Positions 1 to 64,000 of a DNA stretch of 64,000 nt are shown piece by piece. Below the pieces are notes generated by a model. It did no database searches, had not been told where the DNA came from, and saw only the letters and a program-made list of their open reading frames with translations. A program made the position numbers and the translations under genes. Location of the stretch: the NCBI RefSeq assembly GCF_002213415.1, contig NZ_NJGU01000004.1, positions 434,001 to 498,000 on the forward strand, given 5' to 3'. The stretch comes from Herbaspirillum robiniae. Its GTDB lineage: Bacteria > Pseudomonadota > Gammaproteobacteria > Burkholderiales > Burkholderiaceae_D. The first letter of the stretch is position 1, and the number at the start of each line of letters is the position of its first letter.

Positions 1-1
1 G

Positions 2-562
2 GACAAGCACAGCGATCCGGCCGTGGTGGTGCTGGACGAAGCCGCGCGCTTCGCCGTGTCGCTGCTGGCCGGCCACGAAGGCGGCGCCAATCGCCTGGCC
101 TACCGCGTGGCGCAGATCACCGGCGCGCAGCCGGTGGTGACCACGGCGACCGAGGCGATCAAGCCGCTGGTGCTGGGCATAGGCTGCCGCAAGCACGCCA
201 CGGCCGAACAGATCTCGGCGGCGGTGGCGCATGCGCTGGCATTGCTGGAAGGCGCGGCGCTGGCGCAGGTGAGGGAAGTGGCGACCATCGACATCAAGGC
301 CGAGGAGCCTGGCCTGCTGGCCTTTTGTGCCACGCATGACTTGCCGTTGCGGGTGATTGCGACGGAGCAGATTGCGCATCGGGCGTGGGTGGGGAAGGCG
401 TCGGAGTGGGTTAAGCAGAATGTTGGGGTTGATGGCGTGTGTGAGCCGGCGGCTTTGATTGCCAGTCCGCGTGGTCGGTTGGTGTTGGGCAAGATGGCGT
501 TGGATGGGGTGACCGTGGCTGTTGTGGATGATGGTTTAGCCGACGGAAGTGGGCTGTATTGA
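2..562 (+). CDS. cbiG: CbiG-type cobalamin biosynthesis protein, 5'-truncated by the window edge
   Basis: Open from the left edge, so the true start lies outside. Visible residues begin with the CbiG N-terminal signature (VVVLDEAARFAVSLLAGHEGG, read across positions 23-85) and end with the CobE/CbiG C-terminal domain (LVLGIGCRKHATAEQI). CbiG opens the delta-lactone ring of precorrin-5A and releases the two-carbon fragment as acetaldehyde in the anaerobic-type pathway. Here the N-terminal part runs almost directly into the C-terminal domain at TTATEAIKPLVLGIG, so the central linker domain of classical CbiG appears to be missing. The last ~190 bases are G/T-rich with few C, unlike the first part of the gene. 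Family call is solid; the exact reaction in this mixed pathway is inferred. Confidence 0.85.
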   Translation, partial: DKHSDPAVVVLDEAARFAVSLLAGHEGGANRLAYRVAQITGAQPVVTTATEAIKPLVLGIGCRKHATAEQISAAVAHALALLEGAALAQVREVATIDIKAEEPGLLAFCATHDLPLRVIATEQIAHRAWVGKASEWVKQNVGVDGVCEPAALIASPRGRLVLGKMALDGVTVAVVDDGLADGSGLY

Positions 563-574
563 ATTGCTTTACGA

Positions 575-825
575 GTAGTCTGGTCTTGCTGAGTTTTTGT
601 GTACTGGCGCTATGTTTTTTTCTCCGGTCGAAGGGGAGCGCCGGGGGCGGCCCGGCAGCCGCTCACTTTCTTTGGCCCGCCAAAGAAAGTAAGCAAAGAA
701 AACGGCCCCTAAGTGCCAGCCCCTTCGGGGTACCCGTTGGAGTGCCGTGAAAAATGGGCAAGGCAGAGTCGCTTCGCTCGACTGCCTCGCTGATCCATTT
801 TTCACGGCACTCCAACGGCTGGCCC
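575..825 (+). repeat. Left arm of a large folded inverted repeat pair
   Basis: Starts near 'tagtctggtcttgctg' and matches the reverse complement of 965-1217 over about 245 bp with scattered differences. It contains two nested perfect hairpins: 665-675/680-690 (11 bp) and 734-757/795-818 (24 bp, 37-nt loop). The GC-rich block GGCGGCCCGGCAGCCGCTCA precedes the first hairpin. Short ORFs here are repeat-derived and carry no gene-like signature. The 563-1263 gap contains no convincing gene. Confidence 0.9.
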
Positions 826-964
826 ACAAGGGGGAGAAAAGCATAAACGCCTCGCCTGCGGCATCGGGATGGGTAGGGTAGCTGCGCTTTTGCTCTACTG
901 CTTGAACGGAGTTAGTCGCAAGCCACGCGATGCCGAAGGCGAGCCGGATCACGAAGCCCGCTTC

Positions 965-1217
965 TGACCAGCCGCCGGAGAGGGCGAAAAAATGGATCAG
1001 CAAGGCAGTCGAGCGAAGCGACTCTGCCTTGCCCATTTTTTCGCCCTCTCCGGTGGGAACCCCGAAGGGGCTGGTCGGTAGCGGTCGCTTCTTTTGCTTA
1101 CTTTTCTTGGCGAGACAAGAAAAGTGAGCGGCTGCCGGGCCGCCCCCGGCGCTCCGCTTCGGCCGGAGAATGATAAGCATAGAGCCAGTACACAAACTCG
1201 CAGCAAGACCAAACTAC
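965..1217 (-). repeat. Right arm of the folded inverted repeat pair
   Basis: Inverted, diverged copy of 575-825, separated from it by about 140-150 bp. It keeps the same two hairpins: 975-995/1033-1053 (21 bp perfect, again a 37-nt loop) and 1100-1109/1116-1125. Stem sequences differ from the left arm at several positions, but each change is matched on the opposite strand of the stem, so the fold is kept. The arm ends about 45 bp before the cobJ-cobK start. Confidence 0.9.
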
Positions 1218-1263
1218 CCAAACAAGCGAACACAGAAGCAGCAAAAAAATAAGGAATGAAGCA

Positions 1264-2811
1264 GTGAACAAAGGTGTACTCAATCTGGTATCAGTAGGCC
1301 CCGGCTACGAGGAAATGATCATCCCGCGCGCCATCAAGGCGTTGCAGGACAGCGAAGTCATCGTCGCCTACGAACTCTACCTGCGCTGGATCGGCCCCCA
1401 CATCGAAGGCAAGGAAATCCACACGCCGCCCCTGACGCAAGAAAGGGAACGCGCCCTGCTGGCCATCAAGCACGCCCGCGAAGGCCGCAAGGTCTCGCTG
1501 ATCTCCAGCGGCGACATCGGCATCTACGCCATGGCCGCGCTCGCCTTCGACGACATGCGCGAAGACGATACCTTTGATGTCAACGTCATCCCCGGCGTCA
1601 CCTCCGCCAACGCCTGCGCCTCGCTGCTGGGCTCGCCGCTGTCGCACGACTTCGCCACGCTGTCGCTGTCGAACCTGCTGTGCCCCTGGGAGTGGATCGA
1701 GCAGCGCGCCACCCGCATCGCCCAGGCCGACCTGGCCTGCGTGTTCTACAACGTGCAGAGCGCCGGCCGGCAAGAGGGCGTCTACCGCATCCTGCAGCTG
1801 ATGCTGGCGCACAAGGCGCCGCACACGCTGTGCGGCGTGGTCAGGAACGCCTATCGCCCCGACCAGCAGGTCAGCATCCACCGGCTCGATGAACTGCCGG
1901 GCATGAAGTTCGACATGCTGACCTCGATCGTCATCGGCAACCGCTTCACGCAAAGGAAGCGCGACTGGATCTTCACCCCGCGCGGCTACAACGACTGGAG
2001 CGAGAGCGCCGAGGCCGAGGCGGCGGCGCAATTGCCGCAGCAGGCGGCGTGGGTGTTCTCCGGCACCGGCGACGGCAACGCGCTGGCCGCCGGGCTGGCC
2101 GCGTCCGGGCAGCGCGTGGTGATCTCGGCGGCCACCGGTTACGGCGGCGAGCTGGCGCAGCAGGACTGCCCGGGCGCCTTCGTCTGGGCCGGCCGCCAGG
2201 GCGTGGAGGCGCGTCGCCAGGCGCTGCGCGCCAGCGGCGCGCGTGTGCTGGTGGACGCCACCCATCCGTTCGCCACCCAGATCTCGCAGCAGCTGATCGA
2301 ACTCTCGCGCGAGCTCGACATTCCCTACCTGCGCTACGAACGCCCCAGCGCACTGGACGCCGCCGATCCGTACGCCTGCGCCGACATGGAAGAAGCCGCC
2401 GCCCGCGCCATCGCCGCAGGCAAGCGCATCTTCCTGGCCACCGGCTCCAAGGACCTGGCCAGCTTCTTGCAGGCGCCCGGCGCGCAGGAGCGCCAATGGT
2501 TCGCCCGCGTCACGGCCGACCCCGACTTCGTGCGCCGCGCGCTGGAGCTGGGCGTGCCGCGCGCCAACCTGTGCGCGATGCAGGGGCCGTTCTCGCAGGG
2601 CTTCAACGAGGCGCTGTGGCGCGACTGGGGCATCGACTGCGTCGTCACCAAGGACTCGGGCGAAGCCGGCGGCTACCGCGCCAAGGCGCAGGCGGCGCGT
2701 GCGCTGGGCATCCCGCTGATCACGGTGCGCCGTCCGGCGCTGGATTACCCGCAGGTGGCTAATGACCTGGACGCCGTGCACGCGCAGCTGGCGCAATGGC
2801 TGGGAGCCTGA
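1264..2811 (+). CDS. cobJ-cobK: Precorrin-3B C17-methyltransferase / precorrin-6A reductase fusion
   Basis: A 515-residue bifunctional corrin-ring enzyme. Residues ~1-240 are a SAM-dependent tetrapyrrole methylase of the CobJ/CbiH type (N-terminal LVSVGPGYEEMI, then LISSGDIGIYAMA and VIPGVTSANACASLLG). After a short linker, residues ~258-515 form a CobK/CbiJ reductase (FSGTGDGNALAAGLAA, LVDATHPFATQISQQL, FLATGSKDLASF, VTKDSGEAGGYRAKAQAA). CobJ makes precorrin-4 by ring contraction; CobK reduces precorrin-6A with NADPH. The start is GTG at 1264; no upstream in-frame ATG gives a better N-terminus. First gene after the repeat pair and apparent head of a tightly packed operon. Confidence 0.93.
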   Translation: MNKGVLNLVSVGPGYEEMIIPRAIKALQDSEVIVAYELYLRWIGPHIEGKEIHTPPLTQERERALLAIKHAREGRKVSLISSGDIGIYAMAALAFDDMREDDTFDVNVIPGVTSANACASLLGSPLSHDFATLSLSNLLCPWEWIEQRATRIAQADLACVFYNVQSAGRQEGVYRILQLMLAHKAPHTLCGVVRNAYRPDQQVSIHRLDELPGMKFDMLTSIVIGNRFTQRKRDWIFTPRGYNDWSESAEAEAAAQLPQQAAWVFSGTGDGNALAAGLAASGQRVVISAATGYGGELAQQDCPGAFVWAGRQGVEARRQALRASGARVLVDATHPFATQISQQLIELSRELDIPYLRYERPSALDAADPYACADMEEAAARAIAAGKRIFLATGSKDLASFLQAPGAQERQWFARVTADPDFVRRALELGVPRANLCAMQGPFSQGFNEALWRDWGIDCVVTKDSGEAGGYRAKAQAARALGIPLITVRRPALDYPQVANDLDAVHAQLAQWLGA

Positions 2812-2813
2812 GC

Positions 2814-3971
<1,158 letters not shown>

Positions 3972-3984
3972 AGGAAAACGAACG

Positions 3985-4587
3985 ATGAAAACCGATCCTG
4001 AATCGCACAAGCGCATGACCCAGCGCCACAAGGAGGGCTTCGAGAAGAAGAAGGCCGCCGCGCAAAAAGAGAAGGGCCTGCTGATCGTCAACACCGGCAC
4101 CGGCAAGGGCAAGTCCAGCGCCGCCTTCGGCATGGGCATGCGCATCCTCGGCCACGGCATGAAGCTGGGCGTGGTGCAGTTCATCAAGGGCGCGCTCTAC
4201 AGCGCCGAGCGCGATTTTCTCGGCGGCCACGCCAATTGCGACTTCCACGTCGTGGGCGAGGGCTACACCTGGGATACGCAAGACCGCGCGGCCGACACCC
4301 GCACCGCCGAGCGCGGCTGGGCCGAGGCGGTGCGCATGATCAACGACCCGAGCTATGACATGGTGATCCTGGACGAACTCAACATCGTCCTCAAGTACCA
4401 GTACCTGGATCTGGACGAAGTGCTGCGCGTGTTCGCCGGCCGGCGCGAGATGCTGCACATCGTGGTCACCGGGCGCCACGCGCCGGACGCGCTGATCGAG
4501 CAGGCCGACCTGGTCAGCGAGATGCGCCCGCTGAAGCATCCCTACAAGGAGCAAGGCGTGAAGGCGCAGAAAGGCGTGGAATTCTGA
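3985..4587 (+). CDS. cobO: Cob(I)yrinic acid a,c-diamide adenosyltransferase
   Basis: 200-residue CobO/BtuR-type corrinoid adenosyltransferase, transferring the adenosyl group of ATP to Co(I) corrinoids. The P-loop is VNTGTGKGKSSAAFGMG near residue 35, followed by VVQFIKGA, the acidic DMVILDELN Walker-B-like segment, and HIVVTGRHAPDALIEQADLVSEM, all typical. The length is normal. A Lys-rich N-terminal leader of ~30 residues (SHKRMTQRHKEGFEKKKAA) precedes the core, as in many CobO proteins. Stop and next start overlap as TGATG. Confidence 0.95.
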   Translation: MKTDPESHKRMTQRHKEGFEKKKAAAQKEKGLLIVNTGTGKGKSSAAFGMGMRILGHGMKLGVVQFIKGALYSAERDFLGGHANCDFHVVGEGYTWDTQDRAADTRTAERGWAEAVRMINDPSYDMVILDELNIVLKYQYLDLDEVLRVFAGRREMLHIVVTGRHAPDALIEQADLVSEMRPLKHPYKEQGVKAQKGVEF

Positions 4588-5921
4588 TGCAGGCGAGCGA
4601 CTACCGCTGCCCGGCGCTGTTCATCTCGGCGCCGGCCTCCGGCCACGGCAAGACCACCATTACCGCGGCGCTGGCGCGCCTGTACCGCCGCGACGGCAAG
4701 AAGGTGAGGGTGTTCAAGACCGGCCCTGACTTCCTCGACCCGATGGTGCTGGAGCAGGCCTCGGGACATCCCGTGGTCAACCTCGACCTGTGGCTGGGCG
4801 GCGAAGACCATTGCCGCCGCCAGGTCGCGCTGGCCGCGCGCGAGGCCGACGTGGTGCTGGTGGAAGGCGTGATGGGCCTGTACGACGGCGAACCCAGCAG
4901 CGCCGACCTGGCGCAGCTGCTGGGTATTCCCATCGTGGCCGTGATCAACGCGCGCGGCATGGGACAGACCGTGGGCGCGCTGGCCCAGGGCCTGGTGGCC
5001 TACCGTCCCGAACTGAAGTTCGCCGGCGTGCTGGCCAACGGCGTGGCCAGTCCGCGCCATGCGCAGATGCTGCGCCAGGGCCTGCAGAACGCCAGGCCCA
5101 CGGTGCCGCTGCTGACCGGCCTGCAGCGCGACATGCAGTTCGCACTGCCCGAGCGTCATCTCGGCCTGGTGGCCGCGCCCGAGATCGCCGACCTCGACAC
5201 CCGCCTGGATGCGGTGGCCGATCGCATGTCCAGCACCTCGCTGGCCGGGCTGCCGGAGCCGGTGGACTTCGGCGCGCCGCCGCCGGAGCGCGACTTCCCA
5301 CGCCTGCTGGAGGGCAAGACCATCGCCGTGGCGCGCGACCTGGCGTTCTCCTTCATCTACACCGCCAACCTCGAACTGCTGCAGCGCATGGGCGCGACGC
5401 TGGCCTTCTTCTCGCCGCTGGCCGACGAGGCGCTGCCGGAGTGCGACGCGGTATGGCTGCCGGGCGGCTACCCCGAGCTCTACCTGGAGAGGCTGCAGGC
5501 CGGCGTCAACACGGCGGCCGGGCTGCGCGCCCATGCCGAAGCCGGCAAGCCGCTGTACGCGGAGTGCGGCGGCATGCTCTACCTGTTGGAAACCATCGTC
5601 GGCCAGGACGGCAAGAGCGGCCGCATGTGCGGCATCCTGCCGGGCCAGGCCACGGTGCAGCCGCGCCTGCAGGGCCTGGGCTACCAGACGCTGTCGCTGA
5701 ACCTGCCGGGCGCTTTCGGCGAGCACCTGCGCTGCCATACCTTCCACTACTCGCGCGCGGTGGTCGGCGCGCAGTTCATGGCGCGCGGCGAGCGGCTGTT
5801 CGATTCTTCCGAGGGCGAGGTTGTGTATCGCCGCGACAGGGTCGTGGCCAGCTACCTGCACGCCTATTTCCGCTCGGCGCCGCGCACCGTGGCCGCGCTG
5901 TTCGGAGGCGCGGCGGCATGA
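4587..5921 (+). CDS. cobB: Cobyrinic/hydrogenobyrinic acid a,c-diamide synthase
   Basis: 444-residue CobB/CbiA amidotransferase; it amidates the a and c side chains using glutamine and ATP. The N-terminal dethiobiotin-synthetase-like ATPase has PASGHGKTTITAALARLYRR and KTGPDFLDP; the C-terminal type-1 glutaminase domain has LPGGYPELYLE and the nucleophile Cys in LYAECGGMLYL, with a late GLGYQTL segment and the catalytic His region HAYFRSAP. ATG overlaps the cobO stop by one base and the stop overlaps bluB as ATGA, so translation is probably coupled. Confidence 0.95.
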   Translation: MQASDYRCPALFISAPASGHGKTTITAALARLYRRDGKKVRVFKTGPDFLDPMVLEQASGHPVVNLDLWLGGEDHCRRQVALAAREADVVLVEGVMGLYDGEPSSADLAQLLGIPIVAVINARGMGQTVGALAQGLVAYRPELKFAGVLANGVASPRHAQMLRQGLQNARPTVPLLTGLQRDMQFALPERHLGLVAAPEIADLDTRLDAVADRMSSTSLAGLPEPVDFGAPPPERDFPRLLEGKTIAVARDLAFSFIYTANLELLQRMGATLAFFSPLADEALPECDAVWLPGGYPELYLERLQAGVNTAAGLRAHAEAGKPLYAECGGMLYLLETIVGQDGKSGRMCGILPGQATVQPRLQGLGYQTLSLNLPGAFGEHLRCHTFHYSRAVVGAQFMARGERLFDSSEGEVVYRRDRVVASYLHAYFRSAPRTVAALFGGAAA

Positions 5922-6580
5922 GCGCGGCCTCGCCGCACCGCTACGCCCAGGCCGAGGTCGACGCGGTCTACCGCGCCATCCGCGAACGGCGCGACATGCG
6001 CCACTTCCTGCCGGACGCGGTCGATCCGGCGCTGCTGGAGCGCCTGCTGCAGGCGGCGCACCACGCGCCCAGCGTGGGTTTCATGCAGCCGTGGCGCTTC
6101 ATCCGCATCCGCGACGCGCAGCTGCGCACGCGCATCCACGCCGCGGTCGAGCGCGAACGCGTGGCCACCGCGCAGGCGCTGGGCGAGCGCGAGGACGAGT
6201 TCATGAAGCTCAAGGTCGAGGGCATCCTCGATTGCGGCGAGCTGCTGGTGGCCGCGCTCATGGACAAGCGCGAGCCGCACCTGTTCGGCCGCCGCACCAT
6301 GCCGCAGATGGACCTGGCCTCGCTGGCCTGCGCGCTGCAGAACATGTGGCTGGCCGCGCGCGCCGAAGGGCTGGGCATGGGCTGGGTCTCGCTGTTCGAG
6401 CCGGACGCGCTGGCGCGCCTGCTGCACATGCCCGAAGGGGCCGCGCCGGTGGCGGTGGTCTGCCTGGGCCATGTGCCGGCCTTCTACGACAAACCGATGC
6501 TGGAACAGCAGAACTGGGCCGCGCGCCGGCCCTTGCATGAACTGGTGGCCGACGACAAGTGGCCGGGAGAAGACCGATGA
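5918..6580 (+). CDS. bluB: 5,6-dimethylbenzimidazole synthase
   Basis: 220-residue nitroreductase-fold flavoenzyme that cannibalises reduced FMN with O2 to form dimethylbenzimidazole, the lower ligand of B12. Signatures: [13 protein letters not shown] near the N-terminus, [34 protein letters not shown], and a C-terminal [18 protein letters not shown] 5918 overlaps the cobB stop (ATGA); the same frame is open far upstream inside cobB but only as a shadow. Its presence indicates an O2-dependent route to the lower ligand. Confidence 0.94.
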
Positions 6581-7173
6581 ACGCACGACGCACGCTGGTA
6601 TTCGGCGGCGCCCGTTCGGGCAAGAGCGCCTATGCCGAGAAGGAGGCGCTGGCGGCCTTGTCGTCCGGCGCCCGGGAGATCGTCTACATCGCCACCGCCG
6701 GCCGCAGCGCCAGCGCCGGCGACGCCGAGATGAGCGCGCGCATCGCCCATCACCGCCAGCGTCGCGAGGCGCTGGGCGGCAGCTGGCGTACGGTGGAAGA
6801 ACCGCTGGCGCTGGGGGCGGCATTGCGCGCCAACAGCGGCCCGGGCAAGGTGGTGCTGGTGGATTGCCTGACGGTGTGGTTGTCCAACCTGCTGTTCGCC
6901 GAGGGCTACGATTTCCCCGAACTGGGACCGATCGACGCGCCGGCCACCTTCACGCTGCAGCGCGTGGATTTCCTGCGCGCGCTGCAGGAGGCGAAGGGCA
7001 CGGTGATCCTGGTGTCGAACGAAGTCGGCATGGGCATCGTGCCCACCGGCGCGGTGTCGCGCTGGTTCGTCGACGAGGCGGGACGCCTGAACCAGTCGGT
7101 GGCGGCGCTCTGCGAACGGGTGCAGTGGGTGGCCGCAGGGCTGCCGCTCAGCTTCAAGGACACGCCGTGCTGA
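6577..7173 (+). CDS. cobU: Adenosylcobinamide kinase / adenosylcobinamide-phosphate guanylyltransferase
   Basis: 198-residue CobU/CobP enzyme that phosphorylates adenosylcobinamide and then attaches GMP. The P-loop is [13 protein letters not shown] at the N-terminus; [13 protein letters not shown] and [19 protein letters not shown] are diagnostic family segments. ATG 6577 overlaps the bluB stop as ATGA. An upstream in-frame ATG at 6559 would start inside bluB and has no advantage. The stop overlaps the GTG of cbiB. Confidence 0.95.
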
Positions 7174-8114
7174 GCGGTCTGTCCTGGCCCTGGCTGGCGC
7201 TGCTGATGGCGGCCGGCATCGCGCTCGACCTGTTGCTGGGCGAGGCGCGGCGCTGGCATCCGCTGGTCGGCTTCGGCAACCTGGCCAAGCGCATCGAAGG
7301 CGCGCTCAACCGTGCGCCGGCGTTGCGCCTGCGCGGCGTGCTGGCATGGGCCCTCGCGGTGCTGCCGGGCGTGGCGCTGGCGACGTGGATGATCCAGCTG
7401 GCGCCGTGGTGGCTGGCCTGCCTGCTGCATGCGGGGCTGCTGTACTTCTGCATCGGCCTGCGCAGCCTGCGCGAGCATGCCATACCGATCGCGCTGGCGC
7501 TGGCCAGGGGCGACCTGGCCAGCGCGCGCATCCTTACGTCCTATATCGTCAGCCGCGACACGCGCGAGGCCGGCGAGGCCGACCTGGCCAAGGCCGGCGT
7601 CGAGTCGCTGCTGGAGAACGGCAACGACGCCGTGTTCGGCACGCTGTTCTGGTTCGCCGTGGCCGGCGGCCCGGGGGCCTTGCTGTTTCGCCTGTCGAAC
7701 ACGCTGGACGCGATGTGGGGCTATCGCAATGAACGTTTCTTCTATTTCGGCTGGGCCGCGGCCCGCATCGACGACGCGCTCAACTGGGCGCCGGCGCGAC
7801 TGACGGCGTTCTCCTATGCCTGGCTGGGCGACCACCGGCGCGCGCTGGCCTGCTGGAAAGAACAGGCGCCGGCCTGGAGCAGCCCCAACGCCGGGCCGGT
7901 GATGGCTGCCGGCGCCGGCGCGTTGGGCCTGGCCCTGGGCGGCGCGGCGATCTACGACGGCGAGGTGGAGCATCGCCCGCCGCTGGGACGCGGCGCGCCG
8001 GCGCAGGGCGCCGACATCGTGCGCGCCTGGCGGCTGGTGGCCATGTCCACCGCGCTGTGGCTGGCGGCCGCCTGGGCGCTGGCCGCGATTTCATTCGGAG
8101 TCTTCCATGCTTGA
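7167..8114 (+). CDS. cbiB: Adenosylcobinamide-phosphate synthase
   Basis: 315-residue integral membrane protein of the CbiB/CobD family that joins the aminopropanol phosphate arm to adenosylcobyric acid. Start is GTG 7167, overlapping the cobU stop; the open frame continues upstream only as a shadow. Hydrophobic segments alternate with conserved motifs: [46 protein letters not shown], and [20 protein letters not shown] with RIDD. The length is usual for the family. The downstream gene makes its probable co-substrate. Confidence 0.94.
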
Positions 8115-9103
8115 ACACGGCGGCAACCTCAACGACGCCGCGCTGCATTACGGCCGCGCGCGCTCCGCGTGGCTGGACCTGTCGACCGGCATCAATCCGG
8201 TGCCGTATCCCGCGCCGACGCCGGCGGCCGACGCCTGGCATCGCCTGCCGGAACCGTCCGCCGACCTGGTGCGCGCGGCCTGCGCCTACTACGGCGCGCC
8301 GCGCCTGCTGCCGGTGGCCGGCACGCAGGCGGCGATCCAGGCGCTGCCGCAGCTGCGCCTGCAGCGCGACGGTCGTCCCGCGCGCGTGGTGGTGGCCGCA
8401 CCCATCTATGCCGAGCATGCGCATTGCTGGCAGCGCGCCGGCCATGCCGTGCAGGAAGTGGCCTACGAGCAGCTGGACGCGGCGGCAGCCGGCGACTGCC
8501 AGGTGCTGGTGCTGTGCAACCCCAACAACCCGACCGGCGCGATGGTGGAGCCCGGGCGTCTGTGGCGCTGGGCGCAGCTGCTGCATGCGCGCGGCGGCTG
8601 GCTGGTGGTCGACGAGGCTTTCGGCGACACCGTGCAGGCCGCCAGCGTGGCCGCTCATGCGGGCGATGGCCTGATCGTGCTGCGCTCGGTCGGCAAGTTC
8701 TTCGGCCTGGCCGGTTTGCGCCTGGGCTTTGTCGCGGCGGCGCAGCAGGTGCTGGACGCACTGGCCGACTGGCTCGGCCCCTGGACCATCAGCGCCCCGG
8801 CCCAGCAGATCGGCGCCGCCGCACTGGCCGACGCCGCCTGGCAGCGCGCCACGTTGCAGCGCCTGCTGGCCGACGGTGAACGCCTGCAGGCCTTGCTGGC
8901 GCGACATGGCATTGCCTCGTCCGGCAGCGCTTTGTTCCAGTGGTGGCCGGAGCCGCGCGCCGTGCAATTCCACGACGCGATGGCGCGTCAAGGCGTGTGG
9001 GTGCGCCTGTTCACGCGCGGGGCCGGAGGCATACGCATCGGCCTGCCGGCCGACGAGGCCGGATGGCAGAGGCTGGCGCAGGCGCTGCAGGCATGGAGCG
9101 CGC

Positions 9104-9111
<8 letters not shown>
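8107..9111 (+). CDS. cobC: L-threonine-O-3-phosphate decarboxylase-type aminotransferase
   Basis: 334-residue class I/II PLP enzyme of the CobC/CobD family, making (R)-1-amino-2-propanol phosphate for the nucleotide loop. Visible motifs: [13 protein letters not shown] at the N-terminus, [34 protein letters not shown], and the PLP lysine in [19 protein letters not shown] 8107 lies 8 bp inside cbiB, consistent with coupled expression. 'CobC' follows Pseudomonas denitrificans naming; the Salmonella equivalent is CobD. Confidence 0.93.
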
Positions 9112-10570
<1,459 letters not shown>

Positions 10571-10689
10571 AGGTGTTGTGCCGGTGAAGCGTGGCTCGAG
10601 CGATCGCCTGGGTTCGGCTCTGGTGCGTGCCGATGTCGGGGTGGCGTATCGTCGGGTGGCCCCGGTTAATGTTCACTGACGTCTGCCAT

Positions 10690-10706
10690 CGGTCATGAAA
10701 TGACCG
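10690..10706. promoter_or_regulatory. Short perfect palindrome upstream of an unknown gene
   Basis: Arms CGGTCAT and ATGACCG (10690-10696 and 10700-10706) around a GAA spacer, 41 bp before the preferred start at 10748. It could be an operator or a small hairpin; no T-tract follows, so not a terminator. Seen in sequence; function unknown. Confidence 0.3.
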
Positions 10707-10747
10707 TTGAGCAGCCTGATATCCAGATTTCGAGGGAGGATCAACAG

Positions 10748-11284
10748 ATGGGTTTTTCCGTTTCGTGGCTGGCGATTCCGGTCACTGCAAAAGACAGCGC
10801 ACTCGCCACTCTTGGCTTTGTCGAGACGAACGAGCGGGAGTGGTTGCCGGAATCTTCATTGGTCGGCGCCTCGCTGCCAACCGGATGGTACGTGGTCTGC
10901 TTCGACCATCCCAGTCCTGCCGCCCTGAAACCGGAATCCCTTCGCTTGCTCTCCCGGCAGGCGACCGTAGTCGCTTGCCAGGTCGAAGAGCACGCCATGG
11001 TAAGCACCGCCGCCTGCTGGTCGGACGGGAAGGAGCAATGGTTCGTTGTACACGATGCGGAGGATGGGCCGACGAACCTCGAGGTCATGGGGAGCCCGCC
11101 CGCGGCCCTGGAGGAAATCCGTCTGGCGAAATTGCGCCTGCAAGAAAGCCAACGCAATGTCGATCATGTCTTCGATGTTCCGCTGGCGTTGGCGGAGTCG
11201 CTGGTTGGATTCAGGCATGATGCGGCATTTGACGACAGCGAAGAGGGGATGTTTGCTGTTCTTGCTCGTGGTCGGGGTGTATAG
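10748..11284 (+). CDS. Unknown soluble protein
   Basis: Not recognised. The preferred ATG 10748 has an excellent Shine-Dalgarno (GGGAGGA at 10734-10740, 7-nt spacing), giving 178 residues; an in-frame ATG at 10700 lacks one. The protein has no signal peptide or membrane segment. It reads GFSVSWLAIPVTAKDSALATLG, then LPTGWYVVCFDHPSP, and a charged C-terminal half with an EEIRLAKLRLQESQRNVDHVFDVPLALAE helix-like stretch. Proteins of this size starting with a SWLA(I/V) segment and containing a TGWY turn occur as orphan genes, some near toxin-immunity loci; that is only an impression. Isolated between the cob operon and the adhesin island. Confidence 0.7.
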   Translation: MGFSVSWLAIPVTAKDSALATLGFVETNEREWLPESSLVGASLPTGWYVVCFDHPSPAALKPESLRLLSRQATVVACQVEEHAMVSTAACWSDGKEQWFVVHDAEDGPTNLEVMGSPPAALEEIRLAKLRLQESQRNVDHVFDVPLALAESLVGFRHDAAFDDSEEGMFAVLARGRGV

Positions 11285-11429
11285 GGAGAGCCAGGGTCTG
11301 CTTCTGACCAGGAACCGAGGTGCTTGCAGGCTAGCGCGTACGCAGATGGCAGCTGCCTTATTGGTACTTATCGACATTCAGATAGCTTCCATGGCCGTCA
11401 GTCAGAGATGTATCCAGTGCCCTGGATGA

Positions 11430-11625
11430 ATTCGCGCCTCGACTTTCAGCGCGGCTCAGCGCCGAGGTAGTCGAATCGCGTAAGCAGAGACGAATCCCGA
11501 AACAGATGTTCCTGGATCTGAGGGGGCTGGGATATGAAGGGGCGTATGCCCGCGTGGCAGCCTGAGAGAGGCAATGGAAGGCGGGGCAAACGGAGAGGTC
11601 AATTCTGCGAGAAATCAACAGACAA
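11430..11625 (+). pseudogene. IS21-type IstA transposase fragment (copy A)
   Basis: Translating from CTC at 11454 gives LSAEVVESRKQRRIPKQMF, then LDLRGLGYEGAYARVAA and a stop. Shifting one base at about 11566 resumes as ERQWKAGQTERSILREI. This is the 'RKQRRT..Q.F..LR.LGYEGSYDRVAAF.RQW' region of IS21-family IstA, truncated on both sides and frameshifted. It has a diverged inverted twin at 29410-29600. The rest of the 11285-11829 gap shows no gene. Confidence 0.75.
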
Positions 11626-11829
11626 GCGGCATATATTGATTACTTTGGGATGTTATTGCCCATTGGCTCCTATCTGCTGCGGGCGCTAGCGCGTCCGGCA
11701 GTGTAGCGCGCCTTTCAGACCGAGCAACTGACTCAGCCCTGGCTGTGACGCCGCGGGCGGTCCGCGCCGGACCTGACAGTCATCCCTGACCGTCATCCCT
11801 TGCGCGTCGGTTTCCTGCTGGTCCAGTCA

Positions 11830-11863
11830 GCGTCACGGAAGCGTCATATTTGTTCGCTATGCT
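11830..11863 (+). promoter_or_regulatory. Pho-box-like element and -10 upstream of the STN signalling gene
   Basis: Two heptamers GCGTCAC and GCGTCAT at 11830-11836 and 11841-11847 are separated by 4 bp, then 10 bp, then TATGCT at 11858-11863. This is the 7-4-7 plus 10-bp geometry of a PhoB box replacing the -35 (as in E. coli phoA). The same geometry and the same -10 hexamer recur upstream of the htrA-like gene (27755-27788). It places transcription start after about 11870, supporting translation from 11928. Confidence 0.5.
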
Positions 11864-11927
11864 AGCGGCCTTCGGTTACGCGGGTTGCGTAACCGCTTCC
11901 CCCAACCCCAGCCATGCGTCACCGTTA

Positions 11928-12632
11928 ATGCCGAAAAAGCTCATGTTCGGGGTCGCCGCATGGGGCGCAACCGGCCTGGTCTTGCTGGCGTTGCAAAGCC
12001 CCGTCCAGGGAGCACCGCCGGCGCCGGGGAAGCCAGCGCGTCCGTCACCTCGCGAGGCCATAGCGACCATGCGGTTTGATATTCCGATCCAGCCTCTGTC
12101 GGAAGCCTTGAATGCTTTCGACGAAGCGACCGGCCTGTATGGCCTGTACACAGCGGACGCCATTGCCGGCCGCATATCGGGCGAGGTGCGCGGCAACTAT
12201 ACGGCGCAGGCTGCGCTGCAGCGCTTGCTGGCGCCGACCGAACTGAGTAGTTATTTCACCGCCGCCGACGCCTACGTGCTGGAGCGTGCGGCTGCCGCCC
12301 AGCCTGCGGCGCAGCCGGAACCTGCCGGCCAGCCCGAGGATGATTTCCAGGACCTGTTGCAAGCCGCCGTGCGCGCGGCGTTCTGCCGCAATCCGCTGAT
12401 CGCGCCCGGCAGCTATCGGGTCGCGCTCAGCCTGCGCGTTTCCGCCGCCGGGCGGGTAGAGCAGGCGCGCCTGCTGGACACCACCGGTAGCCCTGCGCGC
12501 GATGCCGGCATCATCCAGACCCTGCGTGAACTCCGGCTGGCGCGCGGTCCGACCGATGCCGGCCAGCCCTTCATCCTGCTGATCCTGCCGCGGGCGCAGG
12601 CCGCCGTCGCCGATTGCGAGGCCTCACCATGA
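11928..12632 (+). CDS. STN-domain / TonB-like cell-surface signalling protein (VreA-like)
   Basis: 234 residues from ATG 11928 (earlier in-frame TTG 11850 and ATG 11859 lie within the predicted promoter). The N-terminus is a signal peptide or anchor (MPKKLMFGVAAWGATGLVLLALQ). It is followed by a secretin/TonB short N-terminal domain (FDIPIQPLSEALNAFDEATG, then GEVRGNYTAQAALQRLLAPTEL). A Pro/Ala linker leads to a TonB-C-like domain (YRVALSLRVSAAGRVEQARLL, ending LILPRAQA). There is no beta-barrel, so it is not a receptor. This STN plus TonB-like layout next to ECF sigma and FecR genes is that of VreA in the P. aeruginosa PUMA3 system. Stop overlaps the sigma gene (ATGA). Confidence 0.8.
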   Translation: MPKKLMFGVAAWGATGLVLLALQSPVQGAPPAPGKPARPSPREAIATMRFDIPIQPLSEALNAFDEATGLYGLYTADAIAGRISGEVRGNYTAQAALQRLLAPTELSSYFTAADAYVLERAAAAQPAAQPEPAGQPEDDFQDLLQAAVRAAFCRNPLIAPGSYRVALSLRVSAAGRVEQARLLDTTGSPARDAGIIQTLRELRLARGPTDAGQPFILLILPRAQAAVADCEASP

Positions 12633-13135
12633 GCGACTCCGGATTCAAGGGCTTGCGCGACTTGCTCACCCGCAGCTATGCCGACCTGAAGCGGCGCCTG
12701 ACCTTGCAGTTGGGCAATGCCGACCTCGCCAGCGATGCGCTGCAAGACATCTGGGTGCGCCTGGAAACCCATAAGGACACGCCCGAGCCGGTCCAGCATC
12801 CGCTGAGCTATCTGATGCGCATGGCCACCAATTCGGCGCTGGACAAGATCCGCAGCGAGAAGCGCTTCCTTCGTGGCGAGGAGGTGGAGCTGATCTTCGA
12901 GAGCATGTCCGATCCCGCGCCCGGTCCCGAGCAGGTCAGCCAGGCGCGCTCCGAAAGCGAGCGCCTGCTGCTGGCGATGGAACAGATGCCGGCCCGCCAG
13001 CGCCGGGTGCTCACGCTGATCCGGGTCGACGAGATGTCACGCCAGGAAGTAGCGGATTATCTGGGCATTTCGGTCAGCCTGGTGGACCGGGAGCTGAAGC
13101 GCGCCCATGAGTTCATCGTCGAAAAGATGCGCTGA
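12629..13135 (+). CDS. ECF sigma factor, FecI/VreI type
   Basis: 168-residue sigma-70 family ECF factor. Region 2 spans about residues 10-80 (LLTRSYADLKRRLTLQLGNA, DALQDIWVRLE, LMRMATNSALDKIRSEKRF). Region 4 is in the C-terminal third (ARQRRVLTLIRVDEMSRQEV, then ADYLGISVSLVDRELKRAHE). ATG 12629 overlaps the STN gene stop as ATGA; the in-frame ATG at 12614 is less likely. It presumably directs transcription of the adhesin behind it, under control of the FecR-like protein. The call as ECF sigma is firm; target promoters are inferred. Confidence 0.9.
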   Translation: MSDSGFKGLRDLLTRSYADLKRRLTLQLGNADLASDALQDIWVRLETHKDTPEPVQHPLSYLMRMATNSALDKIRSEKRFLRGEEVELIFESMSDPAPGPEQVSQARSESERLLLAMEQMPARQRRVLTLIRVDEMSRQEVADYLGISVSLVDRELKRAHEFIVEKMR

Positions 13136-13171
13136 TTGCAAGATTACGTAAAGACCGTGTGGGAACGGGCG

Positions 13172-13186
13172 TCGAGAAACGTCTAA
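13172..13186 (+). promoter_or_regulatory. Candidate ECF sigma promoter (-10 side) before the FecR-like gene
   Basis: TCGAGAAACGTCTAA lies 30 bp before the FecR-like start. The same pattern TCGAG-N3-CGTCTA occurs before the giant adhesin (14313-14326), and weaker similarity extends upstream (AAAGACCGTGTGGG versus AAAAGCTGTATAGG). CGTC-containing -10 elements are usual for ECF factors, and an ECF gene is adjacent. Inference from two sites only. Confidence 0.35.
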
Positions 13187-13215
13187 GTAAAGTGTAGGAA
13201 GGAAAACCCTGATCC

Positions 13216-14232
13216 ATGGAAGAGGCGAGCGTCCCGCAAGCAGCACCCCAGTACTCCGTCGAGTCCGGCCTTGAAGGCCAGGCCCGCGCATGGGTACGCC
13301 TGCTCGCCTCGGGCCAGGCGCGCCGGGAAGACGCGCGCCGGCTGGAGCGCTGGTGCGCCATCAGCCCCCAGCACGCACAGGCGTTCAAGCGCGAAGCCGG
13401 CTTGTGGCGCCAGCTGGGACATGCGGCCGAGCGGACCAGTGCCGGCGACGCGGAGCTGGCGGCCATCCGTCGCGCCGCCGCCCAGGCCAGGCTGGCACCG
13501 CCGCGCGCGCGCCTGTCGCGTCGCGCCTTTATCGGCGGCGCGGTGGCCGCGTCGGCCGCGGCCGCGGGCGTCATGGTAGTACATCCGCCGCTGGCATTGT
13601 GGCCCTCGCTGGCCGCGCTGCAGGCCGACTACCGCACCGGCATCGGTCAGCAGCTGCAAGTGGCGCTGGCGCCTGACGTGGATCTGCAACTCAACACCCG
13701 CAGCAGCGTCGCCGTGCGCGCGCGCGAAGGCGCGACCGTCGGCATCGACCTGATCGATGGCGAAGTTGCGGTGAACACGACGCGGCCATTCTCGGTCAGC
13801 GTCGGCAGCGGCCTGATCGACACAGCATATTCCCGCTTTGAAGTGCGTCGCCTGAACGGCGAAGTCTGCGTCACCTGTATGGAAGGGCAAGTCGGCGTCA
13901 GCGTCGCCGGCCGCCGCCAGGTGCTGGTTGCCAATGAGCAGCTGGAGTTCGGCGGGACCGGCGCGCCGGTGCTGGGCCGCATCGATGCGCAAGCGCGGTC
14001 GGACTGGCTGCGCGGCGTGATCAACTTCCGCCAGACCGCGCTGGTCGAGGTGGTCAGCGAGATCAACCGCTATCGTCCGGGACGGCTGGTGCTGATGGCC
14101 GACGCGCTGCTGCAAAAGCCGGTCAGCGGACGCTTCCGCATCGACGAGATGGACAAGGCAATCGGCCAGATCCAGCGCCTGTTCCGTCTGAGCGCGACGA
14201 CCTTGCCAGGCGGGATCGTGATCCTGGCCTGA
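13216..14232 (+). CDS. FecR-like anti-sigma regulator
   Basis: 338 residues. The N-terminal DUF4880-type cytoplasmic part (ARAWVRLLASGQARREDARR, then LERWCAISPQHAQAFKREAG) would bind the sigma factor. One membrane segment follows (SRRAFIGGAVAASAAAAGVM), preceded by twin arginines that suggest Tat-assisted insertion. The periplasmic FecR domain includes DVDLQLNTRSSVAVR and IDLIDGEVAVNTTRPFSV. The tail is STN-like (GRFRIDEMDKAIGQIQRLFR). It would couple periplasmic signals from the STN protein to the ECF sigma factor. An 80-bp gap with a candidate ECF promoter separates it from the sigma gene. Confidence 0.88.
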   Translation: MEEASVPQAAPQYSVESGLEGQARAWVRLLASGQARREDARRLERWCAISPQHAQAFKREAGLWRQLGHAAERTSAGDAELAAIRRAAAQARLAPPRARLSRRAFIGGAVAASAAAAGVMVVHPPLALWPSLAALQADYRTGIGQQLQVALAPDVDLQLNTRSSVAVRAREGATVGIDLIDGEVAVNTTRPFSVSVGSGLIDTAYSRFEVRRLNGEVCVTCMEGQVGVSVAGRRQVLVANEQLEFGGTGAPVLGRIDAQARSDWLRGVINFRQTALVEVVSEINRYRPGRLVLMADALLQKPVSGRFRIDEMDKAIGQIQRLFRLSATTLPGGIVILA

Positions 14233-14312
14233 TGACGGGCATCGGTTGCCGGATATCGGGTATTGAACAAGCGCCGCGGCGCGATCTGCAAAAAGCTGTA
14301 TAGGTTTTCTCA

Positions 14313-14327
14313 TCGAGGTTCGTCTAG
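14313..14327 (+). promoter_or_regulatory. Candidate ECF sigma promoter (-10 side) before the giant adhesin
   Basis: TCGAGGTTCGTCTAG, 72 bp before ATG 14399, repeats the TCGAG-N3-CGTCTA pattern of 13172-13186. No good sigma-70 hexamers were seen at this spacing. Suggests the adhesin belongs to the regulon of the neighbouring ECF factor; two sites are not enough to prove it. Confidence 0.35.
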
Positions 14328-14398
14328 GAGGAGGGACAGCCGGCCAGGCCGGTTGCCATCGACCAACGTTGATCCGAACAGACATCAAGAGAACCTTC

Positions 14399-17300
14399 AT
14401 GCCGCCTCTTCACGAAGCCCGTTACCCGTCATCGTCTTCCTCCCGCCAGCACGCCGCCCATGCATTTTGTCTTGTCTCGTCTGCCCCCACCTGGCAGCAC
14501 CGGCCGGTTGCCCGCGCCGTCGCCATGCTGCTGGCGGCCGGCGCCACGGGGGCGGCCATGCCAGGCGCGCAGGCGCAGCAGGCCTTCAGCCCTGCCTGGT
14601 TCGCCAGCAAGGGCGCGATGCAGAACAGCGCGGCGGCCACCGGCTACCTGCCCAACGGCACGCGGGCGGCGCTGCTGACCAATCCGGCACAGCAACAGCA
14701 GCAAGCCAATGCGCAGCTGCAGCGTTCCATCAATAACCTCTCGACGTTGGCGCGCGGCATCGCGGCCCAGCAGGCGGCGCAGGAAGCGGCGCGACAGGCG
14801 GCCTTGGCCAATGGAAGCAGCGTGCCGGATGGTCTGGCCGAGGGCGGACTGAAGGTCGATACCAATTCCCTGACGCGCGGCTGGATCAACGCCAATACGC
14901 CCGCGCAAAGCGCCGCCAACGGCAGAACCACGGTCACCGTGCAGCAGATCGCCGACAAGGCCATCCTGAACTGGGAGACCTTCAATGTCGGCAAGAATAC
15001 CATCCTGAATTTTGCGCAGGATGCCAACTGGGCCGTACTCAACCGCATCAACGATCCGTTAATGCGGCCCAGCCAGATCCAGGGGCAGATCAATGCGCCC
15101 GGCACGGTGATGATCGCCAACCGCAACGGTATTGTGTTCGCCGGCAGCAGCCAGATCGATGTGCGCAATCTGGTCGCGGCCGCGGCCAGGATCACGGACG
15201 ACCAGTTCCGCAATCGCGGCCTGTATGTGGATGCCAGCGGCACCGCTCCCTCGTTCACCGACGCCAACGGCAAGCTGATCGTGGAAGCGGGGGCCAGGAT
15301 CACCACCGCGCAATCGACCTCCGTCACGCAGGGCGGCGGCTACGTGCTGCTGCTGGGCAGCGAAACCAGCAACGCAGGACGGATCGCCACTCCCGGCGGG
15401 CAGACGGTGCTGGCCGCGGGCGACAGTTTTACCATCCGCAAGGGCATCGGTAGCGACGGTAACCAGGGGTCGAGTACCGCCGGCAATGAAGTATCGACCA
15501 GCCGCAGCAACGCCAGCGGCGTGGTGAACAACAGCGGCCTGATCGTGGCCAACACCGGCGACATCACATTGACCGGACACCAGGTGATCCAGGCTGGCGC
15601 GGTCGTGTCGACCAGCTCGACCGCCAAGCGCGGCACGATCCATCTGTCCACGCGCGCCAGCGACGTCGAAGGCAGCGTGACGCTGGCGCCAGACTCGGTG
15701 ACGGGAATCGTGCCCGACGGCAGCGAGGTGACGGCGCTGGACAGCCAGCGCGAGGCGCTGGTGCGCAATGGCGCCGGGTTGTACAACCAGAGTAGCGGCG
15801 TATATGACAACCTGAGCACGTTGGCCGACCGCAAGGATCTTTCACGCATCGAGATCGTCAGCGGTAAGACCGTGCAATTCCAGGGCGGCTCGACCACGCT
15901 GGCCACCGGCGGCGAGATAGTGGTGACGGCGACCCGGCGCACGCTGGTGGACGCGGGCGCGACGCTGGACGTCTCGGGCGCGGTAGGTGTGAAGCTGGCG
16001 ATGAATAGCAACACGGTGGCTGTGAACGTGCAAGGCAACGAACAGCGCGACGCGCCGGTGAACCGTGACAGCAAGACGCTCAACAACCTGAACGTGTGGG
16101 TGGACCGACGCGATCTGGTACTGGTGCCGGCCGGCACGAACGGTTACGCGGCGGATCGCTGGTACACGGCAGGGGGCTTGCTGGAAGTGAGCGGCTACCT
16201 GGGCACGAGCGCGCGCGGCGGCGGCGAATGGATGGCGCAAGGCGGCACGGTGACGGTGAGCGGAGGCGATCTCGTGACGCGTGCCGGTTCCAGCATCAAT
16301 CTCTCGGGCGGGACGCTGGACGTGGCGTCAGGAATGTTGCGCCAGAGCTGGATCAAGGGCAGCGACGGCCGCTTGTACAACGTGAACACGGCGCCGGGCG
16401 ATCTGCTCTACGCAGGGGTGTACCGTGGCTTTGAAGTGATGCATGCGCGCTGGGGCGACAAGACAACGGAGTACTACTACAACCCGCTGATCGCGCCGCA
16501 ACAACGCTATGAAGACGGTTATACGGTGGGGCGCGACGCCGGACGGCTGGTGGTGTCAACACGCAATGCGGCGCTGGAGGGGACGCTGGTGTCGGAAACC
16601 TACCAGGGGCCGCGGCAGACGAAGGCGGCGCAGGCGGGACTGGAAGGCTACCAGCAATTGCAATACGCGGCGGCGCGGCGCGCGCAACTGATTGTGGGGC
16701 AATACCTGCCGGTGTACGACAGCAAGGCAGGCGGTCTGCGCTACACGTTCAATCCGCTGTTCGACAGCGTGACGGTGGGAGCTGGCGCGAGCGTGGCCGG
16801 CGGCATCGGGTTGGACGAAGCGGTGGCCGGGGATCGGGCGGGCCAGCTATTGCTCGACGGTGGCTTGCTCAATGCGGCACAACTGGGCGCGGTGAGGCTG
16901 GCGGGCAAGAAGAGCGTGACGGTGAGCAGCTCGCTGCGGTTGGCCGATGGCGGCGAGGCGGTGCTGTTCGCGCCGCTGGTGGATGTGGCGGCCGACATCG
17001 TGGCCCATGGCGGCACGATCCGGGGCGGCAACGTGTTGCGCCAGATCCGCGATAACGGGGTCACGCTCGATCAGGGCCTGGACCCCGCCGGCGGTAACGG
17101 CGCGGGCGTCATCTTGCACGCCGGCGCCAGGCTGGACGCCACCGGCCGCATGGTCGACCTGCGCGGCGAAGGCGATCCCGGCTTGCAAGCCTATATCGAT
17201 GGCGGCACGGTGAGCCTGCGTTCTACCGACAGCGTGACGCTGGCCGCCGGTTCGGTCATCGATGTTTCCTCAGGGGCGACGCTGCAGGGCGACGGCACCG

Positions 17301-20300
17301 TCCGCGGCGGCAAGGGCGGTTCAGTACAACTGGGAACGGGCCTGGCGGGTACCGTGGTGACCGCCAACCCGGCGGGGACGCTGACCCTCGACGGCACGAT
17401 CCGCGGTTATGGCGTCAAGGGGGGCGGCAAGCTGGACATCGAATCGGCCAGCGCGGTCGTCATCGGCGGCAAGGCGGTGCCGGTCGAAGGCGTGCTGGAA
17501 GCAGGCAAGTCGGCGCTGGTCGGGCTGGTGCTGAAGGAAGACTATCAGGTGCGGGCCGGCGATATCCTGCCGGTCGATTACAAATACCTCAGCGATATTG
17601 CGCCGCCAGGTTATACGCTGGTGGGCGCTGAAGTGGCCACCGGTAGGGATAGCCCCTGGTATGACCTGCCCGACGACTGGGTGCTCCCGGTGCCGACAGA
17701 GTGGGGTAGAAATTCCGTGCAGTCGTCTACCGGTCAGGTGTGGGACGCAGATATTGGAACACGGCCGGGCAGTGTGGTCATCCCAAAAAACACGCGCATC
17801 CAACTGATTAGTATCTATGGCGCCTATTTTGCCGGTTTCACGATACCGGCCAGGCTCTTTCCCAACGGGATGAAACTCAAGGAGCCCAGGACGTTCACGA
17901 CGCCTGCCGGCCAGCCCGCGACTGTCGATTTCACGATCGCCGCTGGCACGGCGCTGGCGGCCGGGGCGCAATTGACGCGTACCGTGGCGGTGGCCAAGAC
18001 CACCAACCTCGACGTGGATCTGTTTGCGAGCGGCTTTTCCAGCTATAGCGTGCGCGGCTATCAGGGATTGATGGTGGCGCCGGGCGTGGCGCTGGATGTG
18101 AGGATGCCGGTGCTGCAGGCCGATGCGCAGGCGCCCGCCGGCACGGATGGCAATGCCTTGTCGGTCTGGCAGCCCGAACTGTACCAGCCGCAGATGCTTA
18201 ACCGCAGCATCAAGCAGCGTCAGGGTGCGAGCCTGACGCTGGCGGCCGGTATCGCCGATATCGGTGGCAGCGGCGATTTGACCATCGGCCGCGATGCGGC
18301 GTTGCGCGTCGATCCGGGGCAGTCGATCACGCTGGCGGCGCGCGGCGGCCTGAGCGTGGATGGGCTGTTGCAGGCCAAGAGCGGCAGCATCAGCGTGCAA
18401 GGACCGCAGACAACGGGCGACAAGTCGATCGAAGACGGCGGCAACGTGGGCGACTCCCGACCCGGCAGCCGCGCCATCGAACTGAGCGCGCATGCGGTAC
18501 TGGACGCGTCGGCGGCCAGCTATGTCGCCACCGATGCCCGGGGACGGCCGTTCGGCATCGTCGCCGATGGCGGTAGTGTCGCTATCGGCGGCATCCTGGT
18601 CGAGAGCAAGGCGCGCGCGCTGGCGGCGGACAGTTTCGTGGTGGTGCGCGAGGGTGCGCTGGTGGATGTGTCGGGTACTGCGGCGCGGTTCGATATCGAT
18701 GGTACGGGCGTGCGCACCATCGCCAGCAATGGCGGCAGTATCCAGCTGTTGTCGGCGCGCGGCATTTATCTGGACGGGAGCCTGCGCGCCGGCGCGGGCG
18801 CGGCGGGATCAGGCGCGGCCGGCGGCACCCTGACGGTGGCGCTGGATGCGCCCAATTACCTTAAGAACCCAGCACCAAACGGCACCGTGATGGCGCCGCG
18901 CGAGCTGACGCTGGTGCAGCAAAAGAGCGCGGGCGCTTCCGATGCCGGCGGCCTGCAATATGGTCATGGCCTGCTCGGGGTGAATCAGGTGCGGGACGGT
19001 GGTTTTTCCTCGCTGGTACTGCACAGCAACGGCCTGCTCAGTTTTAACGATAATCTGAACCTGTCGCTGGATAGGGAGCTGCGCGTCTATGCCGGTGCGC
19101 TGACCCTGGCATCCGGCGTCAATCGCCGCATCGATGTCGCGCTCAACGCACCGTATGTACTGCTCAGCGGCAGCAACGATCAAGGTGCGGCAAGCGATAA
19201 CTACCTGCGGCCTTCCTATCAAGGCGGCCTGACCTCGCTCGACTCCCAGGCGGTGCTCAATGTCAGCGGCATGCTGATCGATATCAAGGACAAGGTCGTG
19301 CTTGGCACCAACACGACCATGAGCGGCAATACGGTAGAGCGGCCTGGCTTCGGCCAGCTCAACCTGGTCAGCCAGGGAGATATCCGCTTCACCTACGGTA
19401 CGACCACCAGTCAGATCAACCCCGTGAGCACGCTGACTTCGCGCGGCGACATCCTGCTGCGCGCGGCGCAGGTCTATCCGGCCACGGGCACGTTTGCCGA
19501 GGTGAGTGCCGGCGTGATCGATCGCTATAACTACCGGCCGGACAGCAAGCTGGTGCTGGAACGCTACGATCCGGGCGCACCGGATCCGGCCATGCCTTAC
19601 GCGATGTTTGGCAGCCTGAAGCTGGGGGCCACGTCCATCGAACAGGGGGGCGTGCTGCGCGCTCCGCTCGGTACCTTGAACATCGGCACCAATTCCCAGA
19701 CCTCCGGCGGCACGGGCGGCTCGACGACCAGCATCACCTTCAAGCCGGGCAGCCTGACCTCGGTCAGCGCAGCGGGGCTCACACTGCCCTATGGCGGCAC
19801 CTCGGACGGGGTGAATTACCTTTACCGGGGCAATAACGTCGAGTTCAAGGGAGTGGGCGGCCTCGGCGTGATGTACCTGGACAGCCGGGTGGTCACGGTC
19901 GCGGCTGGCGCCCGCCTCGATCTGTCGGGCGGCGGCGAGGTGCGCGGCGCCGGCTTCGTCTCTGGACGCGGTGGTTCCACCGATGCGCGCCTGGCGCCGC
20001 TGATGCAGCTAACCGACAAGGGTTTCAGCCTGCCGGGTCTGGCGACCAATCCGGTCTATGCCATCGTGCCGGGCTATGCGTCGGCCTATGCGCCGGCCGA
20101 TGCTGCCAGCGCGCTCGACCCGCGCATCGGACAGCAGGTCACCATCGGCAGCCACCAGATCCCCGGCTTGGCGGCGGGCACATATACCTTGCTCCCGTCG
20201 AACTATGCGCTGCTGCCGGGCGCGTTCAGGGTCGAGTTCAATGGCGCGCTTACCGGCCCGGCCGGTGGACAGGCGCTGGCCATGCGCAACGGTTCGTGGA

Positions 20301-23300
20301 CCGTCGCCGGCGCGCTCAGCACTGCCAATACCGCCTTGGCCGAGAATATGACGCGCGCCCTGATCGTCACGCCGGGTGATGTGCTGCGCCGCTATGCGCA
20401 ATACAACGAGACCGGCTACAGCGAGTTCGCGCTGCGCCAGGCGGCGCTGGCCGGAACGGTGCGGCCGATGCTGCCGGCCGATGCCCGGAACCTGTTCATC
20501 GCCCTGGAGTCGTCCCCTGACAGCAGCCTGTCGTTGCAGGGCAATGTCGATTTCACTCCCGCGCCCGGCGGCCAGGGCGGTATGGCCAGCATCAAGATGC
20601 GCGGCTATAACGCGGGCAAGATCGAGATCCTGGCTGACGGCGCGGCGCGCACACCCGCCTTTGACGGATTGTCTCTGTATGCCCGCGATCTGAACGCGTT
20701 GAACGCGGGCCGTCTGGTCGTGGGCGGCAGCCTGGGCTCCACCTACGGCAGACGCGGCGGTGTGGACGCCAGCAACTACATCGATATCACCGGCAGCATG
20801 GACTCCATCGTCTTGCGTCAGGGTGCCTTGCTGCGCGTGCCGGACGTGTTTCTGATAACCGACAATCCCGCCGGAAGCATCACCATCGAGGCCGGTGCTG
20901 GCATCAATACCATCGGGTTGGGCCGCGGTCCTTACGATTCGCTGGACGGTTATGTGTACCGCCCGGGAACGATGAGCGTACTGGCCCTTTCAAATGGCGT
21001 GATCAATACGCTGGCCCCCCAGCCCGATTCCTCCGGGCGCGGCAGCGGGGCCATCCTGCTGGGCGTTTGCGGCGTCACCTGCAACGGCACCACCCAGCTT
21101 TATTCCGAAGGCAGCTTGTTGCTGGCGACCCGGCGTGACTTCCAGCTGACCGACGCGGTGCGTTACGGCACGCGCAACCTGATGCTGGCGGCCGGTTCGC
21201 TCAATGCCGGCAGCGCCGCCGACCTGGCGGCTGCGGCGGCGCGCGGGGCATTGACGCCGGGCCTGACCATCGACCAGCAGGTGCTCTCCCGCCTGCTGCG
21301 CGGCGATACCGCTTACGGCGCGCCGGCGCTGGAACGGCTGATCCTGACGGCGGCCGACTCGGTCAACCTGTTCGGCAATGTCAGCCTGTCCACCATCGAT
21401 CCCGCGACCGGCCGTTCGTCGCTGGCCAATCTGGTGTTGACCACGCCTGCCATCTACGGCGTCGGCGCGCCCGGAGAACTGGCCGAGATCCGCACCGGCA
21501 AGCTGACCTGGGCCGGCCAGGGAACGGTCGCGCCCGCTCCGATCACGGGCGGCCGCGGCAGCGGCGCCGGTCGCCTGGTGCTCAGCGCCGACGTGATCGA
21601 GCTTGGCTACGATACCAGCGCATTGCCGACCGGTCTGGATAACTTCGGCCGCACCATCCTCGGCTTTGCCGATGTAGCGCTGAACGCCAACGAACGCATC
21701 ACCGCCAGTTTCAAGGGTTCGCTGTCGGTCTACCAGTCGCAGACGGCCGGCGCCAACGGTCCGCAATACCAGGGCGGCAATCTCAGCCTGCAAGCGCCCT
21801 TGATCACCGGCACGGGCGGTTCGGTCAACGCCATCACCGCCGGCGGCGCGCTGCAACTGAGCGCGCCGGCCAGCGGACGCGCCGATCCCGCCGCCGTGCG
21901 CGTGGACACCGGCGCCGAACTGAAACTGAGCGGCAACACGGTCAGCATCGATACCACCGTCGCGCTGCCCAGCGGCAAGCTGACGGTCAGCGCCGATGGC
22001 GACATCCGCCTGGGCGATAACGCGTGGCTCGATCTGGGCGGGCGCGAGATCAGGCTGTTCGACGTCAGCCGCTATTCCTGGGGCGGCGAGCTGAGCTTGC
22101 AGAGCAGCGCCGGCGGCATCCGCCAGGCGGGGGCTGCGGTGATCGACCTGTCGGCCCGCAACAATAACGCCGGCCAGTTGAATCTCATTGCGATGGGCGG
22201 GACGGTCGATATGCAAGGCACGCTGCGCGGCGACGCGTCCGGTCGCTACGACGCCGGCGGCACGCTGGTGCCGTATCGCGCCGGTTCGATTGACGTGCGC
22301 GCGCTGGCGCTGGGCGGCGCCAGCCTGAGCGAGGGGTTTGCTGGCTTGAACGACAGGCTCAACGCGGGCGGCGTCAGCGGCGAGCGCAGCTTCCAGTTCA
22401 AGCAGGGTGATCTGGTCATCGGCAACGAACTGAAGGCCAATCGCATCAACGTTTCGCTCGATGGCGGCCAACTGGTGGTCAACGGCGTGGTCGATGCCTC
22501 GGGCGAAAAGGTCGGCAGCATCCGGCTGGCGGCGGCCAATGGCCTGACGCTGGCGGCCGGGGCGGTGCTCGATGCGCATGGCAGCATGTTGCGCGTGGAC
22601 AGCTACGGCAAGATCATCGACAGCCCTAACCGCGCCACCGTGCAGCTAGACGCCGGTAACGGCACGCTAACGTTACAAGGCGGTTCCCGTATCGACCTGC
22701 GCCATGGCACGGCATTGAACGGCGGTGACGGCAACAACCGCGGTACGCTGGATCTGTTCGCCGCACGTGTGGGCAATACAGGCAGCGTGACCGATGCCAA
22801 CGCCGCCACCTTCGGCGACATTGCGATCGATGCACGCGGCGCCATCGATATCCAGGGAGCGCGTTCGATTGCTGTTTATGGCCGCCAACGCTACAGCGAT
22901 GCGGCCCATGGCACCGATCCGGCCGCCAGCGGCCGTCCGTACCAGGTGATCGACCAGGCCTATCTCGACGCCAGGCATGCGCAGGCGACCGCCTTCATCG
23001 ATAACGCGCTGGCCAACGGCAATCTCCTCAATAACAAGCTGGCGGGCCTGAACAATGCGGCCTACCGCCAGGCGCTGCATCTGCGTCCGGCCATCGAGAT
23101 CGTCAGCGCCACGCCGCAAGGCGACCTGGTGGTGCAGGGCGATCTGGATCTGTCCGGCCTGCGTTACAACAGTCTCAACCCGGGTACGCCCAAGACCGGC
23201 GTTTATGGTTCGGGTGAAGTGGGTATGCTGACGCTGCGCGCCGGTGGCGACCTTTCGATCTACGGCAGCATCAACGACGGCTTCGCGCCGCCGCCTGATA

Positions 23301-26300
23301 CGCCCGATGACGGCGGCTGGGCACTCACGCCGGGCGTGCAGAAGTTCGGCGGCGACGTGGTGGTGCCGATTGCCGGGATCACCCTGCTGGACGGTACCGT
23401 CTATCCGACCGGCAAGACCCTGAACTACGCCATCACGGTGCGTAACGTCACCTTGCCGATGGGTACCGTGCTGCCGTCGGCGATCACGCTGGACCGCGAC
23501 CTGGCCTTGCCGGCTGGCAGCGTGCTCGCCGCCGATGTGCGCGCCGCCAACGGTAGCGTGCTGCTGGCAGCCGGCAGCGTGGTCGGCGCGGCCGGACTTA
23601 CGGTGCCGGCCGGAGCGCAACTGCTGGCCGGCGTCCGCCTGCCGGTGCCATTGACTAGCGCCACGCTGACCTGGCCCAAAGGCGCGCCCTTGCCTGTGGA
23701 CATGACGCAGAGCGGATCGCTGACCTTGCCAGTGGGCGCGCTGATCGCGGCGGGCACCAATGTGAAGCTCAACGCGGGCGTCGATTCGATCAACCTGAGG
23801 CCGGCCGATGCCAATGGCCGCCAGGCCAGGAACTGGGCGGTGGCGCAGATGCTGCCGGAAGGATCGCAATCCTGGAGCCTGGGCGTGGTGGCCGGCGCCG
23901 ACACCGGCGCGGCCGATACGCGCGCCCGCAATACCATCGGCCGCGGCGATCTGGTGCTGGCCGATACCCACTATGGCATCAAGACGATTCCCGGCGGGAC
24001 CTTGAGCGTGCTCAACGCCGACGGCGTAGCCCTTCTTACCGGAACCCATGGCTTGCCCATGGGGGTAAGCCGCCCATCCGATCTGATCGGCAAGACTATG
24101 GCCCAGATCATCGCGCTCTACGGCGTCACCGACTGGAGCGATTTCATCTTCGGACCGATCACGGCCGATTTCTGGGACCCGGCGCAGGGCAATATCCAGC
24201 TGGGCCTGACGCTGCGAGGGGCGGGAGAGATACTGAGCGCGGCAGGCAGCCTGCCCAATGGCATGACCGACGTCAGCCAGTTGGTTGGCAAGACCGAGTC
24301 CGAGCTGGTGGAGCTCTATACGCCACTGGGTGCAAGCAGTTGGGCCGATTTCGGGTTGGCGGACTTCTGGAAGCTGGCCAGCGGCAATGGCAGCCAGATC
24401 ATCCGGGTACCAAGCGTCGCCCCCAAGACGGTGGCCTATAGCGTGTTGCGCACCGGCACCGGCGATCTGAGCCTGGCGGCGGGCGGCAACTTCTCGATGC
24501 TCTCGCCCTATGGCGTGTATACCGCCGGCACCCAGCGCAGCCTGGGCAATGCGGCGCTCGATGCCAGCTTCAACCAGGCGCGCGGCCGTATCGACGGCAG
24601 CAAGGTGCTGGGCGGAGCCGGCGGCGACAGCGCCGCCGACTATGAAGCGTTGGTCAGTGGCGGCGCGCGACAGTACCGGGCGTGGTATCCGGACGGCGGC
24701 GGCAACCTGAACCTGGATGTCGGCGGCAATCTCACCGGCGATTCCTGGGCCGCCAGCAAGGAAGTGTTCTGGGCCAGCAGCAGCGTCGGCAACTGGCTGT
24801 GGCGGCAGGGCACCGGCGGCACGCCGGGCGTGGCCGAGGTGCCGACCGCATGGTGGATCAACTTCGGCACCTACATGTACAACCAGGCGGCCGTCGGCAT
24901 GCCCCAGTACTGGCCGACGGTGGTGGGCTTTACCGGCCTGGGCACGCTGGGCGGCGGCAATGCCAGCATCCGGGTCGGCGGCGATGCCAGCACGGTTTCG
25001 CTGCGTTCCACGACTGATATAGGCGATCCCACCACCGCGCGCAGCCAGGGCGTGGTGCTGGCGGTCGGCAGCAGCGGTCGCGTGCTGGCCGACGGCAGTC
25101 TGGCGCTGACCGGTGGCGGCGACCTCGACGTGCGCCTGGGCGGCGGCTGGAACAGCCATATCGAGGCGCGGGTGCCGCGTACCGGCCTGGCGCAGGCGCA
25201 GTCACATGAACTGTACGGTGCGCTGGTCGGCCTGCGCGGCGCGCTTTCACTGAGCGCCGGCCAGATCGGCACCATCGAACGGATCTACGGTCCGGGGCAG
25301 GATGCACGTGACCTGCGCACTTCCAATCCGTATATTCCCAGTCTCACCAGGAGCACCGGCGGCGTATTGGTGATGGCTGGCGACAGCGGCATGGATGTCG
25401 CCAGCCGGGGCGACCTGGTGCTGGGCGGGACCGGCAATGCCGGTCTGGTGAACACGCCCAATACCGTGGCCTTCAGCGCGACCAATGGCAACGGCGAGCG
25501 CGGAATGAGTTGGTTCAGCCTGTGGAGCGACCATACCGCGCTGCGCGCCTTCAGCGCCGGCGGCGACATGGCCTTCGACACCCGTCCCTCCGAGACCAAT
25601 GCCAAGATCGGTACGTACAACTGGGATTACACCAGCAACGGCGGTTGGTTCATGCTGCCGGGCGAGGTCAGCGCGGTGGCGGGCGTGGGCAGCATCTACT
25701 ATGGCCAGTCGCTGGCGTATCGCCACGCCGGCAACGCCACGCAATGGGAGACCGGGGGGCTGCTGCTGGCGCCGCAAGGCAAACGCAATGTCGAGCTTCT
25801 GGCCGGCAATGCACTGTACGGCGGGGGTTATCCGATCGCCGTGTCCGGCGCGGACGGCGCGGTCATGGCCACCATCTGGCATCCCGGCTTCTTCGGCACC
25901 GATAACACCAGTCTCCCGCTGGCAAGCAACGTCAGCGTGGACGCGCCCTATGCCGATGTCGGCGTCTATCCCTTGCTGGCTTTTGGCGTCGGCAATATCG
26001 GTGCCACCGCCGGCATCGCCGGTCACGCTGTTGCGCCGTCGCGCTTCTATGCCGGGCGGGGCGATATCGTCGGTCTTCAAAGTGGTGCGACGATGCGCTA
26101 TTTCGGTAGTCGTGGCGGCCAGACCGACTATATCGGCGCCGGTCCGGTGGCGATCCGCGCCGGGCGCGACATCGTCTATACCGGCACCCGCATGGATGAG
26201 GAACTGACCCGCTTCGGCTGGGTCAGCGGCGATGCCAGCGACAACGCCATGGCGGCGGGCAACTTGCTGCTCAATAGTCATGCCAACGACGTGTCGGTGC

Positions 26301-27682
26301 TCCAGGCCGGACGCGACATCCTGTACGCCAACGTCACCGTCGCCGGGCCGGGGACGCTTGAAGTGTCGGCTGGACGCAATATCGTCCAGTACGACCGTTC
26401 CTCCATCACCAGCATCGGTCCGGTGGTGCGTGGCGATTCCCGGCCGGGCGCCAGCATCGCGGTGCAGGCCGGCCTGGGCGATGCCGGCATCAGCAGCGGC
26501 TATTCTGGCTTGCTGGCGCGCTACCTGAACCCGGCCAACCTGGCGCAAGGCGGCACGCCGCTGGCCGACCAGCCAGGCAAGGTGGCCAAGACCTATGGTG
26601 CCGAGCTATCGGCGTGGCTGGGCGAGCGCTTCGGTTTCAGCGGCACGGCGGAGCAGGCCTTGGCCTACTTCAACGCCCTGGCGCCGGAACAGCAGCGTAT
26701 CTTCGCGCGCCAGATCTACTTTGCCGAACTGCGTGCGGGCGGGCGCGAGTACAACGACGCGAGCAGCCCACGTTATGGCAGCTACCTGCGCGGCCGCAAC
26801 GCCATCGCGGCGATGTTCCCGGCCACGGAGTATCAGGGCGACCTGCTGATGTACGGCGCGTCGGGCATCCACACCGACGTGGGCGGCGATATCCAGATCC
26901 TCACCCCGGGCGGCGCGCAGACCTTCGGCGTGGAGGGTATTGCTCCGCCTTCCACGGCGGGCTTGATCACGCGCGGCAGGGGCGACATCTCGCTGTATTC
27001 GCAAGGTAGCATCCTGCTGGGACAGAGCCGCATCATGACCACCTTCGGCGGCGGCATCATGGCATGGTCGGCGCAAGGCGACATCAACGCGGGGCGGGGC
27101 GCCAAGACCACCGTCGTCTATACGCCGCCGCGGCGCGTGTATGACAACGTGGGTGATGTCACGATGTCGCCGCAGGTGCCGTCCGCCGGCGCGGGCATCG
27201 CCACGCTGGCGCCGATCGCGGAGGTGCCCCCGGGCGACGTCGATCTGATCGCGCCCTTGGGCACCATCGATGCCGGCGAGGCGGGCATCCGGGTGTCGGG
27301 CAACATCAACGTTGCTGCGCTGCAGATCGTCAATGCGGCCAACATCCAGGTGCAGGGCAAGTCCACCGGCTTGCCGGTGATCGCGGCGGTGAACATCGGC
27401 GCGCTGACCAATGCCAGCGCGGCGGCCAGTTCGGCGGCGATGGCGGCGCAGGATGCGGTGTCGCGCGAACGGGCGGCGGCAAGGCAGAACCTGCCGTCGG
27501 TGTTCACGGTGCGGGTGCTGGGCTTCGGGGCCGACGGCACGGCGGCACCGGAGGGCCGTCCGGCAACGTCCGGGGCCGGCCATGACAGCGGTAGCGCGAT
27601 CCAGGTGCTGGGCCAGGGTAATCTGAACGCGGTGCAGCGCAATCGCCTGACCGATACCGAGCGGCGCAACCTGGGCCGTTGA
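14399..27682 (+). CDS. Giant filamentous haemagglutinin-like exoprotein (TpsA-type)
   Basis: 4,427 residues from ATG 14399; an in-frame TTG at 14369 is an unneeded extension. The long N-terminal region ends in a signal-like segment (AVAMLLAAGATGAAMPGAQAQQ). The TPS secretion domain follows (AILNWETFNVGKNTILNF, SQIQGQINAPGTVMIANRNG, with the NxNGI motif at residues 241-245). The bulk is Gly/Ala/Ser/Thr-rich beta-helix repeat. The last ~1,000 residues look like the DUF3739 haemagglutinin region (FAELRAGGREYNDASSPRYG). Cysteines are nearly absent; I saw only CGVTC at 2224-2228 in the mature part. Eight RGD tripeptides occur. There is no pre-toxin or C-terminal toxin domain, so adhesin or biofilm role is more likely than CDI. 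No TpsB transporter gene lies in the window. Confidence 0.92.
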   Translation: MPPLHEARYPSSSSSRQHAAHAFCLVSSAPTWQHRPVARAVAMLLAAGATGAAMPGAQAQQAFSPAWFASKGAMQNSAAATGYLPNGTRAALLTNPAQQQQQANAQLQRSINNLSTLARGIAAQQAAQEAARQAALANGSSVPDGLAEGGLKVDTNSLTRGWINANTPAQSAANGRTTVTVQQIADKAILNWETFNVGKNTILNFAQDANWAVLNRINDPLMRPSQIQGQINAPGTVMIANRNGIVFAGSSQIDVRNLVAAAARITDDQFRNRGLYVDASGTAPSFTDANGKLIVEAGARITTAQSTSVTQGGGYVLLLGSETSNAGRIATPGGQTVLAAGDSFTIRKGIGSDGNQGSSTAGNEVSTSRSNASGVVNNSGLIVANTGDITLTGHQVIQAGAVVSTSSTAKRGTIHLSTRASDVEGSVTLAPDSVTGIVPDGSEVTALDSQREALVRNGAGLYNQSSGVYDNLSTLADRKDLSRIEIVSGKTVQFQGGSTTLATGGEIVVTATRRTLVDAGATLDVSGAVGVKLAMNSNTVAVNVQGNEQRDAPVNRDSKTLNNLNVWVDRRDLVLVPAGTNGYAADRWYTAGGLLEVSGYLGTSARGGGEWMAQGGTVTVSGGDLVTRAGSSINLSGGTLDVASGMLRQSWIKGSDGRLYNVNTAPGDLLYAGVYRGFEVMHARWGDKTTEYYYNPLIAPQQRYEDGYTVGRDAGRLVVSTRNAALEGTLVSETYQGPRQTKAAQAGLEGYQQLQYAAARRAQLIVGQYLPVYDSKAGGLRYTFNPLFDSVTVGAGASVAGGIGLDEAVAGDRAGQLLLDGGLLNAAQLGAVRLAGKKSVTVSSSLRLADGGEAVLFAPLVDVAADIVAHGGTIRGGNVLRQIRDNGVTLDQGLDPAGGNGAGVILHAGARLDATGRMVDLRGEGDPGLQAYIDGGTVSLRSTDSVTLAAGSVIDVSSGATLQGDGTVRGGKGGSVQLGTGLAGTVVTANPAGTLTLDGTIRGYGVKGGGKLDIESASAVVIGGKAVPVEGVLEAGKSALVGLVLKEDYQVRAGDILPVDYKYLSDIAPPGYTLVGAEVATGRDSPWYDLPDDWVLPVPTEWGRNSVQSSTGQVWDADIGTRPGSVVIPKNTRIQLISIYGAYFAGFTIPARLFPNGMKLKEPRTFTTPAGQPATVDFTIAAGTALAAGAQLTRTVAVAKTTNLDVDLFASGFSSYSVRGYQGLMVAPGVALDVRMPVLQADAQAPAGTDGNALSVWQPELYQPQMLNRSIKQRQGASLTLAAGIADIGGSGDLTIGRDAALRVDPGQSITLAARGGLSVDGLLQAKSGSISVQGPQTTGDKSIEDGGNVGDSRPGSRAIELSAHAVLDASAASYVATDARGRPFGIVADGGSVAIGGILVESKARALAADSFVVVREGALVDVSGTAARFDIDGTGVRTIASNGGSIQLLSARGIYLDGSLRAGAGAAGSGAAGGTLTVALDAPNYLKNPAPNGTVMAPRELTLVQQKSAGASDAGGLQYGHGLLGVNQVRDGGFSSLVLHSNGLLSFNDNLNLSLDRELRVYAGALTLASGVNRRIDVALNAPYVLLSGSNDQGAASDNYLRPSYQGGLTSLDSQAVLNVSGMLIDIKDKVVLGTNTTMSGNTVERPGFGQLNLVSQGDIRFTYGTTTSQINPVSTLTSRGDILLRAAQVYPATGTFAEVSAGVIDRYNYRPDSKLVLERYDPGAPDPAMPYAMFGSLKLGATSIEQGGVLRAPLGTLNIGTNSQTSGGTGGSTTSITFKPGSLTSVSAAGLTLPYGGTSDGVNYLYRGNNVEFKGVGGLGVMYLDSRVVTVAAGARLDLSGGGEVRGAGFVSGRGGSTDARLAPLMQLTDKGFSLPGLATNPVYAIVPGYASAYAPADAASALDPRIGQQVTIGSHQIPGLAAGTYTLLPSNYALLPGAFRVEFNGALTGPAGGQALAMRNGSWTVAGALSTANTALAENMTRALIVTPGDVLRRYAQYNETGYSEFALRQAALAGTVRPMLPADARNLFIALESSPDSSLSLQGNVDFTPAPGGQGGMASIKMRGYNAGKIEILADGAARTPAFDGLSLYARDLNALNAGRLVVGGSLGSTYGRRGGVDASNYIDITGSMDSIVLRQGALLRVPDVFLITDNPAGSITIEAGAGINTIGLGRGPYDSLDGYVYRPGTMSVLALSNGVINTLAPQPDSSGRGSGAILLGVCGVTCNGTTQLYSEGSLLLATRRDFQLTDAVRYGTRNLMLAAGSLNAGSAADLAAAAARGALTPGLTIDQQVLSRLLRGDTAYGAPALERLILTAADSVNLFGNVSLSTIDPATGRSSLANLVLTTPAIYGVGAPGELAEIRTGKLTWAGQGTVAPAPITGGRGSGAGRLVLSADVIELGYDTSALPTGLDNFGRTILGFADVALNANERITASFKGSLSVYQSQTAGANGPQYQGGNLSLQAPLITGTGGSVNAITAGGALQLSAPASGRADPAAVRVDTGAELKLSGNTVSIDTTVALPSGKLTVSADGDIRLGDNAWLDLGGREIRLFDVSRYSWGGELSLQSSAGGIRQAGAAVIDLSARNNNAGQLNLIAMGGTVDMQGTLRGDASGRYDAGGTLVPYRAGSIDVRALALGGASLSEGFAGLNDRLNAGGVSGERSFQFKQGDLVIGNELKANRINVSLDGGQLVVNGVVDASGEKVGSIRLAAANGLTLAAGAVLDAHGSMLRVDSYGKIIDSPNRATVQLDAGNGTLTLQGGSRIDLRHGTALNGGDGNNRGTLDLFAARVGNTGSVTDANAATFGDIAIDARGAIDIQGARSIAVYGRQRYSDAAHGTDPAASGRPYQVIDQAYLDARHAQATAFIDNALANGNLLNNKLAGLNNAAYRQALHLRPAIEIVSATPQGDLVVQGDLDLSGLRYNSLNPGTPKTGVYGSGEVGMLTLRAGGDLSIYGSINDGFAPPPDTPDDGGWALTPGVQKFGGDVVVPIAGITLLDGTVYPTGKTLNYAITVRNVTLPMGTVLPSAITLDRDLALPAGSVLAADVRAANGSVLLAAGSVVGAAGLTVPAGAQLLAGVRLPVPLTSATLTWPKGAPLPVDMTQSGSLTLPVGALIAAGTNVKLNAGVDSINLRPADANGRQARNWAVAQMLPEGSQSWSLGVVAGADTGAADTRARNTIGRGDLVLADTHYGIKTIPGGTLSVLNADGVALLTGTHGLPMGVSRPSDLIGKTMAQIIALYGVTDWSDFIFGPITADFWDPAQGNIQLGLTLRGAGEILSAAGSLPNGMTDVSQLVGKTESELVELYTPLGASSWADFGLADFWKLASGNGSQIIRVPSVAPKTVAYSVLRTGTGDLSLAAGGNFSMLSPYGVYTAGTQRSLGNAALDASFNQARGRIDGSKVLGGAGGDSAADYEALVSGGARQYRAWYPDGGGNLNLDVGGNLTGDSWAASKEVFWASSSVGNWLWRQGTGGTPGVAEVPTAWWINFGTYMYNQAAVGMPQYWPTVVGFTGLGTLGGGNASIRVGGDASTVSLRSTTDIGDPTTARSQGVVLAVGSSGRVLADGSLALTGGGDLDVRLGGGWNSHIEARVPRTGLAQAQSHELYGALVGLRGALSLSAGQIGTIERIYGPGQDARDLRTSNPYIPSLTRSTGGVLVMAGDSGMDVASRGDLVLGGTGNAGLVNTPNTVAFSATNGNGERGMSWFSLWSDHTALRAFSAGGDMAFDTRPSETNAKIGTYNWDYTSNGGWFMLPGEVSAVAGVGSIYYGQSLAYRHAGNATQWETGGLLLAPQGKRNVELLAGNALYGGGYPIAVSGADGAVMATIWHPGFFGTDNTSLPLASNVSVDAPYADVGVYPLLAFGVGNIGATAGIAGHAVAPSRFYAGRGDIVGLQSGATMRYFGSRGGQTDYIGAGPVAIRAGRDIVYTGTRMDEELTRFGWVSGDASDNAMAAGNLLLNSHANDVSVLQAGRDILYANVTVAGPGTLEVSAGRNIVQYDRSSITSIGPVVRGDSRPGASIAVQAGLGDAGISSGYSGLLARYLNPANLAQGGTPLADQPGKVAKTYGAELSAWLGERFGFSGTAEQALAYFNALAPEQQRIFARQIYFAELRAGGREYNDASSPRYGSYLRGRNAIAAMFPATEYQGDLLMYGASGIHTDVGGDIQILTPGGAQTFGVEGIAPPSTAGLITRGRGDISLYSQGSILLGQSRIMTTFGGGIMAWSAQGDINAGRGAKTTVVYTPPRRVYDNVGDVTMSPQVPSAGAGIATLAPIAEVPPGDVDLIAPLGTIDAGEAGIRVSGNINVAALQIVNAANIQVQGKSTGLPVIAAVNIGALTNASAAASSAAMAAQDAVSRERAAARQNLPSVFTVRVLGFGADGTAAPEGRPATSGAGHDSGSAIQVLGQGNLNAVQRNRLTDTERRNLGR
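24041..24390 (+). repeat. Tandem ~50-residue repeat inside the giant adhesin
   Basis: Two consecutive units (about residues 3215-3265 and 3282-3331) share the pattern LP.G...-.-LIGKT..-I.-LY...-.W.DF...-DFW..A.GN. The first reads LPMGVSRPSDLIGKTMAQII; the second LPNGMTDVSQLVGKTESELV. They look helical and differ from the surrounding beta-helix, so they may form an inserted module. Confidence 0.65.
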
Positions 27683-27754
27683 CCGGCCGGGCACGTGGGG
27701 GCATGGACGGAAAGGCGCCGTCCACGCGCTCGCGGCGCGCAATACGCGGAAAAA

Positions 27755-27788
27755 CTGTCATTTCGGGGTCATCCATTACGGCTATGCT
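27755..27788 (+). promoter_or_regulatory. Pho-box-like element and -10 upstream of the HtrA-type protease
   Basis: CTGTCAT-TTCG-GGGTCAT (27755-27772) is followed after 10 bp by TATGCT (27783-27788). The first heptamer matches the E. coli PhoB half-site exactly. Same 7-4-7/10/TATGCT arrangement as at 11830-11863. Start of transcription near 27795 agrees with translation from ATG 27824. Confidence 0.5.
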
Positions 27789-27823
27789 ACTTGCCTGTCC
27801 CGGCCTGGGTCGAGTGGGTAACG

Positions 27824-29281
27824 ATGAAGATAATTACGAGATCGATGCTTGCTTCTGTTGCCTCTCTTGCGACCGGGCAAGCCGCCGTGCGCGGTATCTT
27901 GACGGCGGCCGGTTTGTCCGTCTGCCTGGCGGCTCCTGCCGCCCAGGCCCAGACGGCCGCGCCCGACGTATTGCAGGCGGTGCGCCCGCCAGTGGCGCGT
28001 CCAGAGCCTGACTTCACTCGCCTGGTCAAGGCCAGCGGCAATACCGTGGTCAACATCGGAGTGGCGCGTGAGGCATTGCAGCGCCGCCAGAACGGTGCCT
28101 TGCCGCAGGATCGCGTCGATGAAAGCACGCTGGGCTCAGGCTTCATCGTCGGTGCCGACGGTTATATCCTGACCAACGCCCACGTGGTCGCGCGCGGCAG
28201 CGCCATCAGCGTCAAGCTGAACGATCGCCGCGAATTCAAGGCGCGCCTGTTGGGCATCGATTCCATTTCCGACGTCGCTCTGCTGAAGATCGACGCCACC
28301 GGGTTGCCGGTGATCCGCATTGGCGATCCGGCTCGCATCGAGGTTGGCGAGTGGGTGCTGGCTATCGGCGCACCTTACGGTTTCAGCAATTCGGTGACCG
28401 CGGGCATCGTCAGCGCCAAGGGGCGCACCTTGCCGGGCGCGGACTACATGCCCTTCCTGCAGACCGATGTGCCGATCAATCCAGGCAATTCGGGCGGGCC
28501 GCTATTCAACATGCGCGGCGAGGTGATCGGCATCAATTCACGGATCTATAGCAACAGCGGTGGTTATCAGGGGCTGTCGTTTGCCATTCCCATTGACGTC
28601 GCCATGCGCATCAAGGAGCAGTTGCAGGCCAAGGGCTACGTGACGCGCGGGCGCATCGGCGTGGTGGTGCAGGAGGTGAGCCAGGCGCTGGCCCAATCCT
28701 TCGGTCTGCCCAAGCCGGCCGGCGCGCTGGTGAGCTATGTCGCGCCCTACGGCGCTGCTGCGCGGGGCGGGCTGCAGCCGGGCGACGTGATCTTGAAGGT
28801 GGATCGCCGCGACGTGGTGCAGTCGGCCGATGCGCTCAGCTATGTGGCCGACCGCACGCCCGGCGAGCGGGTGACGGTCCAGATCTGGCGCAGCCGCGCG
28901 CTGCAGACGCTGGACATGTCGGTCGATGCCTCCGAGACCGCGGCGCTGGCGGCACCGCAGCAGCAGGCGCAGCCCGAGATTCCACTGGGCATGACGGTGC
29001 GTTCGCTGCAGCCCCAGGAACGCACGCTGTTCAAGGTGGACGGTGGGCTGTTGGTAGAGCGCGTCAACCTCACGGCGTCGCGCACCGGTGTGAAGGTGGG
29101 CGATGTTGTCCTGGCGCTCAATGGGCAAAGCGTCTCCACCATCGAGGGCTTGCTGGATGTGATCCGTCAGACCGGCGGCAGTTCGGCATTGCTGGTGCAG
29201 CGCGGGACGACGCGGCTATTCGTTCCGCTGGAGCTGCCCAAGCCAGTGCACGAGGAAACCCAGACCGAGCTCGATCCGTGA
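27824..29281 (+). CDS. Periplasmic HtrA/DegQ-type serine protease with two PDZ domains
   Basis: 485 residues from ATG 27824; the frame is open upstream to 27695 but that stretch overlaps the predicted promoter. A long signal peptide ends near AAPAAQAQ. The trypsin-like domain carries a complete triad: His120 (LTNAHVV), Asp150 (SISDVALLKI) and Ser223 (NPGNSGGPLF). Two PDZ domains follow (GALVSYVAPYGAAARGGLQP around 270-360, and GLLVERVNLTASRTGVKVGD near the C-terminus). Probable periplasmic quality-control protease; its position suggests it clears or assists the giant exoprotein during secretion. Genus-level naming (DegP, DegQ, MucD) cannot be settled here. Confidence 0.9.
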   Translation: MKIITRSMLASVASLATGQAAVRGILTAAGLSVCLAAPAAQAQTAAPDVLQAVRPPVARPEPDFTRLVKASGNTVVNIGVAREALQRRQNGALPQDRVDESTLGSGFIVGADGYILTNAHVVARGSAISVKLNDRREFKARLLGIDSISDVALLKIDATGLPVIRIGDPARIEVGEWVLAIGAPYGFSNSVTAGIVSAKGRTLPGADYMPFLQTDVPINPGNSGGPLFNMRGEVIGINSRIYSNSGGYQGLSFAIPIDVAMRIKEQLQAKGYVTRGRIGVVVQEVSQALAQSFGLPKPAGALVSYVAPYGAAARGGLQPGDVILKVDRRDVVQSADALSYVADRTPGERVTVQIWRSRALQTLDMSVDASETAALAAPQQQAQPEIPLGMTVRSLQPQERTLFKVDGGLLVERVNLTASRTGVKVGDVVLALNGQSVSTIEGLLDVIRQTGGSSALLVQRGTTRLFVPLELPKPVHEETQTELDP

Positions 29282-29409
29282 GGCCGGCGCATGCCTGCCG
29301 ATGGTGCCGCGAAGATGTCAATCGGTACTAGGGACCATTCACCTTCATCTCCTCGGTTGTCATAAATCATGACTCGAAGATGTCTACAGAAGGCTGGCCG
29401 GTCCAGTTG

Positions 29410-29600
29410 ATTTCTTCGTGTTGATTTGCTCGCAGAATTGAGGCTCTCCATTTTTCCCACCTTCCGAAGGCTGCCACGCAGTCATGCGACCCTTCATATC
29501 CCAGCCCCCTTAAGTTCAGGAAGATCTGTCTCAGGGTTCGTCTCTGCTTGCGTGATTTGACTGCCTCGGCGCTGAGCCAGGCTGAACGGCGACACGCAAT
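29410..29600 (-). pseudogene. IS21-type IstA transposase fragment (copy B)
   Basis: On the minus strand the reading is WLSAEAVKSRKQRRTLRQIF, then LNLRGLGYEGSHDCVAAFGR, then WEKWRASILRANQHEE. It is the same IstA segment as copy A at 11430-11625, in opposite orientation and diverged. Both fragments point inward and bracket the adhesin module. The rest of the 29282-29654 gap shows no gene. Confidence 0.75.
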
Positions 29601-29654
29601 TCACATCGGTTTCCATCTGAACGGTCTGATTCAAAAACCGTTCTCCAAAAGAAA

Positions 29655-29677
29655 AATCCCGGCGCACGGCCGGGATT
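29655..29677. terminator. Bidirectional rho-independent terminator
   Basis: AATCCCGGC and GCCGGGATT (29655-29663 and 29669-29677) form a 9-bp stem with a GCACG loop. TGTTTTTGG follows on the plus strand and an A-rich tract precedes it, so it works for either direction. It sits 22 bp beyond the stop of the small minus-strand gene at 29700 and ends any transcription from the protease side. Confidence 0.8.
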
Positions 29678-29699
29678 GTTTTTGGTGGGGAGGGCGGGC

Positions 29700-29897
29700 T
29701 CAGGCCAGCGCTTCCTTGGCTGCTTCCTCAGGCGTCAGGCCGTCGTAGAAGAGGTCGGTGAACCACTCTACCTGCTCCTCGATATGTTCCTGGGCCTGGT
29801 CGAGCGTCGCGCCGCCCTTGACCAGGAACTGTTCGACCTCGGTGCACCATTGGATCAGCGCTTCGGTTTCGGGATCCAGCTTTTCTTTCTTTGGCAT
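29700..29897 (-). CDS. Small conserved-looking hypothetical protein
   Basis: 65 residues, acidic, predicted mostly helical: MPKKEKLDPETEALIQWCTE, then a VEQFLVKGGATLDQAQEHIE stretch and FYDGLTPEEAAKEALA. No signal peptide or membrane segment. Good Shine-Dalgarno (AAGGA upstream of 29897) and a terminator just downstream support a real monocistronic gene. Function not recognised. Confidence 0.75.
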   Translation of the reverse strand: MPKKEKLDPETEALIQWCTEVEQFLVKGGATLDQAQEHIEEQVEWFTDLFYDGLTPEEAAKEALA

Positions 29898-30002
29898 GAT
29901 GATTCCTTGCTCTCGGGTACAAATGTCCGGATGGACCCGTCAAGGATAAGCCAAAGCGGGAATGTACGCGAAACTATCGCGGCTTCATCGATCAATGCCT
30001 TG

Positions 30003-30989
30003 TCATTGCAACAATCCGCTTCCGGGTGGCGCCAGGCCGCTGGCCAGCACCGCCGCTGCCGAGCGCGTTTCCACGCCCAGTTTCACGAAGATGTGCTCCA
30101 GGTGCTTGTTCACCGTGCGCGGGCTCATGCCGAGGATGTCGGCGATGTCGCGGTTGGTCTTGCCTTTGCCCAGCCACATCAGCACGTCGTTCTCGCGCGG
30201 GGTGAGGCGATAGTCGTCGAGCGAGGAAGGCGAGGTGTCGTCGGCGCCCGCCGGCGCTGCGGCAGCGTGCTGTTTTTCTTCCAGCAGCAGGGTGATGCCG
30301 TGGCCTTGCCCGGCGGCGGAGACGGCGATGCTGAGCTCGGCGTCGCCGCGTCTTGCCACCAGCGGCGCGATGCCGTCGACGCTGCCGCCGCCCTGGCGCT
30401 GGCGCGCCAGGCCTTCGTTGAGCCAGCTTTGTACGGCCAGCGGCAGCTTGTGGCCGGACGATGCGCCGGCCACAGCCGGGAAATATTTCTCCAGCCACAG
30501 CGATGCCTTGCTGGTCTGCCACAGCGGCAGGCCGTTGCCGCCCATCACGATGGCCGCATGGGAGGCATGTTCGAGCGCGCCGCGCGCCTGCGACATCATG
30601 CGCGCGGTGCGGATGTGCGCGCCGATGCGCGCCACCACTTCCTGCGGCCGGATCGGCTTGGTGACGTAGTCGATGCCGCCGACCTCGAAGCCGCGCACCA
30701 CATGCTCGGTCTCCGAGAGGCCGGTCATGAACACTACCGGCACATGGCTCACGCTCTTGATCAGCTTGATGCGGCGACAGGTCTCGAAACCGTCGATGCC
30801 GGGCATCATGGCGTCCAGCAGGATCAGGTCGGGCGTGACGCAGTCCAGGCGCTCCAGCGCGCTGACGCCGTCGGTGGCGACCAGTACGATGTGGCCGCTC
30901 TCGTCGAGCGTGTCCGACAGCATGGCCAGGTTGTCGGGCATGTCGTCGACGATGAGCACCACGTGCCTATCGAACGTCGTTGAGATCAT
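30003..30989 (-). CDS. LuxR/NarL-type response regulator with extended middle
   Basis: 328 residues. The N-terminal receiver domain has acidic pocket VLIVDDMPDN (Asp15/16), phospho-acceptor Asp59 in LILLDAMMPG and YVTKPIRP. A ~110-residue middle follows (GALEHASHAAIVMGGNGLPL, then SIAVSAAGQGHGITLLLEE) that resembles a PAS-like linker. The C-terminus is a LuxR helix-turn-helix (LTPRENDVLMWLGKGKTNRD, then IADILGMSPRTVNKHLEHIF). Its start overlaps the end of the sensor kinase by 23 bp, so the two are coupled. The likely target is the divergent urt/amidase operon, whose control region carries 7-2-7 palindromes of the NarL type (inference). Confidence 0.9.
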   Translation of the reverse strand: MISTTFDRHVVLIVDDMPDNLAMLSDTLDESGHIVLVATDGVSALERLDCVTPDLILLDAMMPGIDGFETCRRIKLIKSVSHVPVVFMTGLSETEHVVRGFEVGGIDYVTKPIRPQEVVARIGAHIRTARMMSQARGALEHASHAAIVMGGNGLPLWQTSKASLWLEKYFPAVAGASSGHKLPLAVQSWLNEGLARQRQGGGSVDGIAPLVARRGDAELSIAVSAAGQGHGITLLLEEKQHAAAAPAGADDTSPSSLDDYRLTPRENDVLMWLGKGKTNRDIADILGMSPRTVNKHLEHIFVKLGVETRSAAAVLASGLAPPGSGLLQ

Positions 30990-33900
30990 GGCGGATCATC
31001 TCCTTGATGCGGGTCACATATTCGTTGAGGCGGAATTGCCTGACCAGTTGGCGCAGCTCGGTGGTGAAAGGCAGGTAGGCAGGATTTTGCCGTTCCATGT
31101 CGTCGAGCTGGCGCAGGATTTCCTTGGCGTAGCCGATTGCGCCCAGCTCCAGCAGGGCGCGCAGCTTCTTTTGCGCGGGCACCAGCATCAGCGGCTGTTC
31201 GGCCGGCGCGGGGGCGGCAGGCGCACTGGCTGCGGCAGCGTTGACCCAGTCCAGTTTGAGCTGTTGCTTGATCTTCGCCAGCAGTTCGCTGTAGGAGACC
31301 GGCTTGACGACGAAGTCGTTGTAGAGCGGCGTTTCGCTGCGCTCCAGCAGGTTCTCGAAGGCGTCGGCCGAGACGAAGATCACCGGCAGCTGCGCCAGCC
31401 CGCGTGCGCGGATGGCGCGGGCCACCGACCAGCCGTCCATCAGCGGCATGGCGATGTCGAGCAGCACCAGGTCGGGAACGCCGCGCGCGAGCTCCTCCAT
31501 GCAAGCGATGCCGCTGTCGGCCTCGGTCACGGCGAAGCCCAGCGGCAACAGCATCTCCCGCAGCAGGCGCCGCTGCGAGGCCTGGTCGTCGACCACCAGC
31601 ACGCGTCGCGCCGGGCCGGTGTATCCGCACATCTGGTCTTCCAGCTTCAGGCGCGGGCGCGGCACGTTGACTTCCGGCAGGTAGAGCTTCAGATGGAAGC
31701 TGCTGCCGCTGCCGACCTGGCTCTGCACCGACAATTCGCCGCCCATGATGTGGGTGAGCATGCGGCTGATGGCCAGGCCCAGTCCGGTGCCGATGTCTTC
31801 GCGCAGGTTGGCCGCGCTGCTGCGTTCGAAGGGCAGGAAGATGCGTTCCAGGTCGTCGTCGGCGATGCCGATGCCGGTGTCGATGATGTCGAACCAGGCG
31901 ATCTCGCGCGCGTAGCGCACGCGCACCGTGACGCCACCGCGGTCGGTGAACTTGACGGCGTTGCCCAGCAGGTTGATCAGGATCTGGCGCAGGCGCTTCT
32001 GGTCGGCATGCACGATCTGCGGGATACGGCCGGTCTTTTCGAAGCGAAAGCTCAGGCCCTTTTGCTCGGCCTGTGGCGCGAACATGCCCTCGATCTGCTC
32101 CAGCAATCCCGACAGCGCCACTTCGTCGGACGCCAGGCGCATCTTGCCGGCCTCGATCTTGGCGATGTCGAGCAGACCGTCGATCAGGCTCAGCAGGTGC
32201 TCGCCGCTGCGGCGGATGATGGCGATGGCTTCCTTGCGTGCCGGCGGAATGGTGGCGTCAACGTGCAGGATCTGCGCGTAGCCGAGGATGCTGTTCAACG
32301 GCGTGCGCAGTTCGTGGCTCATGCCGGCCACGAAACGGCTCTTGGCGAGGTTGGCCGATTCCGCCGCCTCCTTGGCGCGCTGCAGTTCGGCGTCGGTCTG
32401 CTTGTGCGCTTCGATCTCCTGCAGCAGCAGATTGGTCTGGCGTTCCGACTCCTCCTGCGCCACGGCCCGGCTCTCATTGGTCAACACCAGCCACCACGAC
32501 GCCACGCCCAGCAGTACCAGCAACGTGCAGAACAGCTTGATGAAGATGCCACGAATGGAGTCCGGTCCGCCCGGCGCGGCGCCGGAGATATCGGCCATCT
32601 GCTGGAAGTACAGCATCCACAGCACGATCGCCAGGCCGCCGGCCAGCACGCCGAACACGATCAGGTAGTGCCCGATGCGGGTATTGAGCTTGAGCGAGAA
32701 GCGCGCCGGAAGCAGGCTGCGCAGGGTCTGGAACAGCTGATTGGGCAGGCGCGCGGCCGGCGTCTTGCAGCGGTCGTTGCAGCGCGCATCCAGCGAGCAG
32801 CACAGCGAGCAGATGGTGCCCTGGTAGGCCGGGCAATGCGCCATGTCGGGCGTTTCGAAATGGTTGCCGCAGATTACGCACTCCAGTTGCCCATGTACGT
32901 GGCTGTGGCCTGAGAGCGTGTCGCGGCGGGCGATGTAGTAGCGACTCTTGGTCGCGACGGCGATCAGCGGCGCGCACAGCAGCGCCGTACCCAGTGCGAT
33001 GAAGGGCGCCATTGCCGCCGCCGTCCTGCCCAGTGCGCCCGACATCGCCACGGCCGAGAGAATGGAGGCGATCGCCATCGAGCCCACGCCGACCGGGTTG
33101 ACGTCGTACAGGTGGGCGCGCTTGAACTCGATGTGGCGCGGGCTCAGCTTGAGTGGCTTGTTGATCACCAGGTCCGACACCACCGCGCCTATCCATGAGA
33201 TCGCCACCAGGCTGTACAGCGCCAGCACGTGCTCGAGCGCGTTGAACACGCCCAGCTCCATCAGCAGCACCGCGATCAGCACATTGAACACCAGCCATAC
33301 CACGCGCCCCGGATGGCTGTGCGTCACCCGCGCAAAGAAGTTGGACCAGGCCAGCGAGCCGGCATAGGCGTTGGTGACGTTGATCTTGATCTGCGACACC
33401 ACCACGAACAGCACCACCGCGCCCAGCGCCAGCGCCGGGTTGGAGAAGACGTACTGGTAGCCGATCAGGTACATCTGGGTCGGCTCCACCGCCTTCGCCA
33501 TCGGCACTTCATGCTGGATCGCGAGAAAGGCCAGCAGCGCGCCGCCCAGCATCTTGGCGCCGCCCAGCAGGATCCAGCCGGGGCCGGCCAGCAGCAATGC
33601 GGTCCACCAGCGGCCGCGATTGGCGGCGGTCTTCTCCGGCAGGAAGCGCAGGAAGTCGACCTGTTCCCCGATCTGCGCAATCAGCGAGAAAGCCACCGTT
33701 GCGGCCGCGCCGAACAGCAGCAGGTTGAATGAGCTGCCTTCCTCGGCGCGGCCGGCGAAGGTGATCAGGTTGGCCAGGGCGTCCGGCTCCTTGTGCAGCA
33801 CGCAGATATAAGGCAGCGCCAGCAGCACGATCCACAGCGACTGCGTCCACATCTGCAGGCGGTTGATCAGCGTGATGCCGTAGGCCACCATCGGGATGAT

Positions 33901-34383
33901 GATCAGCGAGCACAGCACATAGCCGTAGACCAGCGGCAGGCCGAAGTAGATCTCGATGGCCTGGGCCATGATCGCCGCTTCCAGCGCGAAGAAGATGAAG
34001 GTGAAGGTGGCGTAGATCAGCGACGTGATGGTCGAGCCGATGTAGCCGAAGCCGGCGCCGCGCGTGAGCAGGTCCATGTCCACGCCGTAGCGGGCGGCGT
34101 AATAGCTGATCGGCAGGCCGGTCAGGAAGAACAGCACCACCACGCAGGCGATCGCCCAGAAGGTGTTGGTGAAACCATAACTCAGGGTGATGGCGCCGCT
34201 GATGGCCTCCAGCGCGAGGAAGGAGGTCGCGCCCAGCGCCGTGTTGGCCAGGCGGAACTCCGACCAGCGCCGGAACGAGCGCGGGGTATAGCGCAGCGCG
34301 TAGTCTTCCAGCGTCTCGTTGGCGACCCAGGTGTTGTAGTCGCGCCGGACTTTGACGATGCGTTGTGTGGCGGGGTTGGTCAC
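30967..34383 (-). CDS. NCS1 permease-like sensor fused to hybrid histidine kinase
   Basis: 1,138 residues from GTG 34383 (an upstream ATG at 34512 adds an Arg-rich stretch that does not look native). Residues ~1-480 are a full NCS1 cytosine/purine/hydantoin-type transporter (RRWSEFRLANTALGATSFLA, TRGAGFGYIGSTITSLIY, then many membrane helices). A Cys-rich stretch follows near 502-540 (LECVICGNHF, HCPAYQGTICSLCCSLDARC). Two more helices and a coiled coil lead to the HisKA domain (phospho-His690 in FVAGMSHELRTPLNS), HATPase (NLLGNAVKFTDRG, DTGIGIADDD, GTGLGLAIS) and a receiver domain (Asp976 in LVLLDIAMPLMDG). The transporter half probably senses or transports the inducer of the divergent amide operon, by analogy with CbrA. 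Confidence 0.92.
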   Translation of the reverse strand: MTNPATQRIVKVRRDYNTWVANETLEDYALRYTPRSFRRWSEFRLANTALGATSFLALEAISGAITLSYGFTNTFWAIACVVVLFFLTGLPISYYAARYGVDMDLLTRGAGFGYIGSTITSLIYATFTFIFFALEAAIMAQAIEIYFGLPLVYGYVLCSLIIIPMVAYGITLINRLQMWTQSLWIVLLALPYICVLHKEPDALANLITFAGRAEEGSSFNLLLFGAAATVAFSLIAQIGEQVDFLRFLPEKTAANRGRWWTALLLAGPGWILLGGAKMLGGALLAFLAIQHEVPMAKAVEPTQMYLIGYQYVFSNPALALGAVVLFVVVSQIKINVTNAYAGSLAWSNFFARVTHSHPGRVVWLVFNVLIAVLLMELGVFNALEHVLALYSLVAISWIGAVVSDLVINKPLKLSPRHIEFKRAHLYDVNPVGVGSMAIASILSAVAMSGALGRTAAAMAPFIALGTALLCAPLIAVATKSRYYIARRDTLSGHSHVHGQLECVICGNHFETPDMAHCPAYQGTICSLCCSLDARCNDRCKTPAARLPNQLFQTLRSLLPARFSLKLNTRIGHYLIVFGVLAGGLAIVLWMLYFQQMADISGAAPGGPDSIRGIFIKLFCTLLVLLGVASWWLVLTNESRAVAQEESERQTNLLLQEIEAHKQTDAELQRAKEAAESANLAKSRFVAGMSHELRTPLNSILGYAQILHVDATIPPARKEAIAIIRRSGEHLLSLIDGLLDIAKIEAGKMRLASDEVALSGLLEQIEGMFAPQAEQKGLSFRFEKTGRIPQIVHADQKRLRQILINLLGNAVKFTDRGGVTVRVRYAREIAWFDIIDTGIGIADDDLERIFLPFERSSAANLREDIGTGLGLAISRMLTHIMGGELSVQSQVGSGSSFHLKLYLPEVNVPRPRLKLEDQMCGYTGPARRVLVVDDQASQRRLLREMLLPLGFAVTEADSGIACMEELARGVPDLVLLDIAMPLMDGWSVARAIRARGLAQLPVIFVSADAFENLLERSETPLYNDFVVKPVSYSELLAKIKQQLKLDWVNAAAASAPAAPAPAEQPLMLVPAQKKLRALLELGAIGYAKEILRQLDDMERQNPAYLPFTTELRQLVRQFRLNEYVTRIKEMIRHDLNDVR

Positions 34384-34536
34384 ATAGTGCTCGCGTTGTT
34401 GTCGTTTTCCATCTGGCCGGGCGCGGCAATTGCGGCGGTTGCCGCAGCGCCGCTCCCATTCTGCGGGACAGCATCTGCGCAAGGCCGCGCTTGCTGCGCC
34501 TCTTGCAAGCAATTTTCAAACCAATCGGCGGGCGAC

Positions 34537-34560
34537 GGCATACGTCAAATGACGTATGCC
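34537..34560. promoter_or_regulatory. Perfect 24-bp palindrome, NarL-like 7-2-7 operator candidate
   Basis: Arms of 11 bp (34537-34547 and 34550-34560) around AA; the core is TACGTCA-AA-TGACGTA. Inverted heptamers with a 2-bp gap are the binding arrangement of NarL/LuxR-type regulators. It lies between the kinase start (34383) and urtA (34936). A near-copy follows at 34715-34730. Confidence 0.6.
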
Positions 34561-34697
34561 GCCACTCCCTTTTTCCGCGGTTTCACCAAAACGCGGCGGG
34601 CAGGCGGCTTGCGAACCCCTTGTCCGGTGCGCTCGCCGGTGCGCGCTGCACCAACAGGACGCCGCGCGTGTGCAAAACGTGTGCGTCCGGCCTGCCG

Positions 34698-34718
34698 CGT
34701 AACGGCCGGGCCGTTACG
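34698..34718. promoter_or_regulatory. Perfect palindrome overlapping the second operator candidate
   Basis: CGTAACGGCC-G-GGCCGTTACG, 10-bp arms around a central G. Its right end overlaps the start of the TACGTC motif at 34715. It may be a hairpin or a site for a separate regulator; nothing follows that would make it a terminator. Confidence 0.45.
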
Positions 34719-34730
34719 TCAAACAACGTA
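34715..34730. promoter_or_regulatory. Second 7-2-7 operator candidate
   Basis: TACGTCAAACAACGTA matches TACGTCAAATGACGTA (34541-34556) at 14 of 16 positions. It ends directly before a possible -35 at 34731, the position expected for an activator of urtA transcription. Confidence 0.5.
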
Positions 34731-34759
34731 TTGTTGCGCCGCATCGCCAAACCTATTCT
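34731..34759 (+). promoter_or_regulatory. Possible activator-dependent promoter of the urt operon
   Basis: TTGTTG at 34731-34736 and TATTCT at 34754-34759 are separated by 17 bp. Both hexamers are weak, as expected if the adjacent upstream palindrome binds an activator. It leaves a leader of about 170 bases before urtA in which no riboswitch-like fold was recognised. Confidence 0.3.
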
Positions 34760-34935
34760 TCGTCCCAGAACGAAAGGCAATGCGGTGCCGGCGAGCGCAG
34801 AGGGAGAACAGCTCGCATGCCTGCACGCAGCCTGCACTCGTTTCGACCGACCCGTTTTGTGTGCATGCGCGGCCGGTCCGGCAAGGCCACGATCGCTTCC
34901 TACAACGTCCAACAAAGCCTCGAAAGGAGTACCGC

Positions 34936-36192
34936 ATGTCGCACCGTTCCTCTTCCCGACCGCCTTCGTCCCAACGCCGCAAGATGCTGGCGGGCCTGGC
35001 CGCCGGTGCGGTTGCCGCCGCGCTGCCGGGCCTGGCCTCGGCGCAGCAGTTCCCGACCGCCAAGGTCAACACCACCAAGCTGGCCATCACCGACACGGAA
35101 GTCACCGTCGGCCAGTTGCATTCGGCCACCGGCACCATGGCCATCAGCGAAACCGGCTCGATCCAGGCCGAGCGCCTGGCGATCGACCAGATCAATTCGA
35201 TGGGCGGCATCCTCGGCCGCAAGATCAAGATCATCCAGGAAGACGGCGCCAGCGACTGGCCGACCTTCGCCGAAAAGGCCAAGAAGCTGCTGGAGAACGA
35301 CCGCGTCGCGGCCGTCTTCGGCTGCTGGACCTCGGCCTCGCGCAAGGCGGTGCTGCCGGTGTTCGAGAAGGACAACGGCCTGCTGTACTACCCGACCTTC
35401 TATGAAGGCCTGGAGCAGTCCAAGAACGTGTTCTATACCGGGCAGGAGGCGACGCAGCAGGTGCTGGCCGGGCTGAACTGGGTGGCCAAGGAAAAGAAGG
35501 CCAAGACCTTCTTCCTGGTCGGCTCCGACTACATCTGGCCGCGCACTTCCAACAAGATCGCGCGCAAGCACATCGAGAACGTGTTGAAGGGCTCGGTGGT
35601 GGGTGAGGAGTACTACCCGCTGGGCAACACCCAGTTCGGTTCGCTGATCAACAAGATCAAGCTGAAGAAGCCCGACGTCATCTTCGCCGACGTGGTCGGC
35701 GGCAGCAACGTGGCCTTCTACAAGCAGTTGAAGGCCGCCGGCGTCACCGCCAAGACCCAGAACCTGCTCACCATCTCGGTGACCGAGGATGAAATGCTGG
35801 GCATCGGCGGTGAGAACGTCGAGGGCTTCTTCGCCTCGATGAAATATTTCCAGAGCCTGGACAACGCCAACAACAAGAAATTCGTGGCTGAATTCAAGGC
35901 CAAGTTCGGCGCCAATTCGGTCATCGGCGACGTCACCCAGGCCGCCTACCTCGGCCCCTGGCTGTGGAAGGCAGCGGTCGAGAAGGCCGGCAGCTTCGAC
36001 GTCGACAAGGTGGTGGCGGCTTCGCCCGGCATCGAGCTGAAGACCGCGCCGGAAGGCTACGTCAAGGTCCACGAGAACCACCACCTGTGGAGCAAGACCC
36101 GCATCGGCGAGGCGCAGAAGGATGGCCAGTTCAAGGTCATCTACGAGTCCGACCTGATCGAGCCGAATCCTTTCCCCAAGGGCTATCAATAA
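34936..36192 (+). CDS. urtA: Urea/short-chain amide ABC transporter, substrate-binding protein
   Basis: 418 residues. ATG 34936 has a strong Shine-Dalgarno (AAAGGAG, 34923-34929); the frame is open far upstream only as a shadow. The N-terminus is a Tat-like signal (SQRRKMLAGLAAGAVAAALP, cleavage after ASAQQ). The mature part is a type I periplasmic binding protein of the UrtA/FmdD family: VTVGQLHSATGTMAISETGS, FGCWTSASRKAVLPVFEKDN, LYYPTFYEGLEQS, GSDYIWPRTSN. It delivers urea or small amides to UrtBCDE. Linkage to two amidases rather than urease makes short amides a plausible substrate. Confidence 0.93.
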   Translation: MSHRSSSRPPSSQRRKMLAGLAAGAVAAALPGLASAQQFPTAKVNTTKLAITDTEVTVGQLHSATGTMAISETGSIQAERLAIDQINSMGGILGRKIKIIQEDGASDWPTFAEKAKKLLENDRVAAVFGCWTSASRKAVLPVFEKDNGLLYYPTFYEGLEQSKNVFYTGQEATQQVLAGLNWVAKEKKAKTFFLVGSDYIWPRTSNKIARKHIENVLKGSVVGEEYYPLGNTQFGSLINKIKLKKPDVIFADVVGGSNVAFYKQLKAAGVTAKTQNLLTISVTEDEMLGIGGENVEGFFASMKYFQSLDNANNKKFVAEFKAKFGANSVIGDVTQAAYLGPWLWKAAVEKAGSFDVDKVVAASPGIELKTAPEGYVKVHENHHLWSKTRIGEAQKDGQFKVIYESDLIEPNPFPKGYQ

Positions 36193-36275
36193 GCCTGTAC
36201 GGCCATGGCATCCCCCAGTCTTGTTGGTGGCGTTCGCGTTCCCGGCCTTAGTGGCCGGGCGACGGACGACGCTGG

Positions 36276-36295
36276 ATCCCGGCCTGCGCCGGGAT
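36276..36295. repeat. REP-like hairpin between urtA and urtB
   Basis: ATCCCGGC-CTGC-GCCGGGAT inside the consensus CTGGATCC...GGATGACGG (36272-36300). The same outer ends with a different inner stem occur at 47111-47139, indicating a dispersed family. The 248-bp urtA-urtB gap has no gene. The hairpin may reduce read-through from the abundant binding-protein message. Confidence 0.65.
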
Positions 36296-36440
36296 GACGG
36301 AGGTGGGGCCGCGGCCATCGATCCGAGCAGCAAAGCGGCGGCGCCTGTTGTGACATGCGGGCGTTGCCGCCCCTCGGCTTGCCGGTGCGTGAGCCCGGCT
36401 TTTTTCGCTCCATCCTTCATCGCCCACGGCGGGAGTCAAC

Positions 36441-37358
36441 ATGGTTTCTCTATCCGAATTCGGCGCCATCTTCGCCATGCAGGGCTTCAACGGCCTCTCG
36501 GTGTTCTGCGTCCTGCTGCTGATGGCGCTGGGCCTGGCCATCATCTTCGGCCAGATGGGCGTGATCAACATGGCGCATGGCGAGTTCCTCACCATCGGCG
36601 CCTACATCACCTACCTGCTGTCGCACCTGACCACGACCTATGCGCCGGCGCTGCAGCCGTTCTACTTCTTCGCGGCGGTAGTGCTGTCCTTCGCGGTGGC
36701 CTATGGTGTGGGCTATCTCACCGAGCTGCTGCTGATCAGCCGCCTCTACAAGCGCCCGCTGGACACGCTGCTGGCGACCTGGGGCCTGTCGCTGGCGATG
36801 CAGCAGACCTTCCGTTCCATCTTCGGCGCCAAGGAAGTCAGCGCCACCTTGCCGGACTGGCTGCTGGGCTCGTTCAAGCCCACCGATGCCATCGACATCC
36901 CGATCAACGGCCTGTTCATGATGGGCCTGACGGTGCTGCTGACCGGCGCTATCTTCGTCCTGCTGTTTCGCTCGCGCTGGGGGCTGCAGGTGCGCGCCAC
37001 CATGCAGAACCGGGTCATGAGCGGGGCGGTGGGCATCAATACCCGCAAGGTCGACCGCACCACCTTCGCGCTCGGCTGCGGCGTGGCGGGCGTGGCCGGG
37101 GCGGCATTCACCACGATCGGTTCGACCGGTCCCACCAGCGGCTCGCTGTACATCGTCGACACCTTCCTGGTGGTGGTGTTCGGCGGCGCGCAGAGCCTGA
37201 TCGGCACCATCGCCTCGGCCTTCTCGATCGCCCAGACGCAATCCACGGCCGAGTTCTTCCTGACCGGCTCGATGGCCAAGGTGCTCACGCTGTCGGCGGT
37301 GATCCTGATCCTGATGCTGCGTCCGCAGGGGCTGTTCTCCAGCAAGGTGCGCAAGTGA
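36441..37358 (+). CDS. urtB: Urea/amide ABC transporter permease
   Basis: 305-residue LivH-type branched-chain permease with about eight hydrophobic helices. Motifs include MALGLAIIFGQMGVINMAHG near the N-terminus, LLATWGLSLAMQQTFRSIFG, and the EAA-like loop region AVGINTRKVDRTTFALGCGV. Length and the FGQMG(V/L)INMAHGE signature fit UrtB. It would form the membrane channel with UrtC. Confidence 0.94.
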   Translation: MVSLSEFGAIFAMQGFNGLSVFCVLLLMALGLAIIFGQMGVINMAHGEFLTIGAYITYLLSHLTTTYAPALQPFYFFAAVVLSFAVAYGVGYLTELLLISRLYKRPLDTLLATWGLSLAMQQTFRSIFGAKEVSATLPDWLLGSFKPTDAIDIPINGLFMMGLTVLLTGAIFVLLFRSRWGLQVRATMQNRVMSGAVGINTRKVDRTTFALGCGVAGVAGAAFTTIGSTGPTSGSLYIVDTFLVVVFGGAQSLIGTIASAFSIAQTQSTAEFFLTGSMAKVLTLSAVILILMLRPQGLFSSKVRK

Positions 37359-37407
37359 TGCCGGCGCCGGCGGTTTCTTCCCGACTTTCCCTCCGCGAGG
37401 TTCGACA

Positions 37408-38610
37408 ATGAATGCAGCGTATGAAAAATTATTGGGCGGCAGGTCCGGGTTGATCGGACTGGCGGTGATGGCGGCCCTGTTGCTGGTAGTGTTCCCGCTG
37501 GCGCTGGACATGTTCCGCCTCAACCTGGTGGGCAAGTATCTGTCCTACGCCTTCGTCGCTGTCGGCCTGGTGCTGTGCTGGGGCTACGGCGGCATCCTGA
37601 GCCTGGGGCAGGGCGTGTTCTTCGGCGTCGGCGGCTATTGCATGGCGATGTTCCTGAAGCTGGAGGCGTCCGACCCGGTCAGCACCAAGATCCAGTCCAC
37701 GCCAGGCATTCCCGACTTCATGGACTGGAACCAGCTGACCGAGTTGCCGGCCATGTGGCAGCCGTTCCACAGCTTCGGCTTCACCGTGCTGGCGGTGCTG
37801 GCGGTGCCTACGCTGCTGGCCTTCCTGATCGGCCTGGCGATGTTCAAGCGGCGCGTGGGGGATGTCTATTTTTCCATCGTCACGCAGGCCATCGCGGCGA
37901 TCCTGTCGATCCTGATCATCGGCCAGCAGGGCCTGACCGGCGGCGTCAACGGCATCACCGACCTCAAGACTTTGATGGGCTGGGACATCCGCACCGACAG
38001 CGCCAAGCTGATCCTGTACTTCGTCAATGCCGGCCTGCTGTTCGGCTGCATCCTGCTGGGCCGCTACATCCTGTCCTCCAAGCTCGGCCGCCTGCTGGTG
38101 GCAATGCGCGACAAGGAGGAGCGGGTGCGCTTCTCCGGCTACGACGTGGCCAGCTTCAAGGTGTTCGTGTTCTGCGTCGCAGCCATGTTCTCGGCCATCG
38201 GCGGCGCCATGTTCACGCTGCAGGTGGGCTTCATGTCGCCGTCCTTCGTGGGCATCGTGCCCTCCATCGAGATGGTGATCTACGCCGCGGTGGGCGGGCG
38301 CATGTCGCTGCTGGGGGCGGTCTACGGCACGCTGCTGGTGAACTTCGGCAAGACCTACTTCTCCGAGACCTTCCCTGAACTGTGGCTGTTCCTGATGGGC
38401 GGCCTGTTCATTGCGGTCGTCATGTATTTCCCCAACGGGCTGGCCGGGTTGTACCAGGCCCAGGGCAAGCGGCTGATGGCGCGCTTGCGCAGCAAGCCGG
38501 CGGCCGAGCCGGAGCCGGTCAGGCCCAAGGCGGCTTCGTCCAGGCCGGCCGTAACCGAAACCACTCGCGACGGCATCGAGCCCGGCGCCACCCTGGAGGC
38601 CAGCAAATGA
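37408..38610 (+). CDS. urtC: Urea/amide ABC transporter permease
   Basis: 400-residue LivM-type permease partner of UrtB. Features: LNLVGKYLSYAFVAVGLVLC, WGYGGILSLGQGVFFGVGGY, TQAIAAILSILIIGQQGLTG, and the conserved FKVFVFCVAAMFSAIGGAMF loop. UrtC proteins carry an insertion after the LGQG segment as seen here (SDPVSTKIQSTPGIPDFMDW). The ~50-residue C-terminal tail is Pro/Ala/Glu-rich and cytoplasmic. Stop overlaps urtD as ATGA. Confidence 0.94.
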   Translation: MNAAYEKLLGGRSGLIGLAVMAALLLVVFPLALDMFRLNLVGKYLSYAFVAVGLVLCWGYGGILSLGQGVFFGVGGYCMAMFLKLEASDPVSTKIQSTPGIPDFMDWNQLTELPAMWQPFHSFGFTVLAVLAVPTLLAFLIGLAMFKRRVGDVYFSIVTQAIAAILSILIIGQQGLTGGVNGITDLKTLMGWDIRTDSAKLILYFVNAGLLFGCILLGRYILSSKLGRLLVAMRDKEERVRFSGYDVASFKVFVFCVAAMFSAIGGAMFTLQVGFMSPSFVGIVPSIEMVIYAAVGGRMSLLGAVYGTLLVNFGKTYFSETFPELWLFLMGGLFIAVVMYFPNGLAGLYQAQGKRLMARLRSKPAAEPEPVRPKAASSRPAVTETTRDGIEPGATLEASK

Positions 38611-39374
38611 GCGACGCACCCATCGGATTCGAGTCGGACGCCCACCCGGTGCTGGCGATCGAAGACCTCACCGTTTCCTTCGACGGCTTCAAGGCGGTCG
38701 ACAAGCTGAACCTGTACGTGCAGCGCAATGAGGTGCGCGTGGTGATCGGGCCCAACGGCGCCGGCAAGACCACGGTGCTGGACCTGATCTGCGGCAAGAC
38801 GCGCGCCACTTCGGGCAGCATCCGCTTCAATGACCACGAATTGACCAGGATGAGCGAGCACGCCATCGTGCGCGCCGGCGTCGGGCGCAAGTTCCAGACG
38901 CCGTCGATCTACGAGAACCTCTCGGTGTTCGAGAACCTGGAGATGTCGTTTCCGCGCGGCCGCAAGGTGTTCGGCGCGCTGACCTTCAAACGCTCGCCGG
39001 ACGTGGTGGAGCGGGTGGAGTCGGTAGCCGCCGAGATCTTCCTGGACGAGTTCCTGCATACCCAGGCCGACCTGCTCTCGCACGGTCAGAAGCAGTGGCT
39101 GGAGATCGGCATGCTGCTGATGCAGGATCCGGAGCTGCTGATGCTCGACGAGCCGGTGGCCGGCATGAGCGTCTCCGAACGCGAGAAGACCGCGCAACTG
39201 CTGGGACGCATCAGCCAGGGGCGCTCGGTGGTGGTGATCGAGCACGACATGGATTTCGTCAAGAGCATCGCGCACAAGGTCACGGTGTTGCACCAGGGAA
39301 AGATCCTGGCCGAGGGCAGCATGGACAAGGTGCAGTCCGACCCCAAGGTCATCGACGTCTATCTCGGCCACTAA
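38607..39374 (+). CDS. urtD: Urea/amide ABC transporter ATP-binding protein
   Basis: 255-residue LivG-type ATPase. Walker A is IGPNGAGKTTVLDLICGKT, Q-loop VGRKFQTPSIYENLSVFENL, signature LSHGQKQWLEIGMLLMQDPE, Walker B LLMLDEPVAGMS and the H-loop VVVIEHDMDFV. ATG 38607 overlaps the urtC stop. The serine-glycine signature is LSHGQ, normal for UrtD. A 129-bp gap with a long inverted repeat separates it from urtE. Confidence 0.95.
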   Translation: MSDAPIGFESDAHPVLAIEDLTVSFDGFKAVDKLNLYVQRNEVRVVIGPNGAGKTTVLDLICGKTRATSGSIRFNDHELTRMSEHAIVRAGVGRKFQTPSIYENLSVFENLEMSFPRGRKVFGALTFKRSPDVVERVESVAAEIFLDEFLHTQADLLSHGQKQWLEIGMLLMQDPELLMLDEPVAGMSVSEREKTAQLLGRISQGRSVVVIEHDMDFVKSIAHKVTVLHQGKILAEGSMDKVQSDPKVIDVYLGH

Positions 39375-39377
39375 CGG

Positions 39378-39480
39378 GAGTGGCTGGAAAAACGCCGCTG
39401 GACTGCGTTGCTGCCTCCTTGCCGTGCTCATGCACTGTCTGCGTCGGCGCGCCTTGCCAGCGACGTTTTGCCAGCCACTC
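39378..39480. repeat. Long imperfect inverted repeat between urtD and urtE
   Basis: Two 24-base arms, 39378-39401 and 39457-39480, are complementary with two mismatches (GAGTGGCTGG...CCAGCCACTC at the outer ends) and enclose 55 bases. No T-tract follows. It fills most of the urtD-urtE gap and looks like a mobile hairpin element that inserted in the operon; it may tune or stabilise the transcript. Confidence 0.7.
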
Positions 39481-39503
39481 TGAGAATATTTGAGGAGAGC
39501 TTC

Positions 39504-40193
39504 ATGTTCAAAGTCTCGCAACTCGCCTCCGGCTACGGTCAGAGCGCGGTCATCCACGACATCAACCTGTCGGTGGCGAAGGAGGAAATCGTCGCCGTCA
39601 TGGGCCGCAACGGCATGGGCAAGACCACGCTGTTCAAGACCCTGATGGGCATTTTGCCGCTGCGCGGCGGCAGCATCAGTATCGACGGCGTCGAGCTGGG
39701 CGGCATGGAAAGCCACCAGCGCGTGGCGCGCGGCGTGGCCTATGTGCCGCAGGGGCGCATGATCTTTCCCGGCATGACGGTGCTGGAAAACATCCAGACC
39801 GGCCTCGGGCCGGCCGCGCGCGGCAAGGTGCCAGACGAACTCTACGCGCTGTTCCCGGTGCTCTACGACATGCGCACCCGCAAGGGCGGCAACCTCTCCG
39901 GCGGGCAGCAGCAGCAGCTGGCCATCGCCCGCGCGCTGGCGACCAATCCGCGCGTGCTGCTGCTGGACGAGCCGACCGAAGGCATCCAGCCCTCCATCAT
40001 CAAGGACATTGCGCGCAGCCTGAAGGAGATCCGCAAGATCCGCGAGCTGACCATCATCGTCTCGGAGCAGGTGCTCAGCTTCACGCTGGAGATCGCCGAC
40101 CGCTTCCTGGTGATCGACAAGGGCCGCTTCGTCTACGAAGACACGCGCGACCACGTCGATGCGCCGACCATCAGCAAGTACCTGTCCGTATAA
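39504..40193 (+). CDS. urtE: Urea/amide ABC transporter ATP-binding protein
   Basis: 229-residue LivF-type ATPase. ATG 39504 follows GAGGAGAG. Walker A VMGRNGMGKTTLFKTLMGIL, Q-loop region YVPQGRMIFPGMTVLENIQT, signature LSGGQQQQLAIARALATNPR, Walker B LLLDEPTEGIQPSI. Fifth component of the Urt transporter. The preceding frame (from 39408) runs through the inverted repeat and is not coding. Confidence 0.95.
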   Translation: MFKVSQLASGYGQSAVIHDINLSVAKEEIVAVMGRNGMGKTTLFKTLMGILPLRGGSISIDGVELGGMESHQRVARGVAYVPQGRMIFPGMTVLENIQTGLGPAARGKVPDELYALFPVLYDMRTRKGGNLSGGQQQQLAIARALATNPRVLLLDEPTEGIQPSIIKDIARSLKEIRKIRELTIIVSEQVLSFTLEIADRFLVIDKGRFVYEDTRDHVDAPTISKYLSV

Positions 40194-40232
40194 GCGAATT
40201 CTTTACCGCAGCTTTTGCAAAGGAGTGAAACC

Positions 40233-41255
40233 ATGAGGCATGGAGACATATCGAGCAGCAAGGATGCCGTCGGCGTGGCGGTGGTCAACTACAAGATGCC
40301 GCGCCTGCACAATCGCAGCGAAGTGCTGGACAACGCCAGGAAGATCGCCGCCATGCTGGTGGGCATGAAGCAGGGCCTGCCTGGGCTGGACCTGGTCGTG
40401 TTCCCCGAGTATTCCACCCACGGGATCATGTACGACGAGGCCGAGATGTATGAGACCGCCGCCGCCGTGCCGGGAGATGAGACCCGCATATTCTCCGAGG
40501 CTTGCCGCATCGCCGGCGTGTGGGGCGTGTTCTCGCTGACCGGCGAGCGCCATGAAGAGCATCCACGCAAGGCGCCATACAACACGCTGGTGCTGATCAA
40601 CGACCAGGGCGAGATCGTGCAGAAGTACCGCAAGATCATGCCGTGGACGCCGATCGAGGGCTGGTATCCGGGCGACGCCACCTATGTCTGCGACGGCCCC
40701 AAGGGCTTGAAGATCAGCCTGATCATCTGCGACGACGGTAACTATCCAGAGATCTGGCGCGACTGCGCCATGAAGGGCGCCGAACTGATCGTGCGCTGCC
40801 AGGGCTACATGTATCCGGCCAAAGAGCAGCAGGTGTTGGTGGCCAAGGCGATGGCGTGGATGAACAACGTCTACGTCGCTGTCGCCAACGCGGCTGGCTT
40901 TGACGGCGTGTATTCCTATTTCGGCCATTCGGCCATCGTCGGCTTCGACGGTCGCACGCTGGGCGAATGCGGCACCGAGGAAATGGGCATCCAGTACGCC
41001 GAGCTGTCGGTGGGCGCAATCCGCGACGCGCGCCGCAACTGGCAGTCGCAGAACCATCTCTTCAAGCTGCTGCACCGCGGCTACACCGGCAAGATCAATT
41101 CCGGCGAATCGCCGGCCGGCGTGGCCGACTGCCCGTTCGACTTCTACAAGACATGGGTCACCGACCCACAGGGCGCGCGCGAGCAGGCCGAGGCCATCAC
41201 GCGCCGGAGCGCCGGCACGCCGGAGTGCCCGGTGCCGGGCATTCCAGCCCAATGA
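40233..41255 (+). CDS. amiE: Aliphatic amidase
   Basis: 340-residue nitrilase-superfamily amidase that hydrolyses short aliphatic amides (acetamide, propionamide) to acid and ammonia. The start [20 protein letters not shown] is nearly identical to Pseudomonas aeruginosa AmiE as I remember it. The Cys-Glu-Lys catalytic residues fall at the same numbers: Glu59 (VVFPEYS), Lys134 (KYRKIMPW), Cys166 (IICDDGN). ATG 40233 has AAAGGAG upstream. It lies 39 bp behind urtE, so probably in the same operon; this supports amides as transporter substrates. Confidence 0.95.
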
Positions 41256-41322
41256 GCCTGCCGGCAGGTGCACAGCACACCAGAAGCAGCAACACCACGA
41301 ACCACACCCCCAAGGAGATCGC

Positions 41323-42501
41323 ATGCAAAACTTCAAGATCAAGCCCGGCGTACCGCTGGCAGAGCAGCCTGAACTCGGACACAACCGCTGGCACCCGGAC
41401 CTGCCGTTCCTGGCGTCGGTCAAGCCGGGAGAATCGATACTGATCGAATCGCTGGATTTCCTCGACGCCCAGATCAAGGACGCCGATGACGTCTCCGATG
41501 TCAAAAATGTCGACCTGACGCGCGCCCATCCGTTGACCGGCCCGTTCCACGTCGAAGGCGCCGAACCGGGCGACCTGCTGGTGATCGACCTGCTGGACAT
41601 CAAGCCGGTGACGCCGGTCGGTTTCTCCGGCGTGTTCGCCAAGGAGAACGGCGGCGGTTTCCTGGCCGACTACTTCCCCGAGGCCGACAAGGCGATCTGG
41701 GACCTGAAAGGTCTGTACGCCACTTCGCGCCACATTCCCGGCGTGCGTATCGCCGGCCTGACTCACCCGGGGCTGATGGGTTGCCTGCCGTCGCATGACC
41801 TGCTGGCCGAATGGAACCGCCGGGAGGCGCCGCTGGCGGCCAAGGGCCTTGCCAAGCCGCCCGATCCGGGCACCGCGGTGCTGCGCGGCCTGACCGGCGC
41901 CAAGTTCGACGAGATGGCCAAGATCGCGGCGCGTACCGTGCCTCCACGCGAGCATGGCGGCAACACCGACATCAAGGATCTGTCGGCCGGTACGCGTATC
42001 TTCTTCCCGGTGTACGTGAAGGGCGCCGGCTTCTCGATGGGCGACCTGCATTTCTCGCAAGGCGACGGCGAGATCGGTTTCTGCGGCGCCATCGAGATGG
42101 ATGGGGTGAGCCACGTCGGCTTCGACCTGATCAAGGGTGGCATGGCGAAGTACAACATCACTTCGCCGATCTTCATGCCCAGCATCGTCAAGCCGCATTA
42201 TGAGCAGTGGCTGACGTTCGAAGGCATCAGCGTCGAGAACGGCACCAACTACTACCTGGACGCCACGGTGGCTTACCGCCAGGCCTGCCTGAAGGCGATC
42301 GACTACCTGACCCACTTCGGCTACACCGGCAGCCAGGCCTACATGCTGCTCACCGCCGCTCCGGTGGAAGGGCGCATCGGCGGCATCGTCGACATCCCCA
42401 ACTGCGCCTGCACGGTGGCCTTGCCGACCTCGATCTTCGACCAGGACATCACCCCCAAGGGCATGCTCAACGACGACTCCTACTGGGGGCGCAAGCGCTA
42501 G
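41323..42501 (+). CDS. fmdA: Formamidase / acetamidase family enzyme
   Basis: 392-residue FmdA/AmdA family metal-dependent amidase, unrelated in sequence to AmiE. Signatures: HPLTGPFHVEGAEPGDLLVI, IPGVRIAGLTHPGLMGCLPS, ARTVPPREHGGNTDIKDLSA, GDLHFSQGDGEIGFCGAIEM, and DIPNCACTVALPTSIF. ATG 41323 has AAGGAG upstream. It releases ammonia and formate from formamide. Two unrelated amidases in tandem widen the substrate range. Confidence 0.94.
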   Translation: MQNFKIKPGVPLAEQPELGHNRWHPDLPFLASVKPGESILIESLDFLDAQIKDADDVSDVKNVDLTRAHPLTGPFHVEGAEPGDLLVIDLLDIKPVTPVGFSGVFAKENGGGFLADYFPEADKAIWDLKGLYATSRHIPGVRIAGLTHPGLMGCLPSHDLLAEWNRREAPLAAKGLAKPPDPGTAVLRGLTGAKFDEMAKIAARTVPPREHGGNTDIKDLSAGTRIFFPVYVKGAGFSMGDLHFSQGDGEIGFCGAIEMDGVSHVGFDLIKGGMAKYNITSPIFMPSIVKPHYEQWLTFEGISVENGTNYYLDATVAYRQACLKAIDYLTHFGYTGSQAYMLLTAAPVEGRIGGIVDIPNCACTVALPTSIFDQDITPKGMLNDDSYWGRKR

Positions 42502-42584
42502 CGCCGACATGGCCGCCCGCGGATCCGGCGAACCGGATTCGCGGCGACCGTGGTTCATTTCCGCAACGACATAAGGAGAGGCAA

Positions 42585-42881
42585 ATGCCCCTGTACGATA
42601 TCCGCTGCAGCCACTGCGAAGGCATCTTTGAGAAGTTCCTCAGCATGCAGGCGCTGCATGGCGAGGTGGCTTGTCCTTATTGCAAGCAGGAGACTGCAGC
42701 CGCGCCCTTGTTGACGGGCGGGCGAGTGGGCTTGCAGGTGAGGGAACGCTGGCGGCCGCGCAATGGCGCCGAGCAACTGGCCGGGCAGGGCGCCGCCGGC
42801 CCGGGCGCGCACGCGGGCGCGGCGCGCAGCAGCGTGCTGCACAACTGCAAGGGACACAGCTGCAGCATCTGCGCGACCTGA
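42585..42881 (+). CDS. fmdB: FmdB-type zinc-ribbon protein
   Basis: 98 residues. N-terminal FmdB zinc ribbon with Cys8, Cys11, Cys30 and Cys33 (YDIRCSHC, VACPYCKQ). The middle is low-complexity Gly/Ala-rich, and the C-terminus adds three more cysteines (HNCKGHSCSICAT). FmdB was described as a regulator in methylotroph amide operons; its mechanism is not known to me. ATAAGGAGAG precedes ATG 42585. Last gene of the urt-amidase run, ending 13 bp from a convergent gene. Confidence 0.85.
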   Translation: MPLYDIRCSHCEGIFEKFLSMQALHGEVACPYCKQETAAAPLLTGGRVGLQVRERWRPRNGAEQLAGQGAAGPGAHAGAARSSVLHNCKGHSCSICAT

Positions 42882-42894
42882 GCGGGCGCGGTGC

Positions 42895-43125
42895 TCAGGC
42901 CAGCCTTGCGATCAGAAGGGCCAGCCCGATCACGCACAGCAGGCCGACGAATGCCACCAGCTCGAATTCGGGAAAGCCTTGCCGGGCGTGTCGGCGCAAG
43001 TGGTCCAGGCGCGGATAGCGGCCCAGCGTGAGCACCTTCAGCGCCACGTTGCCGATGGCATAGAACACGGTGTAGAAGAGCAGGCTGCGCAGCAGCGCGC
43101 CGAAGCATCCGAAGAGCGCCTCCAT
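42895..43125 (-). CDS. Small two-helix membrane protein
   Basis: 76 residues with two hydrophobic segments (LLRSLLFYTVFYAIGNVALK and LVAFVGLLCVIGLALLIARL) joined by a basic loop (RYPRLDHLRRHARQG). The Shine-Dalgarno AAGGAGG lies in the 11-bp gap after the HDOD gene, so the two are cotranscribed. Function not recognised. Confidence 0.75.
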   Translation of the reverse strand: MEALFGCFGALLRSLLFYTVFYAIGNVALKVLTLGRYPRLDHLRRHARQGFPEFELVAFVGLLCVIGLALLIARLA

Positions 43126-43136
43126 CGGCCGCCTCC

Positions 43137-44009
43137 TTATTCCAGCATGGCGTCCAGTCCGGCCGACAATTCCTTCAGCGCCGGCATCGCCAGGTCCGCC
43201 TTGTCTGCCGCATGCTTGACCAGCAACGGCGTCCAGGCCGGATCCACGCCCAGTTTCTTGGCCACCTGCGCCGGATAGCAGGCGCGCGCGGCGTCATCGT
43301 CGAGCTTCAGGACTTCCACGCGGGCGATCCATGCGCCCAAGAGCACCCAGGCGGCGGCGCGGTCGAGCTTGCCGGTGGCCATGGGATCGGGGATGTCGCG
43401 CAGGGCCGAGGCCAGCGCGTCGGGGAAATTCCAGATCTTCGCCAGCTCGGCCGAGACGTCGGCGTAGTGGAAGCCCCAGCGTTCCTTTTCCTTGTCGGCG
43501 CGGGCGGCGTCGAGCACATTGACCTGCTTGTCCAGCGGCGCCACCTCGGCCGCCGCCACCACGTGCAGCTGCAGCTGGCCGATGCCGTGCATCATGCCGA
43601 CCGTGAAGACGGCGTCGCCGTTGTCCTGGCCATGGTCGCCGGCGTGCATGGCCAGCCAGCGCGCGGCCACCGCGGTGTAGAGGTTGTAGCGCCAGAACTG
43701 CGGCAGGTCCATGCCCTTGGTGTTCTTGAAGGCGGCCACCATGCCGTTGCCCAGCACCAGGTTGCGCACCATCACGAAACCCAGCATGCGCAGCGCATCG
43801 TCGACCGTGCCGACGGTGCGCGAGACGTGGAAGAAAGCGGAGTTGGCCAGCCGCAGCAGCTTGGCCGAGAGCGCCGGGTCGGCGGCGATCTGGCGCGCGA
43901 TGTCGGCGGAGGAGACGTCTTCGGAATTGAAGCTGGCAATCAGTTGCTGGACCACCTTCGGTACGGTCGGCAACTTGCCGGGTTGGTCGACCAGGCTCTT
44001 GAGCTCCAT
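43137..44009 (-). CDS. HDOD-domain signalling protein
   Basis: 290 residues, cytoplasmic. HDOD domain over most of the length: LPTVPKVVQQLIASFNSEDV, ARQIAADPALSAKLLRLANS, TVDDALRMLGFVMVRNLVLG, and the degenerate HD-like region TVGMMHGIGQLQLHVVAAAE (His retained, no full HD metal site). Such proteins act in signalling rather than as phosphodiesterases. ATG 44009 follows CGGAGGAA; the open frame upstream to 44234 crosses the divergent promoter region and is not used. Confidence 0.88.
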   Translation of the reverse strand: MELKSLVDQPGKLPTVPKVVQQLIASFNSEDVSSADIARQIAADPALSAKLLRLANSAFFHVSRTVGTVDDALRMLGFVMVRNLVLGNGMVAAFKNTKGMDLPQFWRYNLYTAVAARWLAMHAGDHGQDNGDAVFTVGMMHGIGQLQLHVVAAAEVAPLDKQVNVLDAARADKEKERWGFHYADVSAELAKIWNFPDALASALRDIPDPMATGKLDRAAAWVLLGAWIARVEVLKLDDDAARACYPAQVAKKLGVDPAWTPLLVKHAADKADLAMPALKELSAGLDAMLE

Positions 44010-44139
44010 GAAGATTCCTCCGTGCAATTGTTTTATGGTCAATACCGGGAAATGCGGTTCCATTGTCGCAGAGATCGTGCGATTTGCCGTGGCCTTTCTC
44101 CGTATCATGGAGCTGACCAACATCCCTGGGAGGGAGCAC

Positions 44140-46662
44140 ATGGCAAGCCGCAAGAAACCCGCCGACCACGTCGCCGAGCACGCCGCCGAAGCCGCAACCG
44201 CGCAGCAGGCGGGCGCCGGATGGGGCGACGTCAACGCCTACCTGACCGATTCCATGCAGCGCACCTTCCTGTTCCTGGATACGCTGTTGGATCGCGGCAA
44301 CGATTATCTCGAGCACCTGGAGCAGGGCACGCCGCCGCTGTTGAAATTCGATCATGAGCTGGTGGTGGACGGCCACGACCTGCCGCAGCCGTGCAATTAC
44401 GCGTTGCTGCGCCTGCAGCCGCCGCCGGGCCTGCCGGTCGATCCGCAGGCGCGGCCGGTGGTGGTGGTCGATCCGCGCGCGGGCCATGGCCCGGGCATCG
44501 GCGGCTTCAAGTTCGACTCCGAGGTGGGCATGGCGATGAAGGCCGGCCATACCGTGTATTTCGTCACCTTCCGGCCCGAGCCGGAGGACGGCCAGACGCT
44601 GACCTCGGTGATGGATGCCGAGGCCAGCTTCCTGGAAGAAGTGATCCGCCGCCACCCGCAGTGCAAGGCCAAGCCGGTGGTGATCGGCAACTGCCAGGCC
44701 GGCTGGGCGATGATGACGCTGGACGCGGTGCGCCCCGAGCTCTTCGGCCCGCTGATGATGGTGGGCGCGCCGGCCTCCTACTGGGCCGGCAGCTCGACCC
44801 TGAACCCGATGCGCTACAGCGGCGCCACGCTGGGCGGGACCTGGCTGGCCTCGCTGGCGGCCGACCTCGGCGCCGACCGTTTCGACGGCGCCTACCTGGT
44901 GGAGAACTTCGAGAAACTCAATCCCGCCAACACCTTCTGGAACAAGTACTACAACCTCTGGTCCTCGGTCGACACCGAGGCGCCGCGCTTCCTCGAGTTC
45001 GAGCGCTGGTGGGGCGGCTTCTTCCGCATGACCGGGGCCGAGATCGAGTCCATCACCGAGAACCTGTTCGTCGGCAACAAGCTGGCGCGCGGCGAACTGA
45101 TGGTCAAGGGCGCGCCGGTCAACCTGCGCGACATCACCTCGCCCATCGTGGTGTTCGCCTCCTGGGGCGACAACATCACGCCGCCGCCGCAGGCGCTGAA
45201 CTGGATCATCGACGCCTGGGGCGACGAGCGCGCCATCGCCGCCGCCGGCCGCACCATCATCTACGTGCTGCACGAGAGCGTGGGCCACCTGGGCATCTTC
45301 GTGGGCGGTTCGGTGGCGCTGAAGGAGCACGACCAGCTGGTGAGCTCGCTGGACGTGATCGAAAGCCTGCCGCCCGGCCTCTACGAGATGAAACTCGAGC
45401 GCAAGGACGGCAAGGAAACCCAGCGCTGGGATGAACTGGAGCCGGGCGACTACACCGTGCACTACGAGCACCGCACGATGGAGGACATCCGCAGGATCAA
45501 TCCCGAGGGGCGCGAGGAAGAGTCGGTGTTTTCCACCATCAGCCAGTGGTCGGAGATCAACTCCAGGCTCTACAAGACCTGGCTGCGCCCCTGGGTGCGC
45601 ATGGCCGCCACGCCGGCGACGGCGGGCGCGCTGATGCAATTCAACGCGATGCGCATGCAGCGCAAGCTGTTCTCGGACAACCATCCCGCCGCGGCTTTCA
45701 TCCGCCAGCAGGCGGCCGACGCGCGCGCCAAGCGCGTGCAGCTACCGCAGGACCATCCGCTCAAACAGTTCGAGCAGCGCATGGCCCAGCGCATCACCGA
45801 CGAGCTCAACGCCTACCGCGACCAGCGCGATGCGCGCACGGTCAAGATGACGCGCCAGTTCTTCGGCGCCAACGGCCTGGGAGCATGGCTGCCGCCGCGC
45901 GAGCCGGATGCCGAAGTGGCGCAGCGGCGCGCATTGCAGGAGCTGGGCGAATATCGCGATGCGGTGCTGGAGTCGATCGACGAGGGCGGCTTTGCCGAGG
46001 CCGTGTGCCGCATCGTGATCGCCGGCATGGTCTCCATCGGCGCCTTCGAGCGTCGCAGCCTGCGCCTGGCGCGCCTGTTGGCGCAGTTGCCCAATATGCA
46101 CGCCAGCGTTTCGCCGCAGACCAACTGGGTGCAGCTGCTGAAGGACCAGGCGCGTATCACCGCGGTGGCGCCGGTCGAGGCGCTCAACGCGCTGGAACAG
46201 ATGCTGCCCGACACCGCCACCCGCGAGCGCGCGCTGGCGCTGGCGGCGGCGGTGATGATGATCGAGCCGACGCTGGCCAATCCGCGTTCGGAGATCATCG
46301 AGTTCCTGATCGGCACGCTGGGCGTAGATCCGGACAAGGTGATCGCGCTGGCGCGCAGATTGACCGCCGCCATCGGCGAGCAGTCCGATGAGATCAGCTT
46401 GCCGGCCAGCGGGAGCCGGGCGGCGAAGCCGGTGAGGAAGACCACGGCGAAGTCGGCGCCGGTGAAGAAGGCAGAGATGAAGCCGGCGCCGGCGAAGAAA
46501 GTGCCGGTGAAGAAAGCGCCGGTGAAGAAGGCCGTCACCGCGACGGCCGCAACGGCAAAGACGAAGGCAACACCAAACGCGCCGGGCAAGACAGCGGCAA
46601 CGAGGAAAGCACCGTCAAAGGCGCCGGCGCGCACTCCCGCGAAGAAGGCGCGCGGCGCCTGA
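44140..46662 (+). CDS. DUF3141 PHA-synthase-like protein with histone-H1-like tail
   Basis: 840 residues from ATG 44140 (GGGAGGGA upstream). The first ~400 residues are an alpha/beta-hydrolase close to PHA synthases: a G-x-C-x-G box with Cys185 (VIGNCQAGW), Asp344 (FASWGDNITPP) and His383 (ESVGHLGIFVG), spaced like the PhaC Cys-Asp-His triad. It has been annotated as DUF3141 in related bacteria. A ~350-residue helical region of unknown role follows (NSRLYKTWLRPWVRMAATPA). The last ~80 residues are Lys/Ala/Pro-rich repeats (PVKKAPVKKAV, GKTAATRKAPSKAPARTPAK) resembling histone H1 or granule-associated PhaF-type tails. A PHB-granule or DNA-linked role is inferred. Confidence 0.85.
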   Translation: MASRKKPADHVAEHAAEAATAQQAGAGWGDVNAYLTDSMQRTFLFLDTLLDRGNDYLEHLEQGTPPLLKFDHELVVDGHDLPQPCNYALLRLQPPPGLPVDPQARPVVVVDPRAGHGPGIGGFKFDSEVGMAMKAGHTVYFVTFRPEPEDGQTLTSVMDAEASFLEEVIRRHPQCKAKPVVIGNCQAGWAMMTLDAVRPELFGPLMMVGAPASYWAGSSTLNPMRYSGATLGGTWLASLAADLGADRFDGAYLVENFEKLNPANTFWNKYYNLWSSVDTEAPRFLEFERWWGGFFRMTGAEIESITENLFVGNKLARGELMVKGAPVNLRDITSPIVVFASWGDNITPPPQALNWIIDAWGDERAIAAAGRTIIYVLHESVGHLGIFVGGSVALKEHDQLVSSLDVIESLPPGLYEMKLERKDGKETQRWDELEPGDYTVHYEHRTMEDIRRINPEGREEESVFSTISQWSEINSRLYKTWLRPWVRMAATPATAGALMQFNAMRMQRKLFSDNHPAAAFIRQQAADARAKRVQLPQDHPLKQFEQRMAQRITDELNAYRDQRDARTVKMTRQFFGANGLGAWLPPREPDAEVAQRRALQELGEYRDAVLESIDEGGFAEAVCRIVIAGMVSIGAFERRSLRLARLLAQLPNMHASVSPQTNWVQLLKDQARITAVAPVEALNALEQMLPDTATRERALALAAAVMMIEPTLANPRSEIIEFLIGTLGVDPDKVIALARRLTAAIGEQSDEISLPASGSRAAKPVRKTTAKSAPVKKAEMKPAPAKKVPVKKAPVKKAVTATAATAKTKATPNAPGKTAATRKAPSKAPARTPAKKARGA

Positions 46663-46677
46663 GGTTGCCGGAAGAGC

Positions 46678-46980
46678 TCAGTTGCCCGGCACCACGCAGC
46701 TGCTGACCTCGCGCTTGTCCAGCAAGGGGATGATCTGACCGAAGCCGATGCGCTGGAAGTGCTCCGAGTTGCGGTGCGCCTCGAAGCCGGCGGCATCGGT
46801 ATAGCGTTCCAGGATCACGAAGTGGCCGGGCTCGCTGGTGGAGACGAAGAAGTCGTAGTAAAGATTCGCGGGTTCGCCGCGCGAAGCCTGCGCCAGTTCG
46901 CTCAGCAAGGCCTGAACCTTGCCGGCTTCGCCCGCCTTGGCATGGTAATGGGCGATGACCTGGAAATAGGGTGTGGTCAT
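46678..46980 (-). CDS. Antibiotic-biosynthesis-monooxygenase (ABM) family protein
   Basis: 100-residue ferredoxin-like ABM domain, a putative quinol monooxygenase: FQVIAHYHAKAGEAGKVQAL, NLYYDFFVSTSEPGHFVILE, RYTDAAGFEAHRNSEHF. ATG 46980 has GGAG upstream. The frame is open to 47091, but that part is repeat. Cofactor-free oxidation of quinols is known for some members; the substrate here is unknown. Confidence 0.85.
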   Translation of the reverse strand: MTTPYFQVIAHYHAKAGEAGKVQALLSELAQASRGEPANLYYDFFVSTSEPGHFVILERYTDAAGFEAHRNSEHFQRIGFGQIIPLLDKREVSSCVVPGN

Positions 46981-47045
46981 GATTGCTCCGTAAAAAAAAT
47001 GTCGGCCAAAGGCCGTAATGTCGTTCCACTGAGCTGGAACTATCG

Positions 47046-47139
47046 CCGTCATCCTGACGAAGGTCAGGGGCCGGCGTCGTTCAGCGTCCATCCATACGCC
47101 ACGAAAGCCACTGGATCCTGACTGTCGTCAGGATGACGG
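47046..47139. repeat. REP-like inverted repeat element
   Basis: Outer arms 47046-47068 and 47117-47139 are 23 bases, complementary with two mismatches (CCGTCATCCTGACG...). Each arm can also form its own small hairpin (CCTGAC/GTCAGG). The right end CTGGATCC...GGATGACGG matches the ends of the hairpin at 36272-36300. The 46981-47189 gap holds nothing else. Confidence 0.7.
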
Positions 47140-47189
47140 GTTAAATCGTCACGTTTAACTGAACCGTATTCGTCCCGGGGCCGGGGACG

Positions 47190-47786
47190 TCACGCCTTGG
47201 CGGGTTTCTTCAGGACCTTGGCTTCAAGGTCCCACATCGCCCGGTCGCTGGTGGAGATCGCCACCGCCCCGTGGGCGATGGCGGTACGCGCGTTCTCCTC
47301 ATTGCAGACGAAACCCGAGGCCACGATGGGCGGCAGCAGCTGGCGGTCGCCCTCGTGCAGGTGGGCCAGCATCGGGGCCGGCATCAGCTGCACCAGGTTG
47401 GGATCGCTCTGTTCCAGCGCCTTGACGCTGCGCGGCCAGGTCGAGCGGTCGGTCACGAATACCTTCTGCATGCTCACCATGCCGGCGCGGTTGGCGCGCT
47501 GGATGGTGGCCACGCGGGTCGAGACCAGGCTGGTCACCCCGATGTCGGCCAGGTACTCCACGCCGCCCTTGTCCTGCGACAGGCCTTCGCAGCTATCAAT
47601 GTTGACGATGGCGTACTTGCCCGCCCTGGTCAGCGTGGCGATCACCGGCTGCAGCTTGCGCAGGTCGACGTTGGCCACGATGGAAACCTCCGCCGCGCTG
47701 GCGATGAAGGCCTCCAGCTGGTCGGTGCCGTACAGGGTCGCGATGACCGGGTGGCGCGTCAGCCGCGCACCGAGGGACTTGTCCAT
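47190..47786 (-). CDS. glpP: GlpP-type glycerol-3-phosphate-responsive antiterminator
   Basis: 198-residue TIM-barrel-like GlpP protein. Segments match the family: HPVIATLYGTDQLEAFIASA, KYAIVNIDSCEGLSQDKGGV, YLADIGVTSLVSTRVATIQR, MVSMQKVFVTDRS, IVASGFVCNEENARTAIAHG, AVAISTSDRAMWD. In Bacillus, GlpP with glycerol-3-phosphate relieves termination in the glpD leader. It is the last gene of the glycerol operon, 27 bp after the flavoprotein gene. GlpP is uncommon in betaproteobacteria as far as I know. Confidence 0.88.
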   Translation of the reverse strand: MDKSLGARLTRHPVIATLYGTDQLEAFIASAAEVSIVANVDLRKLQPVIATLTRAGKYAIVNIDSCEGLSQDKGGVEYLADIGVTSLVSTRVATIQRANRAGMVSMQKVFVTDRSTWPRSVKALEQSDPNLVQLMPAPMLAHLHEGDRQLLPPIVASGFVCNEENARTAIAHGAVAISTSDRAMWDLEAKVLKKPAKA

Positions 47787-47813
47787 CTGCTTGTTTCGTC
47801 TCGTCTGGGTTGA

Positions 47814-49364
47814 TTATGTCGACTCGTGCGGGAGCGCGTCGGTGAGGCCGAGCTTCCCGGGGTTGAGTATGTTTTTGGGGTCCAGCGCCTGCTTCACCGT
47901 CGCCAGCAGGGGGAAGGCCGTGTTCAGCGAGGCTTCCATGTAAGGCGCGCGCAAGAGGCCGATGCCGTGGTGGTGGCTCAGCGCCGCATTGTAGCGGATC
48001 AGTACCGCGTTGGCGGCGTCCCAGGCCTGGCGATACCACTTCTGGCGGTCTTCCACCGCGACTTCCCCGCGCAGCGAGAAATACAGGCAGGCGCCGTCCA
48101 CATAAGCATGCGACTGGTGGGCCGAACCCGCCAGCGTGCCGGGCACCGCGTTGATGGCCTTGACCACATCGTCGTAGATCGCCGGCAGGTCGCGCCAGGG
48201 GCCGGACATTTCCAGCGTGTCGGCGACGAAACCGGGGCTGCGCTTGAAGCCTTCGGCGCTCTTGCCGGTCAGGTAGCGGGTGTCGAGCCAGCGCTCGAAG
48301 ATGGCCTCGCCGTCCAGCTTCTCGCCCAGCTGCGCGCACACGCGCTCGCTGATGCTCATGACGGCGTCGACCATTTCGCGCGGGCCTTCGTCGGCGATCA
48401 GCAGCACGTTGCTCTGCGGCAGGCTGAACTGCACGCCGCTTTCCAGCTCGTCGTACAGGCGCAGCGCGGCCGGGTTGGCGCCGTTCTGCATGATCTGGCG
48501 GCAGGCTTCCAGGCCGACGGCGAAGCTCTTGAAGCCGTAGGCGATGGCGCGGCCGTAGTCGGGCAGGCGATGCAGCTTGAAGCGGGCGCGCACGATCACG
48601 CCCAGCATGCCTTCGGAGCCGATGAACATCTGTTGCAGGTCGGGGCCCAGCGCGGCGCGCGAGTAGCCGCCGACGGTCACCAGGCGGCCGTCGGCCAGCA
48701 CCACGTCCATGCCGAACACCATGTCTTCGATCTTGCCGTAGCGGGTCGAGAGCTGGCCGGCGCCGCGGCAGGCGATCCAGCCGCCCACGGTGCTGATGGC
48801 GTAGGACGAGGGCCAGTGGCCCATGGTCATGCCGTATTCCTTCTGGATGGTTTCTTCGAAGATGTCGCCGAACATGCCGGCTTCCACTTCCACGATCTGG
48901 CTGTCGCGGTCGAAACCGAGCATGCGGTTCAGCCCGCAAACGTCCAGCACGATGCCGCCGCGCACCGGCAGCGCGGCGCCGGTGACGTTGCTGCGGCCGG
49001 CCGACACGGTCAGCGGGATGCCGCCGGCATGGGCGATGCGCATGACGGCCTGCACCTGCTCCACCGTGGACACGCGCACGATCACCGCGCGCGGGGTGGC
49101 CGGCTTGCCGGCGGTCTCGGTCATCATGGAGCCGGCCCACCAGTCGCGCGTCCACGCCACCACGTCGGAGGTGGCGGTCATGACGTCGTCGGCGGCCGCG
49201 CGCAGCGCGGCGATGGTGGCGTCGGCCGGCAGCACGGCGTCGCGCTGCAGGCCCGGCGCGTCGGGCGTCTCCTTGATGGCGGCGGCGAAGGCGGGCGGGG
49301 TGTGCGCGCCGACGATGTAGTTGCCGCGGTTGTAGCCGCGTTTGATGGCTTCTTTGCTGATCAT
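47814..49364 (-). CDS. Alkyl-dihydroxyacetonephosphate-synthase-like FAD oxidase
   Basis: 516 residues. N-terminal FAD-binding_4 (PCMH/VAO) domain with AVIVRVSTVEQVQAVMRIAH, GIPLTVSAGRSNVTGAALPV, GHWPSSYAISTVGGWIACRG, and the C-terminal FAD-oxidase cap. The His triplet motif SHHHGIGLLRAPYME near the C-terminus is the active-site signature of alkyl-DHAP synthases. The starting ATG overlaps the glpD stop (ATGA). A role in oxidising or using a glycerol-phosphate derivative is inferred from the operon; true ether-lipid synthesis is not shown. Confidence 0.85.
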   Translation of the reverse strand: MISKEAIKRGYNRGNYIVGAHTPPAFAAAIKETPDAPGLQRDAVLPADATIAALRAAADDVMTATSDVVAWTRDWWAGSMMTETAGKPATPRAVIVRVSTVEQVQAVMRIAHAGGIPLTVSAGRSNVTGAALPVRGGIVLDVCGLNRMLGFDRDSQIVEVEAGMFGDIFEETIQKEYGMTMGHWPSSYAISTVGGWIACRGAGQLSTRYGKIEDMVFGMDVVLADGRLVTVGGYSRAALGPDLQQMFIGSEGMLGVIVRARFKLHRLPDYGRAIAYGFKSFAVGLEACRQIMQNGANPAALRLYDELESGVQFSLPQSNVLLIADEGPREMVDAVMSISERVCAQLGEKLDGEAIFERWLDTRYLTGKSAEGFKRSPGFVADTLEMSGPWRDLPAIYDDVVKAINAVPGTLAGSAHQSHAYVDGACLYFSLRGEVAVEDRQKWYRQAWDAANAVLIRYNAALSHHHGIGLLRAPYMEASLNTAFPLLATVKQALDPKNILNPGKLGLTDALPHEST

Positions 49365-51049
49365 GCTGTGTCTCCCATAAGAACGGATTTTTCAAGAGCG
49401 ATCGAACGCTGATAGGCGTCGACCTGGATGGCGGCGTCGTGCGGGGAAATTCCCAGCTCGGCCTGAAGTATCTGCGCCACGCGCGGGGCGGCCTGGGCCG
49501 AGGCGTCGCGCGCCATCAGGCGCGCGCGGGTGCGCCGCGAGAGCACGTCGTCGACGGTGCCGGCCAGCTCGTGGCGCACCGCATAGACGATCTCGGCTTC
49601 GGTGTAGGGCAGGCCTTCGATCAGCGGGCGCGACAGCGCCGGGTCGGCCTGCATGATGTCGCTGACGAAGCGCGCCTCGGTGCCGTAGCGCTCGCCCAGG
49701 TGCGCCGACATGCCGCCGGAGGCCACGATGGCTTCCGGGTCGTAGCCGGCCGCGCCCAGCAGGTAGGCCGACTTGGTGCTGCAGCGCGCGCGCCGTCCCA
49801 GTACCTTCTGGACGGCGTCTACCGTCTGCTCGGCCATGTGGCGCGAGGTGGTGAGCTTGCCGCCGACGATGGTGACCAGGCCGTCGGGCGCGGTATGGAT
49901 CTCGTGGTCGCGGCTGATCTCCAGCGTCTTGCCGCCGGGCGGCGCCACCAGCGGCCGGCAGCCGGCGATGCTGCCGACCACGTCTTCGGGCTGCAGGTCG
50001 GTCCTGAGCGCCGAGCGCGCGCCTTCGAGCAGGAAGTCGAGTTCGCGCCGGGTGCACATGACGTCGTCGAGGTCGCCGTCGTAGTCCTCGTCGGTGGTGC
50101 CGAGGTAGGAGACGTTGCCCCAGCGCGTGATGGTGGCGCGCCGGCTGCGGCCCGGCACCGGGATGGTGACGGTGCAGTCGTTGCGGATCTTGATCCAGGG
50201 GATGGCCACGTGCACGCCCTTGGCGGGACGCACGTGGAAGGCTTTTTCTTCGCCCTTGCGACGTCCGCTCCAGTCGCGCAGCCAGACGCCGGTGGCCATG
50301 ATCACGGCCGCCGCGCGCACGCGGATCTCGCGGCCGTCGGCATGGACGATGGCGCCGTCGACCTTGCCGCCGGCGTCGCGGGTGATCTCTTCCACCCGCG
50401 CGTGATTGGTCACGGCCGCGCCGTGGAAGGCGGCGGTGCGGGCCACGGTGAGCGTGAGGCGGGCGTCGTCGACGCGGGCGTCGAAGTACATGAAGCCGCC
50501 GGTCAGGTGCTCTTCGTTGAAGGTGGGGCAGTGCGAGAGCACCTCGGCCTTGGTCAGCTTCTGGTGCAGGATGCCCTCGCGCCAGCCGCCGGCCAGGTCG
50601 TAGGTCCACAGCAGGCTGTCGAAGGCCTTGGCCAGGCGCTTGTCGAACACGCCGTCGCGCTCCATGACCGGGAACAGGAAGGGCAGGCGCTGCACCAGAT
50701 GGCGCGCGTTGCGGCGCAGGCGCTGGCGCTCCAGCAGCGAATGGCGCACCAGCCCGAGGTTGCCCTGCTCGATGTAGCGCAGGCCGCCGTGCACCATCTT
50801 GGAAGACTTGGACGAGGTGCCGGAGGCGAAGTCGCTCTTCTCCACCAGCGCCACGCGGTAGCCGCGCAGGCTGGCGTCAAGCGCGGCATAGGCGCCGGTG
50901 ATGCCGCCGCCGACGACCAGGATGTCGAAGCTGTCGGCCTCCAGCCGGTCCAGCTGCTCGCGGCGCGACAAGCGCAACGGATCGGTGCTGGCCATGGCGG
51001 CGCGCTGGCGGGCGGCGCGGCCGAATGAAAATGCGGGTAATGCAATCAT
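49361..51049 (-). CDS. glpD: Aerobic glycerol-3-phosphate dehydrogenase
   Basis: 562 residues. The GxGxxG FAD motif is FDILVVGGGITGAYAALDAS, followed by the GlpD signature LVEKSDFASGTSSKSSKMVH with HGGLRYIEQGN. The substrate domain has TIVGGKLTTSRHMAEQTVDA and the C-terminal cap domain is present. It oxidises glycerol-3-phosphate to DHAP with quinone at the membrane. ATG 51049 has GGAG upstream; an in-frame ATG at 50995 is an alternative start. Confidence 0.94.
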   Translation of the reverse strand: MIALPAFSFGRAARQRAAMASTDPLRLSRREQLDRLEADSFDILVVGGGITGAYAALDASLRGYRVALVEKSDFASGTSSKSSKMVHGGLRYIEQGNLGLVRHSLLERQRLRRNARHLVQRLPFLFPVMERDGVFDKRLAKAFDSLLWTYDLAGGWREGILHQKLTKAEVLSHCPTFNEEHLTGGFMYFDARVDDARLTLTVARTAAFHGAAVTNHARVEEITRDAGGKVDGAIVHADGREIRVRAAAVIMATGVWLRDWSGRRKGEEKAFHVRPAKGVHVAIPWIKIRNDCTVTIPVPGRSRRATITRWGNVSYLGTTDEDYDGDLDDVMCTRRELDFLLEGARSALRTDLQPEDVVGSIAGCRPLVAPPGGKTLEISRDHEIHTAPDGLVTIVGGKLTTSRHMAEQTVDAVQKVLGRRARCSTKSAYLLGAAGYDPEAIVASGGMSAHLGERYGTEARFVSDIMQADPALSRPLIEGLPYTEAEIVYAVRHELAGTVDDVLSRRTRARLMARDASAQAAPRVAQILQAELGISPHDAAIQVDAYQRSIALEKSVLMGDTA

Positions 51050-51067
51050 GTCTTGTGTTTCTCCGGC

Positions 51068-52588
51068 TCAGTGCGTTGCGAATTGCTGCGCGTGGCGCAG
51101 CTCGGAGGCGATCCGGGCGTGCCACAGTCCGCGCTTTTGCGCGCGTTCGTCTTCGCCGATGCGGGGTTCGAAGACGGTGTCGATCTTGGCGGTGGCGCGC
51201 GCCTCCTGCATGGAATCCCACAACAGGCCGGAGGAGCCGGCCAGGTAGGCGATGCCCCGCAGGCTGGCGCGGTCGGTCTCTTTCATGCGCTGGATGGGGA
51301 TGCCGGTCAGGTCGGCCTGCATCTGCAGCAGCACGTCGCTGCCCGAGAGGCCGCCGCCCACGGTGAGCGTGGAGACCGGCACCGCCGCCAGCTCGCGGTT
51401 GGCTTCGATGCAGGACGCGACCGAATGGGCGATGCCTTCGAGGATGGCGTAGGCGATCTCGGCCTGGGTGGTGGCCATGGACACGCCGTTGAGCGCGGCG
51501 CGCGCGTCCGGTTGCATCTGCGGCACGCGCAGTCCGGTCAGCGCCGGGATGAAGGTGACCCCGCGCGAGGATGGCACGGTGGCGGCCAGCGCGCTGATGT
51601 GGCGGGCGTTGTCGAACCAGCGCAGCTTGTCGCAGACCCAGTTCAGCAGCGAGCCGGTGGTGGCGACGAAGGTCTCGACCGAGAAGTGCGAGACGCCGCC
51701 CTGGCGCCGCGCCGTCATGGTCAGCGTGCTGTCGGACTGGCCGCTGCGCGCGGGCAGGCGCGGCCCGACCAGCAGGTCGACGAAGCTGCCGGTGCCATGC
51801 AGGCACATGGACTGGCCGGCGTCCAGGCAGCCCAGCCCGATGGCGCCGGAGAGCTGGTCGCCGGCGCAGGCCAGGATGGGGACATCGATGCCCAGCAGGT
51901 CGGAGCGCGTGCGGCCGAAGTCGTCGGCATCCTGGCGCAGTTCCGGCAGCAGCGCGCGCGGGAAGCCCAGCGCGTCGATCCAGTCGAGCTGGTAGCGGTG
52001 CTGGGCCAGCTCATAGGCGTTGCAGGAGGTGGCGTTGGTGGGCGTGGTGAAGGCCGCGCGCCGGTCGGAGAGGTGCCAGAGCAGCCAGGTGTCGACCGTG
52101 CCGAAGGCCAGCCGGCCCTGTTCCCAGGCTTGCCCCACGGCGGGCGTGTCGCGCAGGTGGCGCGCCGCCCACAGGTAGGGCGAGCGTACGCCGCAGGGGC
52201 GGCCCACGCTGTGGCGCAGGCGCGGATTCCACTGCGGCGCCAGCTGGTCCAGTTCGGCGGCATAGCGGGTGTCCTGCCACACCATGGCCGGCACCAGCGC
52301 GCGGCCGGTCGAGGTGTCCCACAGCACGGCGGTGGCGCGCTGGGTGGCGATGGCCAGCGCCGCGACGTGGAGGTGTTCCTCCTGCGCCTGGCGCAGCGTG
52401 GCGCGGCAGACGGCGATGGTTTTTTCCAGCAGGGCGTTGGCGTCCTGCTCGACCACGCCGGGGCGCGGCGAGTCCGCCTGCAGCACTTCGTACTGCAGGC
52501 AGGACACATGTCCGTCGGCGGCGACGACCGCCGCGCGCGTGCCCGAGGTGCCCTCGTCGATGGCGAGGATGACTTCCTTTTTCATCAT
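51068..52588 (-). CDS. FGGY carbohydrate kinase, glycerol-kinase-like
   Basis: 506 residues. FGGY_N begins ILAIDEGTSGTRAAVVAADG, with RPGVVEQDANALLEKTIAVC (as PGWVEHDP in GlpK) and ATQRATAVLWDTSTGRALVP. FGGY_C has HGTGSFVDLLVGPR, FIPALTGLRVPQMQPDARAA and TVGGGLSGSDVLLQMQADLT. Operon context (GlpD, GlpP) argues for glycerol as substrate, but several GlpK contact residues cannot be confirmed by eye, so another polyol is possible. The start overlaps the transporter stop (ATGA). Confidence 0.85.
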   Translation of the reverse strand: MMKKEVILAIDEGTSGTRAAVVAADGHVSCLQYEVLQADSPRPGVVEQDANALLEKTIAVCRATLRQAQEEHLHVAALAIATQRATAVLWDTSTGRALVPAMVWQDTRYAAELDQLAPQWNPRLRHSVGRPCGVRSPYLWAARHLRDTPAVGQAWEQGRLAFGTVDTWLLWHLSDRRAAFTTPTNATSCNAYELAQHRYQLDWIDALGFPRALLPELRQDADDFGRTRSDLLGIDVPILACAGDQLSGAIGLGCLDAGQSMCLHGTGSFVDLLVGPRLPARSGQSDSTLTMTARRQGGVSHFSVETFVATTGSLLNWVCDKLRWFDNARHISALAATVPSSRGVTFIPALTGLRVPQMQPDARAALNGVSMATTQAEIAYAILEGIAHSVASCIEANRELAAVPVSTLTVGGGLSGSDVLLQMQADLTGIPIQRMKETDRASLRGIAYLAGSSGLLWDSMQEARATAKIDTVFEPRIGEDERAQKRGLWHARIASELRHAQQFATH

Positions 52589-54048
52589 GGTTGGCTCTTG
52601 TCGATGGCCGGGGTCATGAAGGCGGGCTGGTCGCCGCGGTCGTCCTTGAATTGCGGGGCGCCGCTTTCATTGTCCGGGTTGATGGTGGTGCGGGTCGGAT
52701 CCCAGCGGATGGAGAAGCAGATGATGCTGGCCACCAGCGGGACCACGGAGAGGATCAGGAAAGTGGTTTCCAGGCCGTACTGCGCCCGGAACAGCGGGAA
52801 CACCAGCAGGCCAAGCGCCGCGCCGATGGAGCCGAGCGCGCCGATGATGCCGTTGGCGCCGGCGCGCAGCTCGCTGCGGAAGGACAGCGAAGACAGGCTC
52901 TTGCCGTTGGCGCCGGGGCCGCCGGAGTGGAACAGGATGAACAGCGACGGCACGATCACCGCGACCCACAACGGCATCTTGCCGTTGAACAGGCCCAGCA
53001 CCAGCAGCATCAGGAACACCGCCGCGAAACCGAACGCCGAGGCGCGCCGCAAGCCCAGCTTGCGGCCGATCAGCGGCGAGAGGAAACCGCCGAAGATGCC
53101 GAAGACGTTGAACACCAGCGCGCCGATGGTGGAGTAGATGAAGTCCTTGCCGAACAGCGCGGCGCTGATCAGCGGCAGGTACCAGCCGATGGCGAAGTAC
53201 TGGATCGATTGCCCGATCTGCACGGTGGCGGCCAGGATGGTGCGCGGCAGGTAGACGCCGCGGAAGATCAGCAGCACGTTGGCCAGGCCGCGGCGCGCCA
53301 TGTTGGTGACCGGGATGCGCTCGGCGTGCGGCGCGGCGACGAAGTCGCGGCCGTAGATGCGGGTCATGGCGGCGGCCGCGTCTTCCAGCCTTTCCTTGCG
53401 GGCCAGCCAGGTCGGGCTCTCGATCAGGAACATCAACTGCAGCGCCAGGATGGCCAGGCCGAACACGGCGATGGCGCCCACCGAATAGCGCCAGATGGTG
53501 TCGCCCACGTCCCATGAGTAGAACATCATCGCCAGCAGCAGGTTGGTGCACACGGCGGTGTACCACATGCCTTGCCAGGTGTTGAGGCGGCTCTTGAGCT
53601 TGACCGGCGTGAACTCGGCCAGCACCGCCATGGCGATGGCGAAGTCGATGCCGTAGGCGGCGCCGGCGAAGAAGCGGCCGGCCAGGATGACCTGGAAGTC
53701 CGGCGCGAACACCACCAGCAACGCGCCGGCCACCGCCAGCACCTTGGCCAGGATCAGCGGGCGCACACGGCCCCAGCGGTCGGCCATCCAGCCACCGATG
53801 GGATTGAAGGCGATCGCCACCCACGAGGCGAACGACGTCAGCAGCGCGACCTGGGCCGGCGTGAGCTGCAGGTTGCGCGTCATCGGGGCCAGGCCCGCGC
53901 TGAGCGCCGAATTGGAAAACGCGTCGAGGAACAGTCCGCCCAGGGCGAGCCACCAGACAAGGCCGGCGCGGCCGCGAATACCAGGACAGGAATCTATGAA
54001 GGCGATGACATCGTCGATGCCACGAAGCTTGACGGCAGCAGTTTGCAC
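52585..54048 (-). CDS. MFS transporter of the glycerol operon
   Basis: 487 residues, sugar-porter/AAHS-like MFS protein with 12 helices. Motif A is GGWMADRWGRVRPLILAKVL; the repeat in the second half is SPLIGRKLGLRRASAFGFAA. RFFAGAAYGIDFAIAMAVLA and FTPVKLKSRLNTWQGMWYT are typical of helices 4-5. GTG 54048 is preferred because AAGGAG (54055-54060) lies 6 nt upstream; ATG 54087 would put the regulatory hairpin region inside the gene. Being first in the operon and with no GlpF present, it may import glycerol or a glycerol derivative. Confidence 0.85.
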   Translation of the reverse strand: MQTAAVKLRGIDDVIAFIDSCPGIRGRAGLVWWLALGGLFLDAFSNSALSAGLAPMTRNLQLTPAQVALLTSFASWVAIAFNPIGGWMADRWGRVRPLILAKVLAVAGALLVVFAPDFQVILAGRFFAGAAYGIDFAIAMAVLAEFTPVKLKSRLNTWQGMWYTAVCTNLLLAMMFYSWDVGDTIWRYSVGAIAVFGLAILALQLMFLIESPTWLARKERLEDAAAAMTRIYGRDFVAAPHAERIPVTNMARRGLANVLLIFRGVYLPRTILAATVQIGQSIQYFAIGWYLPLISAALFGKDFIYSTIGALVFNVFGIFGGFLSPLIGRKLGLRRASAFGFAAVFLMLLVLGLFNGKMPLWVAVIVPSLFILFHSGGPGANGKSLSSLSFRSELRAGANGIIGALGSIGAALGLLVFPLFRAQYGLETTFLILSVVPLVASIICFSIRWDPTRTTINPDNESGAPQFKDDRGDQPAFMTPAIDKSQP

Positions 54049-54101
54049 AGCGGTCTCCTTATGTTGTTCTGTAAGAGGCCGCAGCAAGCTGCACGCGTGA
54101 C

Positions 54102-54124
54102 GAGACCATCCTACAGATGGTCTC
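54102..54124 (-). promoter_or_regulatory. Leader hairpin with potential anti-Shine-Dalgarno arm
   Basis: GAGACCATC-N5-GATGGTCTC forms a 9-bp stem about 54 bases before the GTG of the transporter gene. The GGTCTC arm is also complementary to GAGACC inside the Shine-Dalgarno region AAGGAGACC (54052-54060), so two alternative pairings are possible. No U-tract follows. Relevant because the operon encodes GlpP, an antiterminator. Confidence 0.4.
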
Positions 54125-54232
54125 TTATCTGAATCTGCCCGGCGATTCTATGAGGGCCGCGCGGGGCCTGTCAACACAAGTCGATGTTGCACTGCGGTCG
54201 CAGGCGTGGGGGAAGAAGCGGTGGAAAGCGCC

Positions 54233-54958
54233 TCAGCCGATCGCTGCCCACAGCAGCGAGATGCCGGAGGCGATGAGCAGGACGTCGAGCAGCAACTGGT
54301 GATGGCGCTCGCTCATTTTCATCACGAAGGCCTTGCCCACGAAGGTGCCCGCCATCAGCGAGGCGCCCACCAGCAGGCCCTGCAGGAAGACATCCAGCGG
54401 CATCGCGCCCATCTCGCGGAAGGTCAGCACCTTGCTCACATACAGCGCCAGCGAACTGGCCGCTTCGGTGGAGAGGAAGGCGCCCTTGGCCAGGCCATAG
54501 GACGTGAACGCCGGCACGCTCAGCGGACCGGTGGAGAGCACGATGCCGGTCAGGTAGCCGATGCCCGCGCCGCATAGCGAGAGCTGCCACAACCTGAGCT
54601 TGAAGTTGCGCTGCCTGAGCCAGTGGCGCACCGGTACCATGGCGATGAAGAAGGCGCCCAGGCCGACCTCGATCCAGTGCGAGGGCAGCCGCAGCAGCGT
54701 GCGTGCGCCGAGGATCGCGGCCGGCACGCCGGTCACCGAATAGGCGGCGAAGGCGCGCCAGTCGACCACGCGCCACCAGGCCATCACGCGCGACAAGTTC
54801 GCCATCACCGCCGCCACCGCCATGATGGGCACTGCTTGTTTGGGACCGAAGTTGTACACCAGCACCGGCAGCAGCATGATGGAGGAGCCGGTGCCGATGA
54901 CACCGCTGATCATGCCGGCGAGCAGGCCGACGGCGAGGACGAAGAGATAGGCTGCCAC
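54233..54958 (-). CDS. TauE/SafE family membrane permease
   Basis: 241 residues from GTG 54958; in-frame ATGs at 55006 and 55030 would add a polar leader overlapping the probable promoter. About eight helices: VAAYLFVLAVGLLAGMISGV, GTGSSIMLLPVLVYNFGPKQ (the TauE/SafE half-repeat motif), VMANLSRVMAWWRVVDWRAF, and the second repeat ending GASLMAGTFVGKAF. Family members export sulfite or organosulfur anions, but substrates vary. Single-gene unit. Confidence 0.8.
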   Translation of the reverse strand: MAAYLFVLAVGLLAGMISGVIGTGSSIMLLPVLVYNFGPKQAVPIMAVAAVMANLSRVMAWWRVVDWRAFAAYSVTGVPAAILGARTLLRLPSHWIEVGLGAFFIAMVPVRHWLRQRNFKLRLWQLSLCGAGIGYLTGIVLSTGPLSVPAFTSYGLAKGAFLSTEAASSLALYVSKVLTFREMGAMPLDVFLQGLLVGASLMAGTFVGKAFVMKMSERHHQLLLDVLLIASGISLLWAAIG

Positions 54959-54986
54959 GAAAATTTCACTTTTTTGGGGATCCGAA

Positions 54987-54992
54987 ATTATA
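54987..54992 (-). promoter_or_regulatory. Consensus -10 of the TauE/SafE gene
   Basis: TATAAT on the minus strand, 28 bp before GTG 54958. No good -35 at 16-18 bp. It favours the short start of the downstream gene. Confidence 0.4.
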
Positions 54993-55288
54993 CGGTGTGG
55001 CGCCATGGAACTGCTGGGGATTCGGTGCACATGGGTGATGTGCAGGAAGAGCTGGTAAGCGTTTCATCTGTCATTCGAACTGCGCTGATTTTTAAGCTGC
55101 AAAGGTAGCCGGCAGTTGATTCGTTGATAGTCTCTGCGTAATTTCCTTCGTTTCGCATCCTGCAGTGCGTAGGCGTCGGGCCTCATTCTCCGGCGAGACA
55201 GATAGATCGGGCCTGTACACGCATCGGCGTCAATCCCCAGGCTTCCGAGCCGCCTCCGGCCGCTGCGATGCTTATCGGGGAGTCCGAC

Positions 55289-57574
55289 ATGAGCGATCAA
55301 GTTCAGACCGTCCTTGGCGACAAGGAGCACGTCACGCATCTCGGCCATGCGCTGACCTATGCCAATCGGGCCGGCAACAAGTGCTTCGAGGTGCCGGCGC
55401 GCATGCCGGGGATAGTCATCTTCATCCATGGCGTCAATGACACCGGGGCGGCCTATCCGGTCGTCGAAGAAGGCTTGTGTCAGGGATTGAACGAGCGCTT
55501 GTCGCGTTCGGATCTGACGGCGGCCAGGTATGGTGTGGAATATCGCGCGGCCCTGTCCACACGCCCGGAAGAGCGGCAGCGCAAAGACTGGCGATGCATA
55601 GAAGACCCCGACACCTACCTCTACCAGCGCGACCCGAACAACAGGTCGCGCAGTTTCTTCCTGCCGTTCCACTGGGGCTATCGGGCCGCCAGCGCCGACA
55701 TCGCTCGGGTCGACAATGCCGGCGTCGTCAAGAGCCGTGAAGCCGATGCCGAAGGCAACCTGATGACGCGCGGGCAATACCAGGACATCCGGGGCAACCG
55801 CCTCGACCGGAATTTCGGCAAGGGCGGCGGTTACTTCGCCAACGCCACCAACAACATTCCGGACATGTACGGCGCAGGGTTCCGGGCCGGTCGCGCAGCC
55901 AAGGGCGTGACGGCGGTGGCGGCCGGCGGGCCCACGGTGTACATGAGCGATAGCCCGGATCGCCATTACTTCATCCTGGCCGCCACCCGGCTGGCCGACT
56001 TGATCCGCACCATCCGCACCATCGTGCCGTGCCCGGCGGCGGCTGCCGCCGGCCTGGATCCGCAGCACGACACCATCACCATCATGGGCCACAGCCAGGG
56101 CACCATCATCGCGCTGCTGGCCATGGCATTGCTCAAGCAGCAGGGGCAACGCTGCGCCGATTGCCTCATCATGGTCGACACCCCCTACAGCGTACATGCC
56201 ACCGGCGCCAGCAGACAGACCGGCACGGCCCGCCTGAAGACGCTGGTGGACATCGTCAACGCCGTGACGCAGCACCCGTACCGGATTCCGGAACTTGCCG
56301 AATTGCTGGTGACGCACGAACGCCATGGCGGACGCGCCGGCAAACGCTGGCGGGTGGATGGCGGGCAACGACCGGCGCAGGATGGGCGCGAGTGGATACG
56401 CTTTGTCGAGCGCGACAATCGCGGCAAGGTGTATCTCTATTTTTGCCCGGAGGATGTGGTGGTGTCGATGAGGGATGTGCAGGGCATCGGCACATTCGGC
56501 GTGCCCGATGAGGTGGCCGACGACAGTGCGGCAGCCGTGGCCAGGCGCAAAGAGGCAGTGGCCAATGCCTTGAAGAGGCCGGGGGCGGCATCACTGCACG
56601 CGCGCCATCCGGACTTTGAAGCGATCGCGCGCGCAACGTCGTTGCCGGCCATGAATGCGCTCAGCGAGATGCGCTTTTATCAGCGGATGTGGACGCGCAT
56701 GGAACGGCCGCCCCAACCGGGAGCGGCGCCCACGCGGGTGGCGGTGGGGCAGCCGCCGGCCAGCATGCCGGTACGCCTGCCCGGAGAACGCCTGGCCGCA
56801 GGCCCCGACACGGGCGCCGATCGGCTGGTCAATGTCGCCCTGCACGCCGGCTTCGCCAGGGACAATATGCGCTTCATCAACGGCGAGGCGCTTAATCCCC
56901 CATGCCTGCCGGACCTGTACGGCGGCGAAGAAATCAAGGGAAACCCGCATACCGTGGGCAAGCAGCGCATGGACGACGTTTCGCAAAACATCGCACTGGG
57001 AAACCAGAACGCGCGCCTGCGCTGGATCCTGGTCGACACCATTCCCCAGCCGGCGTCGTCGGCGGCCTGCCAGGCGGAGTGCGAAGAGCGCAAGGCAGCC
57101 TTCAACCAGGGCAAGCGGGTAGACGACCAATCGGCCAACTGGCGCTGGAGCGAGACCAAGGATGGCAGCAATAGGGCGGCGATCAGCCGGGAAGAAACGC
57201 CCAACGAAATGCGGGCGCGCTTTGGCAGTACCGATGCGGGCCTTGAAGATAACAATTATCACTCGGCGATTCTACGGAGCGCGGGCAACCATCGCTGGGT
57301 CACGGCAATGGACGTGGCCATCGGCCAGGCGGTGACCATGGATGATCCGGACTGGAGGGAGTTGTTGATGCGAATGGCGGATTGGAGATTGGATGCAGAG
57401 GCTACTGAGAAGTTGTCGGGTAACCCAAATTATCGGCGTCTTGATCCACAGACGCGAAGTCTTCTCGCCGCATGCGGGAAGTATTACGAATTGGGAGAGT
57501 TTCCTTACGAGCACATTTCATTACAGATGCCACCGCTGGTGACCAGCGAGGAGAAGTCCGGAGGTAATACATGA
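55289..57574 (+). CDS. tle3: Tle3-type T6SS phospholipase effector
   Basis: 761 residues. ATG 55289 has GGGGAG 6 nt upstream; the ATG at 55268 does not. Cytoplasmic-type sequence without signal peptide. The alpha/beta-hydrolase part has the oxyanion segment IVIFIHGVNDTG (His47) and the nucleophile elbow IMGHSQGTIIAL (Ser269), followed by VYLYFCPEDVVVSM, which probably carries the catalytic Asp. The C-terminal ~250 residues look like DUF3274 (LVNVALHAGFARDNMRFING, ETPNEMRARF...NNYHSAIL), typical of Tle3. T6SS delivery into target-cell periplasm is the known role of the family. No VgrG or PAAR gene lies nearby. The last ~200 bases are less GC-rich. Stop overlaps the next gene (ATGA). Confidence 0.85.
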   Translation: MSDQVQTVLGDKEHVTHLGHALTYANRAGNKCFEVPARMPGIVIFIHGVNDTGAAYPVVEEGLCQGLNERLSRSDLTAARYGVEYRAALSTRPEERQRKDWRCIEDPDTYLYQRDPNNRSRSFFLPFHWGYRAASADIARVDNAGVVKSREADAEGNLMTRGQYQDIRGNRLDRNFGKGGGYFANATNNIPDMYGAGFRAGRAAKGVTAVAAGGPTVYMSDSPDRHYFILAATRLADLIRTIRTIVPCPAAAAAGLDPQHDTITIMGHSQGTIIALLAMALLKQQGQRCADCLIMVDTPYSVHATGASRQTGTARLKTLVDIVNAVTQHPYRIPELAELLVTHERHGGRAGKRWRVDGGQRPAQDGREWIRFVERDNRGKVYLYFCPEDVVVSMRDVQGIGTFGVPDEVADDSAAAVARRKEAVANALKRPGAASLHARHPDFEAIARATSLPAMNALSEMRFYQRMWTRMERPPQPGAAPTRVAVGQPPASMPVRLPGERLAAGPDTGADRLVNVALHAGFARDNMRFINGEALNPPCLPDLYGGEEIKGNPHTVGKQRMDDVSQNIALGNQNARLRWILVDTIPQPASSAACQAECEERKAAFNQGKRVDDQSANWRWSETKDGSNRAAISREETPNEMRARFGSTDAGLEDNNYHSAILRSAGNHRWVTAMDVAIGQAVTMDDPDWRELLMRMADWRLDAEATEKLSGNPNYRRLDPQTRSLLAACGKYYELGEFPYEHISLQMPPLVTSEEKSGGNT

Positions 57575-59238
57575 CGCCGAAGCTGTGGCCCTATGTATTG
57601 GTGTTGTTATTGGCAGGGTTGTCATGGCTGAGCTGGATCTGGTACCAGCATTACCACTATTACGTAACGACAGGACAGGAGCTGGGCATGATGGGCAAGC
57701 AATGGTGGGCAGGTATGCTAGTCTTGGGGATGATCGGGTTGGCAATCTTCGGCGGCCATGCCGCATGGCTGAACCGCGCCGCAGTGGCCGCAACCGATAC
57801 CGGAGCGGCCGACGGCTTGCAAGCAGGAACAACCAGTCCTGCGGTCAGATGGAGCAATCCGTCGCCGCTGATGCGGCAGGAGGGGCGTAACTTCGTTCTC
57901 GAAGTGAGAGCAATTGGAGCTGCTGTAGATGCGATAGTCAACGATGAGATTTGGAAGGGCATCGAAAAGAAAGGCGAAACGCATATGACGTTTTTACCGA
58001 CCGATCCAAGTTCCTATCCAGACAATGACTTCAAACGGGAGCACATATACGGGATGAGCATCGGGCTGAGCTTCGAATATGGCGCTCGCGGCATCGTCGA
58101 CCAATGGCCGATGCCAGCCATTGCCTACGGACCGCCCAAGCACTACTCCAGTGGAAACCGCGCTGGCAAGAGCATCAGTAGCGGGCGCTCCGCGGCAGGT
58201 CTCGGCGTTGCCCTGTTCTTATGGGAGGACGATGCCAATACCGAAGATGGCGCCGAGTCGTTGGAAAAATTATTCTCCTTCTTTGATCGCAATCCGGATG
58301 TGCCGGCGGCAATGGTGATCTCACGCGATGGCACCTATGATCGCCTGTTGCGACGTGCACCGGGCAGCGGTCGCATCCAGTTGGGTGAAGGCAAGGTGGA
58401 TATGCCGGATAGTATGGGCGCCTTGATGGTGACCCGGTCGGATCGGGTAGATCAGTTGGTGCGGCCGTTTGCAGTACACATTCCGCGAGGCGTGAATAAG
58501 ACCAATACCGCATACGACCTGATCAAACAGTGGAATTTTTACTGGAAAAAGAACGTAGATAACGGGCCAGACAGCTTTGAGGCGCAATACAAAAAAGCGG
58601 AAGCAGAAAAAGGCGTGCTTTACCCCACTTTCCCCGGAACCATGAGCTCGACCTACTGGCACAGCCAACTCCCCGAGCTCTGGAAAACCATCAGCAACAA
58701 AGGCCCGGGGCAATTCAATCCTTCGCCTTACCTGCCGATTCGCTGGACCGATTGGCAAGTCAAGCAATTCGACGCCATGCCCTTGCTGGGCTACTTGCAT
58801 CGTCCGGTGGACGTGAACCTGAACGATGAACATGGCAAGCCGCTGCGTACTCCATATCAGGTGCAGGCCTTAAAGGAGGGCTGGGCGCGCGCAGTCGAGG
58901 GGCTGGAAGGGCAGCGCCAGCCCCGGCGCGTGTTCTACGACACCTCCACCGACAAACACTGGGTGATCGCACTGACCCAGGCGCTTGGGCAATCAGGCGA
59001 CGACGCGCCGCGACCGGGTGAGCTCAAGGAAGGCTATGACATCGGCCACCGCATCGGCAAGACCGGCGTCAGCTCACCGCTGATCCAGGTTGGACTGGCG
59101 ATCGTGGCGGGTTATGAAGATGGGGCTGCCAGCGCGACGGTCAACCTGCGACCGGGCGGTCGGGCCAGCATCGTGATGGTCAGCCCGCCCGAACCGGAGC
59201 GCAAGAAATCGATGATGCAGGCGTTCGGGGCGCCGTAG
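57571..59238 (+). CDS. tla3: Tla3-like DUF2875 protein, copy 1
   Basis: 555 residues, ATG overlapping the tle3 stop. Two N-terminal hydrophobic segments (LWPYVLVLLLAGLSWLSWIW and WWAGMLVLGMIGLAIFGGHA), then a large soluble, probably periplasmic domain (VRAIGAAVDAIVNDEIWKGI, WEDDANTEDGAESLEKLFSF, YWHSQLPELWKTISNKGPGQ, RRVFYDTSTDKHWVIALTQA). DUF2875 proteins downstream of tle3 act as the adaptor Tla3 that loads the lipase on VgrG in P. aeruginosa. Its codons are less GC-biased than those of most of the window. About 90% identical to the next gene by eye. Confidence 0.82.
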   Translation: MTPKLWPYVLVLLLAGLSWLSWIWYQHYHYYVTTGQELGMMGKQWWAGMLVLGMIGLAIFGGHAAWLNRAAVAATDTGAADGLQAGTTSPAVRWSNPSPLMRQEGRNFVLEVRAIGAAVDAIVNDEIWKGIEKKGETHMTFLPTDPSSYPDNDFKREHIYGMSIGLSFEYGARGIVDQWPMPAIAYGPPKHYSSGNRAGKSISSGRSAAGLGVALFLWEDDANTEDGAESLEKLFSFFDRNPDVPAAMVISRDGTYDRLLRRAPGSGRIQLGEGKVDMPDSMGALMVTRSDRVDQLVRPFAVHIPRGVNKTNTAYDLIKQWNFYWKKNVDNGPDSFEAQYKKAEAEKGVLYPTFPGTMSSTYWHSQLPELWKTISNKGPGQFNPSPYLPIRWTDWQVKQFDAMPLLGYLHRPVDVNLNDEHGKPLRTPYQVQALKEGWARAVEGLEGQRQPRRVFYDTSTDKHWVIALTQALGQSGDDAPRPGELKEGYDIGHRIGKTGVSSPLIQVGLAIVAGYEDGAASATVNLRPGGRASIVMVSPPEPERKKSMMQAFGAP

Positions 59239-59265
59239 TTGTCTTTGAGCGATACGGGAAGACTG

Positions 59266-60813
59266 ATGAGCAAGCAATGGTGGGTGGGCATGCTGGTCCT
59301 CGGGACGATCGGGTTGGCAATCTTCGGCGGCCATGCTGCGTGGCTGAACCGCGCCGCAGTGGCCGCAACCGATGCTGGCGCCGCCGATGGTTCATCGGCT
59401 GGCCTGGCGAGCCCTACGGTCAAATGGAGCAACCCATCGCCGCTGATGCGGCAAGAGGGGCGTGACTACGTGCTGGAGGTGAGGGCAATTGGCGCCGCTG
59501 TAGATGCGATAGTCAACGATGAGATCTGGAAGAGGATAGAGAAAATGGGCAAAACGCACATGACGATCCTGCCGACGGATCCCAATGCTTATCCAGACGA
59601 TGACTTCAAACGGGAGCACATATACGGGATGAGCATCGGGCTGAGCTTTGAATATGGTGCTCGCGGCATTGTCGACCAATGGCCGATGCCGGCGATTGCT
59701 TATGCGCCCCCTAAACATGTCACCAGCGATAGTCGAGCCGGTACCGATATCGCTGCAGGTAGATTCGCTGCAGGCCTCGGGGTGGCTTTGTTCCTATGGG
59801 AAGACGATGCCAATACCGAAGATGGAGCTGAGTCGTTGGAAAAACTATTCTCCTTCTTTGATCGCAATCCGGACGTGCCTGCGGCAATGGTGATCTCCCT
59901 GGACGGTACTTTTGATCGCTTGTTGAGACAAGCACCGGGCAGCGGTCGGATCCAGTTGGGCGCGGGCAAGGTGGACATGCCCGACAGCATGGGCGCCCTG
60001 ATGGTGACGCGGTCAGATCGGGTAGATCAACTGGTACGGCCATTTGCGGTACACATTCCGCGAGGCGTGAATAAGACCAATACCGAATACGATTTGATTA
60101 AACAATGGAATTTTTATTGGGAAAAAGACGATTCTCGCAGGCCAGATAGTTTTGCCGCGCAGTATAAAAAGAAGGAAGCCGCGAAAGGCGTGCTTTACCC
60201 CTCATCCCCTGGGGTCATGACTTCTGCCTATTGGCACAGCCAACTCCCCGAGCTTTGGAAAACCATCAGCAACAAAGGCCCGGGGCAATTCAATCCTTCG
60301 CCTTACCTGCCGATTCGCTGGACCGATTGGCAAGTCAAGCAATTCGACGCTATGCCCCTGCTGGGCTACCTGCATCGTCCGGTGGACATCAATCTGAACG
60401 ATGACCATGGCAAGCCGCTGCGTACTCCATATCAGGTGCAGGCCTTGAAGGAAGGTTGGGCTCGTGCAGTCGAGGGGCTGGAAGGGCAGCGTCAACCTCG
60501 ACGTGTGTTCTACGACACTTCCACCGACAAACATTGGGTGATCGCACTGACCCAAGCGCTTGGGCAATCAGGCGACGACGCGCCGCGACCCGGCGAGCTC
60601 AAGGAAGGCTATGACATCGGCTACCGCATCGGCAAGACCGGCGTCAGCTCACCGCTGATCCAGGTTGGACTGGCGATCGTGGCGGGTTATGAGGATGGGG
60701 CTGCCAGCGCGACCGTCAACCTGCGACCGGGCGGTCGGGCCAGCATCGTGATGGTCAGCCCGCCCGAACCGGAGCGCAAGAAATCGATGATGCAGGCGTT
60801 CGGGGCGAATTGA
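59266..60813 (+). CDS. Tla3-like DUF2875 protein, copy 2
   Basis: 515 residues from ATG 59266 (CGGGAAG upstream; a TTG at 59239 is a weaker alternative). It is a tandem duplicate of the preceding gene, offset by 1,575 bp, lacking the first hydrophobic segment and keeping only WWVGMLVLGTIGLAIFGGHA. The last ~175 residues differ from copy 1 at only about four positions, while clusters of changes lie at YAPPKHVTSDSRAGTDIAAG and EKDDSRRPDSFAAQYKKKEA. This pattern suggests recent gene conversion at the 3' end and divergence elsewhere. It could be a second adaptor or serve as immunity factor. Confidence 0.8.
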   Translation: MSKQWWVGMLVLGTIGLAIFGGHAAWLNRAAVAATDAGAADGSSAGLASPTVKWSNPSPLMRQEGRDYVLEVRAIGAAVDAIVNDEIWKRIEKMGKTHMTILPTDPNAYPDDDFKREHIYGMSIGLSFEYGARGIVDQWPMPAIAYAPPKHVTSDSRAGTDIAAGRFAAGLGVALFLWEDDANTEDGAESLEKLFSFFDRNPDVPAAMVISLDGTFDRLLRQAPGSGRIQLGAGKVDMPDSMGALMVTRSDRVDQLVRPFAVHIPRGVNKTNTEYDLIKQWNFYWEKDDSRRPDSFAAQYKKKEAAKGVLYPSSPGVMTSAYWHSQLPELWKTISNKGPGQFNPSPYLPIRWTDWQVKQFDAMPLLGYLHRPVDINLNDDHGKPLRTPYQVQALKEGWARAVEGLEGQRQPRRVFYDTSTDKHWVIALTQALGQSGDDAPRPGELKEGYDIGYRIGKTGVSSPLIQVGLAIVAGYEDGAASATVNLRPGGRASIVMVSPPEPERKKSMMQAFGAN

Positions 60814-60831
60814 ACGTCGACCTTCGATAAC

Positions 60832-61662
60832 TCAACGAGGACGCTCGCCCGCCGCCAGCCGCGCCTCGATCTTCGCCACCACTTCCGGCAGGTCGGCCAC
60901 CGAATCAATCACATAGTGCGCGCCGGCGGCGAACAGGCGTTCTTCCGCGCGCGTCTTCAGCGCAGCGACTTCGGCCGGCTGCAGCGCGGCCAGTTGCGAT
61001 TGCGTATGGCCCACTTCATTGCCTGACAAGGACACGCCCACGCTCCACATGCCGGCGCGGATGCCTTCTTCGATGCCCGGCACGGTATCGTCCACCTTGA
61101 TGCAGCCGGCCACATCGCCGATCTTCAGCGCCAGCACATTGGCCAGGGCCATGAAGGGGCCCGGGCGGCCGCCTGCCGCGAGCTCGTCGCCGGCGACGAC
61201 GTGGTCGGGGGCGATGCCTTCCCTGGCGGCCAGCGGCAGCAGCACGTCCAGCACTTCACGCGGATAGCCGGAGCAGGAGCCGACCTTCAGGCCGCGCTCG
61301 CGCAGCCATGCCAGCATGGTCGCGGCGCCGTCGATGGCTTGCGAATATTCGCCGACCTTGGCGATCTGCATGGGCATGAAGCGCGCGTAGATGGCGTCCA
61401 CGTCCTTGTCGGTCGGGGCGCGGCCGGTGTAGCGCTGCCATTGGCCGGCGATGGCGGCGTCGTCCAGCAACGTGCGGATGTGCTGCCACTTGGACAGGCC
61501 CATGGGGCCACGCGCCTGTTCCAGCGTGATCTCGATGTCGAAGCTCTTGAAGGCGTCGACGAAGATCTGGGTCGGCGCCAGCGAGCCGAAGTCGACCAGA
61601 GTGCCGGCCCAGTCGAAGATGACGGCTTGCAGGGCGATGGCGGGTTGCTTGGCGGTGGTCAT
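60832..61662 (-). CDS. phnX: Phosphonoacetaldehyde hydrolase
   Basis: 276-residue HAD-superfamily phosphonatase. Nucleophile Asp17 in VIFDWAGTLVDFGS, Schiff-base Lys58 in MGLSKWQHI, SCSGYPREVLDVLLPLAARE, DEVAAGGRPGPFM-like DELAAGGRPGPFMALANVLA, and VKVDDTVPGIEEG-like KVDDTVPGIEEGIRAGMWSV. It cleaves phosphonoacetaldehyde to acetaldehyde and phosphate. Last gene of the phosphonate run, 29 bp after the dehydrogenase gene; convergent with the DUF2875 genes. Confidence 0.95.
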   Translation of the reverse strand: MTTAKQPAIALQAVIFDWAGTLVDFGSLAPTQIFVDAFKSFDIEITLEQARGPMGLSKWQHIRTLLDDAAIAGQWQRYTGRAPTDKDVDAIYARFMPMQIAKVGEYSQAIDGAATMLAWLRERGLKVGSCSGYPREVLDVLLPLAAREGIAPDHVVAGDELAAGGRPGPFMALANVLALKIGDVAGCIKVDDTVPGIEEGIRAGMWSVGVSLSGNEVGHTQSQLAALQPAEVAALKTRAEERLFAAGAHYVIDSVADLPEVVAKIEARLAAGERPR

Positions 61663-61691
61663 GAGGTTTCCTTGTTCGGTGGTTTCAGGGT

Positions 61692-62777
61692 TCAGTGCGC
61701 GGCGGCGATGAAGTTGCGCCCGCGCGGGCCTTGCAGGGCGCGCTGCACCAGCGCATCCCAGGCGTCGGCGATGCCGTAGTGGGCGGGGTCGGTGGACACG
61801 CCCAGGTCTTCCAGGAAGGCCGACAGGCGCGCAACCGCGCCTTCCTTGCCGGCGGCGTTGAAGATCTGCAGCAGCAGGGCGTCGACCGCGTCGTCGCGGC
61901 CGAAGGCCAGGCGCATGATGTGCGGCAGCGAGAACGAGCAGGCGATGCCGTGCGCCACGCCGTGGTGCAGGGTGATGTCGTAGGACAGCGAATGCGCCAG
62001 CGCCGTCTTGGTGTTGGAGAACGCCAGGCCCGCCTGCAGCGCGGCCACGGCCATGCGTTCGCGCAGCGCGAGGTCATTGGGCTTGCGCATGAGTTGCGGC
62101 AGCGTGGCCATGATGTCGCGCGCGGCGGCCGCGGCCAGGCTGGCCGAGACCGGATTGCGGTTGACGTTCCAGATCGATTCCAGCGCGTGCGACAGCGCAT
62201 CCAGCCCGCTGGCCAGCGTGGCGCCGGGCGGCAGCGAGAGCATCAGCTTGGCGTCGATGACGGCGGCCTCGGGCCAGGTCCACGGGCGGTGCAGCGAGTA
62301 CTTGCTGCCGGCGGCGGCGTCCCAGATGGTGGCCCAGGGCGTGACTTCGCTGCCGGTGCCGGCGGTGGTCGGCACGGCGATCAGGGCCTTGGCGCCGGCG
62401 GCGGCCAGCGGCGCGCCGTCGCGCAGATGCGCCAGCAGCTCGTCGAAACGGCCCGAAGGTGTCGGCGCCAGCATGGCCTTGGCGCAGTCGATCACGCTGC
62501 CGCCGCCGAAGGCGATCACGCATTCGACCTCGCGATGCCGCGACCACACGCGCTCGTACATGGCCGACAGCCAGCTCACGTCCGGATTGGGCAGCACCGT
62601 ATTCTCGATGCCTGCCAGTTGCGGGCCGAGCAGGTTGGCGAGGTATTGTTCCAGGCCCAGCGCCTGGGCTTCGGGGAACGTGACCAGCAGCGCGCGGCGG
62701 CCGGCCAGCAGGGCCGGCAGTCGTTCCAGGCTGCCGGCGCCGGCATGCACCGAGACAGGGTTATGAAAATTCCACAT
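61692..62777 (-). CDS. Iron-containing alcohol dehydrogenase, phosphonoacetaldehyde-linked
   Basis: 361-residue group III Fe-ADH. N-terminal Rossmann part has VIAFGGGSVIDCAKAMLAP and VPTTAGTGSEVTPWATIWD; metal-ligand His residues appear in ASGLDALSHALESIWN and HHGVAHGIACSFSLPHIM. Homologues beside phnX are annotated as phosphonoacetaldehyde reductases. Here it may interconvert phosphonoacetaldehyde and hydroxyethylphosphonate, or handle the acetaldehyde released by PhnX. Function inferred from context. Confidence 0.85.
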   Translation of the reverse strand: MWNFHNPVSVHAGAGSLERLPALLAGRRALLVTFPEAQALGLEQYLANLLGPQLAGIENTVLPNPDVSWLSAMYERVWSRHREVECVIAFGGGSVIDCAKAMLAPTPSGRFDELLAHLRDGAPLAAAGAKALIAVPTTAGTGSEVTPWATIWDAAAGSKYSLHRPWTWPEAAVIDAKLMLSLPPGATLASGLDALSHALESIWNVNRNPVSASLAAAAARDIMATLPQLMRKPNDLALRERMAVAALQAGLAFSNTKTALAHSLSYDITLHHGVAHGIACSFSLPHIMRLAFGRDDAVDALLLQIFNAAGKEGAVARLSAFLEDLGVSTDPAHYGIADAWDALVQRALQGPRGRNFIAAAH

Positions 62778-62807
62778 GAAGATATTTTTCTGAAATGGTG
62801 ATCTGGT

Positions 62808-63656
62808 TCAGTGCGAGCGGCCGTCCTGGATCATCTGGCGCAGGCGGCTGGAGATGGCGTCGGCGACCACCACCATCAGCGTCACCACGACGATGCAGGT
62901 GGCGGTGTCCTGGTACTTGAACAATTTGAGGCTGTTGACCAGCTCGAAGCCGAGGCCGCCGGCGCCGACCATGCCCAGCACGGTGGCCTGGCGCAGGTTG
63001 ACCTCGAAGCGGTAGAGCACCGTCGCGATCCAGGCGGTGACGACCTGCGGCAGCACGCCGAACACGATCACCTGCAGCGGACGGGCGCCGGTGGCGCGCA
63101 GCGCTTCGAGCGGGCCGTCGTCGATTTCCTCGATGCTTTCGGCGAAGAACTTGCCGACCATGCCCACGCCGTGCAGCGCCAGCGCCAGCACGCCGGGGAA
63201 GGGGCCCAGGCCGACCGCCGAGACGAACACCAGCGCCAGGATCAGTTCGTTGATGCTGCGCGTGACGTTCAGGGCCTGGCGCACCGCCTGGTAGACGACG
63301 CGGTTGCGGTTCAGGTTGCGCGCCGCGAGGAAGGACACCGGGATGGCGCCGATCACGCCCAGCAGCGTGCCCCATAGCGCGATCTGCACGGTCTCCACGG
63401 CCGGCGTCAGCAGGTTGCCCAGGATGCTCCAGTTGGGCGGGACGGAGCGCGAGATGAAGTCGCCGATCTGCGGCAGGCCGCCGGCCAGTTCGCTCCATGA
63501 CAGTTGCGTGCCGTGCGCGCTCCACGCCAGTACGAAGGCGGCGCCGGCGACGGCGGCCACGCACAGCAGCCAGGCGCGCAGGTTCAGCGGGCGCGGGCCG
63601 GTCCAGACGTAGTCGTGGTAGCTGCCCGAGGCGTCGGGGGAAGAGGCGTTCATCAC
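62808..63656 (-). CDS. phnE: Phosphonate ABC transporter permease
   Basis: 282-residue binding-protein-dependent permease. Helices include LRAWLLCVAAVAGAAFVLAW near the N-terminus; VETVQIALWGTLLGVIGAIP is the PhnE entry motif, and LEALRATGARPLQVIVFGVL with PQVVTAWIATVLYRFEVNLR forms the EAA loop that contacts the ATPase. The start ATG overlaps the phnC stop (ATGA). Confidence 0.93.
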   Translation of the reverse strand: MMNASSPDASGSYHDYVWTGPRPLNLRAWLLCVAAVAGAAFVLAWSAHGTQLSWSELAGGLPQIGDFISRSVPPNWSILGNLLTPAVETVQIALWGTLLGVIGAIPVSFLAARNLNRNRVVYQAVRQALNVTRSINELILALVFVSAVGLGPFPGVLALALHGVGMVGKFFAESIEEIDDGPLEALRATGARPLQVIVFGVLPQVVTAWIATVLYRFEVNLRQATVLGMVGAGGLGFELVNSLKLFKYQDTATCIVVVTLMVVVADAISSRLRQMIQDGRSH

Positions 63657-64000
63657 AGTACTCCTTGTGCGGCCAGCTCGGGCGCGGGCGTCCGGGCAAG
63701 CGGCTGCTCCGCGGGCTGGACTTGTTCCAGTCCGCTGTAGATCAGGTTGAGGTGGGACTCGCGCAGCTCGTCGCCGCGGCCGTCGAACACCAGCTTGCCG
63801 CCGGAGAGGCCGACGATGCGGTCGCCGAATTCACGGGCGTAGTCCACCTGGTGCAGGTTGCACACCACCGTGATGCCCAGTTCGCGGCAGGCCGCGCGCA
63901 GGTATTGCAGCACCAGGCGCGAGGTCTTGGGGTCGAGGCTGGCTACCGGCTCGTCGGCCAGGATCACCTGCGGGCGTTGCGCCAGCGCGCGCGCGATGCC
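63653..64000 (-). CDS. phnC: Phosphonate ABC transporter ATP-binding protein, truncated by the window edge
   Basis: Only the C-terminal part lies in the window, open through 64000. Visible are GIARALAQRPQVILADEPVA with Walker B and D-loop (SLDPKTS), the H-loop VVCNLHQVDYAREFGDRIVG and the C-terminal GRGDELRESHLNLIYSG, all as in PhnC. The rest, and probably phnD and an AEP transaminase gene, would lie beyond the right edge. Confidence 0.92.
   Translation of the reverse strand, partial: GIARALAQRPQVILADEPVASLDPKTSRLVLQYLRAACRELGITVVCNLHQVDYAREFGDRIVGLSGGKLVFDGRGDELRESHLNLIYSGLEQVQPAEQPLARTPAPELAAQGVL

Follow-up and report, generated by a model that had tools for sequence, protein, structure and literature searches.

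A divergent NCS1-type permease domain as the putative urea or amide sensor of a hybrid histidine kinase in Herbaspirillum robiniae

In the CrbS/CrbR system, a whole transporter is joined to a hybrid kinase that works with a LuxR-type regulator, and an imperfect inverted repeat lies upstream of the target genes, according to the available part of the report (PMC5715377). CbrA is likewise a transporter-kinase transceptor, in which an SLC5 transporter is combined with PAS and STAC domains, the latter a four-helix bundle, and the ligand is histidine (PMC13022988, in excerpt); NCS1, nucleobases, zinc and urea are not mentioned in that text. A nitrogen signal is read by a sensor histidine kinase of Kuenenia, whose transporter domain is of the Amt type and whose ligand is ammonium (PMC5764959, in excerpt). 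The 5TMR sensor kinases use the ECF S-component fold rather than NCS1, a membrane fold common to transporters and receptors, with outputs that include GGDEF and EAL; that text does not mention NCS1 or urea (PMC11109136). The fmdCABDEF genes of Methylophilus methylotrophus, which are induced by formamide and urea, comprise a formamidase, a putative regulator, a porin and binding-protein-dependent amide/urea uptake, and unlike at the locus described here, no kinase is mentioned for them in the part of the report available (PMC10781810).

Here, we describe a kinase of Herbaspirillum robiniae with a different carrier and a different linker. It is encoded in a 64,000-nucleotide stretch of contig NZ_NJGU01000004.1, which was analyzed whole and is called the window below. 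The kinase, its domains and its neighboring regulator are:

30967 to 34383, minus strand: hybrid histidine kinase with an NCS1-like permease sensor (1,138 aa; whole ORF including stop)
32929 to 34383, minus strand: NCS1-like permease domain (about residues 1-485)
32758 to 32892, minus strand: eight-cysteine, possibly zinc-binding linker domain (about residues 498-542)
32464 to 32688, minus strand: predicted transmembrane hairpin (about residues 566-640), leading into a long helix
32146 to 32346, minus strand: HisKA domain (residues 680-746; Pfam E 3.2e-19)
31678 to 32004, minus strand: HATPase_c domain (residues 794-902; Pfam E 4.5e-25)
31267 to 31602, minus strand: Response_reg receiver domain of the kinase (residues 928-1039; Pfam E 1.6e-21)
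30003 to 30989, minus strand: response regulator with a receiver and a LuxR/GerE DNA-binding domain (Pfam), overlapping the 3' end of the kinase gene

The original prediction, that a permease, a Cys-rich linker, HisKA/HATPase and a receiver are joined in one 1,138-residue protein, holds as anatomy. The reading frame is unbroken on the minus strand from a GTG start at 34383, and no frame break divides it into two proteins. A TTG at 34512 is a possible longer start, but the block conserved in the family begins near residue 13. Pfam identifies HisKA, HATPase_c and a receiver in the single chain, as in a hybrid sensor histidine kinase, and the predicted phospho-acceptor is His690 at the H-box position, whereas the permease had to be identified by fold and profile-profile comparison. 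An artefactual fusion is ruled out, as the frame is intact in the window and in many genera, and a chance fusion is excluded because the fusion is conserved across those genera. Beyond this first reading, the permease is too divergent for the NCS1 model of Pfam, a transmembrane hairpin is predicted, the LuxR-type regulator gene overlaps the kinase gene, and the divergent operon is headed by a urea-type ABC transporter.

The SLC5 transporter domain of the CbrA and CrbS class is not found in the window kinase. CrbS has an SLC5 carrier, a STAC linker, acetate genes and another inverted repeat, whereas the window kinase has an NCS1 carrier, an eight-cysteine domain with a predicted transmembrane hairpin, and urea/amide genes. 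Compared with STAC as described, the window linker has eight cysteines and a predicted strand-rich core and is followed by the hairpin. Unlike CodB and Mhp1, the protein has a fused kinase, Lys333 and Glu135. The architecture adds a carrier from an unrelated family and another linker to the known CbrA/CrbS-like transporter-kinase fusions, of which we found few described. NCS1 fusions had been expected to be little described, and we found no report of one in the open-access full-text literature searched, a scope outside which most subscription papers lie.

For the sensor half (residues 1-610), no Pfam model and no NCBIfam transporter model matched at E≤5, PF02133 and TIGR00800 included, and the single PF02133 match in the genome is a different gene. 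Because Pfam misses the permease half, NCS1 identity needed other tests, and deciding membership by Pfam alone was rejected. The fold is closest to CodB and Mhp1, which have the LeuT-type fold, as judged by the top five Foldseek rows and the top four VIA-align entries. Profile-profile comparison with NCS1 by hhalign gave a probability of 98 and an E-value of 2.6e-13 over 356 columns, and a stand-alone relative found by our A1 profile (locus L214; 146 bits) itself matches PF02133. Identity to CodB and Mhp1 is about 16-18%, and PDB sequence searches with the sensor half returned nothing relevant. Since the fold is that of NCS1 and neither PF02133 nor TIGR00800 matches, we file the domain as a divergent NCS1-fold branch and not as a member by those models. 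The profile and structure-model comparisons support the sensor domain being an NCS1-type permease of a divergent branch. As neither Pfam nor the transporter models of NCBIfam recognize the domain, proteins of this kind would probably be annotated as hybrid kinases only.

The family is widespread. Among 274 class genomes, 17 match the sensor half (in G120, through a distant stand-alone permease only), and among 398 phylum genomes, 53 do (in G496, through a 94-aa fragment only); the phylum sample was taken as Pseudomonadota, judging from named relatives. When a named collection was scanned by pattern, at least 575 relatives came up, and the best 80 of these include five cyanobacterial loci and one from Polyangium. 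These 80 were picked by patterns including QxKINVTN and were not used for Lys333 conservation or prevalence. Loci overlap in species across the collections and are not independent.

As the original prediction had stated, an amide operon lies divergent from the kinase. By Pfam and NCBIfam models, it consists of:

34936 to 36192, plus strand: urtA, urea-type ABC substrate-binding protein (TIGR03407 above cut-off)
36441 to 37358, plus strand: urtB, permease (TIGR03409 above cut-off)
37408 to 38610, plus strand: urtC, permease (TIGR03408 above cut-off)
38607 to 39374, plus strand: urtD, ATPase (TIGR03411 above cut-off)
39504 to 40193, plus strand: urtE, ATPase (TIGR03410 above cut-off)
40233 to 41255, plus strand: amiE-type aliphatic amidase (NF009802, 704.8 bits, cut-off 427)
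41323 to 42501, plus strand: fmdA, formamidase/acetamidase (NF045496, 556.3 bits, cut-off 500; PF03069)
42585 to 42881, plus strand: FmdB-family zinc ribbon protein (TIGR02605, 37.6 bits, cut-off 31.3)

No hydantoin or allantoin genes were found in this operon. Elsewhere in the window, a 4,437-aa ORF (14369-27682) resembles by eye a large filamentous-haemagglutinin-type secreted protein, and the ORF at 27695-29281 resembles a DegP/HtrA-type serine protease with PDZ domains.

We propose, with a probability of about 0.73, that the kinase is a transporter-derived receptor that senses urea and/or short-chain amides and, via the adjacent regulator, controls the divergent operon. Domain order, NCS1 fold, conservation, neighbors and a palindrome, each taken from sequence or prediction, are the basis on which we infer the ligand, the phosphoryl route and the direction of regulation. 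The NCS1-fold domain would bind the carboxamide group of the ligand in a central pocket, with Glu135 and Asn338 as candidate residues. The change of state would pass through the presumably cytoplasmic, probably zinc-binding eight-cysteine domain, the transmembrane hairpin and the long helix to HisKA/HATPase and His690. By analogy with CrbS/CrbR, the phosphoryl group would go to the adjacent LuxR-type regulator, and the internal receiver may act as a brake or a side branch. The regulator would then bind TACGYN6RCGTA and activate the urtABCDE-amiE-fmdA-fmdB operon, and probably its own genes too.

The pocket residues fit a carboxamide. Glu135 is invariant in all 74 aligned rows; it aligns with Mhp1 Gln121, a position at which seven ordinary NCS1 rows carry either Gln or Asn. 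Lys333 is present in 73 of the 74 rows; the remaining row, L214, has Arg at 333 and Glu at 135. Lys333 aligns with Mhp1 Ser312 by hhalign or with Thr313 when the N-x-Y motif is matched by eye, a register difference of one residue (Mhp1 numbering was counted from the alignment/structure sequence), and a basic residue at either column is found in none of the seven ordinary rows. In Mhp1, the residues that match Glu135 and Lys333 bind substrate and sodium. Conservation of pocket residues such as Glu135, Asn335, Asn338 and several polar ones around 237-246 equals that of the linker cysteines. These data suggest a sodium-independent pocket suited to a carboxamide, and hence to urea or short amides.

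Strong conservation of the pocket would also be expected of a true transceptor, in which the NCS1 domain moves urea or amides across the membrane and flux or a cycle intermediate, not simple binding, is the signal to the kinase. CbrA, with its similar architecture, is reported in the accessible part of one study to have both transport and kinase activities (PMC7096432). At locus L106 (9767-11443, genome G263), a stand-alone gene encodes the permease and eight-cysteine domains (559 aa from the first listed start, in a 617-aa open frame). Behind it lie fmdA and amiE, at the place that urtABCDE holds in other loci, which suggests that this relative can carry the substrate; a full fusion is transcribed divergently from it, and the palindrome lies in the intervening gap. 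However, UrtABCDE is already encoded beside the kinase at many loci, and Lys/Arg333 at the Mhp1 sodium-site positions makes sodium coupling doubtful, leaving proton coupling as a possibility. We regard transport by the kinase as a tentative, less likely alternative to the receptor that responds to binding.

The hint that the operon gives about the ligand is strengthened by neighborhoods across the family and by a conserved palindrome. From the phylum survey we took 55 fusion loci, leaving aside G107, the fragment in G496 and the genome of the window itself, and scored neighbors within about 10 kb by tblastn with window operon and urease queries. Genes for urt, amide or urease functions lie beside 53 of the 55, the exceptions (L179, L213) being at contig ends; at many urease-type loci, the urt genes are only about 38-56% identical to those of the window. 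A homologue of the window regulator, whose LuxR domain was confirmed for the window copy only, adjoins the kinase in 53 of the 55 loci and is absent at L202 and L210. In the window's own genome, urtA occurs twice (at least 44% identity) and urease once, arranged in two clusters, so a random locus would lie near one in about 1% of cases, an estimate from this single genome. Of the 16 class genomes with a fusion, 10 have such neighbors, the window's included.

By our first criteria, the best 80 of the at least 575 named loci comprise 38 with high-identity urtA, 21 with urease and 21 with neither, several of the last having a lower-identity urtA nearby. The kinase is divergent from urtA in 37 of the 38; L045 was missed only because its open frame extended upstream past urtA. 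On a quick tree of the 80 sensors, amide and urea surroundings (64 labeled rows, with loci that have only low-identity urt genes labeled urea) need four changes, compared with a shuffled mean of 16.5; the root is unsure because the outgroup branch is very long. Surroundings track clades, yet have switched more than once. Neighbors do not discriminate between urea and amides, or between the ligand and one of its breakdown products, ammonium for example; urea and amides are equally likely as ligands.

Two 16-bp copies of the palindrome lie in the 552-bp kinase-urtA gap of the window:

34541 to 34556, no strand assigned: predicted operator copy 1, TACGTCAAATGACGTA, embedded in a longer perfect inverted repeat
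34715 to 34730, no strand assigned: predicted operator copy 2, TACGTCAAACAACGTA

The palindrome TACGTN6ACGTA between kinase and urtA is new in this analysis. It occurs in 46 of 76 kinase-urtA gaps, the window included, compared with a mean of 0.005 and a maximum of 1 in 200 dinucleotide shuffles, and among spacers of 0-15 only 6 (46) and 12 (1) occur. The degenerate form TACGYN6RCGTA is found in 64 of the 76 gaps and is missing from 12; in 52 of the 64, it lies 60-119 bp before the projected urtA start. Across 151 loci, with the window not counted, there are 121 such sites in 92 loci. Of the 121, 99 fall in the 400 bp ahead of a projected kinase or urtA start, regions that make up 2.95% of this sequence; with four control patterns, there were 3-9 sites per pattern, none of them in these regions. 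The other 22 sites, assigned post hoc and without a control, lie before fmdA (15), amiE (1), urtC (1) and a porin-like gene (2) or are unexplained (3), which places 118 of 121 before kinase, urt, amidase or porin-like genes. Neither of the two porin-like proteins, at L047 and L072, matches Pfam; that of L047, the one scanned further, reaches a porin model below its cut-off.

At loci where kinase and urease cluster are divergent and urtA is not nearby, the palindrome was found within 1,200 bp upstream of the kinase in 0 of 22 cases (L050, L066 and L175 are among the urease-divergent loci that lack it). The operator argument therefore fails for the urease genes, and our confidence is slightly lower. 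Several urease-type loci carry the palindrome before a separate urtA (L081, L091, L100, L180, L182). The window's own genome contains three TACGTN6ACGTA sites, two of them in the window, compared with two for the backward pattern; the third, on contig C28, does not fit the inner consensus and was treated as chance. Its degenerate sites number five, three outside the window locus, compared with 37 for the backward pattern. On contig C27 (12522-21757), the urease gene lies near the second urtA-like gene (44% identity), and neither palindrome form occurs at this cluster. No promoter passed a sigma-70 scan, including beside operator 2; the by-eye candidate TTGTTG-17-TATTCT after operator 2 has 8 of 12 matches, below the scan threshold, and was not used. 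Co-occurrence, together with the habit of the regulator family stated in the available part of PMC5715377, suggests that the adjacent LuxR-type regulator binds the palindrome.

The tie to urea and amide genes is not universal. No query genes were found in the stretch read for six of the 16 class genomes with a fusion (G032, G128, G240, G137, G197 and G052, the last on a 5.7-kb contig), and the cyanobacterial loci L042, L054, L068 and L075 and the myxobacterial Polyangium locus L082 have no urea/amide query neighbors. Such loci would fit a sensor that reads another NCS1-type ligand (cytosine, uracil, hydantoin or allantoin) or the general nitrogen state, with the amide/urea genes as one output. 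As far as we know, NCS1 carriers move ligands of this kind, and the fold-search entries include CodB, titled a cytosine transporter, and Mhp1, shown with hydantoin. We nevertheless consider this reading unlikely, given the urt, amide or urease neighbors, the classes queried, at 53 of 55 phylum loci, the concentration of the palindrome at urea/amide genes, and Glu135 in place of the Gln/Asn of ordinary NCS1 rows.

The linker of the proposed urea or amide receptor has eight cysteines (C502, C505, C517, C525, C528, C529, C535 and C539), which are kept together with Asp513 in 73 of 74 aligned rows; the exception is L214, a stand-alone permease that has no linker domain. Its structure model shows four short strands and one helix. 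Foldseek gave no significant match for the linker (best row a RING1 domain, E 0.87), and the hmmsearch rows with RING fingers were weak (E 2.5-2.7). Without a significant fold match, we make no RING-fold claim. The domain may bind zinc and would lie on the cytoplasmic side. Hydropathy peaks at 569-594 and 608-636 coincide with helices in the structure model and probably form a transmembrane hairpin ahead of the long helix and the kinase. That the eight-cysteine domain is the real sensor, of zinc or redox, and the permease fold a membrane scaffold only, is quite improbable: its cysteines are nearly invariant, but the pocket residues are equally conserved and the neighbors found are nitrogen genes, the queries being urea, amide and urease genes.

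The permease module is joined to several outputs, namely HisKA-receiver, plain kinases, PAS kinases and GGDEF-EAL. Among 98 reading frames from L023-L118, 92 are longer than 850 aa and have the usual H-box; the other six are L114, L115, L106 and three cut by contig ends. L115 fuses the module to a PAS-kinase-receiver with a different H-box. At L114 (7152-10820, minus strand), the permease and eight-cysteine module is fused to PAS-GGDEF-EAL with no kinase, so the module may feed cyclic-di-GMP signaling. The stand-alone L106 groups with the fused L114 and L115 on the quick tree, so its kinase may have been lost. L202 and L210 encode fusions of 894 and 899 aa that have neither a receiver nor an adjacent regulator, with fmdA nearby. 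L108 and L059 each have two full fusion copies no more than about 10 kb apart, only one per pair adjoining urtA (for L059, the second copy was the one analyzed). Behind the distant stand-alone NCS1 permease of L214 (8994-12165) lie a carbon-nitrogen hydrolase and a weak urtA-like match. A broader and speculative view is that this NCS1 branch, missed by Pfam and NCBIfam, could be a portable carboxamide receptor, with Lys at the sodium site, a binding-driven switch, a relay of cysteine domain and hairpin, several outputs, and perhaps one reversion to a stand-alone carrier.

Urea and small amides are important nitrogen sources. AmiC/AmiR of Pseudomonas is a cytoplasmic amide sensor, and to our knowledge few bacterial membrane receptors for urea or small amides have been described. 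In this family, a candidate receptor comes together with its regulator and a candidate operator, and comparison of SLC5-STAC with NCS1-eight-cysteine sensors may show how a carrier turns into a receptor.
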